From Gammaproteobacteria bacterium (GTDB taxonomy: Bacteria; Pseudomonadota; Gammaproteobacteria; Burkholderiales; Rhodocyclaceae), in the NCBI GenBank assembly GCA_018824085.1, contig JAHJHI010000043.1, forward strand, positions 1 through 64,000: a DNA stretch of 64,000 nt, written 5' to 3'. Position numbers and translations under genes: made by a program. Positions 1 to 64,000 of the stretch are shown piece by piece. The first letter of the stretch is position 1, and each line of letters opens with the position of its first letter. The notes beneath the pieces were generated by a model that saw only the letters and a program-made list of their open reading frames with translations, was not told where the DNA came from and did not search any database.

Positions 1-360
1 ACCGGTGAAAAGAAGGAAATGACCGAGTGGCACCGCGTGGCCTTCTTCGGCCGCCTGGCCGAGATCGCCGGCCAGTACCTGCGCAAGGGCTCGGCCGTGT
101 ATGTGGAAGGCAGCCTGCGCACCCGCAAGTGGCAGGACAAGCAGGGTCAGGACCGATACACGACCGAGATCCGCGCCGACAGCATGCAGATGCTGGGCGG
201 CCGTCAGGGTTCGAGCGGCAGTGATGCCGGCGGCTACGGCGGCGACTACAGCCAGCCCGTGCCGCAGTCCAGCGCACCGACCCGACCCCAGCGCCCAGCC
301 GCTCAGCCTGCGCCATCCGGTGGCGGCTTCGGCGGCATGGACGATGACATCCCGTTCTGA
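1..360 (+). CDS. ssb: Single-stranded DNA-binding protein (5' truncated by window)
   Basis: This is the C-terminal 119 residues of a bacterial SSB; the reading frame is open at base 1, so the start lies outside. SSB coats single-stranded DNA during replication and recombination and recruits partner enzymes. The visible part has the end of the OB fold ([20 protein letters not shown], then [20 protein letters not shown]), a Gly/Pro/Gln-rich linker, and the canonical acidic tip MDDDIPF that docks partner proteins. Its place at the head of a phage-like cluster suggests an element-encoded copy rather than the chromosomal ssb, which I infer from context only. Confidence 0.9.
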
Positions 361-370
361 GGTGAAGACC

Positions 371-796
371 ATGAACATCACAGCACTGTCCGCCGCGAAC
401 TTCGCGTTCCAGACCGCGGACATCAAGAAAGGCGAGCGCGTGCTGCTCGCCGGTGACGTCGTGCCGCTGCTCGACGCATTCCAGCCGGTGGCGCCGCAGG
501 TCACGTGCCTGGTCAGCGACGTCGCGCTGGTCGACCAGCTGCGCGCGTCGCTGGTCGCATGGACTGATGCGCAGTGGCTGGACGGAGAGACGTTCGACGC
601 CGCCGTGCTCGGCCTGCTGCCGGCCGACGTGTCGTTCGCGCGCTCGATGTGCGACGCCGCGCAGCTGGTCACCGAAGGCCACGTCGTCGCGGTGATGCCG
701 CTGGGCGACCTCGGCAGCGAAGGCGAGTGGACGGGCGGCTACGAGTGGCGCGGGAAGCCGGCCGCGGTGTGGGTGTCGGAGGTGCGCAATGCGTGA
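371..796 (+). CDS. Hypothetical protein of the integrated element
   Basis: A 141-residue protein starting 10 bp after ssb with a GAGGTGAAG-like ribosome site just before the ATG. I do not recognise the family. It looks soluble: no signal peptide, no membrane segment, a mixed alpha/beta composition with several acidic residues (EGEWTGGYEWRGKPAAVWVSEV at the C-terminus, given here in part). It overlaps the next gene by 8 bp, so the two are translated from one message. Position between ssb and an ASCH-like phage gene suggests an accessory phage or island function. Confidence 0.6.
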   Translation: MNITALSAANFAFQTADIKKGERVLLAGDVVPLLDAFQPVAPQVTCLVSDVALVDQLRASLVAWTDAQWLDGETFDAAVLGLLPADVSFARSMCDAAQLVTEGHVVAVMPLGDLGSEGEWTGGYEWRGKPAAVWVSEVRNA

Positions 797-1472
797 GATT
801 CCCATCCTGTTCAGCTCGCCGATGGTGCGCGCCCTGCTGGCTGGCACGAAGACGCAGACTCGGCGGGTGGTTGCCTTACCACGAAAGCGGCAGGGCTTTG
901 TCATGCTCAACACCGGTGCGGGCTGGTGGCCGTATCAAAGCGACGACGGCGAAAGCGAGTTGTGCAACGACGGGATGGAGCACCCTTATTCGTGCCCCTA
1001 CGGCCAGCCGGGCGACCGGCTATGGGTGCGGGAGGCGTTCAGCGGGCCATGGTGCATGGAGGCCCAAGACGGCATCGCCGCCGCGCCGCCATCCACATGG
1101 TGTCCATCCTCGCGGATCTGGTATTGGGCCGACGGCAACCCTGTTTGCGGCGACTGGACGAGGCCGCGCCCGTCGATCCACATGCCTCGCTGGGCGAGCC
1201 GCATCCTGCTCGAAGTCATAGCCGTGCGCGTCGAGCGCCTGCAGGACATCAGCGAGGCGGACGCGATCGCCGAGGGAACCTATTCCTACGCCGCGCAGCT
1301 CGCTGAAGATCCCGCCATCAGCGCGGCCGATATCGAAGCCCTGATCGGCAAGTACGGCGAAGGCAAGGTGCGCTGCCTGTACGCGGCACTCTGGGAATCA
1401 ATCAACGGCGCCGACAGCTGGGCCGCGAACCCGTGGGTCTGGGTGGTCGAGTTCAAGCGGGTGACGCCATGA
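789..1472 (+). CDS. ASCH-like phage protein
   Basis: A 227-residue protein beginning with a segment typical of phage ASCH/morphogenetic-type proteins: PILFSSPMVRALLAGTKTQT followed by RR. Such proteins have a small beta-barrel fold related to PUA domains and are thought to bind RNA or nucleotides, but their phage role is not settled. Other recognisable pieces are GQPGDRLWVREAF and a C-terminal NPWVWVVEF, both common in this family. It overlaps the upstream gene by 8 bp and the downstream gene by an ATGA. The assignment is by motif memory, without a search. Confidence 0.65.
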   Translation: MREIPILFSSPMVRALLAGTKTQTRRVVALPRKRQGFVMLNTGAGWWPYQSDDGESELCNDGMEHPYSCPYGQPGDRLWVREAFSGPWCMEAQDGIAAAPPSTWCPSSRIWYWADGNPVCGDWTRPRPSIHMPRWASRILLEVIAVRVERLQDISEADAIAEGTYSYAAQLAEDPAISAADIEALIGKYGEGKVRCLYAALWESINGADSWAANPWVWVVEFKRVTP

Positions 1473-1918
1473 GCCTACCCTACGAGAACACCAGCAGCGG
1501 CGAGCGTGCGGTGCAGGACATGCAGAAGATCCTCCGCGGCTTCGGCTGCTCGAAGTTCGGCCAGATGCTGGACTTCGAAGCCGGCGAGTTGCTGGTGCAG
1601 TTCGAATACCGCGGCCGGCCGGTGAGCGTGCGGGCGTCCGTGAATGGCTACGCCGCGGCCTGGCTGAAGGAGCACCCGCACACACCGCGCACGAAAGCGA
1701 CGAAGCAGCAGCACGAAGCCCGCGCAAAGGAGATCGCGAGCACTGCGGTCTATTCGATCCTGCGTGACTGGATCAAAGGGCAGATCACGGCAATCGAGAC
1801 GGGGATCCTGTCGTTCGAAGGCGCCTTCCTTGGCCAGATCCTGCTGCCGAACGGCAAGACGGTGCTCGAGCATGCCGAAGCAGCGAATCTGCTGCCGGCA
1901 CCAAAGGCGAACCCATGA
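1469..1918 (+). CDS. Hypothetical protein of the integrated element
   Basis: A 149-residue soluble protein whose ATG overlaps the preceding stop (ATGA) and whose own end overlaps the next start. I do not recognise a named domain. It has a helical centre (HPHTPRTKATKQQHEARAKE) and a C-terminal part reading GQILLPNGKTVLEHAEA, which is common in small phage proteins that act on DNA metabolism genes. The overlaps on both sides show it belongs to the same polycistronic message as the integrase. Confidence 0.6.
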   Translation: MSLPYENTSSGERAVQDMQKILRGFGCSKFGQMLDFEAGELLVQFEYRGRPVSVRASVNGYAAAWLKEHPHTPRTKATKQQHEARAKEIASTAVYSILRDWIKGQITAIETGILSFEGAFLGQILLPNGKTVLEHAEAANLLPAPKANP

Positions 1919-2139
1919 CCCGGCCCATGTTCCTCGAACCAGCCGAAGTCCGCGCTCTGACGAACCGCACGCAGCGTGTGGCTCAGGCAGCCGCCTTGCG
2001 GGCGATGGGCATCGAGCACAAGATCAGGCCGGACGGAAGCGTGGCCGTGCTGCGATCCCATGTCGAGCAGCAGATGGGCGGCGGTGCGGCACGCAACGAC
2101 GGAAAGCAATCCGAGCCGGATTGGGAAGCGGTGGCCTGA
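1915..2139 (+). CDS. DUF4224 family small protein
   Basis: A 74-residue protein that overlaps the preceding gene by 4 bp and ends one base before the integrase ATG. The opening (MFLEPAEVRALTNRTQRVAQ, then an AALRAMGIEHKIRPDGSVAVL stretch) fits DUF4224, a small family that commonly sits immediately next to phage integrases and often carries the fold of a small winged-helix or excisionase-like protein. By that position it may act with the integrase as a directionality factor; this is inference. Family call is from memory of the motif. Confidence 0.65.
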   Translation: MTRPMFLEPAEVRALTNRTQRVAQAAALRAMGIEHKIRPDGSVAVLRSHVEQQMGGGAARNDGKQSEPDWEAVA

Positions 2140-2140
2140 C

Positions 2141-3247
2141 ATGCCCAGGAAGCGCAACGCCGAGAATCGCGGCCTCCCGCTGCGATGGACCCACACGCAC
2201 GGCGCCTACTACTACCAGGTGCCCGTCGGGCTCGAGCACCTGTGGGACGGCAAGAAGAAGTTCCGGCTCGGCGGCACGCTCCCCGAAGCCTACAAGACGT
2301 GGGCCGACCGGCTGCAGCCCACGGAAGGCGTCCGCGTGCGCACGGTGTCCGACCTTCTCGACCGCTACGCGCTGGAGGTCGTGCCGACGAAGCGGCCGAC
2401 GACGCGCACTCACAACCTCATCTGCATCCCGAGGCTGCGTGCGGTCTTCGGCGCTCTCGACATCAACGCCGTGAAGCCGCGCCACGTCTATCGTTACGTC
2501 GACCTGCGCAGCGCGAAGAAGAAGGACGAGGAGACCGGCCGCGTCACCGGCGGCCGCACCATCGCCCTGCGTGAGATCGAGGTGCTGTCGCACGCGTACA
2601 CGAAGGCGGTGGAATGGGGCTACCTTGATCGCCATCCGTTCAAGGAAGAGGTCCGCCTGGCCGGCACGCCGCCGCGCAGCCGGTACGTCGAGGACTGGGA
2701 GATCATCGAGGCGCTCTCGCTCGACTCGCGCCGGAAGAAGGGCAGCGTGCGCGCGATCCAGGCCTACATGCGGATCAAGCTCATGACCGGCATGTCACGT
2801 GGTGACCTGCTGCGCCTGAAACCGGCCGAACACTTCAAGGAAGACGGCATCCACATCCAGCGGCACAAGACATCCGAGACGACGGGCAAGCGCACGATTT
2901 ACGAATGGACGCCGGACCTTCGCGCCGCAGTGAAGGAAGCGATCGAGGCGCGGCCCACGCTGTCACACTTCCTGTTCTGCAATCGGCGCGGCGAAGGATA
3001 CTTCGACGAGGAGAGCGGCGAGGCCCATGGATGGGACTCGATGTGGCAGCGCTTCATGGAGCGCGTGCTCGCGGAGACAGATGTGAAGGAGCGCTTCACC
3101 GAACATGACATGCGCGCGAAGTGCGCATCGGATGCGGTGAGTCTGGAGCACGCCCGCGCCCTGCTCTCGCACGTCGATTCACGCACGACGAATGCGATCT
3201 ATCGGCGAAAGCCGGAGACGGTGAAGCCGCTGGATGGAGTGGGTTGA
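2141..3247 (+). CDS. Tyrosine recombinase / integrase
   Basis: A 368-residue site-specific recombinase that would insert and excise the element at the tRNA-Arg gene. The N-terminal arm and core-binding part spans about residues 1-175, the catalytic domain about 180-355. Catalytic residues are visible: Arg220 (TGMSRGDLLRL), His322 and Arg325 (HDMR), His344 (LLSHVDSRTT) and the nucleophile Tyr354 (NAIYRR). All are present, so it should be active. It is the last gene of the cluster and reads toward the 3' end of the tRNA, the usual geometry. Hairpins follow its stop. Confidence 0.92.
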   Translation: MPRKRNAENRGLPLRWTHTHGAYYYQVPVGLEHLWDGKKKFRLGGTLPEAYKTWADRLQPTEGVRVRTVSDLLDRYALEVVPTKRPTTRTHNLICIPRLRAVFGALDINAVKPRHVYRYVDLRSAKKKDEETGRVTGGRTIALREIEVLSHAYTKAVEWGYLDRHPFKEEVRLAGTPPRSRYVEDWEIIEALSLDSRRKKGSVRAIQAYMRIKLMTGMSRGDLLRLKPAEHFKEDGIHIQRHKTSETTGKRTIYEWTPDLRAAVKEAIEARPTLSHFLFCNRRGEGYFDEESGEAHGWDSMWQRFMERVLAETDVKERFTEHDMRAKCASDAVSLEHARALLSHVDSRTTNAIYRRKPETVKPLDGVG

Positions 3248-3267
3248 AGCTTGGGGAATAGCACAGC

Positions 3268-3316
3268 GGTGCTTGAATAGCACCGGAAAAGAAAAAGGCC
3301 AGTCGGATGACTGGCC
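3268..3316 (+). terminator. Two hairpins after the integrase, likely terminator
   Basis: Two perfect hairpins follow the integrase stop: GGTGCT-TGAAT-AGCACC at 3268-3284 and GGCCAGTC-GGAT-GACTGGCC at 3297-3316, the second followed by TATCTCTTT. The second is the better terminator candidate. Confidence 0.6.
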
Positions 3317-3342
3317 TATCTCTTTGATTCTCTGCGGTAAAT

Positions 3343-3419
3343 TGGCGCGCCCGGAGCGATTCGAACGCCCGACCCCTTGGTTCGTAGCCAAGTACTCTAT
3401 CCAGCTGAGCTACGGGCGC
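3343..3419 (-). tRNA. tRNA-Arg (anticodon ACG)
   Basis: The reverse strand folds as a 77-nt tRNA. Acceptor arms are GCGCCCG (5') and CGGGCGC (3'), followed by discriminator G and an encoded CCA. The anticodon arm is CTTGG-CTACGAA-CCAAG, giving anticodon ACG, and the T-loop is GTTCGAATC. Its 3' end faces the integrase gene and is the probable attachment site of the element to the left. Confidence 0.95.
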
Positions 3420-3485
3420 GCTGCAAAGAGGCAATACTATAGCACATTATTGCCAAATTACTACTGATTTCACCAACTAATTTGT

Positions 3486-3579
3486 TGGCGGAGAAGGAGG
3501 GATTCGAACCCTCGATACAGGTTTTGGCCCGTATGCTCCCTTAGCAGGGGAGTGCCTTCGACCACTCGGCCACCTCTCC
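3486..3579 (-). tRNA. tRNA-Ser (anticodon GCT)
   Basis: The reverse strand folds as a class II tRNA of 94 nt with a long variable arm. The acceptor strands are GGAGAGG and CTTCTCC (one G-T pair), then discriminator G and encoded CCA. The anticodon arm CTCCC-CTGCTAA-GGGAG gives GCT, decoding AGC/AGT serine codons. Confidence 0.95.
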
Positions 3580-3655
3580 GGTACAGCAAAAGCGCGCGAA
3601 TAATACCGTCTCGACCCGCTTCGGTCAAACCCGTAACGGCAAATATCGCTTCTGA

Positions 3656-4894
3656 CTACGCCGCAGGCTGATCGAGGTCGAACGCACGGTGCAGCACGCG
3701 CACCGCCAACTCGAGATATTTCTCGTCGAGCACCACGGAAACCTTGATTTCGGACGTCGAAATCATCTGGATGTTGATGCCTTCCTCGGCCAGCGTGCGG
3801 AACATCTTGCTGGCGACGCCTGGATGCGAGCGCATGCCCACGCCGACGGCGGACACCTTGCATATGCGGTTGTCACCCTTGATCTCGCGGGCACCGATGT
3901 GCTGGCGCACGCTTTCGAGGATTTCCATCGCCTTGGCAAATTCACCGCGGTTCACGGTGAAGGAGAAATCGGTCGAACCGTCATGGCCGATGTTCTGGAT
4001 GATCATGTCGACGTCTATATTCGCGTCGGCGATCGGACCGAGTATCTGGTACGCGATGCCCGGCCGGTCCGGCACGCCCAGCACGGTGAGCTTGGCTTCG
4101 TCACGGTTGAAGGCGATGCCCGAGATGATGGGTTGTTCCATATTGATGTCTTCCTCGACAGTAATCAGCGTGCCCGGCCCCTGATGACTTTCGTCCTCGA
4201 AGCTGGAGAGCACGCGCAGCTTTACCTTGTACTTGCCTGCAAACTCGACCGACCGGATCTGCAGCACCTTGGAACCGAGACTGGCCATTTCCAGCATTTC
4301 CTCGAACGTGATGCGGTCGAGGCGGCGGGCTTCGGGAACGATGCGCGGGTCGGTCGTATAGACGCCATCGACGTCGGTGAATATCTGGCACTCGTCGGCA
4401 TGCAGCGCTGCAGCAAGCGCGACACCGGTCGTGTCGGAGCCGCCTCGGCCGAGCGTCGTGATATTGCCGTGCTCGTCAACGCCCTGAAAGCCGGCAACCA
4501 CGACGACACTGCCCGCGTCCAGATCTCGCCGGATGTTGTGCTCATCGATCGCCAGGATGCGCGCCTTCGAATGCGCGTTGTCGGTCAGAATGCGGACCTG
4601 CCCCCCCGTGTAGCTGCGCGCACGCAGCCCGAGGTCCTTGAGCGCCATTGCGAGCAGGCCGATCGTGACCTGCTCGCCGGTCGAGGCGATGACGTCGAGT
4701 TCACGCGGATCGGGCGTCGGAGACACCTCTTTCGCGAGCCCGAGCAGGCGATTGGTTTCACCGCTCATCGCCGACACGACCACGACCACCTGATGGCCCT
4801 GCTCGACGTAGTGCGCCACCCGACGCGCCACGCTCCTGATCCGGTCAGGCTTGCCGACCGATGTACCGCCGTATTTCTGGACTATGAGGGCCAT
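3656..4894 (-). CDS. lysC: Aspartate kinase
   Basis: A 412-residue aspartokinase, catalysing ATP-dependent phosphorylation of L-aspartate, the first step toward lysine, threonine, methionine and diaminopimelate. The N-terminal kinase signature is [13 protein letters not shown], and the catalytic domain runs to about residue 245 ([16 protein letters not shown] inside it). Two C-terminal ACT domains follow ([16 protein letters not shown] and [16 protein letters not shown]), giving feedback control by end products. The start chosen, [10 protein letters not shown], matches the usual N-terminus; an upstream in-frame extension exists but is not family-like. It stands alone between tRNA-Ser and a divergent HTH gene. 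Confidence 0.95.
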
Positions 4895-5044
4895 CTGTAC
4901 TTCCGGGCGTTGAACGAAACCTGTCATTGTAACCGATACTTCCGAAGAGGCCGATACAGGGCTGTATCGCACGGTGCACGAAACGCTTCCCGGTTTATCC
5001 GCTCCATATGACGTCAGGCAACTTGCAAACATATGCAAAGCTGT

Positions 5045-5074
5045 TTGGTGCAGTACGTCGTGATCATTTATACT
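5045..5074 (+). promoter_or_regulatory. Candidate sigma-70 promoter
   Basis: TTGGTG (5045-5050) and TATACT (5069-5074) are separated by 18 bp in an AT-rich patch upstream of the small ORF and HTH gene. The -10 is good and the -35 partial. The rest of 4895-5118 shows no other element I can support. Confidence 0.45.
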
Positions 5075-5118
5075 GAATTTCGCCTATGACTTTAGTAATA
5101 GGTACGGGGTGTAACGTT

Positions 5119-5214
5119 ATGCGAATCGGCAAGCAGCCAGAGTCGGACATCAATGACTGGCGTGGTCGGGGCGCGATCAACTTTTTCAAGGACAACGAGC
5201 ATGAAAGCCACTGA
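5119..5214 (+). CDS. Possible 31-residue leader ORF upstream of HTH gene
   Basis: An ATG at 5119, preceded by GGGGTG at a workable distance, opens a 31-codon frame (starts MRIGKQPESDINDWRGRG, ends HESH) that stops at 5214, overlapping the start of the HTH gene at 5201 by 14 bp in another frame. The overlap would couple translation of the two. The peptide is charged and has no signal sequence. Nothing beyond geometry supports coding; it could simply be 5' untranslated region. Confidence 0.35.
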   Translation: MRIGKQPESDINDWRGRGAINFFKDNEHESH

Positions 5215-5494
5215 CACAATTGATGCACGCGAGATTCGCAAGAAGCTGGGCATGAACCAGTCGCAGTTCTGGTCACGTCTGGGCGTTACGCAAAGCGGCG
5301 GTTCCCGCTACGAAAGCGGTCGCAACATGCCGAAGCCCGTTCAGGCGCTGCTGCGCCTGGTGCACGTCGAACAGATCGACATCAGCAAGATCCGTCGCGA
5401 AGACATGGATGTCGTCGACTATCTGCGTGCAACCGACCCGGACACATACAAGCGTCTGAAAAAGGAAGCCCGCGCGCGTCGCAAGGCCGGTTGA
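5201..5494 (+). CDS. Small helix-turn-helix (XRE-like) regulator
   Basis: A 97-residue DNA-binding protein. The start at 5201 has AAGGA eight bases upstream; a longer in-frame start at 5153 lacks a clear ribosome site. Residues about 8-60 carry an XRE/Cro-type helix-turn-helix: IRKKLGMNQSQFWSRLGVTQ, then GGSRYESGRNMPKPVQALL. The C-terminal third is basic (RLKKEARARRKAG) and may add DNA contacts. It is alone on its message and ends in a strong terminator. Target genes are unknown; autoregulation is common in this family. Confidence 0.8.
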   Translation: MKATDTIDAREIRKKLGMNQSQFWSRLGVTQSGGSRYESGRNMPKPVQALLRLVHVEQIDISKIRREDMDVVDYLRATDPDTYKRLKKEARARRKAG

Positions 5495-5518
5495 TCCCGC
5501 TTCACGGCGGCGCGCGTC

Positions 5519-5555
5519 AAAAAAGGGGGAAGGCTGAATGCCTTCCCCCTTTTTC
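5519..5555 (+). terminator. Strong intrinsic terminator
   Basis: GGGGGAAGGC-TGAAT-GCCTTCCCCC flanked by A6 and T5, directly after the HTH gene. A-tract and T-tract make it able to work in both directions. The 207 bases from 5556 to the secretin stop at 5763 hold no feature I can support. Confidence 0.9.
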
Positions 5556-5762
5556 ATTCCCGGGGCGCAACCGGCTCGATCACCGGAAAACCCGCTGACA
5601 CGGGCACGCCGAGCCGTGCAGACGCTGGCGTGTCCTGTCCCGCCACCCCGACTGCCGGCCCCTCCGCGTCCGCACATGACCGGGGCCGACCGATCCAGGC
5701 GCCGTCCGTGCCGCCGCGCAGCCTGCCCTGACAGCCGCGCACCGGAACCGATGCCGTTCCCG

Positions 5763-8099
5763 TCAAGGCTGCTTGATCATCACCTCCACCGGTGCTGGCG
5801 GCGCAACCTGCAGCGGATTGCCGTCCGTTCCCATTACCGTTGCACTTCCGACCAGAACGCTCGTCGTGCCGGGCGGCGCGTCGGGAGCCACCTTGAAGCG
5901 CAGTTCCGCGCGACCTTCCTGGCCCTCTGCCGCATTCATCGTCAGCGCGGCCCGTCCGGGCGAAGTTGACCTGTCGAGCGCCGTCAGCACGTTCGGGTCA
6001 TAGACGATTTCGATCGTGGCATTGCTCGCGCCGGCCGGCGACGTCATCGACACGCTGATTCCGGCCTCTCCGCCCGGGGCCGCCTCACCGGACGATTGCA
6101 TTCGCAGCTCGACCGGCGCGGAACTGTCGGCCGCCGGTTCGTCGCCCGCCGGTTCGATCGGCGCCTGCGGCACCTCACGCATGCCCGGCATCGGCGAAGC
6201 CGCCGATGCACGCGGCCCGACGCCGCCGGAACTCGACATGCGGATGCCCTGATCCTTGCCGGAATTGCCAAGCGCCATCGCGGCAGCACCGACGGACGAT
6301 TCAGTGCCGGCAGCCAGTGCCGGAGAGATGTGCAGCGGCCGATTCAGGTTGCGCACGATGCGCGGCGTGATCAACAGGACGATTTCCGTCTTGTTGTTCG
6401 TGCCGCGTTCGCTCGAGAACAGCTTGCCGATGATGGGCAGTTCCCCCAGCCCCGGAACGCGGGACGCGCTGGAGCGCTCCTCGTCCGAGATGAGGCCGGC
6501 CAGTATCTGCGTCTCGCCATCGCGCAGGCGCAGCGACGTCGCCGTCGACCGCGTTCCGATCTGGTAGGCCAGCGAACTCTGCGGGCCGGTCACTTCCTTC
6601 ACGATGCTGGACACCTCCAGCGTCATCTTGATGTCGACGTCGTCGCCGATGTGGATCAGCGGTTCGACGTCGAGCTTCAGACCGACGTCGAGATAGGTCA
6701 CCGACGCCGATACGCCGACGTTGGCCGTCGACGTCGTCGTGAACACCGGCAGCTTCTCGCCGATGTGCACCTTGGCCTTCTCCTTGTTCTTGACCCGGAT
6801 GCGCGGATTGGCCAGCAGGTTGGCCGAGCCGTCCTGCGCCTTGAGGTTGAGGACCAGCGCCGGATTGGTCACATAGGTCGTCAGGCCCGCGCGGTTGCGC
6901 GTATCGATGACACCCGGCGCCACCTGCGCGCCAAGCGACGTGTTCGCCGTGGTGCTGGTCGTCGTCACGCCATTGATGGTCGACACCGAGTTGGACGCCG
7001 TGCCGGTAACCAGGCCATAGCCGATCTGATCCGGAAAATCGATGCCCAGCTGCTTGAGCTTGTTGCTGCTGACCTCGAGCACTTCCACCTCCAGCATCAC
7101 CTCCGGTTCAGCGACATCGACCGACTCCACAAGCTGTTCCGCCAGTTTCACCGCGTCTGCCGTGTCCTTCATGATGATGAGGTTGATGCGCTCATCTATA
7201 TAGATGTCCTTCGTCTTCACCACGGTCTTGATGAGGTTCTGCACCTGCTTCGCCTCGGCGTTGACGAGGAAGAAGGTACGCGTGACCAGCTCGCGGTATT
7301 CGCGCTGCTTGGCCGCCGTATTCGGATAGATCAGCACGGTGTTGCCCGACAGCACGCTGCGTTCGAGCTGGTTGGTGATCAGGATGAGGCGCATGACTTC
7401 GGCCACCGACGTGTTGCGTACGAACAGCGTCACCTTCAGATCCGGCCGCACGTCCTTGTCGAACACGAAGTTGATGCCGGTCGAACGCGCCATCGCCTCG
7501 AACACGTTGCGCAGCGACGTGTCCCGGAACTCCAGCGTGACCGTCTTCTGGAAGGTTTCGCCCAGCACGGCTTCGGTCGGTTGCTTCGGACGGGCACCTT
7601 CGATCTCGCCCAGCGCCGCGCGTGCGCCGGCGTGCGTGTTGTCCTGCGACAGCACGCTGCGCAGACGTGCTTCCGCGCCACTCAGGTCCTTGCGCGCGAT
7701 CAAGGCCTTCGCCTCGACCACCATCTGGTCGTGACGCGCATCCGCGAGCATCTGTTCGCGCAGACTCTGGGCGCGCTGGTTGCGCGGATCGAGCACCAGC
7801 ACCCGCTCGAGCGCCGCGTTCGAGGCCTCGTCGTTGCCGGCCATGCGCGCAACCTCGGCCTGCGACAACTGGCGGGCGATGGCAACTTCGCGCTGGCGGA
7901 ACCACGCCGCGCGAATTTCCGGACTGTCCGGATCCTGTCTCGCCGCCTGTTCGAACAGACCCAGAGCGCGCTCCTGCTCGCCATTCATCAACGCCTGCTT
8001 GCCTTCTTCGAAGGCCTTGTTGGTGGCGCAGCCGGTCAGAGCCAGCACTGCGATCAACGCGACGAACGCCCGCGTTCGGGCCAGGGGAAATGCAATCAT
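5763..8099 (-). CDS. Secretin (GspD/MshL-like) lipoprotein with C-terminal cohesin-like domain
   Basis: A 778-residue outer-membrane secretin forming the exit pore of a type II secretion or pilus-like machine. A signal with lipobox (ALTGCATN, lipidated Cys24) is followed by helical TPR-like repeats to about 165, secretin N-domains (from TLEFRDTSLRNVFEAMARST), and the beta-barrel secretin domain to about 620 (VPGLGELPIIGKLFSS, then KTEIVLLITPRIVRNL). A Pro/Ala-rich linker then leads to about 100 residues of beta-rich sequence (ISVSMTSPAGASNATIEIVY and EIVYDPNVLTALD) resembling a cohesin domain. Last gene of a minus-strand operon, overlapping its upstream neighbour by ATGA. Confidence 0.88.
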   Translation of the reverse strand: MIAFPLARTRAFVALIAVLALTGCATNKAFEEGKQALMNGEQERALGLFEQAARQDPDSPEIRAAWFRQREVAIARQLSQAEVARMAGNDEASNAALERVLVLDPRNQRAQSLREQMLADARHDQMVVEAKALIARKDLSGAEARLRSVLSQDNTHAGARAALGEIEGARPKQPTEAVLGETFQKTVTLEFRDTSLRNVFEAMARSTGINFVFDKDVRPDLKVTLFVRNTSVAEVMRLILITNQLERSVLSGNTVLIYPNTAAKQREYRELVTRTFFLVNAEAKQVQNLIKTVVKTKDIYIDERINLIIMKDTADAVKLAEQLVESVDVAEPEVMLEVEVLEVSSNKLKQLGIDFPDQIGYGLVTGTASNSVSTINGVTTTSTTANTSLGAQVAPGVIDTRNRAGLTTYVTNPALVLNLKAQDGSANLLANPRIRVKNKEKAKVHIGEKLPVFTTTSTANVGVSASVTYLDVGLKLDVEPLIHIGDDVDIKMTLEVSSIVKEVTGPQSSLAYQIGTRSTATSLRLRDGETQILAGLISDEERSSASRVPGLGELPIIGKLFSSERGTNNKTEIVLLITPRIVRNLNRPLHISPALAAGTESSVGAAAMALGNSGKDQGIRMSSSGGVGPRASAASPMPGMREVPQAPIEPAGDEPAADSSAPVELRMQSSGEAAPGGEAGISVSMTSPAGASNATIEIVYDPNVLTALDRSTSPGRAALTMNAAEGQEGRAELRFKVAPDAPPGTTSVLVGSATVMGTDGNPLQVAPPAPVEVMIKQP

Positions 8100-8599
8100 T
8101 TTGTGTTTCCGATGGTCAGGGTCTGCCGCTGCTTGAGCGGCTCGAATACGAAGGTGATGGCACCGGCAGACACCGATTCCACGCGGTACTGGTTGTTCAG
8201 CAGATCCCCCTCACGAGCGATCAGCACCCGTTCGCCCTGGGTCAGGAAGACCGTCGTGTGGCTGCCCTCCGTCATGCGTCCCTGGTAGCGGAAGGGCAGC
8301 GGCGGCGCACTCGGCGGCGGCGGTGCCACATCCACCCTGGCGGCCGCCTTGGGTGGCGGCGGAAGGAAGCTGTGCGACGCGAACAGGTCACGCGCGACCG
8401 GCTGCTGCCCGTCGAGTGCGGCCGGTGCTCCGAGGGCCGGATCAGGCGACGCGGCCGCCGTGCCGGCATCGGCGTCGCCGGCCCCGTTGGACGAGCGGGC
8501 CGGCGCAGCATCATCGACACCGCCCTGCTCTTCCAGCGTCGAGGCATACCAGACCGCTGCAAGCGTGAGCGCCAGCGCAATCATCAGGGAACGATTCAC
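8096..8599 (-). CDS. Inner-membrane periplasmic linker of secretion system (GspC/PilP-like)
   Basis: A 167-residue bitopic protein with GTG start overlapping the previous stop. One N-terminal membrane helix (LMIALALTLAAVWYAST) is followed by an Ala/Pro-rich periplasmic linker and a small beta domain (PFRYQGRMTEGSHTTVFLTQ, then GDLLNNQYRVESVSAGAITF) of the kind found in GspC HR domains and PilP. This domain typically contacts the secretin periplasmic region, which matches the secretin gene immediately downstream. Sequence identity to named families looks low, so the call rests on topology, the beta motif and position. Confidence 0.7.
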   Translation of the reverse strand: MNRSLMIALALTLAAVWYASTLEEQGGVDDAAPARSSNGAGDADAGTAAASPDPALGAPAALDGQQPVARDLFASHSFLPPPPKAAARVDVAPPPPSAPPLPFRYQGRMTEGSHTTVFLTQGERVLIAREGDLLNNQYRVESVSAGAITFVFEPLKQRQTLTIGNTK

Positions 8600-9138
8600 G
8601 ATGCGTCCCTCGTCAGGATGGCCAGGCGCACCGTCACCTCGACCTCGCCACGCGAGATGTCCTCGCGCCGCATGATCACGTCCTCGATCACCACCGACGG
8701 CGACACCTTGCTGATTTCCGCCAGCCAGGCGCGCAGTGACGGATAGCTGCCGCGCAGCGGAAACACATACTCCTGCCGGCCGTAGCCGGCTCCGAGCGGT
8801 TGCGACTCCCGGCTTTCGACGCGCGCCAGCGACAGCGCATTGCGTCGCGCCCCCTCCGACAACTCGGCCAGTACGGCCGGAATGCGCGCGTGCGCCACCA
8901 GCGTTGCATCGAAGCGATCAACCTGTTCGCGCGGCGACACGACGGTCACGCCTTGCGACACGCGCTCGGCCAGCGTGTCGCGCTCGCTCTCCAGCGTGCC
9001 GAGTTCCTCCTGCAGCGGCGCCACGGCACCGAACTGCAGCGCCGCCACGAAGGCCAGCAATGCAGCGCCGACGGCGCCTGCCCAGCCGGCGCGCGACAGC
9101 GCGTGCATCAGATGGGCGCGCAACATGTTCATGTTCAT
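8596..9138 (-). CDS. PilO/GspM-like assembly platform protein
   Basis: A 180-residue protein with one N-terminal membrane helix (AGAVGAALLAFVAALQFGAV), a coiled-coil stretch (PLQEELGTLESERDTLAERV) and a C-terminal ferredoxin-like periplasmic domain (EYVFPLRGSYPSLRAWLAEI). This is the PilO/GspM plan, where the protein dimerises with a PilN/GspL partner to link the cytoplasmic motor to the secretin. The start chosen, MNMNMLRAH, overlaps the upstream stop by ATGA; four residues earlier is a possible alternative. Confidence 0.7.
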   Translation of the reverse strand: MNMNMLRAHLMHALSRAGWAGAVGAALLAFVAALQFGAVAPLQEELGTLESERDTLAERVSQGVTVVSPREQVDRFDATLVAHARIPAVLAELSEGARRNALSLARVESRESQPLGAGYGRQEYVFPLRGSYPSLRAWLAEISKVSPSVVIEDVIMRREDISRGEVEVTVRLAILTRDAS

Positions 9139-9674
9139 GCGCCACTCCATTTCAGGCGCATCGAGAACGCAACGACCTTCATGCCCTGGCGCTCGCGCAA
9201 CTCGAACACCTCGATGCGCGGCGAACCCGTCACCTTCGCGTCGGCGAATGACTCCGCGTAGGCGAACAGCGCGTTCAGATCCTTTGCTTCGCCCGTCAGG
9301 CGCAGCACGCGACGCCCGGCGTCCGGCTCGAGCGACAGCAGCGCGACGTCTTCGCCGCGCGCTTCGAGATCCGCGAACAATGCCGGCCAGTCACGCGCCA
9401 TCGACGCCGACAGCTTGCGCGCCACGTCCAGTCGCGCACGCAACTCCACGTCGTCCTGCTCCAGCCGTGCCAGCACTCGCGCCTGCTCGGCCGCGCGCGC
9501 CGCGCGGCGGTTCGATTCCTGCAGCGCCTCGACATCCGTTTCCAGTTGCTGGTACTGACGCACCGCACCGAACGCGGCCGCCAGGCCGATCGCCAGCACC
9601 AGCCAGCCCAGCCAGCCGGGCGCGCGACGGCGGGCGACGAAGTCGAATTCCGGTACCGCCGGACGCATCTTCAT
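9135..9674 (-). CDS. PilN/GspL-C-like assembly platform protein
   Basis: A 179-residue protein with a short cytoplasmic tail (MKMRPAVPEFDFVARRR), one membrane helix (GWLGWLVLAIGLAAAFGAV), a long coiled coil (about residues 45-105) and a C-terminal periplasmic alpha/beta domain. It fits PilN or the periplasmic half of GspL. With the PilM-like and PilO-like neighbours it forms the inner-membrane platform. Its ATG overlaps the upstream stop by ATGA, as across this operon. Confidence 0.7.
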   Translation of the reverse strand: MKMRPAVPEFDFVARRRAPGWLGWLVLAIGLAAAFGAVRQYQQLETDVEALQESNRRAARAAEQARVLARLEQDDVELRARLDVARKLSASMARDWPALFADLEARGEDVALLSLEPDAGRRVLRLTGEAKDLNALFAYAESFADAKVTGSPRIEVFELRERQGMKVVAFSMRLKWSGA

Positions 9675-10364
9675 GCAGCCACCCCGCTTGCCACGCAGCG
9701 CCAGCCGCGCGGCAGGCTGACCGCCGGCGCGCCGTGCAGGAAGAGCTGTCCGCCGGACAGATCGCCGTCGAGCAGATTGAGGCGGCGCTCCAGCACGGTC
9801 GCCAGTCCGGCCGGATCGGACAGCGCCTCGCCGCGCATGTGCAGCCAGCGTCGGCCGGACCACAGCCCGAGGCACAGCCAGCCATGCCGCAGCTGCGCAA
9901 ACCCGCCGAGCGCGGCGGTGCCGCGAAAATGCGCGTAGGCACGCAGCCAGTCGGGCTGAACGCTGTGCAGCCCGAGGGCCCGCGCAGCGCACCAGGCTTC
10001 GAGCGCACGCAGCAACGCGGCGTCCATGCCGCACGCAAGCACGCCGTCAGCCGGCCGGGTGTCCCAGGCGAACGTCCAGCCCTGCGCGGTGGTGCCGAAC
10101 ACCTCGACCATGCGCGCGCGCACCAGCGCCTGCTGTTCATCCGCACCGGACACGCCGGGCGGCATGTCGACCACCTGCCAGCGCGTCCATGCGTTGTCGA
10201 TCGTCACCTCGACGCGCGCGCGTCGCGGCGTCACCGCTTCGGGCACGGCGTCGAGCGCCGCCGGAAGGTTCTGCAGCGACAGCAGTTGCGCGACCGAATG
10301 CACGATTTCGCCGCCCGCTTCCAGGGACAGGCCGTGCGGGCCGAGCGCCAGCGCGATGCGCCGG

Positions 10365-10384
<20 letters not shown>
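9671..10384 (-). CDS. PilM/GspL-N-like cytoplasmic platform protein
   Basis: A 237-residue protein, GTG start, overlapping the end of the ATPase gene by 20 bp. It has no membrane helix. The opening strands (RRIALALGPHGLSLEAGGE) and later pieces (RWQVVDMPPGVSGADEQQAL) resemble the actin-like fold of PilM and of the GspL cytoplasmic half, which recruits the motor ATPase. ATP-binding residues are not clearly kept. Split PilM-like plus PilN-like genes, rather than one fused gspL, place the system nearer type IV pili or MSH-type machines than to classical Gsp. Confidence 0.65.
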
Positions 10385-12025
<1,641 letters not shown>

Positions 12026-12029
<4 letters not shown>

Positions 12030-13204
12030 TGCAGGCTTTCCGCAAGCTGGAAGATGGGCAGATACATGAGGACCACGACGCCACCGATGGCCAGCCCGAT
12101 GACGAGCATCAGCAACGGACCGAACAGGCGGGTGGCGCTGTCGAGCCAGCGCGTCATTTCCTCGTCGTGAAAGGCGGCGATGCGCTCCATCATGTCGCCC
12201 AGATTGCCCGCGCGTTCGCCCACGCGCAGCATGCGCGACGCGACAGCCGTGCTCAGGCCGACTTCGGTGAAGGCGTCCGACGCGGCGCGCCCTTCGCGGA
12301 TGGACAGCAGCGCGCGCGACAGGCTTTGCTGCATCGGCAGCGGCAGCAGCTCGCTGACCAGCTCCAGCGACTGCACCACCGGAATGCCGCCACGCAACAA
12401 CATGCCGACGGTGCGGAAAAAGCGCGCCAGCCGGAACACCCGCATGCGGCTGCCGATGCCGGGCATGCGCTCGAACTGCGCCATCAGGCCCTGGCGGAAC
12501 GCCGGCTGGCGCACCGTCCATACGATGGCCGCGATCACGACGACCACGCCGACGCCGAGCAGGGTCGTGTTCGCCTTGACGAAATGCCCCCACGCGAGCA
12601 GCCACTGCGACGCAAGCGGCAGGTCGGTTGAAATGTCTTCATACACCTTGGAAAAAGCCGGCACGACGAACACCAGCAGGAACAGCACCACCAGCGTGCC
12701 CACCGACAGCAGGATGACCGGATAGGTCGCGGCCGCGACCAGCTTGCTGCGCACGCTGTCGAGCTGCTCGCTGTAGGCCACGAAGCGCTCCAGCGCCTGG
12801 TCGAGATCGCTGGTGCGCTCCGACGCGCGGATCATCGCGACCAGCAGGTCGGGAAACACACCGGTCTGCGTGCCCATCGCGGCCGACAGCGTCTTGCCCT
12901 GGCGCAGCGCGTCGATCAGCGCCGTGAGGACGGTGCGCGACAGCGTGCGCCCTTCCTTCTCGGCCATGACCTCCAGCCCTTCCACCAGCGACAGCCCGGA
13001 GCGCAACAGCGCCAGCAGCTCCTGGCAGAACAGCAGCACCGGGAAGCGCTGGCGCGTCAGCGACAGCCTGTGCATACGCGACGCCGACAGCACGGTCAGG
13101 CCGTCCGCCTGAACCTGCGCGCGTGCCGACACCTCGTCGGAGGCTTCTATCTGCAGCTGCGTGATGCGGTTGGTGACGTCAAGTGCGCGGATGCGGAAAA
13201 GCAT
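12026..13204 (-). CDS. GspF/PilC-family inner-membrane platform protein
   Basis: A 392-residue polytopic protein with two repeated T2SSF domains (about 65-185 and 265-385). Membrane segments are clear: VILLSVGTLVVLFLLVFVVP, LLGVGVVVVIAAIVWTV and LLMLVIGLAIGGVVVLMYLP. GspF/PilC is the membrane rotor coupled to the ATPase. The domain signature FCQELLALLRSGLSLVEGLE is conserved. Start MLFRIRALD sits two bases after the pseudopilin stop on the same message; a longer in-frame start is possible but begins inside gspG. Confidence 0.93.
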
Positions 13205-13205
13205 G

Positions 13206-13622
13206 TCACCAGTTCGTGATGTCGGCGGCTTCGTCGGCACCGCCGGCCTGGCCGTCCTTGCCCAGCGAACTCAGGTCGTACTCGCCGTGTTCGCCGGGCG
13301 AGCGGTAGATATAGGCGCGGTCCCAGGGGTCGAGCGGCGCCGCCTTCTTGAGGTAGGGGCCAGACCACTTGGGCGCGCTCGCCGGCCGCTCATACAGTGA
13401 CTTCAGTCCTTCTTCGGTCGTCGGGTAACGGCCGACGTCCAGACGGAACTGGTCGAGCGCCTTGTCCAGCGCGTTGATCTGGGCGCGCGCAACCTTCACT
13501 TCCGACTTGCCGATCTGGGCGAAATAGCGCGGGCCGACGTAACCGGCCAGCAAACCGATGATGACCATCACCACCAGCAGTTCGAGCAATGTGAAGCCAC
13601 GCTGGGCGGAACCCTTGTGCAT
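13206..13622 (-). CDS. gspG: Major pseudopilin, GspG family
   Basis: A 138-residue type II pseudopilin. The prepilin peptidase site is RGFTLLELLVVM after a nine-residue leader, with Glu5 of the mature protein present. The C-terminal half carries the GspG signature DVGRYPTTEEGLKSLYERP and PLDPWDRAYIYRSPGEHGEY, including the acidic loop used for calcium. AAGGG lies eight bases before the ATG. It is the first gene of the operon, so its promoter should be within 13623-13861. No prepilin peptidase is in the window. Confidence 0.93.
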   Translation of the reverse strand: MHKGSAQRGFTLLELLVVMVIIGLLAGYVGPRYFAQIGKSEVKVARAQINALDKALDQFRLDVGRYPTTEEGLKSLYERPASAPKWSGPYLKKAAPLDPWDRAYIYRSPGEHGEYDLSSLGKDGQAGGADEAADITNW

Positions 13623-13861
13623 ATCGGAAACCCTTGACCGTTCAAAGACATCGCGTCGCCGCGAAGGAAAATTCATGTGCGAGGAAGGGCATGCTGCGCT
13701 ACCCTCCGGATGCGTTGCACGCCCGGCTCCGGACAGTCGCCAGCCCGTTCCCGCCCGCACCGGATGGACCGTCATGCGAATGTTTGATGACAACACGCCT
13801 GTAAACATTCCGAAGCAGAATTGAAACGCAGCACATTCTAACGCCGCCTTGTTGCCCCCAG

Positions 13862-14440
13862 ATGAAGCTATTCCCCATCCTGCTGCTGACACTGCTGTTC
13901 GCGCCGGCCGCCGCCAATGCCGACGTGTTCGCCCGCGAGGACGACAGCGGCACGCTGCATCTGACGGACGCGCCGCAGGAGTCGGGGTTTGAATTGCTGA
14001 TAGAGGAAGCTGACGGCGCGGCCCCCGCGCCCGCACGCATGGCGGATCTGCCGACCGGGCCGTTCACGGAGAGCGTGGCACGCGCGGCGGAAGCGTCGGG
14101 CGTGGACGCCCGGCTCATCCATGCCGTGATTGCCGTTGAATCCGCGCACAATCCGCGCGCCGTCTCACCCAAGGGCGCAGCGGGCCTGATGCAGCTGATG
14201 CCGGCCACGGCGCGCCGTTACGGCGTGACCGACCGGTTCGACCCGGATCAGAACGTCATGGCAGGCGCCATGTATCTGCGCGACCTGATGCGCCTGTTCA
14301 ACAACCGCGTCGACCTCGTGCTGGCCGCCTACAACGCGGGCGAAGGCGCGGTGCAGCGCCACGGTCTGCGCATTCCGCCGTTTCTGGAAACGCAGCGCTA
14401 CGTACCCAGGGTACTCGGCCGCTACCGCGGCACGCGCTGA
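13862..14440 (+). CDS. Secreted lytic transglycosylase (SLT domain)
   Basis: A 192-residue periplasmic peptidoglycan-cleaving enzyme. Signal peptide about 1-20 (LLLTLLFAPAAANA), a short spacer, then a Slt/MltE-type domain: the catalytic Glu is in AVIAVESAHNPRAVSPKG, followed by GLMQLMPATARRYGV and AAYNAGEGAV. It is divergent from the secretion operon. Dedicated transglycosylases often open the wall for such machines, so a partnership is plausible but only inferred from location. Confidence 0.9.
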   Translation: MKLFPILLLTLLFAPAAANADVFAREDDSGTLHLTDAPQESGFELLIEEADGAAPAPARMADLPTGPFTESVARAAEASGVDARLIHAVIAVESAHNPRAVSPKGAAGLMQLMPATARRYGVTDRFDPDQNVMAGAMYLRDLMRLFNNRVDLVLAAYNAGEGAVQRHGLRIPPFLETQRYVPRVLGRYRGTR

Positions 14441-14450
14441 AACCCGCAGC

Positions 14451-14471
14451 CGACAGGCTTTGCACCTGTCG
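14451..14471. terminator. Hairpin between convergent genes
   Basis: CGACAGG-CTTTGCA-CCTGTCG lies between the transglycosylase stop and the thiolase stop. There is no T-run, so it is a weak terminator candidate. Confidence 0.4.
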
Positions 14472-14483
14472 CCGCGCGCCCGC

Positions 14484-15650
14484 CTACTTCAGGCGTTCCA
14501 GCAGTGACACGTAGTTCGCGACCCCGGCGCCCCCCATATTGAGGATGCCGGCTGCCTGCGCGCCCGCGATCTGCATGTCGGCGGCCGCGTCGCACAGCTG
14601 CATGGCCGCCATGACGTGCATCGACACGCCGGTCGCGCCGATCGGATGGCCCTTGGCTTTCAGGCCGCCCGACGGGTTCACCGGCAGGCGGCCGTCCTTC
14701 GCCGTCCAGCCCTCGAGTGCGGCGCGCGCGCCCTGGCCGCGCGGCGTGAGGCCCATCGCTTCGTACTCCATCAGTTCGGCCACCGTGAAGCAGTCGTGCG
14801 TCTCCACCAGCGACAGGTCGTCCAGCGTCATGCCGGCGGCTTCGAAAGCCTGTGCCCAGGCGCGCGCGGCGCCGTCCAGCCAGGACATGTCGCGCGCCGA
14901 CATCGGCATCAGGTCATTCACCTGCGCACGTGAGCGAAAGCGCACCGCCTTCGCCATGCCGGCGGCAACGTCGTCGGCCGCCAGCACCAGCGCAGCCGCG
15001 CCGTCGGACACCGGCGAACAGTCGGTGCGCCGCAACCGTCCGGCCACGATGGGGTTGCGCTCGCTCACCGTGTCGCAAAAGCTGACCCCGAGATCCTTGC
15101 GCATCTGCGCATACGGGTTCGCGAGGCCGTTTGCATGGTTCTTTGCCGCAATGTGTGCGAGCGCCGTCGACTGGTCGCCGTATGCAGCGAAATAGCGGTC
15201 GGCGATGCCGGCGAACAGCCCGGCAAAACCGCCGTCGATGTCCGACTCTTCCTTGAGGTAGGACGCATGCAGCAGGATTTCGCCGATGCGCTTGCCCGGC
15301 TGGCCGGTCATGTGCTCGGCGCCGATGACCAGCGCGGTACGTATCCGTCCGGCGGCGATCGCGTCGAGTGCACCGTGTATCGCCGCACTGCCGGTGGCGC
15401 AGGCATTCTCGACGCGGGTGGCCGGCCGGTAGCGCAGACCGGGCACGGCGTTCATCACCAGCGAGGCGCAAAAGTCCTGTTCCGTGAAACCGCTGTTGAA
15501 GTGACCCAGCCAGACCGCGTCGATATCCTCGGGCTGCAGGCCCGCGTCCGCGATGGCAGCGCCGGCCACCGATGCGATGAGGCTTTCCAGGTCCTCGTTT
15601 TCGTGCCGTCCGAACACGCCGTGACACCATCCGACGATGCATCCACTCAT
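14484..15650 (-). CDS. Thiolase (SCP2-type acetyl-CoA C-acyltransferase)
   Basis: A 388-residue thiolase. The nucleophilic Cys84 is in VENACATGSAAIH; the other active-site blocks are ETHDCFTVAE (His) and KAKGHPIGATG (His), with GGAG near the end. The SCP2-like arrangement HDCF is typical of bacterial lipid-transfer-like thiolases in catabolic operons. In this operon it would cleave a 3-oxoacyl-CoA, for example benzoylacetyl-CoA, to an acyl-CoA and acetyl-CoA. It is the last gene and overlaps the ligase by ATGA. The substrate is inferred from context. Confidence 0.88.
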   Translation of the reverse strand: MSGCIVGWCHGVFGRHENEDLESLIASVAGAAIADAGLQPEDIDAVWLGHFNSGFTEQDFCASLVMNAVPGLRYRPATRVENACATGSAAIHGALDAIAAGRIRTALVIGAEHMTGQPGKRIGEILLHASYLKEESDIDGGFAGLFAGIADRYFAAYGDQSTALAHIAAKNHANGLANPYAQMRKDLGVSFCDTVSERNPIVAGRLRRTDCSPVSDGAAALVLAADDVAAGMAKAVRFRSRAQVNDLMPMSARDMSWLDGAARAWAQAFEAAGMTLDDLSLVETHDCFTVAELMEYEAMGLTPRGQGARAALEGWTAKDGRLPVNPSGGLKAKGHPIGATGVSMHVMAAMQLCDAAADMQIAGAQAAGILNMGGAGVANYVSLLERLK

Positions 15651-17200
15651 GCCGATTCTCCCTTGTCGTCTTCTTCCGAAAGCCAGGACCGCAAGGTGGT
15701 CTTGGTCACCTTGCCGTAGTTGTTCTTGGGCAGCGCCTCGATGAAGCGGTAGTCCTTCGGCCGCTTGAAGCGCGCGATGCGCGCAAGGCAGTGCGCGTCC
15801 AGTTCCGCCACGCCGGGTGCGGGCGTACCGGCAGCCACGACGAAGGCGACGATGTCCTCGCCCCAGTCCGGATCCGGACGGCCGATCACGGACACTTCCC
15901 GCACACCGGGATGGGTGAGCAGGCACTCCTCGACTTCGCGCGGATAGACGTTGGTTCCGCCGGAAATGATCACGTCCTTCGAGCGGTCCTTCAGCGTCAG
16001 GTAGCCGGCGGCGTCGAAGGCGCCGAGATCGCCGGTCAGCAGCCAGCCATCGCGTATCGTCTCGGCGGTCGCCGCCGGCCGGCCCCAGTAGCCGAGCATG
16101 ACCGTCGGCCCGCGCACCATCACTTCGCCGGTGTCACCGCAGGGCAGCGCGCGCCCCGCCTCGTCACCGACGCGCACCTCGACCAGCGACTGCGCTACGC
16201 CGACCGAAGCGAGGCGCGCCGCCTGCCCGGGCATGCCGTCCGCGCGATGGCGCCGCTTGTTCAGCGCCGTGATGGTCATCGGCGTCTCGCCCTGGCCGTA
16301 GATCTGCACCAGCCGCTCGCCCAGCGTGTCGAGCGCGCGCAGGCTGTCCGCGACATACATCGGCCCGCCGCCATACACGATGGTCTTCAGGCCCGGCAGG
16401 TTCCCGTGGTCGATGTCCCGGCAATTCACCAGGCGGTGCACCATCGTCGGCGCCGCGAAGAAGGACACGCCGGTGTGTGCGCGGCACAGCGCGGCGATCT
16501 CCTGCGGATCGAAGCCGCCGCTCTCCGGCACCACCTGGGCCGCCGCCGCAAGCACGTGCGGCAGGATGTACATGCCCGAGCCGTGGCTCATCGGCGCCGG
16601 ATGCAGCACGCAATCGGTCGGCGCAACGCTGTCGACGTCCATGAAGTAGCAGGCCGTCATCGCCGACAGGTTGCCGGCGCTGAGCATCGCGCCCTTGGGC
16701 TGGCCGGTGGTGCCCGAGGTATAGAACAGCCAGCTGAGCGTATCCGCGTGCGCCGGCTCCGGTTGCGCCATCGGTTCCGCCGCAAGCAGTGCCTTCCAGT
16801 CGGCGCCGCCCAGTTCGATCACGCGGACCCGGCCGTCGCGCACGCTGGCCGCACCGGACAGCGCGCCGGCGAAGTCCGCGGTGACGACGCAGGCGCTCGC
16901 GCCGCTGTCCTCCAGGATGAAGTCGATCTCCGCCGGATGCAGCTTGGCGTTGACCGGCACCACCACCAGACCGGCCCACCAGGCGGCGAACAGCACGGTC
17001 ACGTAGTCAGGCGTGTTCTTCATGACGATGGCGATGCGCTCGCCGGGCGTCAGGCGCATGCGCGTACGCAGCCCGCCGGCGAGGTGCGACGCCTGTCCGG
17101 CCAGCGCGGCATAGGTCGCACGCACCGTCGTGCCGTGGATGAGCGCGGGCCGGTGGCCTTCGGTTCGCCCGGCGCGCACCAGCATTTCAGCAAGATTCAT
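15647..17200 (-). CDS. Acyl-CoA ligase (AMP-forming), probable beta-keto acid ligase
   Basis: A 517-residue ANL-family ligase. It has the phosphate-binding loop LFYTSGTTGQPKGAML near residue 165, the adenine motif VQIYGQGETP, the hinge-region GDLGAFDAAGYLTLKDR and the C-terminal catalytic lysine in KNNYGKVTKTTL. It would activate the carboxylation product as a CoA thioester with ATP. In acetophenone degraders the equivalent is benzoylacetate-CoA ligase. The start MNLAEMLV is preceded by GAAGGGA; a 19-residue longer frame lacks support. It overlaps the thiolase start, so the two are coupled. Confidence 0.85.
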   Translation of the reverse strand: MNLAEMLVRAGRTEGHRPALIHGTTVRATYAALAGQASHLAGGLRTRMRLTPGERIAIVMKNTPDYVTVLFAAWWAGLVVVPVNAKLHPAEIDFILEDSGASACVVTADFAGALSGAASVRDGRVRVIELGGADWKALLAAEPMAQPEPAHADTLSWLFYTSGTTGQPKGAMLSAGNLSAMTACYFMDVDSVAPTDCVLHPAPMSHGSGMYILPHVLAAAAQVVPESGGFDPQEIAALCRAHTGVSFFAAPTMVHRLVNCRDIDHGNLPGLKTIVYGGGPMYVADSLRALDTLGERLVQIYGQGETPMTITALNKRRHRADGMPGQAARLASVGVAQSLVEVRVGDEAGRALPCGDTGEVMVRGPTVMLGYWGRPAATAETIRDGWLLTGDLGAFDAAGYLTLKDRSKDVIISGGTNVYPREVEECLLTHPGVREVSVIGRPDPDWGEDIVAFVVAAGTPAPGVAELDAHCLARIARFKRPKDYRFIEALPKNNYGKVTKTTLRSWLSEEDDKGESA

Positions 17201-17260
17201 CGTGCATTTTCCCTTCTGTCGAATCCGCCTGCCGCGCATCGCGGCGGAGCTCGCCACCCG

Positions 17261-17333
17261 GGTCTTTCGCGGCGCCGCCTGGCCTGCGGTCCGGGCGGAA
17301 AGCTGCTTGCTGCGGCGAACGCCGCGAAAGACC
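17261..17333. repeat. 14-bp inverted repeat with 45-nt structured loop
   Basis: The arms GGTCTTTCGCGGCG (17261-17274) and CGCCGCGAAAGACC (17320-17333) are perfect complements, enclosing a GC-rich loop that can itself pair (CCGCC with GGCGG). It lies in the 174-bp gap between the GTPase and ligase genes, the longest gap inside this operon. It may be an RNA stability element, an attenuator or a dispersed repeat. Confidence 0.6.
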
Positions 17334-17374
17334 TTGCGTGCGGCCTGCCTGCCACACCGCCGTGCCGGACGGTT

Positions 17375-18382
17375 TCACCGGCACAGCGCCTCGAAGCCCG
17401 CTTCCATCTCCTGGCGCACCAGGTTCCGGCCGATCACGATCAGGCAGCCCCCGATCTGCGGGTCCGGCCAGGCGTCCAGCCATTGCAGCGGGTGGAACTT
17501 GCCGCGCACGCCGTGCACGATGGCGGCCCGTCCGTCGCGCTCGCGAAAGCGCAGCACGCCCTTCACGCGCAGCACTTCGCCGTGTTCGCTATTGACCAGA
17601 CGGTTGAGGAAGACGGTCAGGCCGGCGAGGCTCACCGCGTCGTCGGCGCGGAAGGCGCAACTCATGTATTCGGCACCGTGGTCATGCCGGCGCGACGGCG
17701 CGGCAGCCCCGCCTGCACCGGCCGCGACGCCAAGCCAGCGCGACATGCGCCCGCGCGGTGGCTGGTACAGGCCGCGCCGGAACAGCTGCATCGGGTCGAT
17801 GTCGCCATGCGGCGCGCAGACGCGTTCGGCATCGGGATTGATCGCATCGAGCACCACGAGCGCCGCCGCCTTCTGCGACCTCGTTGCGAGGTCGCCCTTG
17901 GTGAGCACCAGCAGATCGGCCATTGCGACCTGGTCGGCCGCCGTGCGATGCGCCGCGACGGTGTCGCCGAGCGCGCACAGATCTACGCAGGTGATCACGG
18001 CGTCCGGATGGAACACGCCCTTGAACGCCGGTGTGACGGTAAGCGTATGCAGCAGCGGACCGGGATCGGCCAGGCCGGTGGTTTCCACCAGCACGTAATC
18101 GAACGCCGGAATGTCGCCGAGCAGGCGTCGCGCATGGAGGTCGCGCAAGGTGAGCGCGAGGTCCTGGTGGATGGTGCAGCAGATGCAGCCGTTGCGCAGT
18201 TCGATCACGGTTTCGGTCGATGTCTCCACCATCAGGTGATCGAGCCCGATTTCGCCGAATTCGTTGATGATGACCGCCGTATTGCGCAGGTCGGGATGGG
18301 CCAGCGCCTGCTGGATGAGGGTCGTCTTGCCGCTGCCGAGGAAGCCGGTGACGAAGCCGACCGGGGTCGAAGTACGGGTCAT
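17375..18382 (-). CDS. COG0523 (CobW/P47K-type) metal-chaperone GTPase
   Basis: A 335-residue G3E-family GTPase. It has P-loop GFLGSGKTT near residue 12, INEFGEIGLDH, the metal-binding CXCC motif NGCICC, Walker B ETTGLADP and base-recognition TKGD. A His-rich loop (SRRHDHGAEY) precedes the CobW C-terminal domain, where HGVRGKFHPLQWL is typical. These proteins deliver Zn, Co or other metals to client enzymes. Its place inside a carboxylase operon suggests it metallates that enzyme; acetone carboxylase needs Mn/Fe/Zn and the Apc core is reported to hold Zn. The client is inferred. Confidence 0.88.
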   Translation of the reverse strand: MTRTSTPVGFVTGFLGSGKTTLIQQALAHPDLRNTAVIINEFGEIGLDHLMVETSTETVIELRNGCICCTIHQDLALTLRDLHARRLLGDIPAFDYVLVETTGLADPGPLLHTLTVTPAFKGVFHPDAVITCVDLCALGDTVAAHRTAADQVAMADLLVLTKGDLATRSQKAAALVVLDAINPDAERVCAPHGDIDPMQLFRRGLYQPPRGRMSRWLGVAAGAGGAAAPSRRHDHGAEYMSCAFRADDAVSLAGLTVFLNRLVNSEHGEVLRVKGVLRFRERDGRAAIVHGVRGKFHPLQWLDAWPDPQIGGCLIVIGRNLVRQEMEAGFEALCR

Positions 18383-18395
18383 CGCACGCGATCCG

Positions 18396-19211
18396 TCACG
18401 CCGGCCTCGCGGCCAGCGCCTGCGTCCGCGCGACCACGTCCTCCGGTCGCGCCGAAGCGGGAATTTCGCCGTACAGCGCGGGCAGCACCGGCAGCGACCG
18501 CGCCGGCCCGCTCCAGTATGCGGCGCCGAGGCTGCCGCCGATGCGTGCATCGGCGCACGCCGCGAGCAGCGCCGGATCGGCGTCCGGATAGAGGAATAGA
18601 TCCGCCTCGACATCGCCGCCCGCCTCGCCCGGAGGCGCGACCGCGGTGAAGGCGAACGCCACCGCCCAGCCGTAGTAGCGCGCCATGGCGATCAGCGGCG
18701 CGACAGCCTCTGCTTCGTCGCCATCCAGTGCGGTGCGGCCGGCGAGCCGCAGCAGCAGCGCACTCACCGGCTTTTCCGACAAGCGGCGCAGCAGCGCGGT
18801 CGCGCCCATCGCGATGTCGTCCAGCGCGTCGAACGACGCCGGCGCGTCGTCCGACGTACCGAGCGCGGCCAGCAGGTCGCGTGGCGACGGCAGCGCGAGC
18901 ACGATGTCGGCGCGGCTGGACAGCTGGTGTCCCAGCGCGTCGAGCAGGGTGTCCAGATAGCCGGCCGGGCTGTCGGCCCCGAACAGGTCGCCGCCGCCAC
19001 GGGCCGCGATGAAGGGCGCCGCAATGTCTATCGCGACGACCTGTGAGCGCACGACCGCGTTCGCCTGCGCGAGCGTCGCCGCGCGCCGCAGCGGATCGCT
19101 CAGCCAGTCACCGGCGCCGCCCGCGAACACCGTGTGCGCATAGGCGTCGAAGTCGATCCACAGCAGCGGCCGGCCGCCGCCCTTCCAGCCCGCATGGAGG
19201 AACTGCCCCAT
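18396..19211 (-). CDS. Putative epsilon (ApcE-like) subunit of ATP-dependent carboxylase
   Basis: A 271-residue soluble protein (about 28 kDa) with no domain I recognise. It begins MGQFLHAGWKGGGRPLLWID and contains Ala/Leu-rich helices and a FLYPDADPALLAACADARIG stretch. It lies five bases after the hydantoinase-B-like gene. In acetophenone carboxylase of Aromatoleum a fifth subunit, epsilon (about 34 kDa), is encoded after the core genes and falls off on purification; position and size make this the likely counterpart, somewhat shorter. No similarity was tested. Confidence 0.55.
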   Translation of the reverse strand: MGQFLHAGWKGGGRPLLWIDFDAYAHTVFAGGAGDWLSDPLRRAATLAQANAVVRSQVVAIDIAAPFIAARGGGDLFGADSPAGYLDTLLDALGHQLSSRADIVLALPSPRDLLAALGTSDDAPASFDALDDIAMGATALLRRLSEKPVSALLLRLAGRTALDGDEAEAVAPLIAMARYYGWAVAFAFTAVAPPGEAGGDVEADLFLYPDADPALLAACADARIGGSLGAAYWSGPARSLPVLPALYGEIPASARPEDVVARTQALAARPA

Positions 19212-19216
19212 GGCGC

Positions 19217-21445
19217 TCAGCCGGCCAGCTCGCGCGCGGCCAGCTCGCGCTCGAGCTCGGCGATGCGCACGTCCTTGGGGTCCGGCATCATCACCGACAC
19301 GATGGCGTCCCCCGGGCAGGTGTCGTGCGGCGTGCCACGATGGATGACCGCGCGGTCGGACCACGAGCCGTAGTAAGGAAGGCCTTCCGGCGGCAGCGCC
19401 GTCACCCACTCCTTCACGAACTGGTCATAGGGCTTGCCGCGCTTCTTGCGCGCCTCGCGCTCGGCACGACGGGCCGCGGCGGTCGCGTCCGCCAGCACGG
19501 CGCCGCTCTTTTCATCCAGCACCACGTGATAGATGTCCGCCACCACGCGTGGCGACACCAGCCCGTCGCGGAAGTCGTCCGCGACGTCCTCCGGCGCCCG
19601 TTCGAGCACGTCACCGTAACCGCCGCCAGCGCCCTGGGTGATCATGTACAGCTCGCCCGGCTGCGCGAATTCCAGCTGCAGCCCCATGTGGTGCGTGCTG
19701 TAGCGCGCGCCCTCGAAGGGACGCTCGTTCATGATGTCCTCGATGGTGTAGCGCAGCAGGTCCCGCCGCTCCTGCATCACCTCGAACACATTGACGCCGC
19801 GCACCTTGCACAGCGGGTAGGTGCCGGGTGAATAGCCGCCGAAGATGCCGTGCGAACTCGGAAACTTCGAGCCGATGGCGCAGCACATGAAGCCCCACAT
19901 CGAGGTGTCCTTCATGGTTGCGATCTGCTGGTAGCCGTGCCCGCCGCGATACTTGCCGAAGCCCTGGTTGTCCTTCATCACGCGGTTGGGCACGATCTTC
20001 ATCATCGGCACCTCTTCTTCGATCAGCTCCTGTTCGCCGATGTCGGCCATCGGCGCGAAGATGGGTGCCACCGAATGCTCGCCGTCGCGGTTGGCTCGCG
20101 CCGCGCCGCCCATGCCGTTGAGGTCGGCGCAGACGTTGCCCACCAGTTCGCCGTACTGGTTCAGGCCGCCGTAGATGAAGGTGACGATCATGTTGTACCA
20201 GCCGGCGATGATGTCGGTGGAGCGCTCGCCGGCGCTGTACAGCAGCTTGGGCACCGCCAGCTGGGCGGCGGTGAAGCTCGGGAAGAAGGTCATCATGCTC
20301 TGCGCGTTGGGCGCGCCGGGCGAGCAGTTGAGCACCGATCCGGCATCGGTGATCACCGTCATCGGTTCGAACACCGCCTGGTTGCGTGGCAGGTCGGGCC
20401 ACACGAAGGTGAGGAATTCCTGCGCCAGCATGCCCTTGGCCGACGCCAGCACCGTGTTGTTGGCACGGTTCAGGAATTCCGGCGACGAGCCGCGGAAATC
20501 CAGCGTCAGGCCGTCGTCCTTCTTGGTCATTTCCAGGCAGATCTTGACCAGGCAGTTCTCGCGCAGCGTGCCGTCGGCGAACACCGTCTGCCGTATCTTG
20601 CCGTCGGGCCAGGTGCGCAGGCGCCGGCGCACCTCTTCCGCGGTGTCGGTCAGCGTGCGGCGCAGGCAGGCCGTGACCGCCTCGACGCCGTATTCGGCGA
20701 TCGTCTCCTCGATGCGCGACTTCATGCGCATGGCCGCATACAGCTTGGACTTCATGCCTTCGAGCTGCAGCTTGGGCTCGCGCACGGAGTTCTGCAGGAA
20801 GGTCATCAGGTCGCGCCGGAAGGTGTAGTTCTCGCCCACCTTGATCGGCGACATCTTCAGGCCTTCGTCGAACGGTGATTCCGCCTTCGACGGCATGCCG
20901 CCCGGCTCGGTGGCGCCATTCTCGCCCTCATGCACGACGGCGCCGGTGAAGCAGATCAGCCGGCCCTCGTGGAACACCGGGATGACCAGGCTCTGGTCGG
21001 TGTTGTGGATGTTGCCGTAGCGCGCATCGTTGTGCACGAAGATGTCGCCTTCGCGGATGCCCACCGTCGGATCGTCCGCCCAGTACTTCAGGATGAACTT
21101 CACCGGATGCTGGGTGAGTACGGAAAACAGCAGCACCCCGCCCATGCTGGACAGCGCCAGATCGCCGGACGCGGTCCACACGCCGGAGATCAGATCGCCC
21201 CACTTGGCACCCGGTGCGGCGCCCATCTGCTCCACCATGTCGAAGGATTCGTTGCAGGCGGTCAGCAGCTTGTGGCGCACCAGATTGAGCTCGTCGGCGA
21301 CGGCGAACTTCGCCAGCGCCACGGTTTCCTCCGGCGTCTCCGGCGCCAGTCGGTGGTTGTTCATGATTTCAGGATCGGGCCCCAGGAAAAGCACGTTTTC
21401 CTGCAGGAATTTCTCGACCAGCGACTTCTCTTCATTCGCGCTCAT
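19217..21445 (-). CDS. apcD: Hydantoinase B/oxoprolinase-family subunit of ATP-dependent carboxylase
   Basis: A 742-residue subunit of the HyuB family (Apc/acetone carboxylase beta-type fold: beta-barrel plus polyproline helices). Family pieces are DIFVHNDARYGNIHNTDQSL, FTGAVVHEGENGATEPGG, a C-terminal GHGYQQIATMKDTSMW and QGAGGGYGDVLERAPEDVAD. This fold is thought to hold the carboxylation site between two kinase subunits. Start MSANEEK has a GGAG-type site. The symbol follows the Aromatoleum order A-B-C-D-E from memory; ketone specificity is not deducible from sequence here. Confidence 0.8.
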   Translation of the reverse strand: MSANEEKSLVEKFLQENVLFLGPDPEIMNNHRLAPETPEETVALAKFAVADELNLVRHKLLTACNESFDMVEQMGAAPGAKWGDLISGVWTASGDLALSSMGGVLLFSVLTQHPVKFILKYWADDPTVGIREGDIFVHNDARYGNIHNTDQSLVIPVFHEGRLICFTGAVVHEGENGATEPGGMPSKAESPFDEGLKMSPIKVGENYTFRRDLMTFLQNSVREPKLQLEGMKSKLYAAMRMKSRIEETIAEYGVEAVTACLRRTLTDTAEEVRRRLRTWPDGKIRQTVFADGTLRENCLVKICLEMTKKDDGLTLDFRGSSPEFLNRANNTVLASAKGMLAQEFLTFVWPDLPRNQAVFEPMTVITDAGSVLNCSPGAPNAQSMMTFFPSFTAAQLAVPKLLYSAGERSTDIIAGWYNMIVTFIYGGLNQYGELVGNVCADLNGMGGAARANRDGEHSVAPIFAPMADIGEQELIEEEVPMMKIVPNRVMKDNQGFGKYRGGHGYQQIATMKDTSMWGFMCCAIGSKFPSSHGIFGGYSPGTYPLCKVRGVNVFEVMQERRDLLRYTIEDIMNERPFEGARYSTHHMGLQLEFAQPGELYMITQGAGGGYGDVLERAPEDVADDFRDGLVSPRVVADIYHVVLDEKSGAVLADATAAARRAEREARKKRGKPYDQFVKEWVTALPPEGLPYYGSWSDRAVIHRGTPHDTCPGDAIVSVMMPDPKDVRIAELERELAARELAG

Positions 21446-21470
21446 GGTGTCTCCTCGTGTGCGGACGCGC

Positions 21471-23597
21471 TCAGGCCGTGCGCCGCATGACGGCGGCACC
21501 CATGCGGCCCATCGTCAGCGTCCAGCCGGCTTCGACCAGATAGGTCGTGAAGGGGGTTTCGATCAGCGCCGGGCCCTCGACGCGCATGCCCTCGCGCACC
21601 GCGTCGTGCGCGTGGACGGCGGTTTCCAGCGGCCCGTCGACGTTCGCGAAGTGGCACATGCGATGGCTGTGAGGACGCGCCAGGCCGGCGTCGCCGGCGG
21701 TGCCCGGCTGCAGGTCCAGATGTTCGTGCTCGACATAGGAGACAACACGGATCACGTTCACCCGCACGCCCGCCTCCGGTGCCTGGCTGCCCTCGCCGAA
21801 GCGGCGCGCATAGTTCTCGCTGAAGATGTCGAGCAGCGCGATCACCTGCGAAGTCGAGGTGATGCGCCGGTACGGACACACGATGCCGATCTGCGCCAGC
21901 TGGTTGCCGTAGCGCATGTCGAGTTCAACCCGCGTTCGGATCTGTTCGTCGGCGACGCCCTGGCGGCGCAGATCCTCGCGTCCGCGCGCCTCCAGTTCGA
22001 CGATGGCCTCGTTGAAGGCGGTGAAATCCTCCAGCATGCAACGCACGTTGGCATCGAACAGCATCAGGTAGAGCGAGCGCTCGTGGATGTGCAGCTGGTC
22101 CATGTTGCCCGCGCCCAGCGCCGAGAACACGGAGCTGAACGGCGGAATCAGGATTTCGGTGATGCCGATGCCGGCCGAATAGCCGCAGGCGTGCAGCGGG
22201 CCCCCGCCGCCGTAGCTCAGCACGCGGAAGCTCTTCGGGTTGTAGCCCTTGATCGCCACTTCCTTGAAGATCGCGGCCGCCATGTTGGCATCGACCTTGC
22301 GACGGATCCCCCGCGCGGCGTCGATCACGCTCATGCCGGTGGGCTTGCAGATGTGCTCTTCGATCGCCCGCTCGGCGCGTCGCCGGCTCAGCTTGATGGA
22401 GCTGCCGGCGTAGTTGTCCTCGTCCAGATAGCCGAGCAGGAGATTGGCGTCCGTCACCGTCGGAAAGCGGCCGCCGCGTCCGTAGCAGGCCGGCCCGGGA
22501 TCGGAACCGGCACTCTCGGGACCGACTTCGATGGCGTCCCACATGCGGTCGTAGCGCGCGATCGATCCGCCACCGGCGCCCAGCGTGTGCAGATAGGTCA
22601 TCGGCGTGCTGACCAGCCAGCGGTCGATGATGGGATTGAAGTCGTAGAACTTCGCGCCGTCGGCGGTGACCAGCCCGATGTCGAAACTGGTGCCGCCCAT
22701 GTCGGTGGCGATCAGATTGGGCTGGCCGAAACGCTTCGACAGGAAGCTGGTCGCCTCCAGTCCGGCGACCGGCCCGGAGTGGATGGTCTGCAGCGACGAG
22801 GTCGAATTCATCTGCGCCATGCCTGCCGTGTTGTGCACCAGAAGCATCGGCCGGCGATAGCCGTGCTTGCGCAGCACGACTTCCAGCGTCGCCATGCCGT
22901 GGTACATCCGGTCGTGCAGATAGGCGTCGATGACGGACGACAGCGTGCGCGTGTATTCGCCCTTGCGGCCGGCCACGCGGTGCGACAGCACGATGGGGAT
23001 GGCGCCCAGCAGGTGGCTCGGAAATTCCGACAGGATGATGCGTTCCACCTCGCGCTCGTGCGCCGGATTGACCACCGAATTCACCAGCGCGACAACAAAG
23101 GCCTGCGCCCCCTCGTCGACCAGCCTGCACACCTTCTTGCGCACGTCGGCCGGGTCGATCGTCAGCACCACGTCGCCCTTGAAATCGATGCGCTCCTCGA
23201 TGCCGGTGATGCGGGTGACCGGCACCAGGCTGAGCGGACGGTCCGCCGCCGGCAGGTCTACCTGCTCCAGCGCGGAGAGCCCGTCGCCGTAGCCGCGTGC
23301 CCGCATCAGCGGCACCGTCGACTCGAAGCCGGCGGTCGTGATCACCGCCACGTCCGGACCGTTGCGCTCGATCAGCGCATTGGTGCCCAGCGTCGTCGCG
23401 TAGCGCACCGAGTCGAGCTCGCGCAGCACGTCATCCGCCGTGCGCCCGATGGACGAGCAGGCCGAGCCCAGCGCCTCCATGAATCCGGTCGCCAGATTGT
23501 TGTGCGTGGTCAGCGCCTTGGCCTGCACGTACTCGCCGTCGAAGGCGAGGAAGCAGTCGGTGAAGGTGCCGCCGATATCAACACTCACTCGCCTCAT
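21471..23597 (-). CDS. apcC: Hydantoinase A-family (ASKHA) kinase subunit 2 of carboxylase
   Basis: A 708-residue ASKHA-superfamily subunit. Phosphate-1 motif VSVDIGGTFTDCFL at the N-terminus, phosphate-2 LIATDMGGTSFDIGL near 295 and adenosine motif VLSYGGGGPLHACG near 455 are all intact, so it should bind ATP. In the Apc structure two such kinases are proposed to phosphorylate the ketone enol and bicarbonate separately. This one is the longer of the two here, and is closer in size to acetone carboxylase beta. It is followed 25 bp later by the HyuB-like gene. Confidence 0.82.
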   Translation of the reverse strand: MRRVSVDIGGTFTDCFLAFDGEYVQAKALTTHNNLATGFMEALGSACSSIGRTADDVLRELDSVRYATTLGTNALIERNGPDVAVITTAGFESTVPLMRARGYGDGLSALEQVDLPAADRPLSLVPVTRITGIEERIDFKGDVVLTIDPADVRKKVCRLVDEGAQAFVVALVNSVVNPAHEREVERIILSEFPSHLLGAIPIVLSHRVAGRKGEYTRTLSSVIDAYLHDRMYHGMATLEVVLRKHGYRRPMLLVHNTAGMAQMNSTSSLQTIHSGPVAGLEATSFLSKRFGQPNLIATDMGGTSFDIGLVTADGAKFYDFNPIIDRWLVSTPMTYLHTLGAGGGSIARYDRMWDAIEVGPESAGSDPGPACYGRGGRFPTVTDANLLLGYLDEDNYAGSSIKLSRRRAERAIEEHICKPTGMSVIDAARGIRRKVDANMAAAIFKEVAIKGYNPKSFRVLSYGGGGPLHACGYSAGIGITEILIPPFSSVFSALGAGNMDQLHIHERSLYLMLFDANVRCMLEDFTAFNEAIVELEARGREDLRRQGVADEQIRTRVELDMRYGNQLAQIGIVCPYRRITSTSQVIALLDIFSENYARRFGEGSQAPEAGVRVNVIRVVSYVEHEHLDLQPGTAGDAGLARPHSHRMCHFANVDGPLETAVHAHDAVREGMRVEGPALIETPFTTYLVEAGWTLTMGRMGAAVMRRTA

Positions 23598-23598
23598 G

Positions 23599-23961
23599 TC
23601 AGGCCCCCTTCCCGTTCGCGTTGCCGAGGTGGCGTGCCTTCAGGCTGTCGATGTCCAGTTCGATGTCATGGGTCAGCGGGTGGCCGGGCGGCAGGTATTC
23701 GTTCTCCATCAGCGTGCCGCAGCACGGGCAGTAGAACTCGACGATGCGGCACCAGGCCGGATCCGGCGCATAGGTGTATTCGTAGCGCGACGGATCGAGT
23801 TTGGGATCGTGGATGTCGCGCGGGTCGCGGTCGTACACCAGCAGGCCGCGCTTGTAGTTGTCGCGTGCCGGCGCGATGTCGCGATCGCAGACGCGGCACA
23901 GCCAGCGCTCGCTTTCCAGGTCGATCGAGAGGTATTCGGTGATCGCGATGCGGGTACTCAT
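23599..23961 (-). CDS. apcB: Small Cys-rich (gamma-type) carboxylase subunit
   Basis: A 120-residue protein of the acetone carboxylase gamma type. Conserved cysteines fit a zinc site: Cys22 and Cys25 (LCRVCDRDI) pair with Cys78-Cys81 (YCPCCGTLME). The middle contains RDPRDIHDPKLDPSRYEYTY, which is characteristic of the family. It starts inside the ATGA overlap with the first ASKHA subunit and ends one base before the second, so three core subunits are translated together. In family members this subunit sits on the outside of the HyuB chain. Confidence 0.82.
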   Translation of the reverse strand: MSTRIAITEYLSIDLESERWLCRVCDRDIAPARDNYKRGLLVYDRDPRDIHDPKLDPSRYEYTYAPDPAWCRIVEFYCPCCGTLMENEYLPPGHPLTHDIELDIDSLKARHLGNANGKGA

Positions 23962-25880
23962 TGCATGGCCTCCAGCAGGATGTCCTTGTTCGGCGTGACG
24001 CGGAATGTCCAGCCCGCGCCCACGAGGCAGGTGAGGTATTCGCCCTGGATGAGGGCCGGGCCGGCGGCGCCATGGCCGGGCGCAAGCGCCCCGGCCTGAT
24101 GCACCGGCACGCGCTGGCCCGAGCCGTCGGCGCGCGCCAGCGCCGCGTGGCCCTGCGGCACCGGCGCGCCGGTGACGGCACCGTCGTCGTCGATCAACGA
24201 AAAGGTGGGCAGCTGGAACACGGCGCGCAGACACAGCGTCGTGTCGCTGCCGGGATACAGCATCGTGCGCCCGCCCAGCGGCGTCTCTTCCAGACGACCG
24301 TCGTCGCACGACAAGGCGCTGAACACGTAGTTGCAGTCATTGGGGTCGACGCGCTCGCCCGACATGTCGCGCCGCGCCCGCTCCAGCATGGCGAGCTTCG
24401 CCTCGACCAGCGCGTCCGCGTCCGGCATCGGCTGGTGATACTCGTGAGCAAGATGGCTGAAGCCGATGCCGAAGGCGCTGAATACCGCTGACATGTGCGG
24501 CACGATGATGCGACGGATGCCCGCGGCATCCGCGATGGCGGTGACGATCATCGGCCCGCCGCCGCCGAAGGCGAGCAGCGTGGCCCTGGCGGGCGACTGC
24601 CCGGTCCGCTGGATCGCCTGCCGGAGGTGGCTGCCGGCGCGCGTCGCGAAGGCGTCGATCATTCTATTGACGGCGGCCTCGAGCGACAGGCCGAGCGGCT
24701 CGGCAACCGCGCGCCCGACCGCCGCCCCGGCACGCGCAGGGTCCAGCTTCAGCTCCCCGCCGAGATAGTCGTCCGCCGCGATCACGCCGGCGAGCAGCAG
24801 TGCGTCGGTCAGCGTGGCGGCCGTGCCACCGCGTGCGAAACAGGCCGGGCCGGGCGCCGCGCCCACGCTTTCCGGCCCGACCCTGATCTCGCCGTCCACC
24901 GCCGCGATGACCGAGCTGCCGCCCAGGCCGTAGCTGTGCATGTCGGGCAGCGGAAACGCGATGCGCGCGCCCTCGATCTCGCCGACCGCATTGCGCCGGA
25001 TGCAGCCGTCCACCGCAACCGCGACATCGGTGGTGGTGCCGCCGATGTCCATGGCCACCATGGCGGGCGACGCGTAGTGACGGGCATAGGCCAGCGTGCC
25101 CTGCAGACCGCCACGCGGGCCCGAGCCCCAGGTCTTGATCGCGGTCGTGCGGGCCACGCGGGCGGAATCGCCGTCGTTGCGGAAGATGAGCAGCGGACTG
25201 GCCAGCCGGTGCGTCTTGCAGACGCGGTCGGCGCCGTACAGGAAGTGCTCCATGCCCGGATGCAGATAGGAATTGAGCAGCGCGGTCAGGGTGCGCCGCG
25301 CGGCGTCCTTCTCGCGGATCAGTTCATGCGACAGCAGGAAGGGCACGGCGCCGAGCAGATGCCGCGGGTACTTTTCCAGCAGCAGATCCTTCACCGCCGT
25401 CTCCGCCTGCGCCGTGCGCAACGCGATGACCAGCCTCTGGGCGCCGGTGGTCAGCGCCTGATTCACCCTGCCGGTCAGCTCGTCCGCGTCCACCGTGCCG
25501 TCGGCCCCCACCTTCAGCCCGATCGGCTCGCCGGTCACCAGCGCCTGCCACAACCCGCTGTCGACGCTCGCGCCACGCGCGCCATAGGCGTCCGCTTCGG
25601 CGCCCGCCTCCACGATCAGCGCAACCGGCACGCCCTTGCGTTCGACCACCGCGTTGGTACCGGCAGTCGTCGAATAGCGCAGGTAGTCCGTCTCGCGCAG
25701 CAGGCGCCCGAGATCCTCGCTGCCGTACAGCCGGTGCGAGGCCTTGCGCAGGCCATCCACGAAACACTGCGTCAGATCGTGCGGTGTGGTCGGCGACTTG
25801 GCGTGATGGACACGCCCGCCGTCACGCACGCAAACGTCGGTGAATGTGCCGCCGTTGTCGATATTGATCAAAAGTCCCAT
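23958..25880 (-). CDS. apcA: Hydantoinase A-family (ASKHA) kinase subunit 1 of carboxylase
   Basis: A 640-residue ASKHA subunit (about 68 kDa), first gene of the operon. Phosphate-1 is LINIDNGGTFTDVCV (DNGGTFTD instead of the usual DIGGTFTD), phosphate-2 VAMDIGGTTTDVAV near 275, adenosine LAFGGGGPMIVTA near 435. Having two distinct ASKHA subunits plus a gamma-type and one HyuB-type subunit is the acetophenone carboxylase layout; acetone carboxylase has only one ASKHA subunit. The 5' leader is about 98 bases from the predicted sigma-54 start. Confidence 0.83.
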   Translation of the reverse strand: MGLLINIDNGGTFTDVCVRDGGRVHHAKSPTTPHDLTQCFVDGLRKASHRLYGSEDLGRLLRETDYLRYSTTAGTNAVVERKGVPVALIVEAGAEADAYGARGASVDSGLWQALVTGEPIGLKVGADGTVDADELTGRVNQALTTGAQRLVIALRTAQAETAVKDLLLEKYPRHLLGAVPFLLSHELIREKDAARRTLTALLNSYLHPGMEHFLYGADRVCKTHRLASPLLIFRNDGDSARVARTTAIKTWGSGPRGGLQGTLAYARHYASPAMVAMDIGGTTTDVAVAVDGCIRRNAVGEIEGARIAFPLPDMHSYGLGGSSVIAAVDGEIRVGPESVGAAPGPACFARGGTAATLTDALLLAGVIAADDYLGGELKLDPARAGAAVGRAVAEPLGLSLEAAVNRMIDAFATRAGSHLRQAIQRTGQSPARATLLAFGGGGPMIVTAIADAAGIRRIIVPHMSAVFSAFGIGFSHLAHEYHQPMPDADALVEAKLAMLERARRDMSGERVDPNDCNYVFSALSCDDGRLEETPLGGRTMLYPGSDTTLCLRAVFQLPTFSLIDDDGAVTGAPVPQGHAALARADGSGQRVPVHQAGALAPGHGAAGPALIQGEYLTCLVGAGWTFRVTPNKDILLEAMQ

Positions 25881-25988
25881 CTGCCACCCTCCTCCCCTTC
25901 ATGTGCCGCCACCACTCCCGGGTGACTGTCGGTGAACACGGAAGCCGGTCGACGCGTTGCCGCACGTGGAAGGCTCCTGCCCGACCTT

Positions 25989-26005
25989 CGCAGCATCCGT
26001 GCCAA
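25989..26005 (-). promoter_or_regulatory. Sigma-54 (-24/-12) promoter of the carboxylase operon
   Basis: The reverse strand reads TTGGCACGGATGCTGCG: TGGCACG at -24 matches consensus fully, and the -12 GC is 12 bases from the GG as required, with CTGCG in place of TTGCA. The predicted start is near 25978. A sigma-54 activator gene lies divergently upstream. Confidence 0.8.
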
Positions 26006-26078
26006 CAAGATCAATCCTTTTTTTTCAATGACTTGACGACGACAAGCCGTTCAGGCGGGACGCCCGTGTCGTCCACCC

Positions 26079-26128
26079 CGGACAGCCGGGCGACGAGCGC
26101 CGGACAGATGTGTCCGATATGCCGGACA
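26079..26128. promoter_or_regulatory. Enhancer-like array of CGGACA boxes
   Basis: CGGACA occurs at 26079, 26101 and 26123, exactly 22 bp apart. TGTCCG at 26111 makes a palindrome CGGACA-N4-TGTCCG with the second box and TGTCCG-N6-CGGACA with the third. The array lies about 100-140 bp upstream of the predicted transcription start, the usual place for an enhancer-binding protein. A fourth, out-of-phase CGGACA is at 26199, closer to the activator gene. The 469-bp gap 25881-26349 thus holds the operon control region. Confidence 0.7.
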
Positions 26129-26349
26129 GTGACGGCGCCGCCCTCTTGCGCAATCGCCCGCGCACCACGGACGGCATCGCGGTGCACCATCCGCACGCCG
26201 GACAAAACCCTTGCCCTGACGTGGTTTTTGGGCTTTTATCTGCGCTGGGCAAGAGGAGACAACCGTGGTCCCGCACCGGCCAGGCAGAGCGGCGGCGCCA
26301 CGATGGACGCACGAGGAGCCGGGACCGCGAGGCCCCGGAGACAAGCGCC

Positions 26350-28404
26350 ATGACGGCACCCGTGAAGAACCCCTATGTCGGCTTCCGCAAGGACGCACGC
26401 GGGGTGAAAACCCTGTGGGAACGCTTCAACGCCGGGCTGGTGCGCCGGGACGAACTGCGTGACCGCTACCACCACATGCTGGTCGGCGAGTGGGAGCGCT
26501 GCACGGCGCTCGGCGTCGACGTGGCGATGAACCGCGGCCGCCGGCTGAGCGACGTCGAGTTCGCGCAACGCCGTGCCGACGAACGCGTGCTGCTCGATCG
26601 TTCGCTGCCGGTCATCGACGATGTCGGACGCTATCTGCGCGACGTCCCGGGCATCATGATCCTGACCGAAAGCACTGGCTGCATCCTGCACATATCGGGC
26701 GAGCAGCGCATCCGCGAGCTCGCGGCGGAGACCTCCGGCATCATCGACGGCTCCATGTGGGGCGAAGGCGTCGCCGGCTCGAACGGCATCGGCACCGCGC
26801 TCTCGAAACGACACCCGGTACACGTCTTTTCCAGCGAGCACTTCTGCGAGGGCTGGCACGGCTGGTCCTGCGCCGCCGCACCGATCTTCGAGCCGGACGG
26901 CCAGACCCTGCTGGGCGTCATCGACTTCACGACGGTCGACGACGACTATCGCGACCAGACGCTCGGGTTGACCGTGTCGCTCGCCAATTCGATACAGGCG
27001 CAGATTTCGCTGCACCGGGAACTGGAGCGCCGGGTGCTGCTCGCCGCCTTCGGCGACTGCGCCCGGCGCTATCCGAACGACGACATCGTCGCGCTCGATC
27101 ACGCGGGCCGGGCGGTGATGCAGACGCCATCCGATCGCTGTGCCGCGCTGGTGGCCCGCATGTCACCGCACGGCGGCGGCGCCGCGCTGCCGGCACGCGA
27201 GGTGATCGACATCGCGGCGCCGGACGGCGTACAGCGCATCGGCAGCATTGCCATCCTCGGCGGTACGACGCGCCAGGCTTCGACGCAGCCGGCGCATGTG
27301 GCGCAACCGCTTGCCGGCAATGCGGCGACCGACGCGACCGGCCTGAACGACGGCGCGGACATCGTGCGCTTTGGCGACTTCGTCACCAGCGACCCGGCGA
27401 CGCGACGCATGATCGCCGACGTGCAGCGGGTGGCGCCGGCCGACGTGAACATCCTCATCTTCGGCGAAACCGGTACCGGCAAGGAGCTGCTGGCACGTCA
27501 TATCCATGCCAGCAGTCCACGCCGCCTGTTGCCGTATATCGCCGTGAATTGCGGCGCGATCAGCGAGGCGCTGCTTGAAAGCACGCTGTTCGGCTATGTT
27601 CGCGGCGCGTTCTCCGGCGCCGACCCGCGCGGGCGCGCCGGCTATTTCGAAAGTGCGCGCGGCGGCACGCTCTTTCTCGACGAAATTGGCGAACTGCCGC
27701 GGCCGATGCAGGCCGCGCTGCTGCGCGTGCTGGAGGACGGCAGCTTCCAGCGCATCGGCTCGTGCGAAACGCAGCACGCAACCTGTCGCATCATTGCCGC
27801 CACCAATCGCCGGCTGGAAGAAGAAGTGGCGAGCGGGCGTTTCCGGCGCGACCTCTACTACCGGCTGAAGATCGTGCGCCACGAAATCCGGCCGCTGCGC
27901 GCACGCGCCTGCGACATTCCGCTGCTCACCCGCCAGTTCGTCGCCAGCCTCGCCCGCAAACACGGCCGCACGGCGCCGCGCGTGTCGGCCGAGGCACAGT
28001 CCACCCTGAATGCATGGCACTGGCCGGGCAACGCGCGCGAACTGCGCAATGTGCTGGAGTCGGCGGTGCTGTGCGCGGACGACCTGATCACGCCCGACTG
28101 CCTGCCGAACGACGTGCTGCCGGCGCGCGGCGGGCAGGCGTCCACCGCGCGCGTCGACGGCCCCGGCGAGGCGCCGATGGCGGCCCCGGATCATGCCGCC
28201 TCCGGTCGTGTCGCCGGCAGTACCGCGGAACCGGTGTCCACCGGGCGGCTGGAGTCGGTACTCGAATGCGAGCGACGCATCATCATTTCGACGCTGTGCG
28301 CCTGCCGCAAGGTGAGCGCTGCGGCGAAACAGCTCGGCATGGCGCGCTCGACGCTCTACAAGAAGTTCGAGCGGCTCGGCATCGACCAGAACCAGTACCT
28401 GTAG
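26350..28404 (+). CDS. Sigma-54-dependent activator, AcoR/AcxR type
   Basis: A 684-residue activator, divergent from the carboxylase operon and its likely regulator. The N-terminal part has a GAF-type sensor domain (about 60-230, with WGEGVAGSNGIGTAL and LLGVIDFTTVDDDYRDQTLG), the centre is the sigma-54 AAA+ domain (about 335-560) with Walker A GETGTGKE near 373 and Walker [13 protein letters not shown], and the end is a Fis-type helix-turn-helix (VSAAAKQLGMARSTLYKKFE). The sigma-54 contact loop reads GAFSGA rather than GAFTGA. Start MTAPVKNPY has GGAG upstream; a longer frame would run through the CGGACA array. Confidence 0.9.
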   Translation: MTAPVKNPYVGFRKDARGVKTLWERFNAGLVRRDELRDRYHHMLVGEWERCTALGVDVAMNRGRRLSDVEFAQRRADERVLLDRSLPVIDDVGRYLRDVPGIMILTESTGCILHISGEQRIRELAAETSGIIDGSMWGEGVAGSNGIGTALSKRHPVHVFSSEHFCEGWHGWSCAAAPIFEPDGQTLLGVIDFTTVDDDYRDQTLGLTVSLANSIQAQISLHRELERRVLLAAFGDCARRYPNDDIVALDHAGRAVMQTPSDRCAALVARMSPHGGGAALPAREVIDIAAPDGVQRIGSIAILGGTTRQASTQPAHVAQPLAGNAATDATGLNDGADIVRFGDFVTSDPATRRMIADVQRVAPADVNILIFGETGTGKELLARHIHASSPRRLLPYIAVNCGAISEALLESTLFGYVRGAFSGADPRGRAGYFESARGGTLFLDEIGELPRPMQAALLRVLEDGSFQRIGSCETQHATCRIIAATNRRLEEEVASGRFRRDLYYRLKIVRHEIRPLRARACDIPLLTRQFVASLARKHGRTAPRVSAEAQSTLNAWHWPGNARELRNVLESAVLCADDLITPDCLPNDVLPARGGQASTARVDGPGEAPMAAPDHAASGRVAGSTAEPVSTGRLESVLECERRIIISTLCACRKVSAAAKQLGMARSTLYKKFERLGIDQNQYL

Positions 28405-28411
28405 CCGGAAC

Positions 28412-28442
28412 AAGAACGGCCCGCGCATGGCGGGCCGTTCTT
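28412..28442. terminator. Bidirectional terminator hairpin
   Basis: AAGAACGGCCCGC and GCGGGCCGTTCTT pair over a five-base loop between the activator and the convergent PEP-CTERM gene. The flanking TTCTT and reverse AAGAA give a weak U-tract each way. Confidence 0.8.
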
Positions 28443-28470
28443 CACCGGATGGCGCGCAGCCGGTGAATCG

Positions 28471-29460
28471 TCACCCGCGGCGACCGCGCGCAATCGCGCC
28501 GACGAGACCGAGGCCGGCGAGGAGCATCGCGTAGCCGGCCGGCTCCGGCACCGGCGCCGCGACCTGCCAGCCGATGTCCTTCAGGATGGCGTAGTCGAGA
28601 TCGGACACCGAGCGGCGCTCGTTGGTACCGATGTTGTAGGTCATCAGCGCCTCCTGCGCGACGCCATCCACCGAGCTCATGACGCCGTTGTCGAGGAAGC
28701 GGTCGTCGCCACCTTCGGTTTCGACGTCATAGTAGAGCGGCACATTGCCGCCGAATTCGGCCACCGCATTGCCTCCGGTGAATTCGAGGTTTTCCGGGTC
28801 GACCTGATCGGCGAACGAGTCGGCCGCACTGGCCGAGCCGCCGACACCGTAGCCCAGGATGCCGATCAGGCTGCGCAGCGCGACGGTGTAGAAGTCGTAC
28901 TGGCCTTCGAAGGATTCGAGCGTCGAAATGTCGTCATCCACGTAGAACGACGACAGCGTATTGAAGGCGATCGATCCGCCCCAGGGCGCGTAGTCGCTCG
29001 CCGGATTGTCCAGCGCACCGGCCTGGCCACGGGTGCGCAGCTCGTCGCGGTAGGCAAGGTAGTCGGGATCATTGCCCGGCACCGATGCCGGACGGGTTGC
29101 CAGCTTCGCCACACCGCTGATGGTCAGCGACGGTGCGTCCGGCAACTCGCGCCCCCCCACATAGACGTAGATCTGGTTGGCGCCGATCGTATTGACCGCC
29201 GACGCCGAGCTGCCGGTATCCGGCGGCGTGAAGAAGATGTTCGGTGCGAAATCGCCCTGCGGACCGATGGCGGCCAGCTCGTCGGTAATGCGCGCTTCGA
29301 GCGTGCCCGCCGCCAGTTCAAGCAGGTTCTTCATGTCGGCCGTCATCACGTTGTTGGTGTCATGGCTGTAATCGAACACGAATTCGATATTGGCCTGAGC
29401 GGTGCCCGCGACGCCCAGCGACGCGATGAGCCCGGCGAGCAGGCGCTTCATTGGATGCAT
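28471..29460 (-). CDS. PEP-CTERM protein, metalloprotease-like fold without HExxH
   Basis: A 329-residue exported protein. Signal peptide 1-23 (LLAGLIASLGVAGTAQA), body, and a PEP-CTERM tail PVPEPAGYAMLLAGLGLVG with a basic end, the substrate of an exosortase (not in the window). The body resembles the NF038122 type of PEP-CTERM metalloprotease: GGNAVAEFGGNVPLY and RRSVSDLDYAILKDIGWQV. The segment where the active site should be reads YDFYTVALRSLIGILGYG and no HExxH exists anywhere, so it is probably not a peptidase. GGAGG precedes the ATG. A candidate sigma-54 promoter is 62-77 bp upstream. A second member is at 35918. Confidence 0.85.
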   Translation of the reverse strand: MHPMKRLLAGLIASLGVAGTAQANIEFVFDYSHDTNNVMTADMKNLLELAAGTLEARITDELAAIGPQGDFAPNIFFTPPDTGSSASAVNTIGANQIYVYVGGRELPDAPSLTISGVAKLATRPASVPGNDPDYLAYRDELRTRGQAGALDNPASDYAPWGGSIAFNTLSSFYVDDDISTLESFEGQYDFYTVALRSLIGILGYGVGGSASAADSFADQVDPENLEFTGGNAVAEFGGNVPLYYDVETEGGDDRFLDNGVMSSVDGVAQEALMTYNIGTNERRSVSDLDYAILKDIGWQVAAPVPEPAGYAMLLAGLGLVGAIARGRRG

Positions 29461-29521
29461 GTCTGATCCTCCAGTTTGTGGATTGTCATAGGGACCGAAA
29501 GGCGCCCTGGACACTCCACTC

Positions 29522-29537
29522 TGCAGGAACCATGCCG
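29522..29537 (-). promoter_or_regulatory. Candidate sigma-54 promoter of the PEP-CTERM gene
   Basis: The reverse strand reads CGGCATGGTTCCTGCA: GG and GC are 12 bases apart, with GGCA and TGCA matching consensus and three mismatches elsewhere. Start would be near 29511, giving a 50-base leader. Confidence 0.5.
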
Positions 29538-29699
29538 AGGCGATTGTCACGACACCACGGCGTCGCAGCGCGGCGACGCGCCGGGCGGCCGAGGCAATTC
29601 AACCAGCATGGTTGATATCAGCCACCAGATGCGCCGCATCCCGCAGCACCCCTGCCTTGCACAGCGCGCCTGCGCGTGCTTGCAACGGCCGCAGGCGCG

Positions 29700-29715
29700 T
29701 GGCCCCGAACTTGCA
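29700..29715 (+). promoter_or_regulatory. Candidate sigma-54 promoter of the TonB receptor gene
   Basis: TGGCCCCGAACTTGCA: TGGC at -24 and TTGCA at -12 match consensus with correct spacing. Start would be near 29727, giving a leader of about 120 bases that contains the hairpin at 29785. The 387-bp gap 29461-29847 therefore holds two divergent candidate promoters. Confidence 0.6.
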
Positions 29716-29784
29716 AAGGCAGTCGTCGCGGTGTGTCCCGCCCTGCGCGCACGGGCATCCCGCACCCCATAACAAGGAGGACAT

Positions 29785-29801
29785 CCCGCGCCGGGCGCGG
29801 G
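29785..29801 (+). repeat. Perfect hairpin in the receptor mRNA leader
   Basis: CCCGCGC-CGG-GCGCGGG lies between two GGAGGAC-like stretches (29776 and 29831). The second GGAGGAGG serves the TTG start at 29848; the hairpin may mask or space these sites. No known riboswitch motif is seen. Confidence 0.4.
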
Positions 29802-29847
29802 TTGATCCCCGCAGGGCTTGCTGCCTGCACGGAGGAGGACGTCCCTT

Positions 29848-32757
29848 TTGCACCGCGAATCGCGTATCGGCCTGGCATGCCTGGCCGGTCTGTTCATGCA
29901 TGCGGCCTGGGCACAGGAGGCCACACCGCCTGCCCCGGCCGCACCCCCTGCCGCGCCGCCGGCGCAGCCCGCGAGCGAGCCTGTCATGCTCGACCCGGTC
30001 ATCGTGCGCGACCGGCGGCCGACCGACGTCGGTCCGATGCCGGGTCTGGGCCTCACGCGCGAGGAGATTCCCAGCAACGTCCAGAGCATCACGTCGAAAG
30101 ACATCCGCGAATCGAACAGCCTGTCGCTGACCGACCTGATGAATTCGAAACTGCAGTCCGTCACCGTCAATGACTATCAGGGCAACCCCTTCCAGGTCGA
30201 CGTGCAGTTCCGCGGCTTCACCGCCGGCCCGCAGGTGGGCACGCCGCAGGGGCTGTCTGTCTTTCTCGACGGCATCCGCATGAACGAGCCCTTCGGCGAC
30301 ACCGTGAATTGGGACATGATTCCGATGAATGCGCTGTCGCGCTTCGACGTGTTCCCCGGCTCCAATCCGCTGTTCGGCCTGAACACGCTGGGCGGCGCAC
30401 TGTCGATGCGCACCAAGAGCGGCTTCACCGACGCCGGAGTGGAAGCCAAGTATCTGGGCGGCGCCTGGGGGCGCAACCAGCTGCAGCTGTCGGGAGGCGG
30501 CAGCATCGGGCCGGTGGCCGGCTTCGTCGCCATGCACGGCTTCGCCGAAGACGGCTGGCGCGACAACTCGCCCAGCAGGCTGCGCCAGCTCTTCACCAAG
30601 CAGGAGCTGTTCATCGACCGCCTGTCGCTGGCGTTCTCCATGCTCAAGGTCGACAGTGATCTGGTCGGCAACGGCCTGATTCCGCTCGAGGACTACCAGC
30701 GGCGTCCGTCGTCGGTCTTCAGCTCGCCGGACGAAACGAAGAACGAACTGAACCAGTACCAGTGGTCGGCCATGCTGGACGTGTCCGACACCTTCAACAT
30801 CAGCGCAATGAGCTACCGGCGCAGCAGCGAGCGCACCGGATTCAACGGCGACGTGATGGAAGACGGCTTCGAGGACCTCGACGACCGGACTTCTGTTTCG
30901 GCGCAGTACGATCCCTACTGCGCCTACGCGGACAACGATCCCGAAGACTACTTCCCCGATAACAACATTCCGCTCAACGCCCCCTGCGACGCCACTCCGC
31001 GCAACAGCAATTTCCAGCAGGTCCGCAATGGCGCAAATGGCGCTGCGGGGGTGAGCACGGGACCCGGCGTCGTCGACGGCACGCCGATCGCGGTGGCCAC
31101 GCGCACCGCGCTGCGCCAGGCCGGCAAGGGCTTTTCGCTGCAGCTGAACTGGAACCTCGAGCAGCACAAATTCATGGCCGGCGCCTCGTTGGACCAGAGC
31201 GACACCGCCTACCGCTCCAGCCAGCGCCTCGGCCTGCTGGACGCCAGCCGCAACTTCTACTACGGCAGCAAGGGCTACGGCCACGGCCAGATCGATCCGA
31301 TCTTCTACGCCGCGCAGAACGAAATCGAGGTGAACAATTTCAAGGGCACATCAAAAACCCGCAGCCTCTATTTCAGCGAAACGTGGACGCCGGTGGACAC
31401 GCTGCACCTGTCGGCCTCCGGCCGCTTCAACATCACGCGTGTCAACAGCTGGCTGCATGGCCGCTCGTCCACCGGCAACCTCTCGGCAATGAAGAACCGG
31501 CCACCTGACCAAAGCGCCATCCTGTGCTGGGGCAACTATCCGGATGAATGTCATTACGTACCCGAATGGATACCGTACGATCCGGCAAGCGTCGCCCGCC
31601 AGACGAAACAGGAAACGCACACCTACCGCTCCTTCAATCCGTCCGCCGGCGTGAGCTGGGTCGCACGGGAGGACCTGAATCTGTTCGCCAGCTACAGCCG
31701 CGGTGCGCGCGTACCGTCGGTGATCGAACTGGGCTGCGCGATAGACCGCTCGACGGTCGAGCGCGACAACGGAGTCAGCATTGTCGCGGCCAAGGTGGCG
31801 CCGGTGTGCCACCTGCCGAACACGATGTCCGGTGACCCCTTCCTGCCACAGATCCGCTCCAACTCCTACGAAATCGGCGCGCGCGGCACGCTGAAAAACG
31901 GCTTCAACTGGAACATCACCGCCTACCGCACCGACCTGACCAATGACATCTACATGATCGGTGTGACGACCAGCCGCAGCTATTTCGACACGATAGACCG
32001 CACGCGCCGCCAAGGCATCGAAATGGGACTGGGTGGCACGGTCGGCCGGCTCAGTTTCAACGCGAACTACGCCTACACCGAAGCAAGCTTCGAATCCACG
32101 TTCTACATGAACAGCCCGCACAACAGCAGCGCCGACTTCGACAAGAACTCGGCCGGCAACACGGCGATCCCCAATGGCAATGCGTCCCTGAACAGCGGCT
32201 TCGGCACCTACCGGATGATCACGGTGAAGCCCGGCGACACGCTGCCCGGCGTGTCGCGCCACAACGTGAACCTGACGCTGGGCTACCAGGCCAGCGACGC
32301 GCTGCACCTCAAGCTCGGCATGGTGGCCCACTCGCCCTCGTTCCTGCGCGGCAACGAAAACAACGACCACGAAACCGGCGGCACGGACAAGGAGATCGGC
32401 GGCTACTACTGCACCGGCGTCGCCGGGTGCCCGGTCATCCAGCAGTCGACGACCCCGCCGGGGCGCGCGTTCCGCTACGGCGGCAAGCTGCCCGGCTACG
32501 CCATCTTCAATCTCACCGGCAGCTACCGGCTGAGTCGGGACTGGACGGTGCTGCTGCAGGTCAACAACCTGCTCGACAAAAGCTACTTCACCGCCGGCCG
32601 GCTCGGCATCACGCCCTTCGCGCCCGGCGTCAATGGCGCCGTCGGCGAAAGCGGCTGGAACTACAACTCCAGCGAATGGCTGAACACCACGATGGTGGCC
32701 CCCGGTGCACCGCGCGCGATCTGGATCGGCATGAGCTACAGCTTCGACCCGCGATGA
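29848..32757 (+). CDS. TonB-dependent outer-membrane receptor
   Basis: A 969-residue receptor using a TTG start at 29848, with GGAGGAGG about ten bases upstream; an earlier in-frame TTG has none. Signal peptide about 1-23 (GLACLAGLFMHAAWA), a Pro/Ala-rich stretch, plug domain (about 60-190: IPSNVQSITSKDIRESNSLS, LSVFLDGIRMNEPFGDTVNW) and a 22-strand barrel ending NTTMVAPGAPRAIWIGMSYS-F. It imports a ligand with TonB energy. The ligand cannot be read from sequence. Neighbours are PEP-CTERM and secreted proteins on both sides, suggesting capture at the cell surface; no periplasmic binding protein or ABC transporter is adjacent. Confidence 0.92.
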   Translation: MHRESRIGLACLAGLFMHAAWAQEATPPAPAAPPAAPPAQPASEPVMLDPVIVRDRRPTDVGPMPGLGLTREEIPSNVQSITSKDIRESNSLSLTDLMNSKLQSVTVNDYQGNPFQVDVQFRGFTAGPQVGTPQGLSVFLDGIRMNEPFGDTVNWDMIPMNALSRFDVFPGSNPLFGLNTLGGALSMRTKSGFTDAGVEAKYLGGAWGRNQLQLSGGGSIGPVAGFVAMHGFAEDGWRDNSPSRLRQLFTKQELFIDRLSLAFSMLKVDSDLVGNGLIPLEDYQRRPSSVFSSPDETKNELNQYQWSAMLDVSDTFNISAMSYRRSSERTGFNGDVMEDGFEDLDDRTSVSAQYDPYCAYADNDPEDYFPDNNIPLNAPCDATPRNSNFQQVRNGANGAAGVSTGPGVVDGTPIAVATRTALRQAGKGFSLQLNWNLEQHKFMAGASLDQSDTAYRSSQRLGLLDASRNFYYGSKGYGHGQIDPIFYAAQNEIEVNNFKGTSKTRSLYFSETWTPVDTLHLSASGRFNITRVNSWLHGRSSTGNLSAMKNRPPDQSAILCWGNYPDECHYVPEWIPYDPASVARQTKQETHTYRSFNPSAGVSWVAREDLNLFASYSRGARVPSVIELGCAIDRSTVERDNGVSIVAAKVAPVCHLPNTMSGDPFLPQIRSNSYEIGARGTLKNGFNWNITAYRTDLTNDIYMIGVTTSRSYFDTIDRTRRQGIEMGLGGTVGRLSFNANYAYTEASFESTFYMNSPHNSSADFDKNSAGNTAIPNGNASLNSGFGTYRMITVKPGDTLPGVSRHNVNLTLGYQASDALHLKLGMVAHSPSFLRGNENNDHETGGTDKEIGGYYCTGVAGCPVIQQSTTPPGRAFRYGGKLPGYAIFNLTGSYRLSRDWTVLLQVNNLLDKSYFTAGRLGITPFAPGVNGAVGESGWNYNSSEWLNTTMVAPGAPRAIWIGMSYSFDPR

Positions 32758-32862
32758 CGTCCGCCTGAATGAAGCACCCGGCCCCGCCGCGAGCGGCCGG
32801 CCGCGAGAGACGCCCCGCAATCCCGCATGGCACATGGGATGGCGGCGCACGCACACAGGTAT

Positions 32863-32881
32863 TGACGTCACATCAACGTCA
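32863..32881. promoter_or_regulatory. Inverted repeat, possible operator
   Basis: TGACGT-N7-ACGTCA lies in an AT-rich patch between the receptor and the next secreted-protein gene, 210 bp before its start. It could bind a dimeric regulator. The rest of the 334-bp gap 32758-33091 shows no convincing promoter. Confidence 0.4.
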
Positions 32882-33091
32882 TGATTTCACAATGTTTTAC
32901 ATCGGGTCGTTCTCCCGCCCATTCCCTGCCGGCATCCCTGAAGCATGCCGCCCCTCCCCTCTACGCTTGATGCAGTTCATGCCGTATGGAACTTCGTGAC
33001 GCGCGGATTCCGCCCGGCATGACGCCCCGGCTCATCGTCGGGAAAGAGGCTGGTTTCCATGGCCGGCCGTCTTCAATCAAGGAGGGGAAAA

Positions 33092-33859
33092 ATGCAAAAA
33101 ACCTTGCTCAAAGGTGCCGTTCTGCTGACAGGCAGCGTACTGAGCGCCACCGCATTCGCCGACTACATCACGCTGAACACGTCCGGGCCACTCGTAATGT
33201 CGTCATGCAGCCCGACGCCGACCTGCCGCGTGCGCATCCTGCCGGGATCGAACCCCGGCGGCTATCTGCTGCTGGCCGCGCGCAAGACGCCCATCGTGGT
33301 GAACGCCGTCACCGTGGGCAAGGTGCTCGACCGCGTCTGGAAGAAGCCCTTCACCAACACCTATGTGTTCGCCACCCGCGTCATCCTCAACGACGAGGAC
33401 TGGGGCAACGGCGTGCCGTACGAAGTCGACGACATCTTCCGCAGCGGCTTCTCGACCACCGCCGACGTGTCGGCCGGCTGGCGCAATGCGCGCGTCAGTG
33501 ACCAGCCCATCGACCAGGCCGGACGTACCAGCGTCGGTCTGAATGAAGGCACCAAGACCTTCGACCTCACCACGGTGAACTTCTACTCGCCGCTGTTCGT
33601 GCAGATCGCGGAAGAAGGCGGCGGTGACGACGACGACGACGATGACGAGGAAGGCAGCGCACTCATCGACGAAGAGGACGAGGACGAAACCGCCGCCACC
33701 GGCTCGCCCGGCAAGGTGCGCAGCGCCTGGTACTTCGTGCGTACGACGGCCAGCGGCTTCCAGCTCGGCGCCAACGCCGTGCGCCTGTGGAACGCCGGCG
33801 AAGGCGAAGGCCAGGAACCGAGATCGCTGTATTTCAGCGGCTACCTGCCCACTTACTGA
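33092..33859 (+). CDS. Secreted protein with Asp/Glu tract, paralogue of next gene, no anchor
   Basis: A 255-residue exported protein of unknown family. Signal peptide 1-23 (GAVLLTGSVLSATAFA), then a beta-rich domain. It is paralogous to the following gene: EVDDIFRSGFSTTADVSAGW and SAWYFVRTTASG match blocks there in the same order. Unlike that gene it ends at LYFSGYLPTY with no PEP-CTERM tail. It also has an inserted acidic tract around residue 180-200 (a run of Asp, then EEGSALIDEEDEDE), which could bind cations. AAGGAGGGG precedes the ATG. Confidence 0.75.
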   Translation: MQKTLLKGAVLLTGSVLSATAFADYITLNTSGPLVMSSCSPTPTCRVRILPGSNPGGYLLLAARKTPIVVNAVTVGKVLDRVWKKPFTNTYVFATRVILNDEDWGNGVPYEVDDIFRSGFSTTADVSAGWRNARVSDQPIDQAGRTSVGLNEGTKTFDLTTVNFYSPLFVQIAEEGGGDDDDDDDEEGSALIDEEDEDETAATGSPGKVRSAWYFVRTTASGFQLGANAVRLWNAGEGEGQEPRSLYFSGYLPTY

Positions 33860-33944
33860 AGCCGCACGGCAACGCCATCACGCAGCACGCCGCAACGCGG
33901 GGCATTCCCGCCCTCGCGCCGGCGCCAACACCAAGGAGGAAGCC

Positions 33945-34796
33945 ATGAAGCACACCATCCGCCAACCGTCAGCATTCCGTCCGTCCACGCTCCGGCTCGC
34001 CGGCGCACTCGCGCTCGCGTCGCTGTGCGCGCCGTCCTTCGCCGCCTTCGTCACGCTGCCGACGTCCGGCACCATCATGACCCCCTGCGGCGACAGCGGC
34101 AACGGGAACTCCACCGCCGTCACCTGCGCCGCCGGTTCGGTGAGCACCGCCACGTCGGGCTACAGCCTGCTGACCAGCACGTCGCAGTCGATCATCGCGG
34201 GTTCAACCAACGTCGGCACGCTGTACGACCGCGTCTATGGCGACGGCGGCGGCGGCTACATCTTCGGCATGCGCATCGACATGAACGACGAAGTATGGGA
34301 TTCCAGCGGCCTGACGTTCGAGGTGAACGACATGTTCCGCAGCGGCTTCTCCAGCGCCGCCACCGTGGCGGGCGGCTATTCCAAGGTCGACATCACCGGC
34401 ATCACCGACGAATACGCGCGCTCCATCGGGCGTTCCAGCAAGGGGCTGAACGAGACCGGCGTCGGCAGCTATGACGCCGACTGGGTGCGTTTCGAAACCG
34501 ACGTGAACGTGGAAGACCCTGACGACACCAGCCCCGGCACGTCGGCCTGGTACTGGGTGAAGATCACCGGCGCCAGCGGCTGGACGACCACAGAAGACGC
34601 GATCCGGCTGTGGGAGGGCGGCGAAGAAGACCAGACGCTGTACTCCATCTACCTGACCGGCTACACGCCGACCTACTCTGGCGCCCGCCTCGCGGCGTCG
34701 TCGCTGGCACCGGTGCCGGAACCGTCGACCTACGCGATGCTGCTCGCCGGCCTCGGGGCGGTCGGCATGATCGCGCGCCGTCGCCGCATGCGCTGA
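33945..34796 (+). CDS. PEP-CTERM protein, anchored paralogue of preceding gene
   Basis: A 283-residue exported protein. Signal peptide about 1-35 (LAGALALASLCAPSFA), the same domain as the preceding protein (VGTLYDRVYGDGGGGYIFGM, EVNDMFRSGFSSAATVAGGY, SAWYWVKITGASG), then the PEP-CTERM tail APVPEPSTYAMLLAGLGAVG and RRRRMR. AAGGAGGAAGCC precedes the ATG. It lies 85 bp after the free paralogue, and no separate promoter is evident, so the two are probably co-transcribed. A strong terminator follows. I do not recognise the domain. Confidence 0.8.
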   Translation: MKHTIRQPSAFRPSTLRLAGALALASLCAPSFAAFVTLPTSGTIMTPCGDSGNGNSTAVTCAAGSVSTATSGYSLLTSTSQSIIAGSTNVGTLYDRVYGDGGGGYIFGMRIDMNDEVWDSSGLTFEVNDMFRSGFSSAATVAGGYSKVDITGITDEYARSIGRSSKGLNETGVGSYDADWVRFETDVNVEDPDDTSPGTSAWYWVKITGASGWTTTEDAIRLWEGGEEDQTLYSIYLTGYTPTYSGARLAASSLAPVPEPSTYAMLLAGLGAVGMIARRRRMR

Positions 34797-34811
34797 CACG
34801 GCGCACACCCT

Positions 34812-34846
34812 GCAGTCCCGCCCGCGCTCCGGCGGGACTGCTTTTT
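34812..34846 (+). terminator. Intrinsic terminator
   Basis: GCAGTCCCGCC-N8-GGCGGGACTGC followed by TTTTT, directly after the anchored paralogue. Confidence 0.93.
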
Positions 34847-34895
34847 GCTGGCAGTCGCCATCCCGCGCAACTGCGCTCCCCGTTCGAGGCCATCC

Positions 34896-35708
34896 ATGCA
34901 CCACCCCTTGCTGCACTCGTTCGCATTCGCCGGCGCCCTGCTGTTCAGCCTGCCATCACAGGCGCTGGTCGACGGCATCGCCAGTACGGACTTCCTTCAC
35001 CTGGGCACCGTCGGTGCCGGCGGACTCGACGGCGTGCTCATCGCACCGAACTGGGTGCTCACCGCCGCCCACGTCGCCGGCTCCGCCACCACATTCCAGT
35101 CCGGCTACGGCAGCGCGGCGGTGGACGCCGCCTACCGCGCACCGGGCGCGGCGTTTCCGTCCAATGACATCGCGCTGCTTCACCTCGCCACGCCGATCGC
35201 AGCCGATCTGTTCCCGACGCTCGCCAGCGTCGCGCTGTCGTCCGGCGACGCCAGCGCCTACGGCGCCGTCACCGCCGCCGTGGCGGGGAGCGGCGGCCAG
35301 TTCTACGCCTGGAGCGTGCTGACCGGCGCCATCGACAGCGCGGAAAGCGACAACGGTGCAACGCTGACCGTCCATTACCTCGCCGTCGCCGCAGCCGCAA
35401 ATGGCAGCGCGCTGCTGCAGGGTGGCGACAGCGGCAGCGCGCTGTTTGCCGGCCAGGCCGAAGACAGCGCCGCGCTGCTGCTCGGCATCGCCTCGGCCAC
35501 GGGCAACGCGACGTCCTACTACGTCCAGCCCGCCGCCTATCGCGAATGGATGGACGCGACGATGGCCGCCTCCGGCCAGCACGCGCTGTGGAGCGCGGCA
35601 CCGGTGCCGGAACCCGGAACCATCGCTCTGTGGCTGGCCGGCCTGGCCTGCGTCGCCGGCGCACGCCGGCGCACCCCTCCGGTGGTTCATCTCGACCACC
35701 CCGTTTGA
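34896..35708 (+). CDS. Trypsin-like serine protease with PEP-CTERM anchor
   Basis: A 270-residue exported serine protease of the S1 fold. Signal peptide 1-23 (FAGALLFSLPSQA), catalytic His59 (LTAAHV), Asp91 (NDIALLHL) and Ser179 (GGDSGSALF) are all present, so it should be active. The tail is APVPEPGTIALWLAGLACVA plus a basic end, a PEP-CTERM signal. It starts 50 bp after a terminator, so it has its own promoter, which I could not identify. A surface protease among other PEP-CTERM proteins may process them; this is inference. Confidence 0.85.
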   Translation: MHHPLLHSFAFAGALLFSLPSQALVDGIASTDFLHLGTVGAGGLDGVLIAPNWVLTAAHVAGSATTFQSGYGSAAVDAAYRAPGAAFPSNDIALLHLATPIAADLFPTLASVALSSGDASAYGAVTAAVAGSGGQFYAWSVLTGAIDSAESDNGATLTVHYLAVAAAANGSALLQGGDSGSALFAGQAEDSAALLLGIASATGNATSYYVQPAAYREWMDATMAASGQHALWSAAPVPEPGTIALWLAGLACVAGARRRTPPVVHLDHPV

Positions 35709-35805
35709 ATACAGCCACCTGCCCTGTCACGTACCCGCTCTGCAAGCCGCTCCGCAAGCGCCGTCCGCCGGCCTGCGCACCGCACCCGCGCGCCCCGGAG
35801 CGGGC

Positions 35806-35821
35806 AGGAATGAAAGTTGCA
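35806..35821 (+). promoter_or_regulatory. Weak candidate sigma-54 promoter
   Basis: AGGAATGAAAGTTGCA has GG and GC at the right spacing and a full TTGCA, but the -24 box matches only partly. Start would be near 35833, 85 bases before the TTG of the next gene. Confidence 0.35.
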
Positions 35822-35917
35822 CTGCATTCCGGTGGAAAACGTCCCGCCCGCGCACCGCATGACGCGCGGGCGACAGCGCATCCCCGAAACCACATATACA
35901 AGACAGGAGGGCAGATC

Positions 35918-36916
35918 TTGAACCACATCCGCAATCTCACGCTGGGCCTCGCGCTGGGCGCGTCCATGGGCAGCGCACACGCCTTCATCAACATCACGTA
36001 CGACTACCGCTTCGACACCACGGGTTTCTTCACCGACGAACGCAAGGCGACGCTGGAGCAGGCCGCGCAGGCCTTCGAGTCCCGCATCTTCGACGACCTC
36101 ACGGCCATCGTGTCCACACCGGGTGGCAACGGCATCAACGCAAACGCGTTCAACACACAGATTTCGAACCTCAGCGTCGCCGCCGGTGAACTGGTCATAT
36201 TCGTTGGCGCTACACCCCACGTATCCTCCGAAGGCAGAAACACGAGTGTTCCGGTCGCCGGCCAGATGGCGGGCTTCAACGGCCTCACGTCGACCAGCGA
36301 CCAGACGATCAACTCGCCTTATATGGTGAATGCGCGCGAGCGCGGCCAGACCGGCTGGCCGGATTCCGACGTCAGCACATGGGGCGGACAGATCCAGTTC
36401 GACAGCACGAAGTCGTGGTATGCCGACACGGACGCAAGCACCGTCGAATCCTTCGCCGGTCAGTACGATCTGTACAGCGCAACGCTCAAGGGCCTGCTGT
36501 CGGTGTTCGGCGCGGACCAGAACAACGATGGCTGGGCCAACAAGCTCAGCGGTCAGGGCGCCTTCAATGGCGCGAAGGCAAAGGCGGAGTACAACGTGGT
36601 CAATAGCCGGGGCATCCTGCAGGCCATCCCGACCGATGACGACGCCGGCAACTTGCGGATGCGACCGGGCATCCAGGGCAAACTCGCCGACGGCACGCTG
36701 CAGACTCTGGTGTTCAGCTCGGGACTGGCCATGGGCGAGCGCCGCTACATGACCGAGCTCGACTACGCGATGCTCGACGACATGGGCTGGGACGTCTCCG
36801 GCTTCACCGAAATGCCGGTCACGCCGCCGGTACCGGAACCGCAGGCCTGGCTGCTGCTCGCCGCCGGTCTCGGCCTGATCGCCCACCGCGCCCGCGCACG
36901 CTCGACCCTGTCCTAG
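35918..36916 (+). CDS. PEP-CTERM protein, second metalloprotease-like protein without HExxH
   Basis: A 332-residue exported protein with a TTG start seven bases after AGGAGG. Signal peptide about 1-22 (LTLGLALGASMGSAHA), body, and tail PPVPEPQAWLLLAAGLGLIA. The body is paralogous to the protein at 28471: ESFAGQYDLYSATLKGLLSV aligns with its ESFEGQYDFYTVALRSLIGI, and ERRYMTELDYAMLDDMGWDV with its C-terminal block. The position of the zinc-binding motif is again lost (KGLLS), and no HExxH is present. So both copies lost the catalytic site while keeping the fold. Confidence 0.82.
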   Translation: MNHIRNLTLGLALGASMGSAHAFINITYDYRFDTTGFFTDERKATLEQAAQAFESRIFDDLTAIVSTPGGNGINANAFNTQISNLSVAAGELVIFVGATPHVSSEGRNTSVPVAGQMAGFNGLTSTSDQTINSPYMVNARERGQTGWPDSDVSTWGGQIQFDSTKSWYADTDASTVESFAGQYDLYSATLKGLLSVFGADQNNDGWANKLSGQGAFNGAKAKAEYNVVNSRGILQAIPTDDDAGNLRMRPGIQGKLADGTLQTLVFSSGLAMGERRYMTELDYAMLDDMGWDVSGFTEMPVTPPVPEPQAWLLLAAGLGLIAHRARARSTLS

Positions 36917-36930
36917 GCACGCGCGTTCCG

Positions 36931-36960
36931 AAGGCCCTGCTCACGGCAGGGCCTTTTTTT
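36931..36960. terminator. Intrinsic terminator
   Basis: AAGGCCCTGC-TCACG-GCAGGGCCTT followed by T5, between the PEP-CTERM gene and the convergent response regulator. Confidence 0.92.
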
Positions 36961-36990
36961 GTCAACCGGGCCGTTCAGTCGTCCAGCGCT

Positions 36991-38430
36991 TCAGTCGTCC
37001 AGCGCATTTCGCAGACCGTGCTTTTCGATGCGGTAGCGCAAGGTCATGCGGCTCACGCCCAGCCGGCGCGCCGCTTCCGACACATTGCCGCGCACCTTGT
37101 CCAGCGTGCGCTCGATCAGCCAGTACTCCGCCTCGTCCAGCGTCATGCCGGTAATCGTGACACCCTGCTCCGCGTGCGCCGCCGGCACGCCGGACGGCAG
37201 GCCGAGATCGTCCGGACGGATGTCACGCCCCTGGCACAACAGCACCGCGCGCTCGATCATGTGCTTGAGCTCACGCACATTGCCCGGCCAGTGATAGCGC
37301 TGCAGCGCACCCAGCGCGGCGCCTTCGAACAACGGTTCCACAAGCGCGTAGCGGCGTGCGGTGTGCGCGGCGAAGTGGCGCGCGAGCATCGAAATATCGC
37401 TGTCGCGCTCGCGCAGCGGCGGCATGGTGAGCGTGACGACGTTGAGCCGGTAGTAGAGGTCGGCACGGAACTGGCCGGCGGCGATCATCGCCGGCAGGTC
37501 GCGATTGGTACCGGCGACGAAGCGCGCCTCGATCGGCCGCTCGCGCGTCGAGCCGACGCGCCGCACCACGCGCCGCTCGATGACGTTGAGCAGCTTGGCC
37601 TGCATGTCCAGCGGCAGCTCGCCGATTTCGTCGAGAAACACCGTGCCGTTCTCGGCGGCCTCCAGCAAACCGGCGCGTGCGCCCTGCGCACCGGTATAGG
37701 CGCCCTTCTCGTGACCGAACAGTTCAGCCTCTATCAGCTCGCGCGGCAGCGACGCGCAATCGACCTGCACGAAGGGGCGCTCCGCAAGCGGGCCGGCCTT
37801 GTGCAGCAGGCGGGCCGCCACGTCCTTGCCGGTGCCTGTCTCGCCGATGATGAGCACGGTGGGCGGCGGCACGGCACCGTTGCCGGTCAGCGTTGCGAGC
37901 GACAGGATCTGCGTGCGCGCCGCGCGCAGCGACAGGCTGTCACCCAGAAGCTGCACGCTTTCCGCGTGGTGGCTTTCGCGGCTGCGCGAGTAATCGACCT
38001 TCTGGCGCAGGCCGGCGGTGCGCAGCACCTTTTCGATCACCAGTTGCAACTCTTCCAGATCGACCGGCTTCTTCAGATAGTCGGCGGCACCCAGTTTCAT
38101 CGCCCGTACCGCGTCCTCCACTTCGCCATAGGCGGTGAGCACGATGACCGGCGACGAACGGGCGTCGCGCGCCAGTTCCGCCAGCAGGTCGATGCCGCGC
38201 CCGTCGGGCAGGCGCAGGTCGAGCAGCACGACGTCCGGTGAAAAACTGCCGAGTGCGGCGCGCGCCTGCGTCAGCGTGGGTGCGTGTTCGCATTCGTAAC
38301 CGGCGCTGCTCAGGCGCTTGACGACGGCGCGCGCGAACAGCGCTTCGTCCTCGATCAGCAACAGGCGCGACGCGGACGCCGGGAGCGGCGCGTCCGCGGT
38401 GGCTTCGTGCATCAGCTCTTTTGTCTGCAT
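36991..38430 (-). CDS. NtrC-family sigma-54 response regulator
   Basis: A 479-residue response regulator. Receiver domain about 20-140 with acidic Glu27/Asp28, phospho-acceptor Asp71 ([11 protein letters not shown]) and Lys near 121 (YLKKPVD). AAA+ domain about 165-395 with GETGTGKD, sigma-54 loop GAYTGA (Phe to Tyr), Walker [13 protein letters not shown]. Fis-type HTH at the end ([20 protein letters not shown]). It is followed, seven bases away, by the sensor kinase gene upstream on the same strand. It is a good candidate to drive the sigma-54-like promoters of the PEP-CTERM genes nearby; compare PrsR in other PEP-CTERM bacteria. Confidence 0.93.
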
Positions 38431-38436
38431 GCGAGG

Positions 38437-39891
38437 CTACTCCAGGGGCAGGATGACAACCGCTTCGGTACCGCGGTCATGGTGGATGAATTCCAGCCGG
38501 CCGCCGTGCACATCGCACACCTTGGCGGCAAACGGAATGCCCAGCCCGCTGCCCTGCACCTTGGTGGTGGCGAGCGGGCTCAGGCCACGCGGCGCCGGGC
38601 TGTTCATCATGCCGCTGCCGCAGTCACGGATGGACAGCAGCACGCCGTCACCGGCGTGCGCGTGGCGCAGCGTGATGGTGCCGTCAGGCGGCGACGCCTC
38701 GATGGCGTTGTTCAGCAGCGCGAGCAGCGCCTGTTCCATCAGGTGCAGATCCAGCGGCACGACGCAGGCGTCGTCCCAGCCGATGCGTCGCAGCCGGATG
38801 CCGGCGGCGTCGAGCCGGTCGCGCGCGACGTCGACCACGGTGTCGAACAGCATGGCGACGTTGACCGGCGCACGCTGGGGCTGCAGCGGATGCAGGTAGG
38901 ACAGCAGCGAATAGGTCCAGCGGTCGAGCCGGTCGGTCGTGCTGATGATGCCGGCCAGCCCTTCGCGCACGTCGCCAGGCAGCGTGTCGTCATCGATCAC
39001 CTGTGCGGTGGCGCGGATGCTGGCAAGCGGATTGCGGATGTTGTGCGCGACGACCGGCACCAGAGCCCCCAGCGTTGCCTGCTTTTCGGCACGCAGCAGG
39101 GCTTCCCGGCTGGCCGCAAGGTCGCCGGCCATCGAATTGATCGCATGCGCGAGACGCACCAGTTCCGCCGCGCCGGTTTCCGGCACCCGGTGATTCAGCC
39201 GGCCGCAACTGATGTTGCGCGTCGCGTCCATGATGGCGACGAGCGGGTCGGCGACCGCCACGCGCAGATAGCGCCGGAACACGACGAAGATCACCGTGGC
39301 GAGCAGCAACGGCAGCGTGAGCAGCGCCGGCACCACCTGCCGCAGCAGGGACAACTGGTCGTCGACACGCTTGCGTTCGAACAGCAGCACGCGCTCGAAT
39401 TCGCCCAGGCTCAGCTCGAACTCGTGAAAGGCGCCGCGTTCGAGTTGCACGTCGAGTCGCCGCCCTTCACTCATCGCGACCGACGACGGCACGCTCAACA
39501 AGGAGTCACCGTAGGCGCGCACGCCGCTGTAGGCGGCATGCAGCGCCCGCACGACCGCAAGCTCTCGTTCGCCCGCGGCGCGCACGTACACGAGGTTGAA
39601 GTGCCGGTCGATGTCACGCGCGTAATCGGCGAACTCGTTCGCCGCCTCGACGTCATTGAGGAAGGCATGATCGAACACCTCCTTGATCTGGCGATACAGG
39701 CTGCCGCGCATCTCCAGCGCCTCTGCGCTCATGAAGGACAGCCGGTCGCGCTCGGCGGACGCGCTGCTCCACAGGTGGAGGCCGATGACCCCCATGGCGC
39801 CCGAGAACAACAACAGCGCCAGATAGAGCACAGCGTAACGGAGCTGCAGACGCTTCAGGGAGTGCGCTTCTCCGATCAGATCACGTATCAA
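38437..39891 (-). CDS. Membrane sensor histidine kinase
   Basis: About 484 residues, partner of the adjacent response regulator. Two membrane helices (YAVLYLALLLFSGAMGVIGL and ALLTLPLLLATVIFVVF) frame a helical periplasmic domain; then HAMP (RRYLRVAVADPLVAIMDATR), the phospho-acceptor His in VVAHNIRNPLASIRA, and an ATPase domain with LNNAIEASPP and GSGLGIPFAAKV. The start is uncertain: no ATG is near the first helix, and a TTG at 39891 is used here. The sensor is not the multi-helix PrsK type known from PEP-CTERM systems. The signal is unknown. Confidence 0.85.
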   Translation of the reverse strand: MIRDLIGEAHSLKRLQLRYAVLYLALLLFSGAMGVIGLHLWSSASAERDRLSFMSAEALEMRGSLYRQIKEVFDHAFLNDVEAANEFADYARDIDRHFNLVYVRAAGERELAVVRALHAAYSGVRAYGDSLLSVPSSVAMSEGRRLDVQLERGAFHEFELSLGEFERVLLFERKRVDDQLSLLRQVVPALLTLPLLLATVIFVVFRRYLRVAVADPLVAIMDATRNISCGRLNHRVPETGAAELVRLAHAINSMAGDLAASREALLRAEKQATLGALVPVVAHNIRNPLASIRATAQVIDDDTLPGDVREGLAGIISTTDRLDRWTYSLLSYLHPLQPQRAPVNVAMLFDTVVDVARDRLDAAGIRLRRIGWDDACVVPLDLHLMEQALLALLNNAIEASPPDGTITLRHAHAGDGVLLSIRDCGSGMMNSPAPRGLSPLATTKVQGSGLGIPFAAKVCDVHGGRLEFIHHDRGTEAVVILPLE

Positions 39892-40256
39892 GGTACAGGC
39901 AGGCCGGAGACATGACGCGTCAATGCGTCTGCAAGAAATACGCCGGAGTGCGACCAACCGGGACAACAGCCCGGTGCATTGCCCCGGTCGGGAAATGGCC
40001 CCAGTATGTGACGAACGGCATCTGTCGCCGCGGCGGCTGCGTCGGTGGCTGAAATGAACCAGACCGAAGGATTTCAACCGCCATCCAGCCCACGCCGGGG
40101 TTGGATGATCCGCCTTGAACACGTCATCCACACGGGATTTCATCCCGTCCGGATCATGACAAACACCTGCATTTTCACCCGTGCTTGCGCGGCGGCCCGC
40201 TCCGCACACGGTATCGTCGCGCAGCACGGATTCTTCCCTACCCGGAACACCCGCCC
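39892..40256. other. Intergenic, divergent kinase/phosphoketolase
   Basis: I see no gene, hairpin or strong promoter in these 365 bases. A short open frame at 40045-40260 overlaps the phosphoketolase start and has no ribosome site. Confidence 0.5.
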
Positions 40257-42632
40257 ATGACAGCTTCTTCAGCCACTCCCGAACTGCTCGACCGCATGGA
40301 CGCGTACTGGCGCGCAGCCAACTATCTGTCCGTCGGCCAGATCTTCCTGTATGACAACCCGCTGCTGAGGCGCCCGCTGGCGCTGGCCGACGTGAAGCCC
40401 ATGCTGCTCGGCCACTGGGGCACGACGCCAGGCCAGAACTTCATCTACGTGCATCTGAACCGGGTGATACGCGAGCACGACCTCGACATGATCTTCATAT
40501 CGGGCCCGGGACACGGCGGCCCGGCCGTCGTCAGCAATACCTATCTCGAAGGCACGTACAGCGAGATATATCCGGACATCAGCCAGGACCAAGCCGGCCT
40601 GAAAAAGCTGTTCACGCAGTTCTCCTTCCCCGGCGGCATTCCCAGCCACGCGTCACCCGAATGCCCGGGCTCCATCCACGAAGGCGGCGAACTGGGCTAT
40701 TCACTGAGCCATGCGTTCGGCGCGGCATTCGACAACCCGGATCTCGTGGTCGCCTGCGTCATCGGTGACGGCGAGGCGGAAACCGGCCCGCTGGCGACGG
40801 CCTGGCACTCCAACAAATTCCTCGACCCGGTCGGCGACGGCGCGGTGCTGCCCATCCTGCACCTGAACGGCTACAAGATCGCCAACCCGACGCTGCTGGC
40901 ACGCATCAGCCGTGAGGAACTGGAGCAATTGCTGCGCGGCTGCGGCTGGACGCCGCATTTCGTCGAAGGCCACGAGCCGGCGCTCATGCACGCCGCGATG
41001 GCCGCAACACTCGACACCGTGATCCGCGACATCCGGGCCATCCAGCGCGACGCGCGCGAGCACGGCCGCACGCAACGCCCGCGCTGGCCCATGATCGTGC
41101 TCGCCTCACCCAAGGGCTGGACCGGACCGAAGGAGGTGGACGGCCTGCCGGTGGAGAACACGTCCCGCTCGCATCAGGTACCCCTGCACCCGGCGACGCA
41201 TCCGGAGCACCTCGCCCTGCTCGAGACATGGCTGAAAAGCTATCGACCGGAAGAACTGTTCGACGATGAGGGCCGGCTGATGCCGGACCTGGCCGAACTG
41301 GCGCCCACGGGCCCGCGCCGCATGGGTGCCAATCCGCACGCGAATGGCGGACTGCTGCTGCGCGACCTGGCGCTGCCCGATTTCCGCAGCTACGCGGCGC
41401 AGGTCCCCGCACCGGGCACGCCCGGCATCGGCGACACGCGCGTGCTCGGTCCCTTCCTGCGGGACGTCGTCGCGCTGAACGACGCACAGCGCAACTTCCG
41501 CGTGTTCGGCCCGGACGAAACCGCCTCCAACGGACTGGAAGCGCTGTTCGAGACAACCGCTCGCCAATGGGATGCCGCCACGCTGCCGACCGACGCCTTT
41601 CTCGCCCCAAGCGGACGCGTGCTCGACTCCATGCTCAGCGAGCACCAGTGCGAGGGCTGGCTGGAGGGCTATCTGCTGACCGGCCGCCACGGCCTCTTCA
41701 ACTGTTACGAAGCCTTCATCCACATCATCGATTCCATGTTCAACCAGCACGCCAAGTGGCTGAAGGTGACGCGTGAGCTGCCCTGGCGGCGGCCGATCGC
41801 GTCACTGAACTATCTGCTGGCTTCCCACGTGTGGCGCCAGGACCACAACGGCTTTTCGCATCAGGACCCGGGCTTCATCGATCACGTGGTGAACAAGAAG
41901 GCGGAGGTCGTGCGCGTCTATCTGCCGCCGGACGCGAACTGCCTGCTGTCGGTGATGGACCATTGCCTGCGCAGTCGCCACTACGTGAATGTCGTCATTG
42001 CCGGCAAGCACCCCGCGCCGCAGTGGCTGACGATGGATGAGGCCGTGCAGCACTGCCGCGACGGTATCGGAGCCTGGAAATGGGCCGGCAACGAGCCGGC
42101 GGCCGGCAACGAGCCGGACGTCGTCATGGCCTGCAGCGGCGACGTGCCGACGCTGGAAACGCTGGCCGCCGTCGCCACCTTGCGCAAGCATCTGCCGACG
42201 CTGAGGATCCGCGTCGTCAACATCGTCGACCTGATGAAGCTGCAACCGCCAGGCGAGCACCCGCACGGACTGCCCGACGCAGACTTCGACGCATTGTTCA
42301 CGCGCGACAGGCCGGTCATCTTCGCCTTTCACGCCTACCCGTGGCTGATCCACCGCCTGACCTACCGGCGCACCAACCACGGCAACTTCCACGTTCGTGG
42401 CTATAAAGAAGAAGGCACGATCACGACGCCGTTCGACATGACGGTACTGAACGACATCGACCGCTTCCATCTGGTGATGGACACGATCGACCGTCTGCCG
42501 CAGACCGGCGACGCCGGCCAGGCGCTGAAGTCCCGGATGGCCGGCAAGCTCGCCGAGCACGCGCGCCATATCCGGCAGCATGGTCAGGACATGCCCGAAA
42601 TCCGCGGCTGGCAATGGCCGCACGCTCATTGA
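40257..42632 (+). CDS. xfp: Phosphoketolase
   Basis: A 791-residue thiamine-diphosphate enzyme that cleaves xylulose 5-phosphate (and often fructose 6-phosphate) with phosphate to acetyl phosphate and a shorter sugar phosphate. Family hallmarks are [20 protein letters not shown], the ThDP motif [15 protein letters not shown] and a C-terminal [20 protein letters not shown]. The length is normal. A short tandem duplication, [11 protein letters not shown], lies about residue 612. It feeds acetyl units, which matches acetate genes further right. Small genes follow at once. Confidence 0.95.
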
Positions 42633-42643
42633 TGGAGCTGACG

Positions 42644-42850
42644 ATGGCAAGGATGGAACAGCTGGAACTGGACGCGCATCGCGAACAACTGGCCGCGGAC
42701 GTGGCGGCGCTGGTCGACAAATACCGCTCGATCTTCACGTGGGACGTCCCGGACATCGACGAACCGCGCGCCGACCGGCTGATTCTGGGCGCCATCCGCA
42801 CGGCGCTCGACGACGTGGAAAACGGTTTGCGCACCGGCACGGCTGACTGA
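42644..42850 (+). CDS. Small hypothetical protein after phosphoketolase
   Basis: A 68-residue acidic, helical protein (DVAALVDKYRSIFTWDVPDI, then DEPRADRLILGAIRTALDDV). I do not recognise a family. GGAG lies six bases before the ATG at 42644; an alternative ATG at 42632 overlaps the phosphoketolase stop (TGATG) and would add four residues. No signal peptide or membrane segment. Translation coupling to xfp suggests a related role, but nothing in the sequence says what. Confidence 0.55.
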   Translation: MARMEQLELDAHREQLAADVAALVDKYRSIFTWDVPDIDEPRADRLILGAIRTALDDVENGLRTGTAD

Positions 42851-42865
42851 CAGGAGAACCCCGCA

Positions 42866-43063
42866 GTGCACAAAAACTGCGAACAATCGCCGACGCCAGC
42901 GGTCAATGCTGCACGGGGCGCGGAACGGAACCGGAATGCGTACAACCATGGCACGCATCCCGTCCGGCACGCCATCGCATCGGGACGGCAATGTCGCGAA
43001 ACACCGTGTCCGGTCAGATCGCTCGCGACGACGCAGTTTCACGGAGGGACGGGATCACCATGA
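42866..43063 (+). CDS. Possible 65-residue ORF
   Basis: A GTG at 42866 has AGGAG eight to twelve bases upstream and opens a 65-codon frame ending in an ATGA overlap with the next gene. The product is basic and low in hydrophobic residues (NRNAYNHGTHPVRHAIASGR), not protein-like in a clear way. The ribosome site and overlap argue for coding, the composition against. Confidence 0.3.
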   Translation: MHKNCEQSPTPAVNAARGAERNRNAYNHGTHPVRHAIASGRQCRETPCPVRSLATTQFHGGTGSP

Positions 43064-43362
43064 ACCAGACCACGCACTTGATCGAACAACACGTACTCGA
43101 ATCGGAATCACGACTGCGGCACATCGACGAATTGATCGAGCGCGCCCGACGGCTCCGGACACCGGAGATCGAAGCGCAGCTCAACCGCACAAGACGGGAT
43201 CGCGACCGGCTGGCAAACGAGCTTGGCGAAGTCAGGAACGACGACCCGAACGCCGTGCAGCGCGGCGAACGGGTCAAGGGCATGCTGCAGTCGGTCGGAC
43301 TGGAGCTGGAAAAGGCGCTGACGGCCATCTTCGAACGCGACGAAAAGCCGCGCCCTTCGTAA
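43060..43362 (+). CDS. Small coiled-coil hypothetical protein
   Basis: A 100-residue, almost entirely helical, charged protein: HVLESESRLRHIDELIERAR and then LNRTRRDRDRLANELGEVRN, suggesting a coiled coil. No signal peptide or membrane segment. GGAGGGA lies upstream at a slightly long distance. A strong terminator follows. I do not recognise the family; it looks like a small accessory or stress protein of the kind often annotated only as hypothetical. Confidence 0.65.
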   Translation: MNQTTHLIEQHVLESESRLRHIDELIERARRLRTPEIEAQLNRTRRDRDRLANELGEVRNDDPNAVQRGERVKGMLQSVGLELEKALTAIFERDEKPRPS

Positions 43363-43428
43363 GGCGCGGAGGCTCACCGCCCGCCACGCAGAGCCTCGTC
43401 AACGGGGCATCGCCCGGCCAAAAAAAAT

Positions 43429-43456
43429 GCGCCTTCTTGGAAGGCGCTTTTTTTTT
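43429..43456. terminator. Strong intrinsic terminator
   Basis: GCGCCTT-CTTGG-AAGGCGC with an upstream A-tract and nine T's after it, so it can act in both directions. Confidence 0.93.
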
Positions 43457-43466
43457 GCTTGATGCG

Positions 43467-43556
43467 TGGCGGAGAGGGCGGGATTCGAACCCGCGTTAGG
43501 TTTTCACCTAAACACGCTTTCCAGGCGTGCGACTTAAACCACTCATCCACCTCTCC
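43467..43556 (-). tRNA. tRNA-Ser (anticodon GGA)
   Basis: The reverse strand folds as a 90-nt class II tRNA. Acceptor GGAGAGG pairs with CCTCTCC, then G and encoded CCA. The anticodon arm CACGC-CTGGAAA-GCGTG gives GGA (TCC/TCT codons), and a long variable arm follows. Confidence 0.95.
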
Positions 43557-43636
43557 GCGAAGACGCGAGATGATATCAGAAACACCCGTGAAACGGCCCG
43601 CTTGCCGATGACTCGTTTCACGGACTGCGGCCGGCC

Positions 43637-45703
43637 TCAGTAAACCCCTTCATCACGCACGCTGCTCCGCTCGGCCGGGCCGAGATTGGGATAGCGCACG
43701 TGCTCGACCAGCTCGCGCGTTTCACGGTCGGGCGCGGGCGTGACGAGACTCACCAGCACCAGCACGACGAAGCCGACGGGGATGCCGAAGAAGCCGCAGG
43801 AGATCGGTTCTATGCCGAACCACGCGTTCGAAATGTCGCCGCCGAAGAACGGATGTGTCCGCACCGCGTAGTACAGGCACATTGCCAGGCCGGCGATCAT
43901 GCCGCTGATGGCGCCCGGCTTGTTGGCGCGCTGCCAGAACACGCCGCAGACGAGCGCCGGAAAGAACGCCGACGCGGCGATCGAGAACGCCAGACCGACC
44001 ATGAACAGGATGTTGTCCGGCTTGAGCGACGCGGTGTAGGCCGCGATCAATGCGACCACGAGCAGCAGCGTCTTGGAAATGACCAGGCGTCGCTGCGTGG
44101 AGGCGGCAGGGTCGATCACCTTGTAGTAGACATCGTGCGACATCGCATTCGCGATGGTCAGCAGCAGGCCGTCCGCGGTGGACAGCGCGGCGGCAAGGCC
44201 GCCAGCCGCGACAAGGCCCGAAATGACATAGGGCAAGCCGGCGATTTCCGGCGTGGCGAGCACGATCACGTCGGTATTCAGCGTCAGTTCCGCCAGCTGC
44301 AGGAGGCCATCGCCGTTGATGTCCTCGATCTTCACCAGCCCGACCTTGCCCCAGGAAGCGACCCAGCCGGGCAACGTGGAAATGGTCGAGCCGACGAGGT
44401 TCGTATACACCTCGTACTTCGCGAACACCGCGTAAGCCGGCGCCGTGACGTAGAGCAGGAAGATGAAGAACAGTGACCAGAAGACCGATTCACGCGCCTC
44501 ACGGACGCTGGGCGTCGTGTAGTAGCGCATCAGGATGTGCGGCAGTGACGCGGTGCCCACCATCAGGCAGATGACCAGCGCGATGAAATTGAGCCGTTTG
44601 TTGTCGGAGTCGGCCTGATCCCGGCCCGCATGCGCGAGCGTGTGGGCAAGCGGCGGCGCTGCCTTGCTTTCGGCGGCCTTTCTCGCGTCGGTCCATTTCT
44701 TGCGGGCGCCGGCCTCGTCCTTGGGTGTTTCGCGCAGTGCCATTTCCGCGACGGAAATGTCCTTGGCCGGCGCGTTGTCGGCCTTCAGCACGTCGAGCCG
44801 CTCGGTCAGGCGGGCGCGCTCCGCTTCGAGCGAATCCGGCAGGCCGGCGATCTTCTCGTCGAAGCTGTCCATGCGCGCCTTGTAGAGCGCGTTGACTTCG
44901 AGTTCCTTCGGCGACGAGAACAGCTCCTTTTCCTTGAGCGACAGCTTCTGCAGCACGGTGCCGTACACGGCCTGCGGCACCGGAATGCCGGTCACCTTGG
45001 TCGACAGGATGACGACCGGCAACATGTAGGCAACGATGAGGATGATGTACTGCGCCACCTGTGTCCACGTGACCGCACGCATGCCGCCGAGGAAGGAGCA
45101 CACGAGGATGCCGGCCAGGCCGACGAAGACGCCCACTTCGAATTCCAGCCCGACGAAGCGGCTGGTGATCAGCCCGACACCATAGATCTGCGCGACGACA
45201 TAGGTGAAGGACGCGAGAATGGCTGCCAGCACACCGATCATGCGGGCCGCGTTGCCGCCGTAGCGGGCGCCGAGGAAGTCCGGAATGGTGAATTCGCCGA
45301 ACTTGCGCAGATAGGGCGCGAGGAACAGCGCGACCAGGCAGTAGCCGCCGGTCCAGCCCATGACGAAGGCCAACCCTTGATAACCGCCGAAGTACAGCGT
45401 GCCGGCCAGGCCGATGAAGGACGCCGCCGACATCCAGTCGGCCCCGGTCGCCATGCCGTTGAACAGCGCCGGCACGCGCCGCCCGGCGACATAGTATTCG
45501 GACACGTCGGCGGTACGGCTCATGACACCGATGCCGGCGTACAGCGCGATCGTTGCGAACATGAACACGTAGCCGATCCAGCGCGTCGACATGCCCATCT
45601 GTTCGGCGAATGCGAGAAACACGACGAACAGCGCGAAGCCACCCGCGTACCAGCTGTACATCCTCTTGAGCTGCCGGTTGAAAGCGGCCTGGGCATTCGA
45701 CAT
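43637..45703 (-). CDS. Sodium:solute symporter, acetate type (VC_2705 subfamily)
   Basis: A 688-residue secondary transporter with about 13 membrane helices. It is of the SSS family and resembles ActP: FGGYQGLAFVMGWTGGYCLV, VTWTQVAQYIILIVAYMLPV and LAAALSTADGLLLTIANAMS. A large hydrophilic insert (about residues 265-385, rich in Lys/Glu) separates two helices; this is normal for the long VC_2705 subgroup. It is paired with a DUF4212 gene, the standard small partner. The start MSNAQAAF has AGGAGG at nine bases; an earlier ATG overlaps that site. Likely substrate acetate, given acs nearby. Confidence 0.9.
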   Translation of the reverse strand: MSNAQAAFNRQLKRMYSWYAGGFALFVVFLAFAEQMGMSTRWIGYVFMFATIALYAGIGVMSRTADVSEYYVAGRRVPALFNGMATGADWMSAASFIGLAGTLYFGGYQGLAFVMGWTGGYCLVALFLAPYLRKFGEFTIPDFLGARYGGNAARMIGVLAAILASFTYVVAQIYGVGLITSRFVGLEFEVGVFVGLAGILVCSFLGGMRAVTWTQVAQYIILIVAYMLPVVILSTKVTGIPVPQAVYGTVLQKLSLKEKELFSSPKELEVNALYKARMDSFDEKIAGLPDSLEAERARLTERLDVLKADNAPAKDISVAEMALRETPKDEAGARKKWTDARKAAESKAAPPLAHTLAHAGRDQADSDNKRLNFIALVICLMVGTASLPHILMRYYTTPSVREARESVFWSLFFIFLLYVTAPAYAVFAKYEVYTNLVGSTISTLPGWVASWGKVGLVKIEDINGDGLLQLAELTLNTDVIVLATPEIAGLPYVISGLVAAGGLAAALSTADGLLLTIANAMSHDVYYKVIDPAASTQRRLVISKTLLLVVALIAAYTASLKPDNILFMVGLAFSIAASAFFPALVCGVFWQRANKPGAISGMIAGLAMCLYYAVRTHPFFGGDISNAWFGIEPISCGFFGIPVGFVVLVLVSLVTPAPDRETRELVEHVRYPNLGPAERSSVRDEGVY

Positions 45704-45704
45704 G

Positions 45705-45965
45705 TCAGGCATCCTCCTGCACGCCGTATTCATGGTCGAGGCGGTTCATGACCCGCGCGTAATACCAGATGATGACCACGTACACGATGAGCGATCCCTG
45801 TGCCCCCATGTAGAACGCCAGCGGCCAGCCGAAAACGACGATGTCGTTCAGCTCCCGCGCGTAGTAGATCGGGATGAAGGTGACGCTGAACCACAGCGCG
45901 ACGAGCACTGCAGTGATGTGAAGATTGCGGCGCCAGTATTCACGGTGCCTGCCCGACAACTGCAT
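45705..45965 (-). CDS. DUF4212 small subunit of the symporter
   Basis: An 86-residue membrane protein with two helices (ITAVLVALWFSVTFIPIYYA and FYMGAQGSLIVYVVIIWYYA) and the family ending YYARVMNRLDHEYGV. DUF4212 proteins are found directly upstream of VC_2705-type symporters and are regarded as their small partner. Its stop overlaps the region before the symporter start by a few bases. Upstream, 45966-46183 holds no gene I can support. Confidence 0.9.
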   Translation of the reverse strand: MQLSGRHREYWRRNLHITAVLVALWFSVTFIPIYYARELNDIVVFGWPLAFYMGAQGSLIVYVVIIWYYARVMNRLDHEYGVQEDA

Positions 45966-46183
45966 TCAAGCCTCCTCCTCCGGCGTTCCGGAATTTTTTC
46001 TGGTACGTCCACACCGCACGCCGGCAGTACCGGCTTCACTTGCGGTGACGGTCGCGGATGCGCCCTTGTGCCGGGCGTCAGCCGCATCACGACATCGCAA
46101 GGCGAGCCGTGAAACACGCTACATCATGCAGTTCAAGCTTACGGTGGCCTTACCCGGCGAACATTTCCGGCACGCCGGACGGC

Positions 46184-47623
46184 TCAGCGCAACTGCCAGT
46201 CGAGACGGACCCGGTTCTGCAGATGGCGCGCCTGCATGAAGGCTTGCCTCAACATGACGCGGTCAAGGTCATCCAGCGTCGCCGGGTCGATCCGGTTGGC
46301 GACCGCGCGCGACGGCGGCACGGGCGCGTCGGCCTGCCGGGCAAGTCGTAACTGCTGGATGAAGTGGAACGCCTTGATCGCGCAGTGCGTGCCCTCGCCG
46401 GCGATGCCGCGCAGGCGTTCCCGGGTCGAGCCTGCGACCGCCCCGTCACGCAGCGCAAGCGCACGCGCACAATCGATGAAGATGCGCGCGCCGGCTTTCA
46501 GATCAAGCGAGCGCGGCGCCCCCGGCACGTCGTCCACGCGGAAGCGGCGCAGCATGTCCAGCGGTGGCCGTACGGCCACCGCATTGGTCGCCATCAGGCG
46601 CAGGAACAGTGGAGAGCCTTGGGCACGCCGCGAAATGTGGGCACGCAATTCATCGGCCAGCCCCGCGTCGCCGTGCAGCGCGCGAACATCGAAGAATATG
46701 CTGGCTGCAAGAAGCGCCTCGGGTTGCGGCGTGGACATCCAGTTGGCGAATCCGCTCCGCCACTCGTCAAGCGAGAGACAGCAGCGCGGCTGTCCCGCCA
46801 TGATGCCGCCGTCGCACAGCGGGAATCCGAGCCGTTCCAGCAGCCGGTTGATGGCCTCCGCAACGCGCAGCAGCGCCGGACGAACTGCGCCCGGCGCCAC
46901 GCCGTCGGGTGGCTGGAACACCAAACCGTTGTCTTGATCCGTGCTGAAGGTCTGCTCCATGCGCCCCTCGGAACCGAAAGCGAGCCAGCACCAGCGCACG
47001 CCATCCAGGGCCGTCGCGTCGTCATGCGAGGCCAGCACGAGCTCGATGGCCCGCGCCGCGAGCGCGTCATTCAGTGCTGCCATATGGCGCATCAGCACCT
47101 CGGCCGACACGCCGCCACGCAACATCGAAATGCCGTGCTCTCGTACAGCGCGCGCGACACGCTCGAGCGCCTCGGCGTCTGGCGCCTGCGCGATGCGGCG
47201 CAAGGGCGGCGGGCAGGCGGACAAATCCTTGCGCGACACGACGCCCAGCAGCGTTCCGTTGCGCTCGCGCACCAGCGCATGCGAAACACGCCGGCGCGCC
47301 ATCTCGGCTGCCGCATTGTCGGCGTCGACATCCGCGTCCAGCGCGGGCACGTCGCGCGTCATCACATCGTCCACGCTGGCGTCCGGCGACACGCGCGGCA
47401 GCAGCACACGGCCCGGCAAGTCGGACAGTGTGAGAATGCCGATGGCGTGGCCCTCCCGCGTGACGATGAGCGCATCGGCACCCATTTCGTGCAGACGCGA
47501 CAGGGCATCGCCGAGCGCACAGCCGGCGGGCACCATGAGCGGTGCCTGAAGCAGCAGGAAACGAAGCGGGGTGGAGAGATCCGGCCCGAAAGGGCCGGAC
47601 GGTCGGTCCGGGTCAGGACGCAT
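46184..47623 (-). CDS. CBS-domain / DUF294 putative nucleotidyltransferase
   Basis: A 479-residue cytoplasmic protein with paired CBS domains (about 30-145: ALIVTREGHAIGILTLSDLP and HALVRERNGTLLGVVSRKDL), then a DUF294 nucleotidyltransferase domain containing WLAFGSEGRMEQTFSTDQDN (GSEGR...DQD, the expected GS and DxD) and a substrate-binding DUF294_C domain. The family is related to GlnD-type enzymes and often lies with acetate symporter/acs genes; regulation of acetate use by adenylate sensing is a reasonable guess. The start chosen is downstream of the hairpin at 47638. Confidence 0.88.
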   Translation of the reverse strand: MRPDPDRPSGPFGPDLSTPLRFLLLQAPLMVPAGCALGDALSRLHEMGADALIVTREGHAIGILTLSDLPGRVLLPRVSPDASVDDVMTRDVPALDADVDADNAAAEMARRRVSHALVRERNGTLLGVVSRKDLSACPPPLRRIAQAPDAEALERVARAVREHGISMLRGGVSAEVLMRHMAALNDALAARAIELVLASHDDATALDGVRWCWLAFGSEGRMEQTFSTDQDNGLVFQPPDGVAPGAVRPALLRVAEAINRLLERLGFPLCDGGIMAGQPRCCLSLDEWRSGFANWMSTPQPEALLAASIFFDVRALHGDAGLADELRAHISRRAQGSPLFLRLMATNAVAVRPPLDMLRRFRVDDVPGAPRSLDLKAGARIFIDCARALALRDGAVAGSTRERLRGIAGEGTHCAIKAFHFIQQLRLARQADAPVPPSRAVANRIDPATLDDLDRVMLRQAFMQARHLQNRVRLDWQLR

Positions 47624-47637
47624 GGCATGCCGGACTG

Positions 47638-47688
47638 CCGCCCCCGGCAGCTCCCGACGCTGCACGCGTCGGGAGCTGCCGGGGGCGG
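47638..47688. repeat. 22-bp perfect hairpin between acs and the CBS/DUF294 gene
   Basis: Arms 47638-47659 and 47667-47688 are perfectly complementary over 22 bp, with a 7-base loop (CTGCACG). It starts ten bases after the acs stop. There is no T-run after it in either direction, so it is not a standard terminator; it may stabilise the acs mRNA end or attenuate the downstream gene. Confidence 0.8.
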
Positions 47689-47697
47689 TCAGCCGGG

Positions 47698-49668
47698 TCA
47701 GAGCGTCTGGGCCAGCTGGTCCAGGATGGCCGGGTTTTCCAGCGTGGACGTGTCCTGCGTGATCTGCTCGCCCTTTGCGATGGAACGCAGCAGGCGGCGC
47801 ATGATCTTGCCGGAGCGCGTCTTCGGCAGGTTGTCACCGAAACGCAGGTCCTTCGGCTTGGCGATCGGCCCGATCTCCTTGCCGACCCAGTTGCGCAGCT
47901 CGGTGGCGATCTGCTTGGCTTCGTCACCGCTCGGACGCGAACGCTTGAGCACGACGAAGGCGCAGATGGCCTCGCCGGTCAGATCGTCCGGACGCCCGAC
48001 AACGGCCGCCTCGGCCACCAGCGGATGCGCCACCAGTGCGGACTCGATTTCCATCGTGCCCATGCGGTGGCCCGACACGTTCAGCACGTCGTCGATGCGG
48101 CCGGTAATGGTGAAGTAGCCGGTCTTCGCATCGCGGATCGCGCCATCGCCCGCGAGGTAGTAGCGCCCCTGGAAATCTGCCGGGTAGTAGCTCTTGACGA
48201 AGCGGTCCGGCTCGCCCCAGATGGTGCGGATCATGGCCGGCCACGGCTTCTTGACGACGAGAATGCCACCCTGGCCCCAAGGAACGTCATTGCCCGTCTC
48301 ATCGACGATGGCAGCCTGGATGCCGGGGAACGGCAGCGTGCACGAACCCGGAATCATCGGCGTGGCACCGGGCAGAGGCGTAATCATGTGACCACCCGTT
48401 TCCGTCTGCCAGAAGGTGTCGACGATGGGGCAGCGGCTGCCGCCGACGTTCTCGTAGTACCACTCCCAGGCTGCGGGATTGATCGGCTCACCGACCGAGC
48501 CGAGGATGCGCAGGCTCGACAGGTCGTAGCTCTTCGGGTGCACCGCGTCGTTCGCGTCGGCCGACTTGATCAGCGAGCGGATCGCCGTCGGTGCCGTGTA
48601 GAACACGGTCACCTTGTGGTCCTGGATCATGCGCCAGAAACGTCCGGCATCCGGATACGTCGGCACGCCCTCGAACACGATTTCGGTCGCGCCGCAGGCA
48701 AGCGGGCCGTAGGTGATGTAGGTGTGACCGGTCACCCAGCCAATGTCGGCGGTACACCAGAAGACATCGGCCGGCTTGATGTCGAAGGTCCACTTCATCG
48801 TCAGGATCGCCTGCAGCAGGTAGCCGCCGGACGAATGCTGGACACCCTTGGGCTTGCCGGTCGAACCGGACGTGTAGAGCAGGAACAGCGGATGTTCGGC
48901 ATCCACCCATTCCGGCTCGCATACGTCGGACTGGCCTTCGACCAGTTCGTGCAGCCAGACGTCGCGGCCGGCGACCATGTTGCAGGCACCACCGGTGCGC
49001 TTGAACACGACGACGTCCTTGCACGACTCGCAACCGCCCATGCCGAAGGCTTCGTCGACGATGGGCTTGAGCGGAATGTTCTTGCCGCCGCGGCACTGTT
49101 CGTCCGCGGTGATCAGCATGACGGCGCCGGCGCCGTTGATGCGGTCTCGCAGCGACTGCGCGGAAAAGCCGCCGAACACCACCGAATGCGTCGCGCCGAT
49201 GCGGGCGCAGGCCTGCATGGCGGCAATGCCTTCGATCGACATCGGCATGTAGATGACGACGCGGTCGCCCTTCTTCACGCCGCGCGCGCGCAGCGCATTG
49301 GCAAGACGGCTGACGCGGGACAGCAGTTCCCGGTAGGTGACGCGCGTCACCGCACCGTCGTCCGCCTCGAAAATGATCGCCGTCTTGTCGCCCAGACCGG
49401 CTTCGATATTGCGGTCGAGGCAGTTGTACGACACGTTGAGCGTGCCGTCCTCGAACCATTTGAAGAACGGGCGGTTGTCCTCGTTCAGGGTGCGCGTGAA
49501 CGGCGTCTGCCAGCTCACGTGCTCGCGTGCGAGACGCGCCCAGTAACCTTCGTAATCGCGCTCAGCCTCTGCACACAGCGCCTTGTAGGCGTCCATGCCC
49601 GATACGGCAGCGTTGCGCACCATATCCTCCGAGGGTTCGTAAACGCGAACTTCTGTAGCTTCAGACAT
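47698..49668 (-). CDS. acs: Acetyl-CoA synthetase (AMP-forming)
   Basis: A 656-residue enzyme making acetyl-CoA from acetate, ATP and CoA. It has the family core [20 protein letters not shown], the substrate-pocket tryptophan motif [16 protein letters not shown], hinge [20 protein letters not shown] and the regulatory acetylation lysine in [15 protein letters not shown]. Length and N-terminus ([15 protein letters not shown]) are normal. With the symporter and CBS/DUF294 gene it forms an acetate uptake and activation cluster. An AT-rich promoter region shared with yqhA lies upstream. Confidence 0.97.
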
Positions 49669-49881
49669 ACAACCTCCTCCGTCATTTCAAATCTGTACGC
49701 ACCGGGCAGGACCCGCAATGCAACGAGCAGCCTTGTGAGCTACCGACAGGCGCGAGCAACACGCTCATTTTTGCTTGAATTACAACCTCCACGCCTTACA
49801 AGGCACTTACGCACCCGGCTGGAGCTGCAACAGGCGGATGTTAATATCGCCGCCGGCCTTTTGTCTTAATTTCCCTCAAGC

Positions 49882-50406
49882 ATGAATAATCTTGGACGCA
49901 TTCTAAAGAGCTTCATTTTCGCCAGCCGGTGGCTGCAGGCGCCCCTGTACTTCGGACTCATCGTCGCGCAGGTCGTCTATGTCTATCTGTTCATGGTGGA
50001 GCTGTCTCACCTTGTGCACCGCATAGGCAACCTGTCGGAAACCGACATCATGCTGATCGTGCTGGGGCTGATCGACGTCGTGATGATCGCCAACCTGCTG
50101 ATCATGGTGATCGTCGGCGGCTACGAAACCTTCGTTTCGCGGCTCAACCTCGAAGACCACCCGGATCAGCCCGAGTGGCTGTCGCACGTCAATGCCGGCG
50201 TGCTCAAGGTCAAGCTCGCCACCGCACTGATCGGCATTTCAGCCATCCATCTGCTGAAAACCTTCATCAACGCGTCCCAGCTCGACGACCGTGTCGTCAT
50301 GTGGCAGGTCGTCATCCACATGGTGTTCGTCGTGTCGGCGCTGGCCATGGCCTACACCGACAAGCTGATGACGCAAACCCTGGTGCTCGGCAAGTCGCAC
50401 CATTGA
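49882..50406 (+). CDS. YqhA/UPF0114 family membrane protein
   Basis: A 174-residue protein with four membrane helices ([73 protein letters not shown]). Blocks [11 protein letters not shown] and [14 protein letters not shown] identify the UPF0114/TIGR00645 family, whose function is unknown. GC-rich UTR with TTAATAT just upstream suggests its own promoter. It is followed by fumarase. Confidence 0.9.
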
Positions 50407-50443
50407 AAATACGGCGCATGCGCGCCCAACGAGGATTCCCAGC

Positions 50444-51979
50444 ATGAGCACGATCATCCGCCAGGACGACCTGATCCAGTCCGTCGCCGACGCTTTCCAG
50501 TTCATCTCCTGTTATCACCCGCTCGACTACATCCAGGCGCTGGGTGCGGCATACGAGCGCGAACAGTCGCCGGCCGCGAAGGACGCGATCGCGCAGATCC
50601 TGACCAATTCGCGCATGTGCGCCGAAGGCCGGCGCCCGATCTGCCAGGACACGGGGATCGCGGTGGTGTTCATGAAGGTGGGCATGGACGTGCGCTGGGA
50701 CGCGACGATGAGCGTGACCGACATGGTCAACGAGGGTGTGCGTCGCGCCTACCTGCACCCGGACAACACGCTGCGCGCATCGGTACTGCTTGACCCGGCC
50801 GGCGCGCGGAAGAATTCGAAGGACAACACGCCGGCCGTCATCCACTACGAAATCGTGCCGGGTGACCACGTGGAAATCATCTGCGCGGCCAAGGGCGGGG
50901 GTTCGGAGAACAAGTCCAAGATGGTCATGCTGAACCCGTCGGATTCCATCGTCGACTGGGTGCTGAAGACGGTGCCGACCATGGGCGCCGGCTGGTGTCC
51001 GCCGGGCATGCTGGGCATCGGCATCGGCGGCACGCCGGAAAAGGCGATGCTGCTGGCCAAGGAATCGCTGATGGACCCGATCAACATCCAGCAGGTCGCC
51101 GACAAGGCGGCGCGTGGCGAAAAGCTCACGCGCGTCGAGGAGCTGCGGCTGGAGTTGATGGAAAAGGTGAACGCGCTGGGTATCGGCGCCCAGGGCCTCG
51201 GCGGCCTGGCCACGGTGCTCGACGTGAAGATCCTGGACTATCCGACGCACGCCGCCTCGCTGCCGGTGGCGATGATCCCGAACTGCGCCGCCACGCGCCA
51301 CGTGCATTTCCATCTGGACGGCTCGGGTCCGGCGAAGCTCGAGGCACCGCGCCTGGAAGACTGGCCGGACGTGACCTGGCAGGCCGACACGAAGACGTCG
51401 AAGCGCGTCGACCTGAACGCGCTGACGCCGGAAGAAGTCGCGGCATGGAAGCCGGGCCAGACGTTGCTGCTCAACGGCAAGATGCTCACCGGCCGCGACG
51501 CCGCGCACAAGCGCATCGCCGACATGCTGGCGAAGGGCGAAAAGCTGCCGGTGGACTTCACCAACCGCGTCATCTACTACGTCGGACCGGTTGATCCGGT
51601 GCGCGACGAAGCGGTCGGTCCGGCCGGCCCGACAACCGCCACGCGCATGGACAAGTTCACCGAAATGATGCTGGCGCAGACCGGTTTGATCGCCATGGTC
51701 GGCAAGGCCGAGCGCGGTCCGGTGGCGATCGAGTCCATCCGTCGCCACAAGAGCGCCTACCTGATGGCCGTCGGCGGCGCCGCCTACCTCGTGTCGAAGG
51801 CGATCAAGGCGGCACGGGTCGTCGGTTTCGAGGACCTGGGCATGGAAGCGATCTACGAATTCGACGTCGTCGACATGCCGGTGACCGTCGCCGTGGACGC
51901 GGGCGGCACGTCGGTGCACGAAACCGGTCCGAAGGAATGGCAGGCCAGGATCGGAAAGATTCCGGTCGCGACCGCCTGA
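50444..51979 (+). CDS. fumA: Fumarate hydratase, class I (Fe-S)
   Basis: A 511-residue dimeric iron-sulfur fumarase of the TCA cycle. The three expected cluster cysteines are Cys67 (RPICQDTGI), Cys185 (GWCPPG) and Cys281 (PNCAATRH). The N-terminal catalytic part and C-terminal swivel domain (about 330-505, with GRDAAHKRIADMLAKGEKLP and VDFTNRVIYYVGPVDPV) are fused in one chain as usual. It begins 37 bp after yqhA. It is oxygen-sensitive in relatives. Confidence 0.93.
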   Translation: MSTIIRQDDLIQSVADAFQFISCYHPLDYIQALGAAYEREQSPAAKDAIAQILTNSRMCAEGRRPICQDTGIAVVFMKVGMDVRWDATMSVTDMVNEGVRRAYLHPDNTLRASVLLDPAGARKNSKDNTPAVIHYEIVPGDHVEIICAAKGGGSENKSKMVMLNPSDSIVDWVLKTVPTMGAGWCPPGMLGIGIGGTPEKAMLLAKESLMDPINIQQVADKAARGEKLTRVEELRLELMEKVNALGIGAQGLGGLATVLDVKILDYPTHAASLPVAMIPNCAATRHVHFHLDGSGPAKLEAPRLEDWPDVTWQADTKTSKRVDLNALTPEEVAAWKPGQTLLLNGKMLTGRDAAHKRIADMLAKGEKLPVDFTNRVIYYVGPVDPVRDEAVGPAGPTTATRMDKFTEMMLAQTGLIAMVGKAERGPVAIESIRRHKSAYLMAVGGAAYLVSKAIKAARVVGFEDLGMEAIYEFDVVDMPVTVAVDAGGTSVHETGPKEWQARIGKIPVATA

Positions 51980-52043
51980 CCCCCTTGCGCACGAGCTGAC
52001 CGGCACACGCCGGCGCTCGCCCGCATGCAGAACGGAGGGCGCG

Positions 52044-53237
52044 ATGGAATTCGAAGCGGGACGCATTCTTGCGCTGGCCGGCTGGCCTGCCGTATTGCTC
52101 GCGGCCTGGCTGGCCGGCGAAATCGCCCACCGCGGTCTGGGCGTGCCGCGCGTCTGCGCCTATTCACTGGCCGGCATCGTCGGCAGCGCCCTCATCACGG
52201 TGCAACCGGCGCCGCAAACCGCGACGGCACTGTTGTTTCTCGCAAACTTCGCGCTCGCGCTCGTGCTGTTCGAGCTGGGGCACCGCATCAGCCCGCGCTG
52301 GCTGGTGACCAATCCCTGGATACTCATCACCGGCATCGTTGAATCGCTGTTCACCTTCGTGCTCGTGCGCTGGATCGCGCTGGCGTTCGGGCAGCCGGAC
52401 GACATCGCGATGGTGATCGCCGCGTTGTCGGTCGCCACCTCGCCGGCCGCGCTGGTGCGCGTGACGAACGACCTGCGCTGTTCCGGCCAGGTCACCGAAC
52501 GCGCGCTCCATCTGTGCGCCATCAACTGTCTGCTGTCGGTGCTGCTGATGAAAGGCGGCATCGGCTACTGGCAACTGATCGAATCGGGCAGTCTGGGCAG
52601 CGCGCTGTGGAACAGCGGCGCAACGCTGGCGGTATCGGTCGGTTGCGGCATTCTGGCCGGCGTTCCGCTGCCCTGGCTGCTGCGCCGCCTGCGCGTCGAT
52701 GAGCGCGGCGCCACCACGGCGTTTGCGCTGGCCGTAATGCTGCTGACCCTGCTCACGCAGGGCATCAACGTGTCACCGCTGCTGGCCGCGCTGACGCTGG
52801 GCGTCCTGACGCGGCGCAAGCGCCTGCTGCTCGCCGCCGCGCAGCGAAACTTCGGCGTGCTGGGCGACCTGCTGACCGTCTTCCTGTTCGTGTTCGTCGC
52901 CGGCATCGCGGTGTGGCCCGACAGTGCCATCGGACTGGCGTGCGCCGTGCTGCTGTCGGTCGGGCGGATTGCGGCCAAGATGACCGCCACCACCGCCCTC
53001 GCCCGCGTCGCCGGAACCAGCCTGCGCAAGGGCGCCCTGACCGGACTGGCTCTGGCGCCGCTATCCACGTTCGCGCTGCTGCTGCTCGAATACAGTCGTG
53101 GCGCCGGCTTCGGCCTCGCCGACGGCAGCCTGTCCGCAATCGCCGGCATGGTCATCATCATGGAGTTCATCGGCCCGGTGTTCACGCAATGGGCATTGAT
53201 GCTGGCCGGCGAAACGCAACGTGCTGAGGAACGCTGA
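52044..53237 (+). CDS. Cation:proton antiporter-like membrane protein
   Basis: A 397-residue polytopic protein with 11-12 helices resembling the CPA fold: [37 protein letters not shown] and [20 protein letters not shown]. The central Asp pair of true antiporters is not obvious ([11 protein letters not shown]), so ion specificity is unclear. It ends in a TGATG overlap with the next gene, tying it to a GCS2-type ligase. GGAGG precedes the ATG by about nine bases. Confidence 0.75.
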
Positions 53238-54352
53238 TGCCGCTCGAAACCTTTCATGCATCGGACGCCCTCAGCATGGGCGTGGAGCTCGAGCTGCAAC
53301 TGGTCGGCGACCACGACCGGGACCTGGCCTCCGGCGCCGCCGACCTGCTGGAACTGGCACTGCGCAGAGCGTTTCCGGGCGACATCAAGCCGGAAATGAC
53401 GGACAGCATGATCGAGGTGGCGACCGGCATCCATGCCGGCCACGACAGCCTGCTGACGCAACTGCGGACGATGCGCGATGCGTTGATCGACGCTGCCGGG
53501 CGCCTGAACCTGTCGCTGTGCGGCGGCGGCACCCATCCGTTCCAGGACTGGTATGAACGGCGCATCTACGCCGCGCCCCGCTTCCAGCAACTGTCCGGTC
53601 TGTACGGCTATCTGGCGAAGCAATTCACGGTGTTCGGCCAGCATGTGCATATCGGCATGCCGGATGCGGACAGCGCGCTGCGCGTGCTGCATGCATTGAA
53701 CCGCTACGTCCCCCACTTCATCGCGCTGTCGGCGTCGTCACCGTTTTCGCAGGGCAGCGATACGCACTTCGACTCGTCGCGGCTGAATTCTGTATTCGCC
53801 TTTCCGCTGAGCGGGCGTGCGCCCTTCGTGCTCGAGTGGTCGCGTTTCGAAGAGTATTTCGAAAAAATGGAAGACACCGGCATCGTGCGCAGCATGAAGG
53901 ATTTCTACTGGGACATCCGGCCCAAGCCGGAGTACGGCACCATAGAACTGCGCGTGTGCGACACACCGCTGACCGTGGAACGGGCGGCCGCGATCGCCGT
54001 CTATCTGCAGGCGCTGTGCCGCAGCATCCTGTCCGGCGACGAAGCGCCCCCGCTCGAGGACGATTACCTCGTCTACACCTACAACCGTTTCCAGGCCTGC
54101 CGTTTCGGGCTCGAAGGACTGATCGTGCATCCACGCACCCACGTCGCCGCCACCTTGCGCGACGACATCCGCGCAACGCTTGAGCGACTCGCGCCCCATG
54201 CCGATGCGCTGCACGGCTCTGCCGCGTTCACATCATTGCGCCACATGCTGGACCACGGCGGCAACGACGCGACCCGGCTGCGCGCCGTGCATGCGAGAAC
54301 CCGCAACCTGCTGGCCGTCGTCGACGATGCCGTGGCGGGTTTCTCGGAATGA
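53237..54352 (+). CDS. Carboxylate-amine ligase, GCS2 (YbdK) family
   Basis: A 371-residue ATP-dependent enzyme of the glutamate-cysteine ligase 2 family. Hallmarks are [10 protein letters not shown] near the N-terminus, [22 protein letters not shown] and [18 protein letters not shown]. coli YbdK has weak gamma-glutamylcysteine synthetase activity; the physiological substrate here is unknown. It overlaps both neighbours (TGATG and ATGA), so three genes 52044-54837 form one translational unit. Confidence 0.9.
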
Positions 54353-54837
54353 GCGCAACGGACATTTCGCTCTGGATCTGCGCCGTGCTGCTGGTTCTGG
54401 TGGGTCTGGGCGGTGTTGTGCTGCCCGCACTGCCCGGCATCCCGATGATATTCGGCGGGCTGCTGCTGATCGCGTGGATCGACGACTTCTCGCGCATCGG
54501 CGGCGTGACGCTGGGCGTGCTGGCGGCACTCACGGTATTGGCCTGGTTCATTGATTTCGCCGCCAGCATCGTCGGCGCGAAGCGGGTCGGCGCCAGCACG
54601 CTTGCCCTCGTCGGCGCCGCCATCGGCACCGTGGTCGGCCTGTTCGCGGGACTGCTCGGGCTGCTGTTCGCTCCGCTGGCAGGCGCGGCCATCGGCGAGT
54701 ACATCGCGCGGCGTGACGCGCGCCAGGCGGCCCGCGTCGGTGTGGCGACATGGATAGGCATGCTGCTCGCCGCCGTCGCCAAGGTCGCCATCGCCTTCAT
54801 GATGCTGGGCATCGCGCTGGCGACCTTCTTTTTCTAG
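54349..54837 (+). CDS. DUF456 membrane protein
   Basis: A 162-residue protein with about four helices. The DUF456 pattern is evident: [20 protein letters not shown], then [20 protein letters not shown] and [14 protein letters not shown]. These are glycine-rich repeats within membrane helices, function unknown. It ends the unit that starts with the antiporter-like gene. Confidence 0.88.
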
Positions 54838-54854
54838 GAAACGTGCCGCCTGCG

Positions 54855-55535
54855 CTAACGCGCGCCGGCGTCACCCGACATGTACTGCTCCTGAAGCGAT
54901 CGCGTATCGCGTCCTTCGATGGCCGCTGCCTGGTTGTCCGCAGCGCCGCCACCCGACACGTTGCCCGGGGCGCCGCCGGGCGCACTGCCCGCTGGCGTGG
55001 TCAGCGCGTCGGACGCCGGCATCGGAATGAACAGCCAGTCGGCATGCCGAAGGTCTCCTGCGGCAGCCACCGGCACGGGTTCGGACAGCGGTGGCGTTTT
55101 CTGGCCGGCCCGCGGCAGCTTCAGCTTGTCGCCGGTGGCGTCGACCCAGCGCGGCAGCACCGTGATGCGCGCGACCTGCTCCGATTTGCTGTGAATCGCG
55201 CGGATCTGGCCCGCAACCATGACCAGCTCCCAATCCTGCTCGCGGGTCATCGGGTCGAAATAGATCTTGCGCAGGTGGCGCTGCACGACCTGCTGGCGCT
55301 TGTCTTCGATCAGTTCGAGCAGTGTTGCGGGATAGCGCTTCGGCGCCTCCGGCGTTGCGTCGTAATAGCTTTGCAGCGCGCGGGAGAACTCGCCGCCGAT
55401 GAACAGCAATTCGCGCTCGCGTTCGATCTGCGACAGCGTGCTCCACATCAGCGCGGTGCCGGCGCTGGCAATGCCGAGCGCGGCCACGGCAAACAGCAGC
55501 AGCAGATAGGTGAAGCCGCGCTGGCCGGTGCGCAT
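54855..55535 (-). CDS. Pseudopilin-like protein with prepilin signal
   Basis: A 226-residue protein beginning MRTGQRGFTYLLLLFAVAALG: a type III-like prepilin leader of seven residues with GFTY (Glu at +5 is absent, replaced by Leu). The body is a large alpha/beta domain (RRYPATLLELIEDKRQQVVQ-like stretch), ending in a Pro/Gly/Ala-rich tail. Loss of Glu5 is typical of tip pseudopilins (GspK-like). It ends a three-gene unit and is likely a minor tip component of the machine at 5763-13622. Confidence 0.75.
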   Translation of the reverse strand: MRTGQRGFTYLLLLFAVAALGIASAGTALMWSTLSQIERERELLFIGGEFSRALQSYYDATPEAPKRYPATLLELIEDKRQQVVQRHLRKIYFDPMTREQDWELVMVAGQIRAIHSKSEQVARITVLPRWVDATGDKLKLPRAGQKTPPLSEPVPVAAAGDLRHADWLFIPMPASDALTTPAGSAPGGAPGNVSGGGAADNQAAAIEGRDTRSLQEQYMSGDAGAR

Positions 55536-55539
55536 TGCG

Positions 55540-56031
55540 TCAGAAATCCGCGAACGCGACGCCGTCGTGTGACTCGCCGTCGGCGCCACTTTTCAGATCG
55601 GCAACACCGCTCTCCGTTGCCGAGTCACGCGGCGGCACGATGATCCATGTGTCGGCACTGTCGGTGACCGGGTCGAACGGCTTCTTGCGCAGGTACTGGC
55701 GCTCGACCAGTTCATCCAGGCTGTCGGGATAGGAGCCCCGGTCACCCCGGAACTTGTCGATCGCATCGCGCGTGACCATGAGCGTCTGCTTCAGTGCCGC
55801 TTCGCGCGAACGGCTGAGATGCTCGAAATAGCGCGGCGCCGCCAGCGTCAGCAGTACGGCAATGATCGCCATGACGACGAGCAGTTCGATCAGCGTGAAG
55901 CCACGCACCATCCGCTGCCGCCACGAACGCACCGCAGCGGCCGGCATGCCGGTGCGCCCGCTGCTTGCGGGCACGGTGTCAGCAGCAGCACCGGACGGTT
56001 CGCCGGCGGAGAGGAAAACAGACGTTCGCAT
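55540..56031 (-). CDS. Pseudopilin-like protein (GspG/GspH type)
   Basis: Up to 163 residues. The prepilin segment is VRGFTLIELLVVMAIIAVLL, with Glu5, followed by KFRGDRGSYPDSLDELVERQ and PFDPVTDSADTWIIV, a GspG-like pattern. The ATG at 56031 lies directly after the upstream stop and gives an unusually long leader of about 42 residues; ATG codons at 55947 or nearer the GFTLIE motif would give normal leaders but have no clear ribosome site. Confidence 0.75.
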   Translation of the reverse strand: MRTSVFLSAGEPSGAAADTVPASSGRTGMPAAAVRSWRQRMVRGFTLIELLVVMAIIAVLLTLAAPRYFEHLSRSREAALKQTLMVTRDAIDKFRGDRGSYPDSLDELVERQYLRKKPFDPVTDSADTWIIVPPRDSATESGVADLKSGADGESHDGVAFADF

Positions 56032-56517
56032 TCACCAGTTCCGGTATGCAATGCCGTTCAGGCCGGTACGGCCGGACAGCGAGTAGACGTCGAACACGTC
56101 GGCCCCCGGCGCGGGCTCGTCAGGCGGGCTCGCGTAGCTGCGCAACCCCCATGTCTGCTCGGCCGGCGTGCTCTTGTCGGTATGAAAGGGGTCTCGCGGA
56201 ACGCGGCGCAGGAAGTAGATCTTGACGTCGCTGGGCTGCTTCACGTCGGTGACGCCGTTGACCAGCACATCGAGGCTGGGCGGATAGCCGGTTGCGCCCG
56301 TCTTCTTTTCGATGCGCCCTTCGTCCCAGGCCTTCTTGTAGTCGTCGACCGCGCTTCGGATCTGCCGCAATGCGGTACGCAGCTCCGCCTCGTCGGCACG
56401 CACGCGCGCCAGCTGGACCATGGGTGTCGCCATGGTCGCCAATACACCGATGATCGCGATGACGACCATCAGCTCTATCAGGGTGAAACCGCGAAAGGAA
56501 AGCGGGCGAAAAGACAT
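56032..56517 (-). CDS. Pseudopilin, GspG-like
   Basis: A 161-residue pseudopilin: FRGFTLIELMVVIAIIGVLA after a nine-residue leader. The globular part has TGYPPSLDVLVNGVTDVKQP and VPRDPFHTDKSTPAEQTWGL, like GspG but without its calcium loop. It is the first gene of the three-gene unit. No ATPase or secretin is near, so it must rely on a platform elsewhere, most simply the one at 5763-13622. Confidence 0.85.
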   Translation of the reverse strand: MSFRPLSFRGFTLIELMVVIAIIGVLATMATPMVQLARVRADEAELRTALRQIRSAVDDYKKAWDEGRIEKKTGATGYPPSLDVLVNGVTDVKQPSDVKIYFLRRVPRDPFHTDKSTPAEQTWGLRSYASPPDEPAPGADVFDVYSLSGRTGLNGIAYRNW

Positions 56518-56571
56518 GCCGCGCAGGCTATCACAGCACCATCACGACACCGTGACAGCCGGCACCAGACG

Positions 56572-56814
56572 TCAGCTCATGTGGCTGCGCACTGGCTGCG
56601 GGCCGTCATGCTCGAGCATCCAGACATAACGCTGGGAGCGCCACTCGCGCAGCGCGTTGAGCGCCGTCGAGAAGTCCGAATAGGGCAAACGATAGAGTTG
56701 CTGCAGATCGAATGGCGCGTCGTGCTCCAGTGCATCGAGCAACTCGCGAAAGATGACCGCGCTCGTTTCAGTGGCGGACGCCTGGGCTTTCTCGAACAAG
56801 GCTTGCAGGTGCAT
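56572..56814 (-). CDS. Small conserved-looking hypothetical protein
   Basis: An 80-residue helical protein (MHLQALFEKAQASATETSAV start, then FRELLDALEHDAPFDLQQLY and LNALREWRSQRYVWML). GGGAG lies seven bases before the ATG. No signal peptide or membrane segment, and no family I recognise. It is alone between the pseudopilin unit and galE, on the same strand as both. Confidence 0.65.
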   Translation of the reverse strand: MHLQALFEKAQASATETSAVIFRELLDALEHDAPFDLQQLYRLPYSDFSTALNALREWRSQRYVWMLEHDGPQPVRSHMS

Positions 56815-56929
56815 GGACACTCTCCCGGAACGGTACGCAAACTCGGCGCAGCAGCGATGTAACACGAAATTCACGCGCACATCTATCGCGCTGCCACATG
56901 TTGCACGCCCCCGTCCGGCGAAAGCCCCC

Positions 56930-57946
56930 TCAGGCGTAGCCCTGCGGGTTCGTGCTCTGCCAGCGCCACGCATCGGCGCACATTTGCGCGATGTCCCGCT
57001 GCGCAACCCAGCCCAGCAGCCGGTTTGCGCAGGCCGGGTCGGCGTAGCACTGGGCGATGTCACCCGGCCTGCGATCGACAATCCGATACGGCACACTGCG
57101 CCCGCTCGCGGCCTCGAATGCGCGCACAACGTCGAGCACGCTGTAGCCGCGACCGGTCCCCAGATTCACGGTCAGCAGTCCACGATGTTCCGAAAGATAG
57201 TCGATGGCGCGCACATGACCTTGCGCGAGATCAAGCACGTGGATGTAGTCACGCACACCGGTGCCGTCCGGCGTCGGCCAGTCACCGCCGAACACCTTCA
57301 GCTCGGCCAGCTTGCCGACCGCGACCTGGCTGACGAAAGGCATCAGGTTGTTCGGCACGCCGTTCGGGTCTTCGCCGATCAGCCCGGACTCATGCGCGCC
57401 CACAGGATTGAAGTAACGCAGCAACGCGACGCGCCACGCCGGATCGGCGGCACAGAGGTCCCGCAGCACATGCTCGACCATCCACTTCGAGCAACCGTAC
57501 GGATTGGTCGGTCCGGTGGCGAAATCCTCGCGTATCGGCACTGACACCGGGTCGCCATACACCGTTGCCGACGACGAGAATGCCAGCGTCTTGACACCGA
57601 ATTCCGCCATGACTTCGCACAGGGAAATGGTGCCGCCCACGTTGTTGTCGTAGTACGACAGCGGCTGCTCGACGGATTCACCGACCGCCTTGAAGCCGGC
57701 GAAGTGAATGACGGCATCGAACGAGTACGCCGCAAAAACCGCACGCAATGCCTTTCTGTCGCGCACGTCGGCAACAATGAACCCGGCAAGCGGCCGGCCG
57801 GCAATGCGTTCGACGCGCCGCAACGACTCCTGCTTGCTGTTGCACAGATTGTCGACCACGACCACATCGTGGCCAGCCGCCATCAACTCGATACAGGTGT
57901 GCGAGCCGATGTAGCCCGCCCCACCCGTCACCAGCACTCGTGACAT
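56930..57946 (-). CDS. galE: UDP-glucose 4-epimerase
   Basis: A 338-residue SDR-family epimerase that interconverts UDP-glucose and UDP-galactose for polysaccharide synthesis. It has the NAD motif VLVTGGAGYIGSHTCIEL, the active-site region LAFSSSATVYGDP and the catalytic NPYGCSKWMVE (Tyr-x-x-x-Lys), then GVRDYIHVLDLAQGHVRA and NLGTGRGYSVLDVVRAFE. The start MSRVLVTG has GGGAG at a good distance. It is monocistronic here. Confidence 0.95.
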   Translation of the reverse strand: MSRVLVTGGAGYIGSHTCIELMAAGHDVVVVDNLCNSKQESLRRVERIAGRPLAGFIVADVRDRKALRAVFAAYSFDAVIHFAGFKAVGESVEQPLSYYDNNVGGTISLCEVMAEFGVKTLAFSSSATVYGDPVSVPIREDFATGPTNPYGCSKWMVEHVLRDLCAADPAWRVALLRYFNPVGAHESGLIGEDPNGVPNNLMPFVSQVAVGKLAELKVFGGDWPTPDGTGVRDYIHVLDLAQGHVRAIDYLSEHRGLLTVNLGTGRGYSVLDVVRAFEAASGRSVPYRIVDRRPGDIAQCYADPACANRLLGWVAQRDIAQMCADAWRWQSTNPQGYA

Positions 57947-57990
57947 GGAACTCCCGGACACTGCTCATGAAAGCCCGTCAGGGCGAAGAC

Positions 57991-58015
57991 GGCCGGGCGC
58001 GACTGAGGCCCGGCC
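57991..58015 (-). terminator. GC-rich hairpin after slyD
   Basis: GGCCGGGC and GCCCGGCC pair over a nine-base loop just after the slyD stop. Without a T-run it is only a modest terminator. Confidence 0.45.
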
Positions 58016-58025
58016 AGGGACGATA

Positions 58026-58505
58026 TCAATGGTGGTGACCGTGCTCGCCGTGCACGTGGCCATGCGTGAGTTCTTCCGCCGAAGCAGTGCGCACGTCGGC
58101 CACTGCACACGTGAACACGAGAGCGGTACCTGCGAGCGGATGATTGCCGTCAATCACCACACGGTCTTCGGCGATATCGGTCACGGTATACAAACCTTCT
58201 TCCTCGCCATCTTCGCTGACACGCTCGAACTGCATGCCGACTTCGATGTTGTCCGGGAAATTGGCACGCGATTCGATCTCGACCAGTTCTTCGTCATAGT
58301 CACCGAACGCATCTTCCGGTTGCAGCTTCACCACCACCTCATCGCCCACCGTCTTGCCTTCGAGCGCTTCCTCGATCGGCTGGAAGATGCCACCGTAGCC
58401 ACCGTGCAGATAAGCCAGCGGTGCTTCGCCGGAGTCGACCATATTGCCGTCCGGATCGGTCACGCTGTACTTAAGGGTGACGACGGAGTTCTTGCTGATG
58501 AGCAT
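58026..58505 (-). CDS. slyD: FKBP-type peptidyl-prolyl isomerase, SlyD-like
   Basis: A 159-residue cytoplasmic prolyl isomerase and chaperone. It starts MLISKNSVVTLKYSVTDPDG, has the FKBP domain split by the insert-in-flap domain (FGDYDEELVEIESRANFPDN), and ends in a His-rich metal-binding tail (HGHVHGEHGHHH) shorter than in E. coli. SlyD delivers nickel for hydrogenase maturation in some bacteria. Its start overlaps the end of the bcp gene by 35 bp, so the two are co-translated. Confidence 0.93.
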   Translation of the reverse strand: MLISKNSVVTLKYSVTDPDGNMVDSGEAPLAYLHGGYGGIFQPIEEALEGKTVGDEVVVKLQPEDAFGDYDEELVEIESRANFPDNIEVGMQFERVSEDGEEEGLYTVTDIAEDRVVIDGNHPLAGTALVFTCAVADVRTASAEELTHGHVHGEHGHHH

Positions 58506-58986
58506 TCCTGATTCCTTTCATGTGCAGTGCGCGCACGCGTTCGAGGACCTCTCCGGCGTGCCCGCGCGGATTCACGCCATATTGCGCGTAACGTATGACA
58601 CCATTCCGGTCGATGATGAATGTCGAGCGGGTCATGCAAAAACGCAGCCTCCCCTCGATTTCGCGCTCCCGCCAGACGCCGTAGCGCCGGCTGACCTCGG
58701 CATCGATATCGGACAGCAGCCTGACCGTCAGGCCATGCTTGTCCCGGAAGTCTGCGTGGGTAAAACATTCGTCACGACTCACCCCCATCACGACGCAATC
58801 GCAGCGACCAAAATCCTGCTCCAGGTCACTGAACTCGATCGCCTGGGCGGTACAGCCGGGGGTGTCGTCCTTGGCGTAGAAGTAGAGCACCATCAGATGC
58901 CGTCCCAATTGCGCGCTCAGGTCGAACATTTCGAGATCCGCATCGGGCAGCTCGAACAGCGGAGCGGGTTGTCCTGCGCTCAACAT
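58471..58986 (-). CDS. bcp: Thiol peroxidase, Bcp/PrxQ type
   Basis: A 171-residue peroxiredoxin that reduces peroxides. The peroxidatic Cys45 is in DDTPGCTAQA; the resolving Cys at position 50 of E. coli Bcp is Ile here, so it would be a 1-Cys form or use Cys62/Cys64/Cys74 region residues instead. Family block RSTFIIDRNGVIRYAQYGVN confirms the fold. It is the first of a two-gene unit with slyD. Confidence 0.92.
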   Translation of the reverse strand: MLSAGQPAPLFELPDADLEMFDLSAQLGRHLMVLYFYAKDDTPGCTAQAIEFSDLEQDFGRCDCVVMGVSRDECFTHADFRDKHGLTVRLLSDIDAEVSRRYGVWREREIEGRLRFCMTRSTFIIDRNGVIRYAQYGVNPRGHAGEVLERVRALHMKGIRNAHQQELRRHP

Positions 58987-59239
58987 GCACGCCTCCCATC
59001 CACGCCAATCGCGCGAAAACGGACCTCGTTGACGACGCGGCCGATTCTAGCAGGCGTCATTCAGTCCCCAATACACGGGCTGTGTAAAAAACCTCGACGT
59101 TGCGACGCACAAAAACGAACGTCATGCACCAAAGATCATCGCCCGGCACGTCACCCGGATTGCGGGAATGACGACACTTTCACTTAATATTCAAAGGGAT
59201 GAAAAACATTTCTCGTAAAATACGGTCGAGAAACAATCA

Positions 59240-59255
59240 CGGCCTGATAATTGCT
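59240..59255 (+). promoter_or_regulatory. Candidate sigma-54 promoter of the FxDxF PEP-CTERM gene
   Basis: CGGCCTGATAATTGCT has GGC and TTGCT at correct spacing, followed by a T-rich stretch. Start would be near 59267, leaving a leader of about 143 bases that includes a TTCTTGCAAGAA palindrome (59359-59370). The rest of 58987-59409 is AT-richer than the neighbourhood and holds no gene. Confidence 0.6.
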
Positions 59256-59409
59256 TTTTGTCTATCAGAGTGCGAGCCCGCGTAGTGCTGTGCTCGGAGA
59301 ACCCCTCCTTACTTGTCGTTGCAAATGAGGGGGGAATCAGCGTTGTACGCGGATGTCGTTCTTGCAAGAATCGTCGCTCCCTTTGTAAACTTTTGTGAAA
59401 GGACGGGAA

Positions 59410-59886
59410 ATGAAAAAAACGTTAGTAGCAGCAGCCGTCAGCGGCCTGCTCGCCGTCAGCGGCGCACAGGCAGCAACCACCAACTGGGATGTACACGCAC
59501 CGGTTGAAGTGGGTGCGTCGTTCGTGTCGGGTTCGTTCATGGACATCTTCACGTTCACCCTGGCGTCGGACACCTCGCTGAGCACCATTGGCTCTTCGAC
59601 CGAATCGGCATTGTTCGGCATCGCTGACCCGATGATCTGGCTGTACAAGGAAATGGGTGCGGTCGATACGTTCATTTCGGCGTACAGCTTCGACCACTCC
59701 TTCACCATCGACTCGCTGGCCGCCGGCGATTACTACTACAAGGTCACGGGCATCACGACCGGCAGCACGGGCGGTGTATACACCTTGGTGTCGAGCACTG
59801 CGCCGGTTCCCGAACCCGAAACCTACATGATGCTGCTCGGTGGTCTGGGCATGATCGGGCTCATGGCCAAGCGCCGCATGAGCTGA
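59410..59886 (+). CDS. FxDxF-type PEP-CTERM protein
   Basis: A 158-residue exported protein. Signal peptide 1-22 (LVAAAVSGLLAVSGAQA), a small beta-sandwich domain (FMDIFTFTLASDTSLSTIGS, where F-x-D-x-F is read from SFMDIF and neighbours), and PEP-CTERM tail APVPEPETYMMLLGGLGMIG plus KRRMS. The FxDxF family is a common, abundant, surface-exported group in PEP-CTERM bacteria. GGACGGGAA precedes the ATG; a longer in-frame start five codons upstream is less likely. It is followed by a strong terminator. Confidence 0.85.
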   Translation: MKKTLVAAAVSGLLAVSGAQAATTNWDVHAPVEVGASFVSGSFMDIFTFTLASDTSLSTIGSSTESALFGIADPMIWLYKEMGAVDTFISAYSFDHSFTIDSLAAGDYYYKVTGITTGSTGGVYTLVSSTAPVPEPETYMMLLGGLGMIGLMAKRRMS

Positions 59887-59903
59887 AGTTTCAAGGCATG
59901 AAA

Positions 59904-59931
59904 TAAAAAAGCACCTTCGGGTGCTTTTTTA
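59904..59931 (+). terminator. Strong intrinsic terminator
   Basis: AAAAAAGCACC-TTCG-GGTGCTTTTTT, a classic tetraloop hairpin with T-tract, right after the PEP-CTERM gene. Confidence 0.95.
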
Positions 59932-60196
59932 TTGCCTGACGGAAGCTGCATTGACCGAAAACGGCTGGTTGCACCGCAACACTGTCAAATATATCGACTA
60001 GGCAATCCTCTACTTTCGTCTCAGGTCCAAAGCTCTTCGCTTGAGAATCCCGGAAAAAACCACATGTTTTCATTGGCATGGAAATCACGCGGGCTCTGAT
60101 GAAAGAAATGCTGCGGCGCGCATGAAGACTTTGCGGTGTAACAAATTTCGACATTCCATCGATCGTGCCTGACAGCGCTTGCCGAGAAGCGGATAA
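59932..60196. other. Intergenic before lexA
   Basis: No gene can be supported. An antisense open frame (59891-60322) runs through the terminator and into lexA and has no ribosome site, so I do not call it. Confidence 0.5.
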
Positions 60197-60212
60197 CTGT
60201 ATAAAAATACAG
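60197..60212. promoter_or_regulatory. SOS box (LexA operator)
   Basis: CTGTATAAAAATACAG fits CTGT-N8-ACAG exactly and lies 25 bases before the lexA ATG, so lexA and the imu genes after it should be SOS-induced and autoregulated. Confidence 0.95.
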
Positions 60213-60236
60213 TCACCGTTCTTTACCCTGCGCACC

Positions 60237-60845
60237 ATGTCCACTGACACCCTGACAGTCCGCCAGCAACAAATACTGCAACTGATCCGCGACGCCGTCA
60301 GCGAGCGTGGCAGCCCGCCCACACGGGCAGAGATCGCGCAAGCTTTCGGCTTTCGCTCCCCGAATGCCGCAGAAAGTCATCTGCGTGCCCTTGCCCGCAA
60401 GGGCGCCATCGTTCTCGACGAAGGGCGCGCCCGCGGCATCCGGCTTGCCGAAGCGCCGGGCATGCCACTGATCGGACGCGTCGCCGCCGGCAGTCCGATA
60501 CTGGCTGACGCCCATGTACAGGGTCGCTACCAGGTTGATCCGACCATGTTTTCACCGCGCGCCGACTATCTGCTGCGCGTGCGGGGGCTGAGCATGCGGG
60601 ACGCCGGCATCCTGGATGGCGACCTGCTGGCTGTGCACGCCACAACCGAAGCGCGCAATGGCCAGATCATCGTGGCCCGCCTCAGCGACGAAGTCACGGT
60701 CAAGCGCTTGCGCCGCCAGGGCAGCCAGATCGAGTTGTTGCCTGAAAACCCTGACTTCAGTCCCATCGTGGTCGATACCCGGCGCGAAGCGCTGGTGATC
60801 GAAGGCGTCATGGTCGGTCTGATCCGCAACGCCACGGCAATCTGA
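60237..60845 (+). CDS. lexA: LexA SOS repressor
   Basis: A 202-residue repressor with exactly the E. coli residue numbering for its self-cleavage chemistry: Ala84-Gly85 cleavage site (RVAAGSPIL), Ser119 (RVRGLSMRD) and Lys156 (EVTVKRL). The winged HTH is at about residues 1-70 ([40 protein letters not shown]). Start [10 protein letters not shown] is chosen over a 24-residue longer frame that would run over the SOS box. It is first in lexA-imuA-imuB. Confidence 0.97.
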
Positions 60846-60851
60846 TTCTCC

Positions 60852-61541
60852 ATGACGGCCATCGCAGCGATAACGTCGCGACACCCCGCGCTCTGGCGCG
60901 CCTGCGACGCAGCGAGCAACGAACAGGCGACATTGTCCACCGGCCACGCCGGGCTTGATGCCGAGTTGCCGGGCGGCGGCTGGCCATGCGGGGAAATGAC
61001 CGAATTGCTCACCGATTGCAGCGGACAGGGCGAATTGTCATTGCTGATACCGCTACTGGCCCATGCCAGCCGACACGAAGGCTGGCTGGCATGGATCACC
61101 CCGCCACACCTTCCCGGCATGTCGGCCCTGGCGGCCGCCACCGCATGCACCTCCCGTCTGCTTGTCGTTCACGCCGACACGAACGGCGAACGCATCTGGT
61201 CACTGCGGCAGGCATTGCGCTCATCGGCATGCAGCCTGGTCATCGGCTGGCTGGGGCACGCAGACACGGCATCACTGAGGCGACTGCAGCTCGCTGTGCG
61301 TGAAGCGGCCATCCCCCTCATCCTGTTCCGTGCCGGACATGTGGCGCAACTGGCCTCGCCAGCGGTGCTGCGACTGCAGTTGTCGGCCAGCGCGCCGGGC
61401 GCACTGCGGATCGATATTCTGAAACGGCGCGGCCGGCCAGCCAGCCGGCCACTGCATCTGTCACTCGCAGCTCCCGTGCGCGACACCGGTGACACGCACG
61501 GCCACCCGGCGGCGCCGGGGCCCTTGACGCTTGTCGCGTAG
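60852..61541 (+). CDS. imuA: ImuA, translesion-synthesis accessory protein
   Basis: A 229-residue RecA/SulA-like protein, six bases after lexA. Helpful pieces are LSTGHAGLDAELPGGGWPCG (RecA-like opening) and ELLTDCSGQGELSLLIPLLA. ImuA with ImuB and DnaE2 forms the SOS mutasome in bacteria lacking umuDC. The Walker A is degenerate (TDCSGQGE), as usual for ImuA. It lies in the same SOS-controlled message as lexA and imuB. Confidence 0.88.
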   Translation: MTAIAAITSRHPALWRACDAASNEQATLSTGHAGLDAELPGGGWPCGEMTELLTDCSGQGELSLLIPLLAHASRHEGWLAWITPPHLPGMSALAAATACTSRLLVVHADTNGERIWSLRQALRSSACSLVIGWLGHADTASLRRLQLAVREAAIPLILFRAGHVAQLASPAVLRLQLSASAPGALRIDILKRRGRPASRPLHLSLAAPVRDTGDTHGHPAAPGPLTLVA

Positions 61542-61571
61542 GAACTCATCACTCATGGAACTTCACTCCGC

Positions 61572-63029
61572 ATGCACTGGCTGGCACTCGTCTTTCCCGA
61601 TTGGCCGCTGCAGGCGCTGTTTCGCGGTCAGACACACACGTTCCCGCAGGCCGTGGTGGTCCGGCAGCGTGTGGTTGCGCTGGATGCGACTGCGCTGGCC
61701 AAGGGTGTGCGTCCCGGACACGGCCTGGCCGACGCATTGGCATTAGCGCCGACACTGGTCGCCCGGCCCAGGTCCATAACTGCCGAACATGCCGCACTGC
61801 GGGATGCCGCCTGCTGCGCGCTGCGCTATACGCCCCGGGTCACACTGGACAATGGCGGCTTGCTGCTTGAGGTGGCCGGCAGCATTCGCCTGTTTGGCGG
61901 CATGGACGCCCTGTTGCGCCAATTGCGCACCGATCTGGCTGGAGCAGGCTTTCATGCACTGAGCGCAAGCGCCCCGACAGCGCGCGCCGCACGCTGGCTG
62001 GCGCTGGGTGCACCCGGACAATGCGTGTCCGATCTCGACGCACTTCCCGGCGCACTGGCCCCGTTGCCGCTGCACGCCATGGAAGCCGGCACGCACATCA
62101 ACACCCTTCTTGCCGACAGCGGCCTGAACAGGCTGGCTCAAGTCATGGCCCTGCCACGAAACGCACTGGCCCGACGGGACGCCGCCGCACTGCGTCGGCT
62201 GCTCGACCAGGCGCTTGGTCACCGCCCCGACCCGCGCCCCGGCTTCGAGCCCCCCCGAAGCATTGACAGCCGACTCGAGCTGCCGGTCCCGCGCCACGAT
62301 GCCGACGTGCTCCTGTTCGCAGTGACCCGGCTGTTCAATGCCGGCTGCGCACAGCTGGCAGCGGCACATGCGGGCATCGAAACGTGCCTGATCGAACTGG
62401 AGCACGAACACCACCCGCCGACGCCCCTGACGCTGACGCTTGGCACGCCATCACGTGACGCCCGGCGCATGATCCTGCTCACACGGGAGCATCTGGCACG
62501 CATCACGCTGCCGGAGGCGGTATCCGCACTCCGCCTGTCGGCCCCGGAATGGACTCCCCTGAACGGGCACAGCACAGACCTGTTCGGCCCGCATTCACCG
62601 TCACCCCGTCAGCGGCGGGAAGCATGCAGCCAGCTGGTCGAACGCCTGCGCGCCCGGCTCGGTGACGACGCGGTGCACGCCCTGTCGGTCCGCGCCGACC
62701 ATCGTCCGGAGTGCGTGGCGCGAGTGGCCGAGCCGGGCAGCAGCCAGACTGCTGCGGCCGCAGCGGGGCGGCCGTTGTGGCTGCTGGCCTCGCCCCAGCC
62801 ACTGCAGTTGCACGACGGACATCCCTGGCGAGCCGGCCGCCTGCAGCTTGTCAGCGGTCCGGAGCGGATCGAATCGGGATGGTGGGACAGCGACGACCTG
62901 AACAGCCCGTGCCCGGGCGACGCCTTGCGTGACTACTTCGTCGCCATCGGTGCCGGGCACGAGCGGCTGTGGATCTATCGCGAACACGCGCCACCACACC
63001 GCTGGTATCTGCACGGCCTGTTCGCCTGA
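61572..63029 (+). CDS. imuB: ImuB, Y-family polymerase-like mutasome protein
   Basis: A 485-residue member of the Y-family fold that lost catalysis: the N-terminal strand reads ALVFPDWPLQAL rather than a metal-binding DxD site, which is normal for ImuB. It carries fingers/palm-like segments (VVALDATALAKGVRPGHGLA) and a little-finger region, and acts as a hub binding DnaE2 and the beta clamp. A LFGP element (STDLFGPHSP) may mediate contacts. It ends HRWYLHGLFA as in many ImuB. The following gene is not dnaE2, unlike most clusters. Confidence 0.9.
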   Translation: MHWLALVFPDWPLQALFRGQTHTFPQAVVVRQRVVALDATALAKGVRPGHGLADALALAPTLVARPRSITAEHAALRDAACCALRYTPRVTLDNGGLLLEVAGSIRLFGGMDALLRQLRTDLAGAGFHALSASAPTARAARWLALGAPGQCVSDLDALPGALAPLPLHAMEAGTHINTLLADSGLNRLAQVMALPRNALARRDAAALRRLLDQALGHRPDPRPGFEPPRSIDSRLELPVPRHDADVLLFAVTRLFNAGCAQLAAAHAGIETCLIELEHEHHPPTPLTLTLGTPSRDARRMILLTREHLARITLPEAVSALRLSAPEWTPLNGHSTDLFGPHSPSPRQRREACSQLVERLRARLGDDAVHALSVRADHRPECVARVAEPGSSQTAAAAAGRPLWLLASPQPLQLHDGHPWRAGRLQLVSGPERIESGWWDSDDLNSPCPGDALRDYFVAIGAGHERLWIYREHAPPHRWYLHGLFA

Positions 63030-63079
63030 AGTAGCATTCAGCGATCCCGCCTTCCGTTTCCACCAGAATTCAAACGCCG

Positions 63080-63562
63080 ATGAATACGCTGCAGACACTG
63101 ACCGATACCTTTGCCCGGCAGGGCCGCATCACATGGATAGGCGTGCGCCCGGCGCGGCTCGCGCCCCTGCGCCCGCTCGACGCCGTGCAAGCCATCGAGT
63201 CACTCGGCCTGGAGGGCGACCACTACGCAAGCCCCGGCGGCAAGCGCCAGGTCACCCTGATACAGGCCGAACATCTGGACGCCATGGCCGGACTGCTTGG
63301 CGTCGATGCCGTAACGGCCGGACAGGTCCGTCGCAATGTCGTTGTCAGCGGCATCAATCTGCTGGCACTCAAGGGCAAGCGTTTCCGCATCGGTGACGCC
63401 CTGCTCGAGTACACCGGCACCTGCGACCCGTGCTCGCGCATGGAAAGCAATCTCGGACGGGGCGGCTACAACGCGATGCGCGGACATGGCGGCATCACGG
63501 CACGCGTACTGCGCAGCGGCCTTCTGCGCAAAGGTGACGCAGTCCTCGCCAGCGAGGACTGA
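63080..63562 (+). CDS. MOSC-domain protein
   Basis: A 160-residue MOSC (molybdenum cofactor sulfurase C-terminal) domain protein of the YiiM type. Features are GLEGDHYASPGGKRQVTLIQ, VSGINLLALKGKRFRIGD and the conserved Cys region TGTCDPCSRMESNLG. MOSC proteins bind molybdenum cofactor sulfur and take part in N-hydroxylated compound reduction. Its place after imuB gives no functional hint. Confidence 0.9.
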   Translation: MNTLQTLTDTFARQGRITWIGVRPARLAPLRPLDAVQAIESLGLEGDHYASPGGKRQVTLIQAEHLDAMAGLLGVDAVTAGQVRRNVVVSGINLLALKGKRFRIGDALLEYTGTCDPCSRMESNLGRGGYNAMRGHGGITARVLRSGLLRKGDAVLASED

Positions 63563-63626
63563 ACACCCACATTGCGCGGCACGGCGAGGATAATCCGCGC
63601 ATCACCCGTACGAGAGGACAGCGCAG

Positions 63627-64000
63627 ATGGATCGACGACGCATGCTCACCACCTTGCTTGCCGGTGGCACCGCAGCACCGCTCGCAATGAATACCCTGAT
63701 CAGTGACGCACTCGCGCGTGACGGCCGGACCGGCTTGCGCGGCTTCCGCGGCGATGTCACCGTCAACGGCAAACCGGCCCGCTTCGGCATGAAGATCGAC
63801 TCCGGCGACACGGTGCGCACCGGGCCGGACGCCGAGGCCATCTATGTCATCGGCCGCGACGCCTTCATGCAGCGCGGTGCATCACATGTCGCCTTCGGCA
63901 GCGGAGCCGCCGCCGATCTGCTGCGGGTGATCACCGGCCGGCTGCTGTCCGTCTTCGCGCGTGGCCATCGGCGAATTGCCACCCCCGCGGCCACGATAGG
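63627..64000 (+). CDS. Exported FecR-domain-like protein (3' truncated by window)
   Basis: The first 124 residues of a protein whose frame is open at the window end. It starts after GAGAGGA, with an Arg-rich signal (MDRRRMLTTLLAGGTAAPLA) that could be Tat type. The body resembles a FecR/periplasmic sensing-type domain: RGFRGDVTVNGKPARFGMKI, DSGDTVRTGPDAEAIYVIG and ITGRLLSVFARGHRRIATPA. Such proteins are often secreted beta-domain proteins rather than sigma-factor regulators when there is no membrane anti-sigma part. No sigma factor is visible nearby. Confidence 0.7.
   Translation, partial: MDRRRMLTTLLAGGTAAPLAMNTLISDALARDGRTGLRGFRGDVTVNGKPARFGMKIDSGDTVRTGPDAEAIYVIGRDAFMQRGASHVAFGSGAAADLLRVITGRLLSVFARGHRRIATPAATI

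Follow-up and report, generated by a model that had tools for sequence, protein, structure and literature searches.

Acetophenone carboxylase (Apc) of Aromatoleum aromaticum (5l9w, 9fou) is composed of five subunit types encoded in the order apcABCDE, as set out in excerpts of PMC5214803, according to which the Apc branch had one biochemically characterized member when its structure was published. The acetone carboxylase AcxABC (5svb, 5m45) has related alpha, beta and gamma subunits, and the same excerpts describe it with one ASKHA subunit, no epsilon subunit and the gene order acxABC. The ATP-dependent hydantoinases, oxoprolinases and caprolactamase (6yra, 7hk5) share HyuA/HyuB-type subunits with these carboxylases and with the locus described here, but they are presented in PMC5214803, in the parts consulted, as having two core subunits and neither gamma nor epsilon.

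Here we analyze a set of genes that probably fixes CO2 onto a ketone at the expense of ATP and then cuts the product to acetyl-CoA. In the window, the whole 64-kb stretch of DNA that was analyzed, the minus strand carries eight co-directed genes between positions 25880 and 14484. A first-pass annotation had claimed eight same-strand genes comprising two ASKHA subunits, a Cys-rich gamma, one HyuB subunit, a fifth subunit, a GTPase, an AMP-forming ligase and a thiolase, and all eight are present, with start codons picked by the analyst from the sequence:

23958..25880, minus strand: A, alpha' subunit (ApcA-like, ASKHA ATP site), 640 aa; Pfam Hydantoinase_A, 1.4e-61
23599..23961, minus strand: B, gamma subunit (ApcB-like, four-Cys site), 120 aa; Pfam Acetone_carb_G, 4.8e-37
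21471..23597, minus strand: C, alpha subunit (ApcC-like, ASKHA, presumed ketone kinase), 708 aa; Pfam Hydantoinase_A, Hydant_A_N and Hydant_A_C
19217..21445, minus strand: D, beta subunit (ApcD-like, HyuB type, metal site), 742 aa; Pfam Hydantoinase_B, 1.8e-75
18396..19211, minus strand: E, epsilon subunit (ApcE-like beta/alpha barrel, by predicted fold), 271 aa
17375..18382, minus strand: CobW/COG0523 G3E GTPase, putative metallochaperone, 335 aa; Pfam cobW, 1e-45, and CobW_C, 1.8e-14
15647..17200, minus strand: AMP-forming acyl-CoA ligase, 517 aa; Pfam AMP-binding, 5.7e-73
14484..15650, minus strand: SCP2-type thiolase, 388 aa; NCBIfam PRK07516, 640 bits against a cut-off of 412; HDCF motif; Pfam thiolase

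The A/B and ligase/thiolase pairs overlap by 4 bp, and the remaining neighbors are separated by 1 bp (B-C), 25 bp (C-D), 5 bp (D-E), 13 bp (E-GTPase) and 174 bp (GTPase-ligase). The first five genes follow the apcABCDE order. The operon resembles that of Apc in its five subunit types, its gene order and the presence of a downstream CoA ligase; it differs in that the ligase is of a different kind and that a CobW GTPase and a thiolase are part of the operon. From acetone carboxylase it differs in ASKHA number, epsilon and gene order.

Among solved structures, Apc is the nearest relative of every core subunit, in agreement with the Apc-like carboxylase that the first-pass annotation had proposed. 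The best PDB match of A is ApcA of 5l9w (276 bits, 7.5e-81), and B matches ApcB best (129.5 bits, 8.3e-37) compared with 44.5 bits (1.5e-10) for the acetone carboxylase gamma. C scores 497 bits with ApcC versus 287–291 for acetone carboxylase and oxoprolinase, D scores 312.7 bits with ApcD versus 156, and for both of them the Apc scores exceed those of the hydantoinase sequences in the PDB. None of the four NCBIfam Apc equivalog cut-offs was reached (A 323.5 of 1250 bits, B 155 of 250, C 527.6 of 1500, D 345.2 of 1500), and identity to the Apc of locus L037 is 35, 56, 36 and 33% for A, B, C and D, respectively. In a beta-subunit tree built by a quick method, the clade containing the window stands apart from both the acetone carboxylases and Apc. 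Placement of all ASKHA subunits with hydantoinases or oxoprolinases had been named beforehand as evidence against a carboxylase; for beta, the subunit covered by this tree, no such placement was seen. A survey of relatives retained 80 of 315 candidate loci; most have all five subunit types, and an epsilon profile matches the divergent epsilon of 71 of the 80. Judged from these sequences, the operon is no close copy of acetophenone carboxylase and falls in a separate, widespread clade.

Further features shared with Apc are two ASKHA subunits, a four-Cys gamma, a HyuB-type beta with aligned metal ligands and an ApcE-like epsilon. ATP motifs occur in both A (DNGGTFTD, DIGGTT and GAAPGP) and C, and the ERID..G motif is absent from A in a motif scan and confined to C, where it reads ERIDFKG, so that, as in Apc, the fingerprint is found in alpha alone. 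The fingerprint R/KERiDsxG was scored on its core ERID..G; at the first position, where R or K is expected, C has E (EERIDFKG). B contains the Cys motifs CRVC and CPCC and, at 120 aa, is a short four-Cys gamma comparable to ApcB (129 aa) versus 168 aa for the solved acetone carboxylase gamma chains. The beta subunit, at 742 aa, lies between the Apc (684 aa) and acetone carboxylase (776 aa) chains.

The fifth subunit had been called unknown. Its presence is borne out, but that label can be replaced by ApcE-like on the basis of its predicted fold. Neither Pfam nor NCBIfam yields a match for this subunit at E ≤ 0.001, and hhalign against ApcE gave a weak alignment (E 0.005, probability 6.9). The structural model is confident (pLDDT 92.8), and a Foldseek search of the PDB returned the solved ApcE, 9fou, as the best match (E 7.5e-7; chains B, A and D), followed by the UroD barrel 4wsh (2.3e-4). 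It is this fold search, performed with a predicted structure, that settles the relation to ApcE. When 45 epsilon members were searched against Pfam, no family recurred consistently, and of four distant proteins in the epsilon position two reach URO-D just under its cut-off and two do not. A literature search for ApcE returned no paper on 9fou among the matches listed.

The activity, substrate, metal, chaperone role and regulation that we infer for the operon combine in the following putative scheme. By analogy with Apc, alpha would phosphorylate the ketone enol and alpha' would phosphorylate bicarbonate, each with ATP, and epsilon may help to unite the two phosphorylated intermediates. The C-C bond would be made near a metal held by D84, H147, D150 and H172 of beta, whereas the four-Cys site of gamma would be structural. 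Metal loading of beta or gamma may be assisted by the COG0523 GTPase. The ligase would convert the resulting beta-keto acid to its CoA ester, and the thiolase would cleave this ester to an acyl-CoA and acetyl-CoA. The first-pass annotation had put forward the same route from ketone through beta-keto acid and CoA ester to acyl-CoA plus acetyl-CoA, and the gene content supports it. Taken as a whole, we consider it probable that this is a sigma-54-controlled catabolic operon for a ketone.

In alignments, the four beta residues D84, H147, D150 and H172 coincide with the metal ligands of both known enzymes, which in excerpts of the respective papers are E89, H150, D153 and H175 for acetone carboxylase (PMC5543143) and D65, H123, D126 and H148 at the Hg site of Apc beta (PMC5214803), and none of the four varies among the 12 beta subunits that were aligned. 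The GTPase has the features of the COG0523 family, namely the P-loop GFLGSGKT, a CxCC motif present as CICC, and a CobW_C domain. The chaperone role named in the earlier description of a metal-chaperone GTPase is one that family and motifs suggest. As far as excerpts of PMC9164220 describe it, Nha3 of Fe-type nitrile hydratase has the same G3E P-loop and CxCC motif and the same position beside a presumed metalloenzyme, and many COG0523 GTPases have unknown targets. A tentative possibility is that the operon represents a separate five-subunit ketone carboxylase clade that acts on a ketone so far not connected with enzymes of this type and in which some members, though not all, require a COG0523 GTPase of their own, or a neighboring ZIP importer, to load the beta metal. 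If true, this would be a previously unnamed COG0523 client and a natural contrast to the acetone carboxylases, whose aligned ligands acquire metal without help; as a candidate client, the operon offers a way to ask what makes a chaperone necessary or dispensable for enzymes whose metal ligands align.

A second tentative possibility is that the carboxylase reading is right and CobW is a general metal-homeostasis gene without a role in maturation of the enzyme. A CobW homology cluster is present in 32 of 81 loci, against a chance expectation of ~2–5% per 22 kb by the analyst's arithmetic from 5–11 PF02492 matches in each of 12 genomes; counting CobW and ZIP together, 36 of the 81 have such a gene within the flanks that were fetched. 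The distribution among subclades is uneven: CobW is found in 25 of 36 Z-clade loci (29 of 36 when ZIP is counted), which argues against a bystander, and in none of the 22 Bacilli, Nevskia and Alpha2 loci with or without ZIP, which argues for one. In the window clade the count is 7 of 23 by either measure, several of its contigs being short. Across 32 sequences, distances between the GTPases track those between the beta subunits (Mantel rho 0.79; 0 of 2000 permutations), which speaks for a functional link, but related genomes can yield correlated trees. Nor is the gene confined to the clade, since L039, one of four Apc-proper loci, carries a CobW-like gene in its vicinity (143.5 bits). Excerpts of PMC10865871 state that acetone carboxylases produced in E. 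coli acquire their metal with no chaperone. Among the matches listed from the open-licence literature, where absence is not proof, no paper linked CobW to Apc-like operons; none that combined CobW with a carboxylase term stood out in 15 of 51 matches, and the main text of PMC2770081 mentions neither hydantoin nor carboxylase nor ketone.

With respect to the substrate, a strict acetophenone or hydroxyacetophenone carboxylase would account for the Apc-type subunits, gene order and epsilon fold, but we regard it as unlikely. The beta tree places the window in a separate clade, and the ligase, which is FadD-like and under the equivalog cut-offs shown in NCBIfam, has marginal similarity to the ligase of Apc locus L037. 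A search of the genome for the benzoyl-CoA ring pathway, which consisted of BoxB and HGD-D and left class II benzoyl-CoA reductase aside, detected neither protein; as controls, 4 of 4 other genomes have BoxB and the Aromatoleum-like genome G100 has four HGD-D, which is also absent from genomes G017 and G032. This companion pathway is expected for a strict acetophenone carboxylase without strictly defining one, and the argument bears on acetophenone, leaving aside hydroxyacetophenone, which would lead to hydroxybenzoate. The genome has two Ring_hydroxyl_A matches, and hydrolysis of benzoyl-CoA followed by another ring-cleavage route may be compatible with the absence of BoxB and HGD-D. Of the seven residues proposed for the pocket, C differs at five from 4 of 4 close Apc sequences and the differences are fixed in the clade, but they are not enriched over other fixed columns, 78 of 212 columns fixed in both groups also differing (P 0.13), which weakens the pocket as proof of a new substrate.

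A second acetone or butanone carboxylase with a two-kinase mechanism is, in our view, quite unlikely. Some relatives, for example Aneurinibacillus locus L079, pair the operon with a CoA-transferase and a thiolase, as for acetoacetate, and a Zn alcohol dehydrogenase cluster lies near 6 of 81 loci. Against this, the genome holds separate AcxABC-like genes of its own, and the operon in the window includes a ligase but lacks a CoA-transferase. The operon also has neither the single ASKHA subunit, the acxABC order nor the long gamma of an acetone carboxylase, and this classification was rejected on subunit content. Acetone and acetophenone are both less likely substrates because of the separate acetone carboxylase-like genes and because BoxB and HGD-D were not detected; a ketone other than these two appears more likely from the gene content, which strengthens the earlier suggestion that the substrate may differ from acetophenone. 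Near the relatives, homology clusters of AMP-ligases (29 of 81 loci), thiolases (21 of 81) and CoA-transferases (12 of 81) recur; Pfam was used to check one member of the CoA-transferases and one non-T thiolase. None of the neighboring genes, scanned at one or two members per cluster, fixes a substrate; these include MMPL, DUF1302, DUF1329, YCF48, CoA-transferase and alcohol dehydrogenase genes, the first four of which, at a guess, could serve uptake of hydrophobic compounds. BKACE and biotin-carboxylase genes lie near locus L058.

A hydantoinase, lactamase or other ATP-dependent hydrolase, to which the Pfam names of A, C and D and matches to caprolactamase models under their cut-offs would point, is very improbable and was likewise rejected on subunit content, since the gamma, alpha' and epsilon subunits are foreign to the two-gene hydrolases described in excerpts of PMC5214803, the ligase and thiolase fit a beta-keto acid, and C and D score higher with Apc.

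The genes flanking the operon in the window encode type II secretion-like proteins (identified by eye), PEP-CTERM proteins and a two-component system. Nine congeners were read at the corresponding position: none has the operon intact, and in three the flanks join directly with the operon missing; these neighbors were rejected as a guide to the substrate.

The acx genes of Xanthobacter are under sigma-54 control. In the window a ninth gene, overlooked by the first-pass annotation, is divergent to the operon and encodes a sigma-54-dependent activator, compared with the two-component systems with which apc-bal is described in excerpts of PMC4729919. Three regulatory features were noted:

26110..28404 (ORF; probable start near 26350), plus strand: divergent sigma-54-dependent activator (GAF, AAA+, Fis-type HTH); Sigma54_activat, 5.4e-63
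25989..26004, minus strand: candidate sigma-54 -24/-12 promoter TGGCACGGATGCTGCG, 10 of 12 consensus positions
26111..26128, strand not assigned: candidate activator-binding palindrome TGTCCG-N6-CGGACA

The probable start follows from comparison with the regulator beside the L057 operon, which is 57% identical over 686 columns in an alignment that begins at residue 81. The candidate promoter is one of six sites of 10/12 quality in the whole window. Among related loci, A is preceded by a site of this quality in 22 of 30 that have this regulator cluster and in 11 of 40 that lack it, compared with 47 of 3500 random 250-bp stretches, and these sequence features make the operon a candidate for sigma-54 control. 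Within the window clade, this regulator cluster is present in 2 of 23 loci; given this count and that of CobW, neither gene is obligatory. The palindrome is the only match in the window at no more than one mismatch, and 31 of 100 shuffles also contain one. The L057 operon is preceded by a comparable element, TGTCCG-N5-CGGACA.

According to the first-pass annotation, this DNA encodes an acetophenone carboxylase (Apc)-like operon with a CoA ligase and a thiolase, converting a ketone to a beta-keto acid, its CoA ester, and finally acyl-CoA plus acetyl-CoA. Gene positions together with Pfam and NCBIfam assignments agree with the eight-gene description, which is accurate, and the type of pathway proposed is supported.

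25880-14484, minus strand: eight-gene operon (Pfam and NCBIfam)

The genes are separated by gaps of 1-25 bp or overlap by 4 bp, except for 174 bp preceding the ligase. Subunits A and C are of the Hydantoinase_A (ASKHA) type, B is Acetone_carb_G, and D is Hydantoinase_B, while E returned no family match in Pfam or NCBIfam; downstream of E come genes for a GTPase of the CobW family, putatively a metallochaperone, for a ligase of the AMP-forming type and for a thiolase. PMC5214803 gives the same gene order for apcABCD(E): alpha', gamma, alpha, beta, epsilon.

Apc (PDB 5l9w) is the nearest solved structure for each core subunit, and local alignments of A, B, C and D with Apc of L037, an Apc-proper locus, gave 35, 56, 36 and 33% identity. 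All four missed the NCBIfam equivalog cut-offs for Apc by a wide margin; the D gene of L037 was the sole one above the ApcD cut-off among 297 genomes. C carries the motifs DIGGTFTD, DMGGTS, GSDPGP and ERIDFKG; in A the ATP motifs are present and ERID..G is missing, and B contains two CxxC pairs. D84, H147, D150 and H172 of D align with the acetone carboxylase (Acx) metal ligands given in PMC5543143, and likewise with the Hg site of Apc beta; all four are invariant in the 12 beta subunits aligned.

To E we assigned a structural model built on an alignment of 45 E proteins (mean pLDDT 92.8). Its top three Foldseek matches in the PDB were chains of ApcE (9fou; E 7.5e-7 to 3.4e-6, 16% identity, TM ~0.6), followed by UroD (2.3e-4) and then other barrels. 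In a profile comparison, E matched a set of four ApcE sequences weakly yet colinearly (E 0.005, probability 6.9). Among four distant epsilon-position proteins, two touched URO-D just under the cut-off (8.5e-5 and 2.9e-5) and the other two, including ApcE of L037, did not match it. We conclude from the prediction that E is the epsilon subunit, modeled as a UroD-like barrel. The E profile was matched in 71 of 80 relatives' loci, with short contigs among the nine misses.

Within the family, 30 of 297 genomes have an ApcD match at E ≤ 1e-60. A scan of named genomes reported 315 relatives, of which 80 were kept and read; they belong to the Alpha-, Beta- and Gammaproteobacteria, to Bacillales and to a small number of other groups. 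A quickly built tree with 104 beta subunits contains several long branches, those of the W-clade loci L091 and L105 among them. In it the window pairs with the locus L057 (support 97) inside its own 23-row W clade (98), and all window-type rows form one 91-row group (99) separate from Apc proper and the acetone carboxylases. L064, titled a Klebsiella pneumoniae MAG, has a beta subunit that groups with environmental gammaproteobacterial MAGs, and its label is probably wrong. A tryptophan-halogenase-like flavoprotein (one member of the cluster scanned) adjoins the operon in W-clade loci L062, L064, L069, L070, L071 and L074.

The substrate we favour is a ketone that is neither acetone nor acetophenone. 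A second gamma gene in the same genome, on contig C51, adjoins HyuA/HyuB-type genes similar in size to those of acetone carboxylase (the ORFs measure 754, 778 and 176 aa). BoxB and HGD-D were not detected in this genome; as controls, BoxB was found in 4/4 comparison genomes and HGD-D in 1/3 (G100). Ring_hydroxyl_A gave two untyped matches. The ligase is FadD-like, and its similarity to the L037 ligase is marginal by blastp (E 1.7e-4) and absent by phmmer. At the seven positions put forward as the Apc pocket, compared with L091 and L105 excluded, the residues are LFNPIQT in 4/4 Apc, TIHPIYL in 20/20 W-clade members, TIHPIHL in 57/58 other relatives (Leu for Ile in the remaining one), LIVPMAM in 3/3 Acx and THNPIEV in 3/3 of a third group. 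The pocket shows no enrichment of differences (P 0.13), though the seven columns that set W apart from the rest include the Tyr/His position. The pocket differences are only suggestive of another substrate. Genome G017, a groundwater betaproteobacterial MAG judging by contig identity with L082, has 11 Acetone_carb_G matches, some partial (C6, C8, C23, C40, C43, C56, C59, C64, C74; L040, L043, L159-L164), which suggests many parallel ketone carboxylases. The window also holds an acetate-use-like set, all on the minus strand: acetyl-CoA synthetase-like, sodium:solute symporter and DUF294/CBS genes at 47698-49668, 43637-45733 and 46184-47665.

With flanks of at most 10 kb examined and several contigs short, the CobW homology cluster occurred in 32 of 81 loci (80 relatives plus the window). 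By clades into which we divided the tree, these were 25/36 in Z, a subclade of window-type relatives, 7/23 in W, and 0/7, 0/7 and 0/8 in the others. Twelve genomes carry 5-11 PF02492 matches each, by arithmetic ~2-5% per 22-kb stretch, a comparison that is no formal test because the loci are related. Across 32 sequences, GTPase distances correlate with those of beta (Mantel rho 0.79, 0/2000 permutations), for which shared descent could be a partial cause. A ZIP metal transporter cluster (one member scanned) adds four Z loci lacking CobW, bringing CobW or ZIP to 29/36 in Z and 36/81 overall. Members of this cluster lie near the carboxylase genes in L104, L108, L109, L113 and L118, four of the five without a nearby CobW. 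A CobW-like gene was present in one of four 20-kb Apc-proper loci (L039) and in none of three Acx loci (L157, L158, L165). For acetone carboxylases, PMC10865871 describes metal uptake without a chaperone.

Upstream of A lie a ninth gene and two candidate regulatory sites.

26110-28404, divergent from the operon: sigma-54-dependent activator with a GAF domain
26004-25989: candidate -24/-12-like site, 10/12 consensus positions
26111-26128: palindrome, candidate activator site; matches also occur in 31/100 shuffles

The activator is 57% identical to its counterpart beside the L057 operon in an alignment that begins at residue 81; its true start is therefore probably near 26350. Six sites in the window score 10/12. 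When 70 relatives' A genes were scored (4 skipped), a site of ≥10/12 within 250 bp upstream was found in 22/30 with the activator cluster, against 11/40 without it and 47/3500 random stretches. The upstream site of L057, the closest relative by beta, fails a strict GG filter. In alphaproteobacterial loci L092, L093, L095, L096, L100, L117, L119 and L122, members of one homology cluster lie near the carboxylase genes; the member scanned is an additional rpoN (sigma-54) gene.

A secretion-type neighbour gene of the operon is also present in twelve other congeneric genomes, and the site was read in nine of the congeners (20 kb each, one side). In L181-L183 the flanks are joined by ~100 bp and the entire 14.4-28.5 kb unit is absent, while L184 has ~2.5 kb of other DNA. 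L185, L186 and L188 hold ligase and thiolase homologues without apc genes; L189 has no close match, and for L185-L189 the far flank lies beyond the 20 kb covered. L187 has the ligase and thiolase homologues plus a regulator of the LuxR type and an ORF of 253 aa (9643-10404, plus strand, the orientation of the locus frame being ambiguous). Residues 56-251 of this ORF align with the end of C, and it is probably what decay has left of a comparable operon at that site. This varying content indicates that the operon was gained, lost or replaced here within the genus. A window-family beta gene lies elsewhere in four of the 12 other congeners of the ApcD search (G206, G243, G257 and G295).
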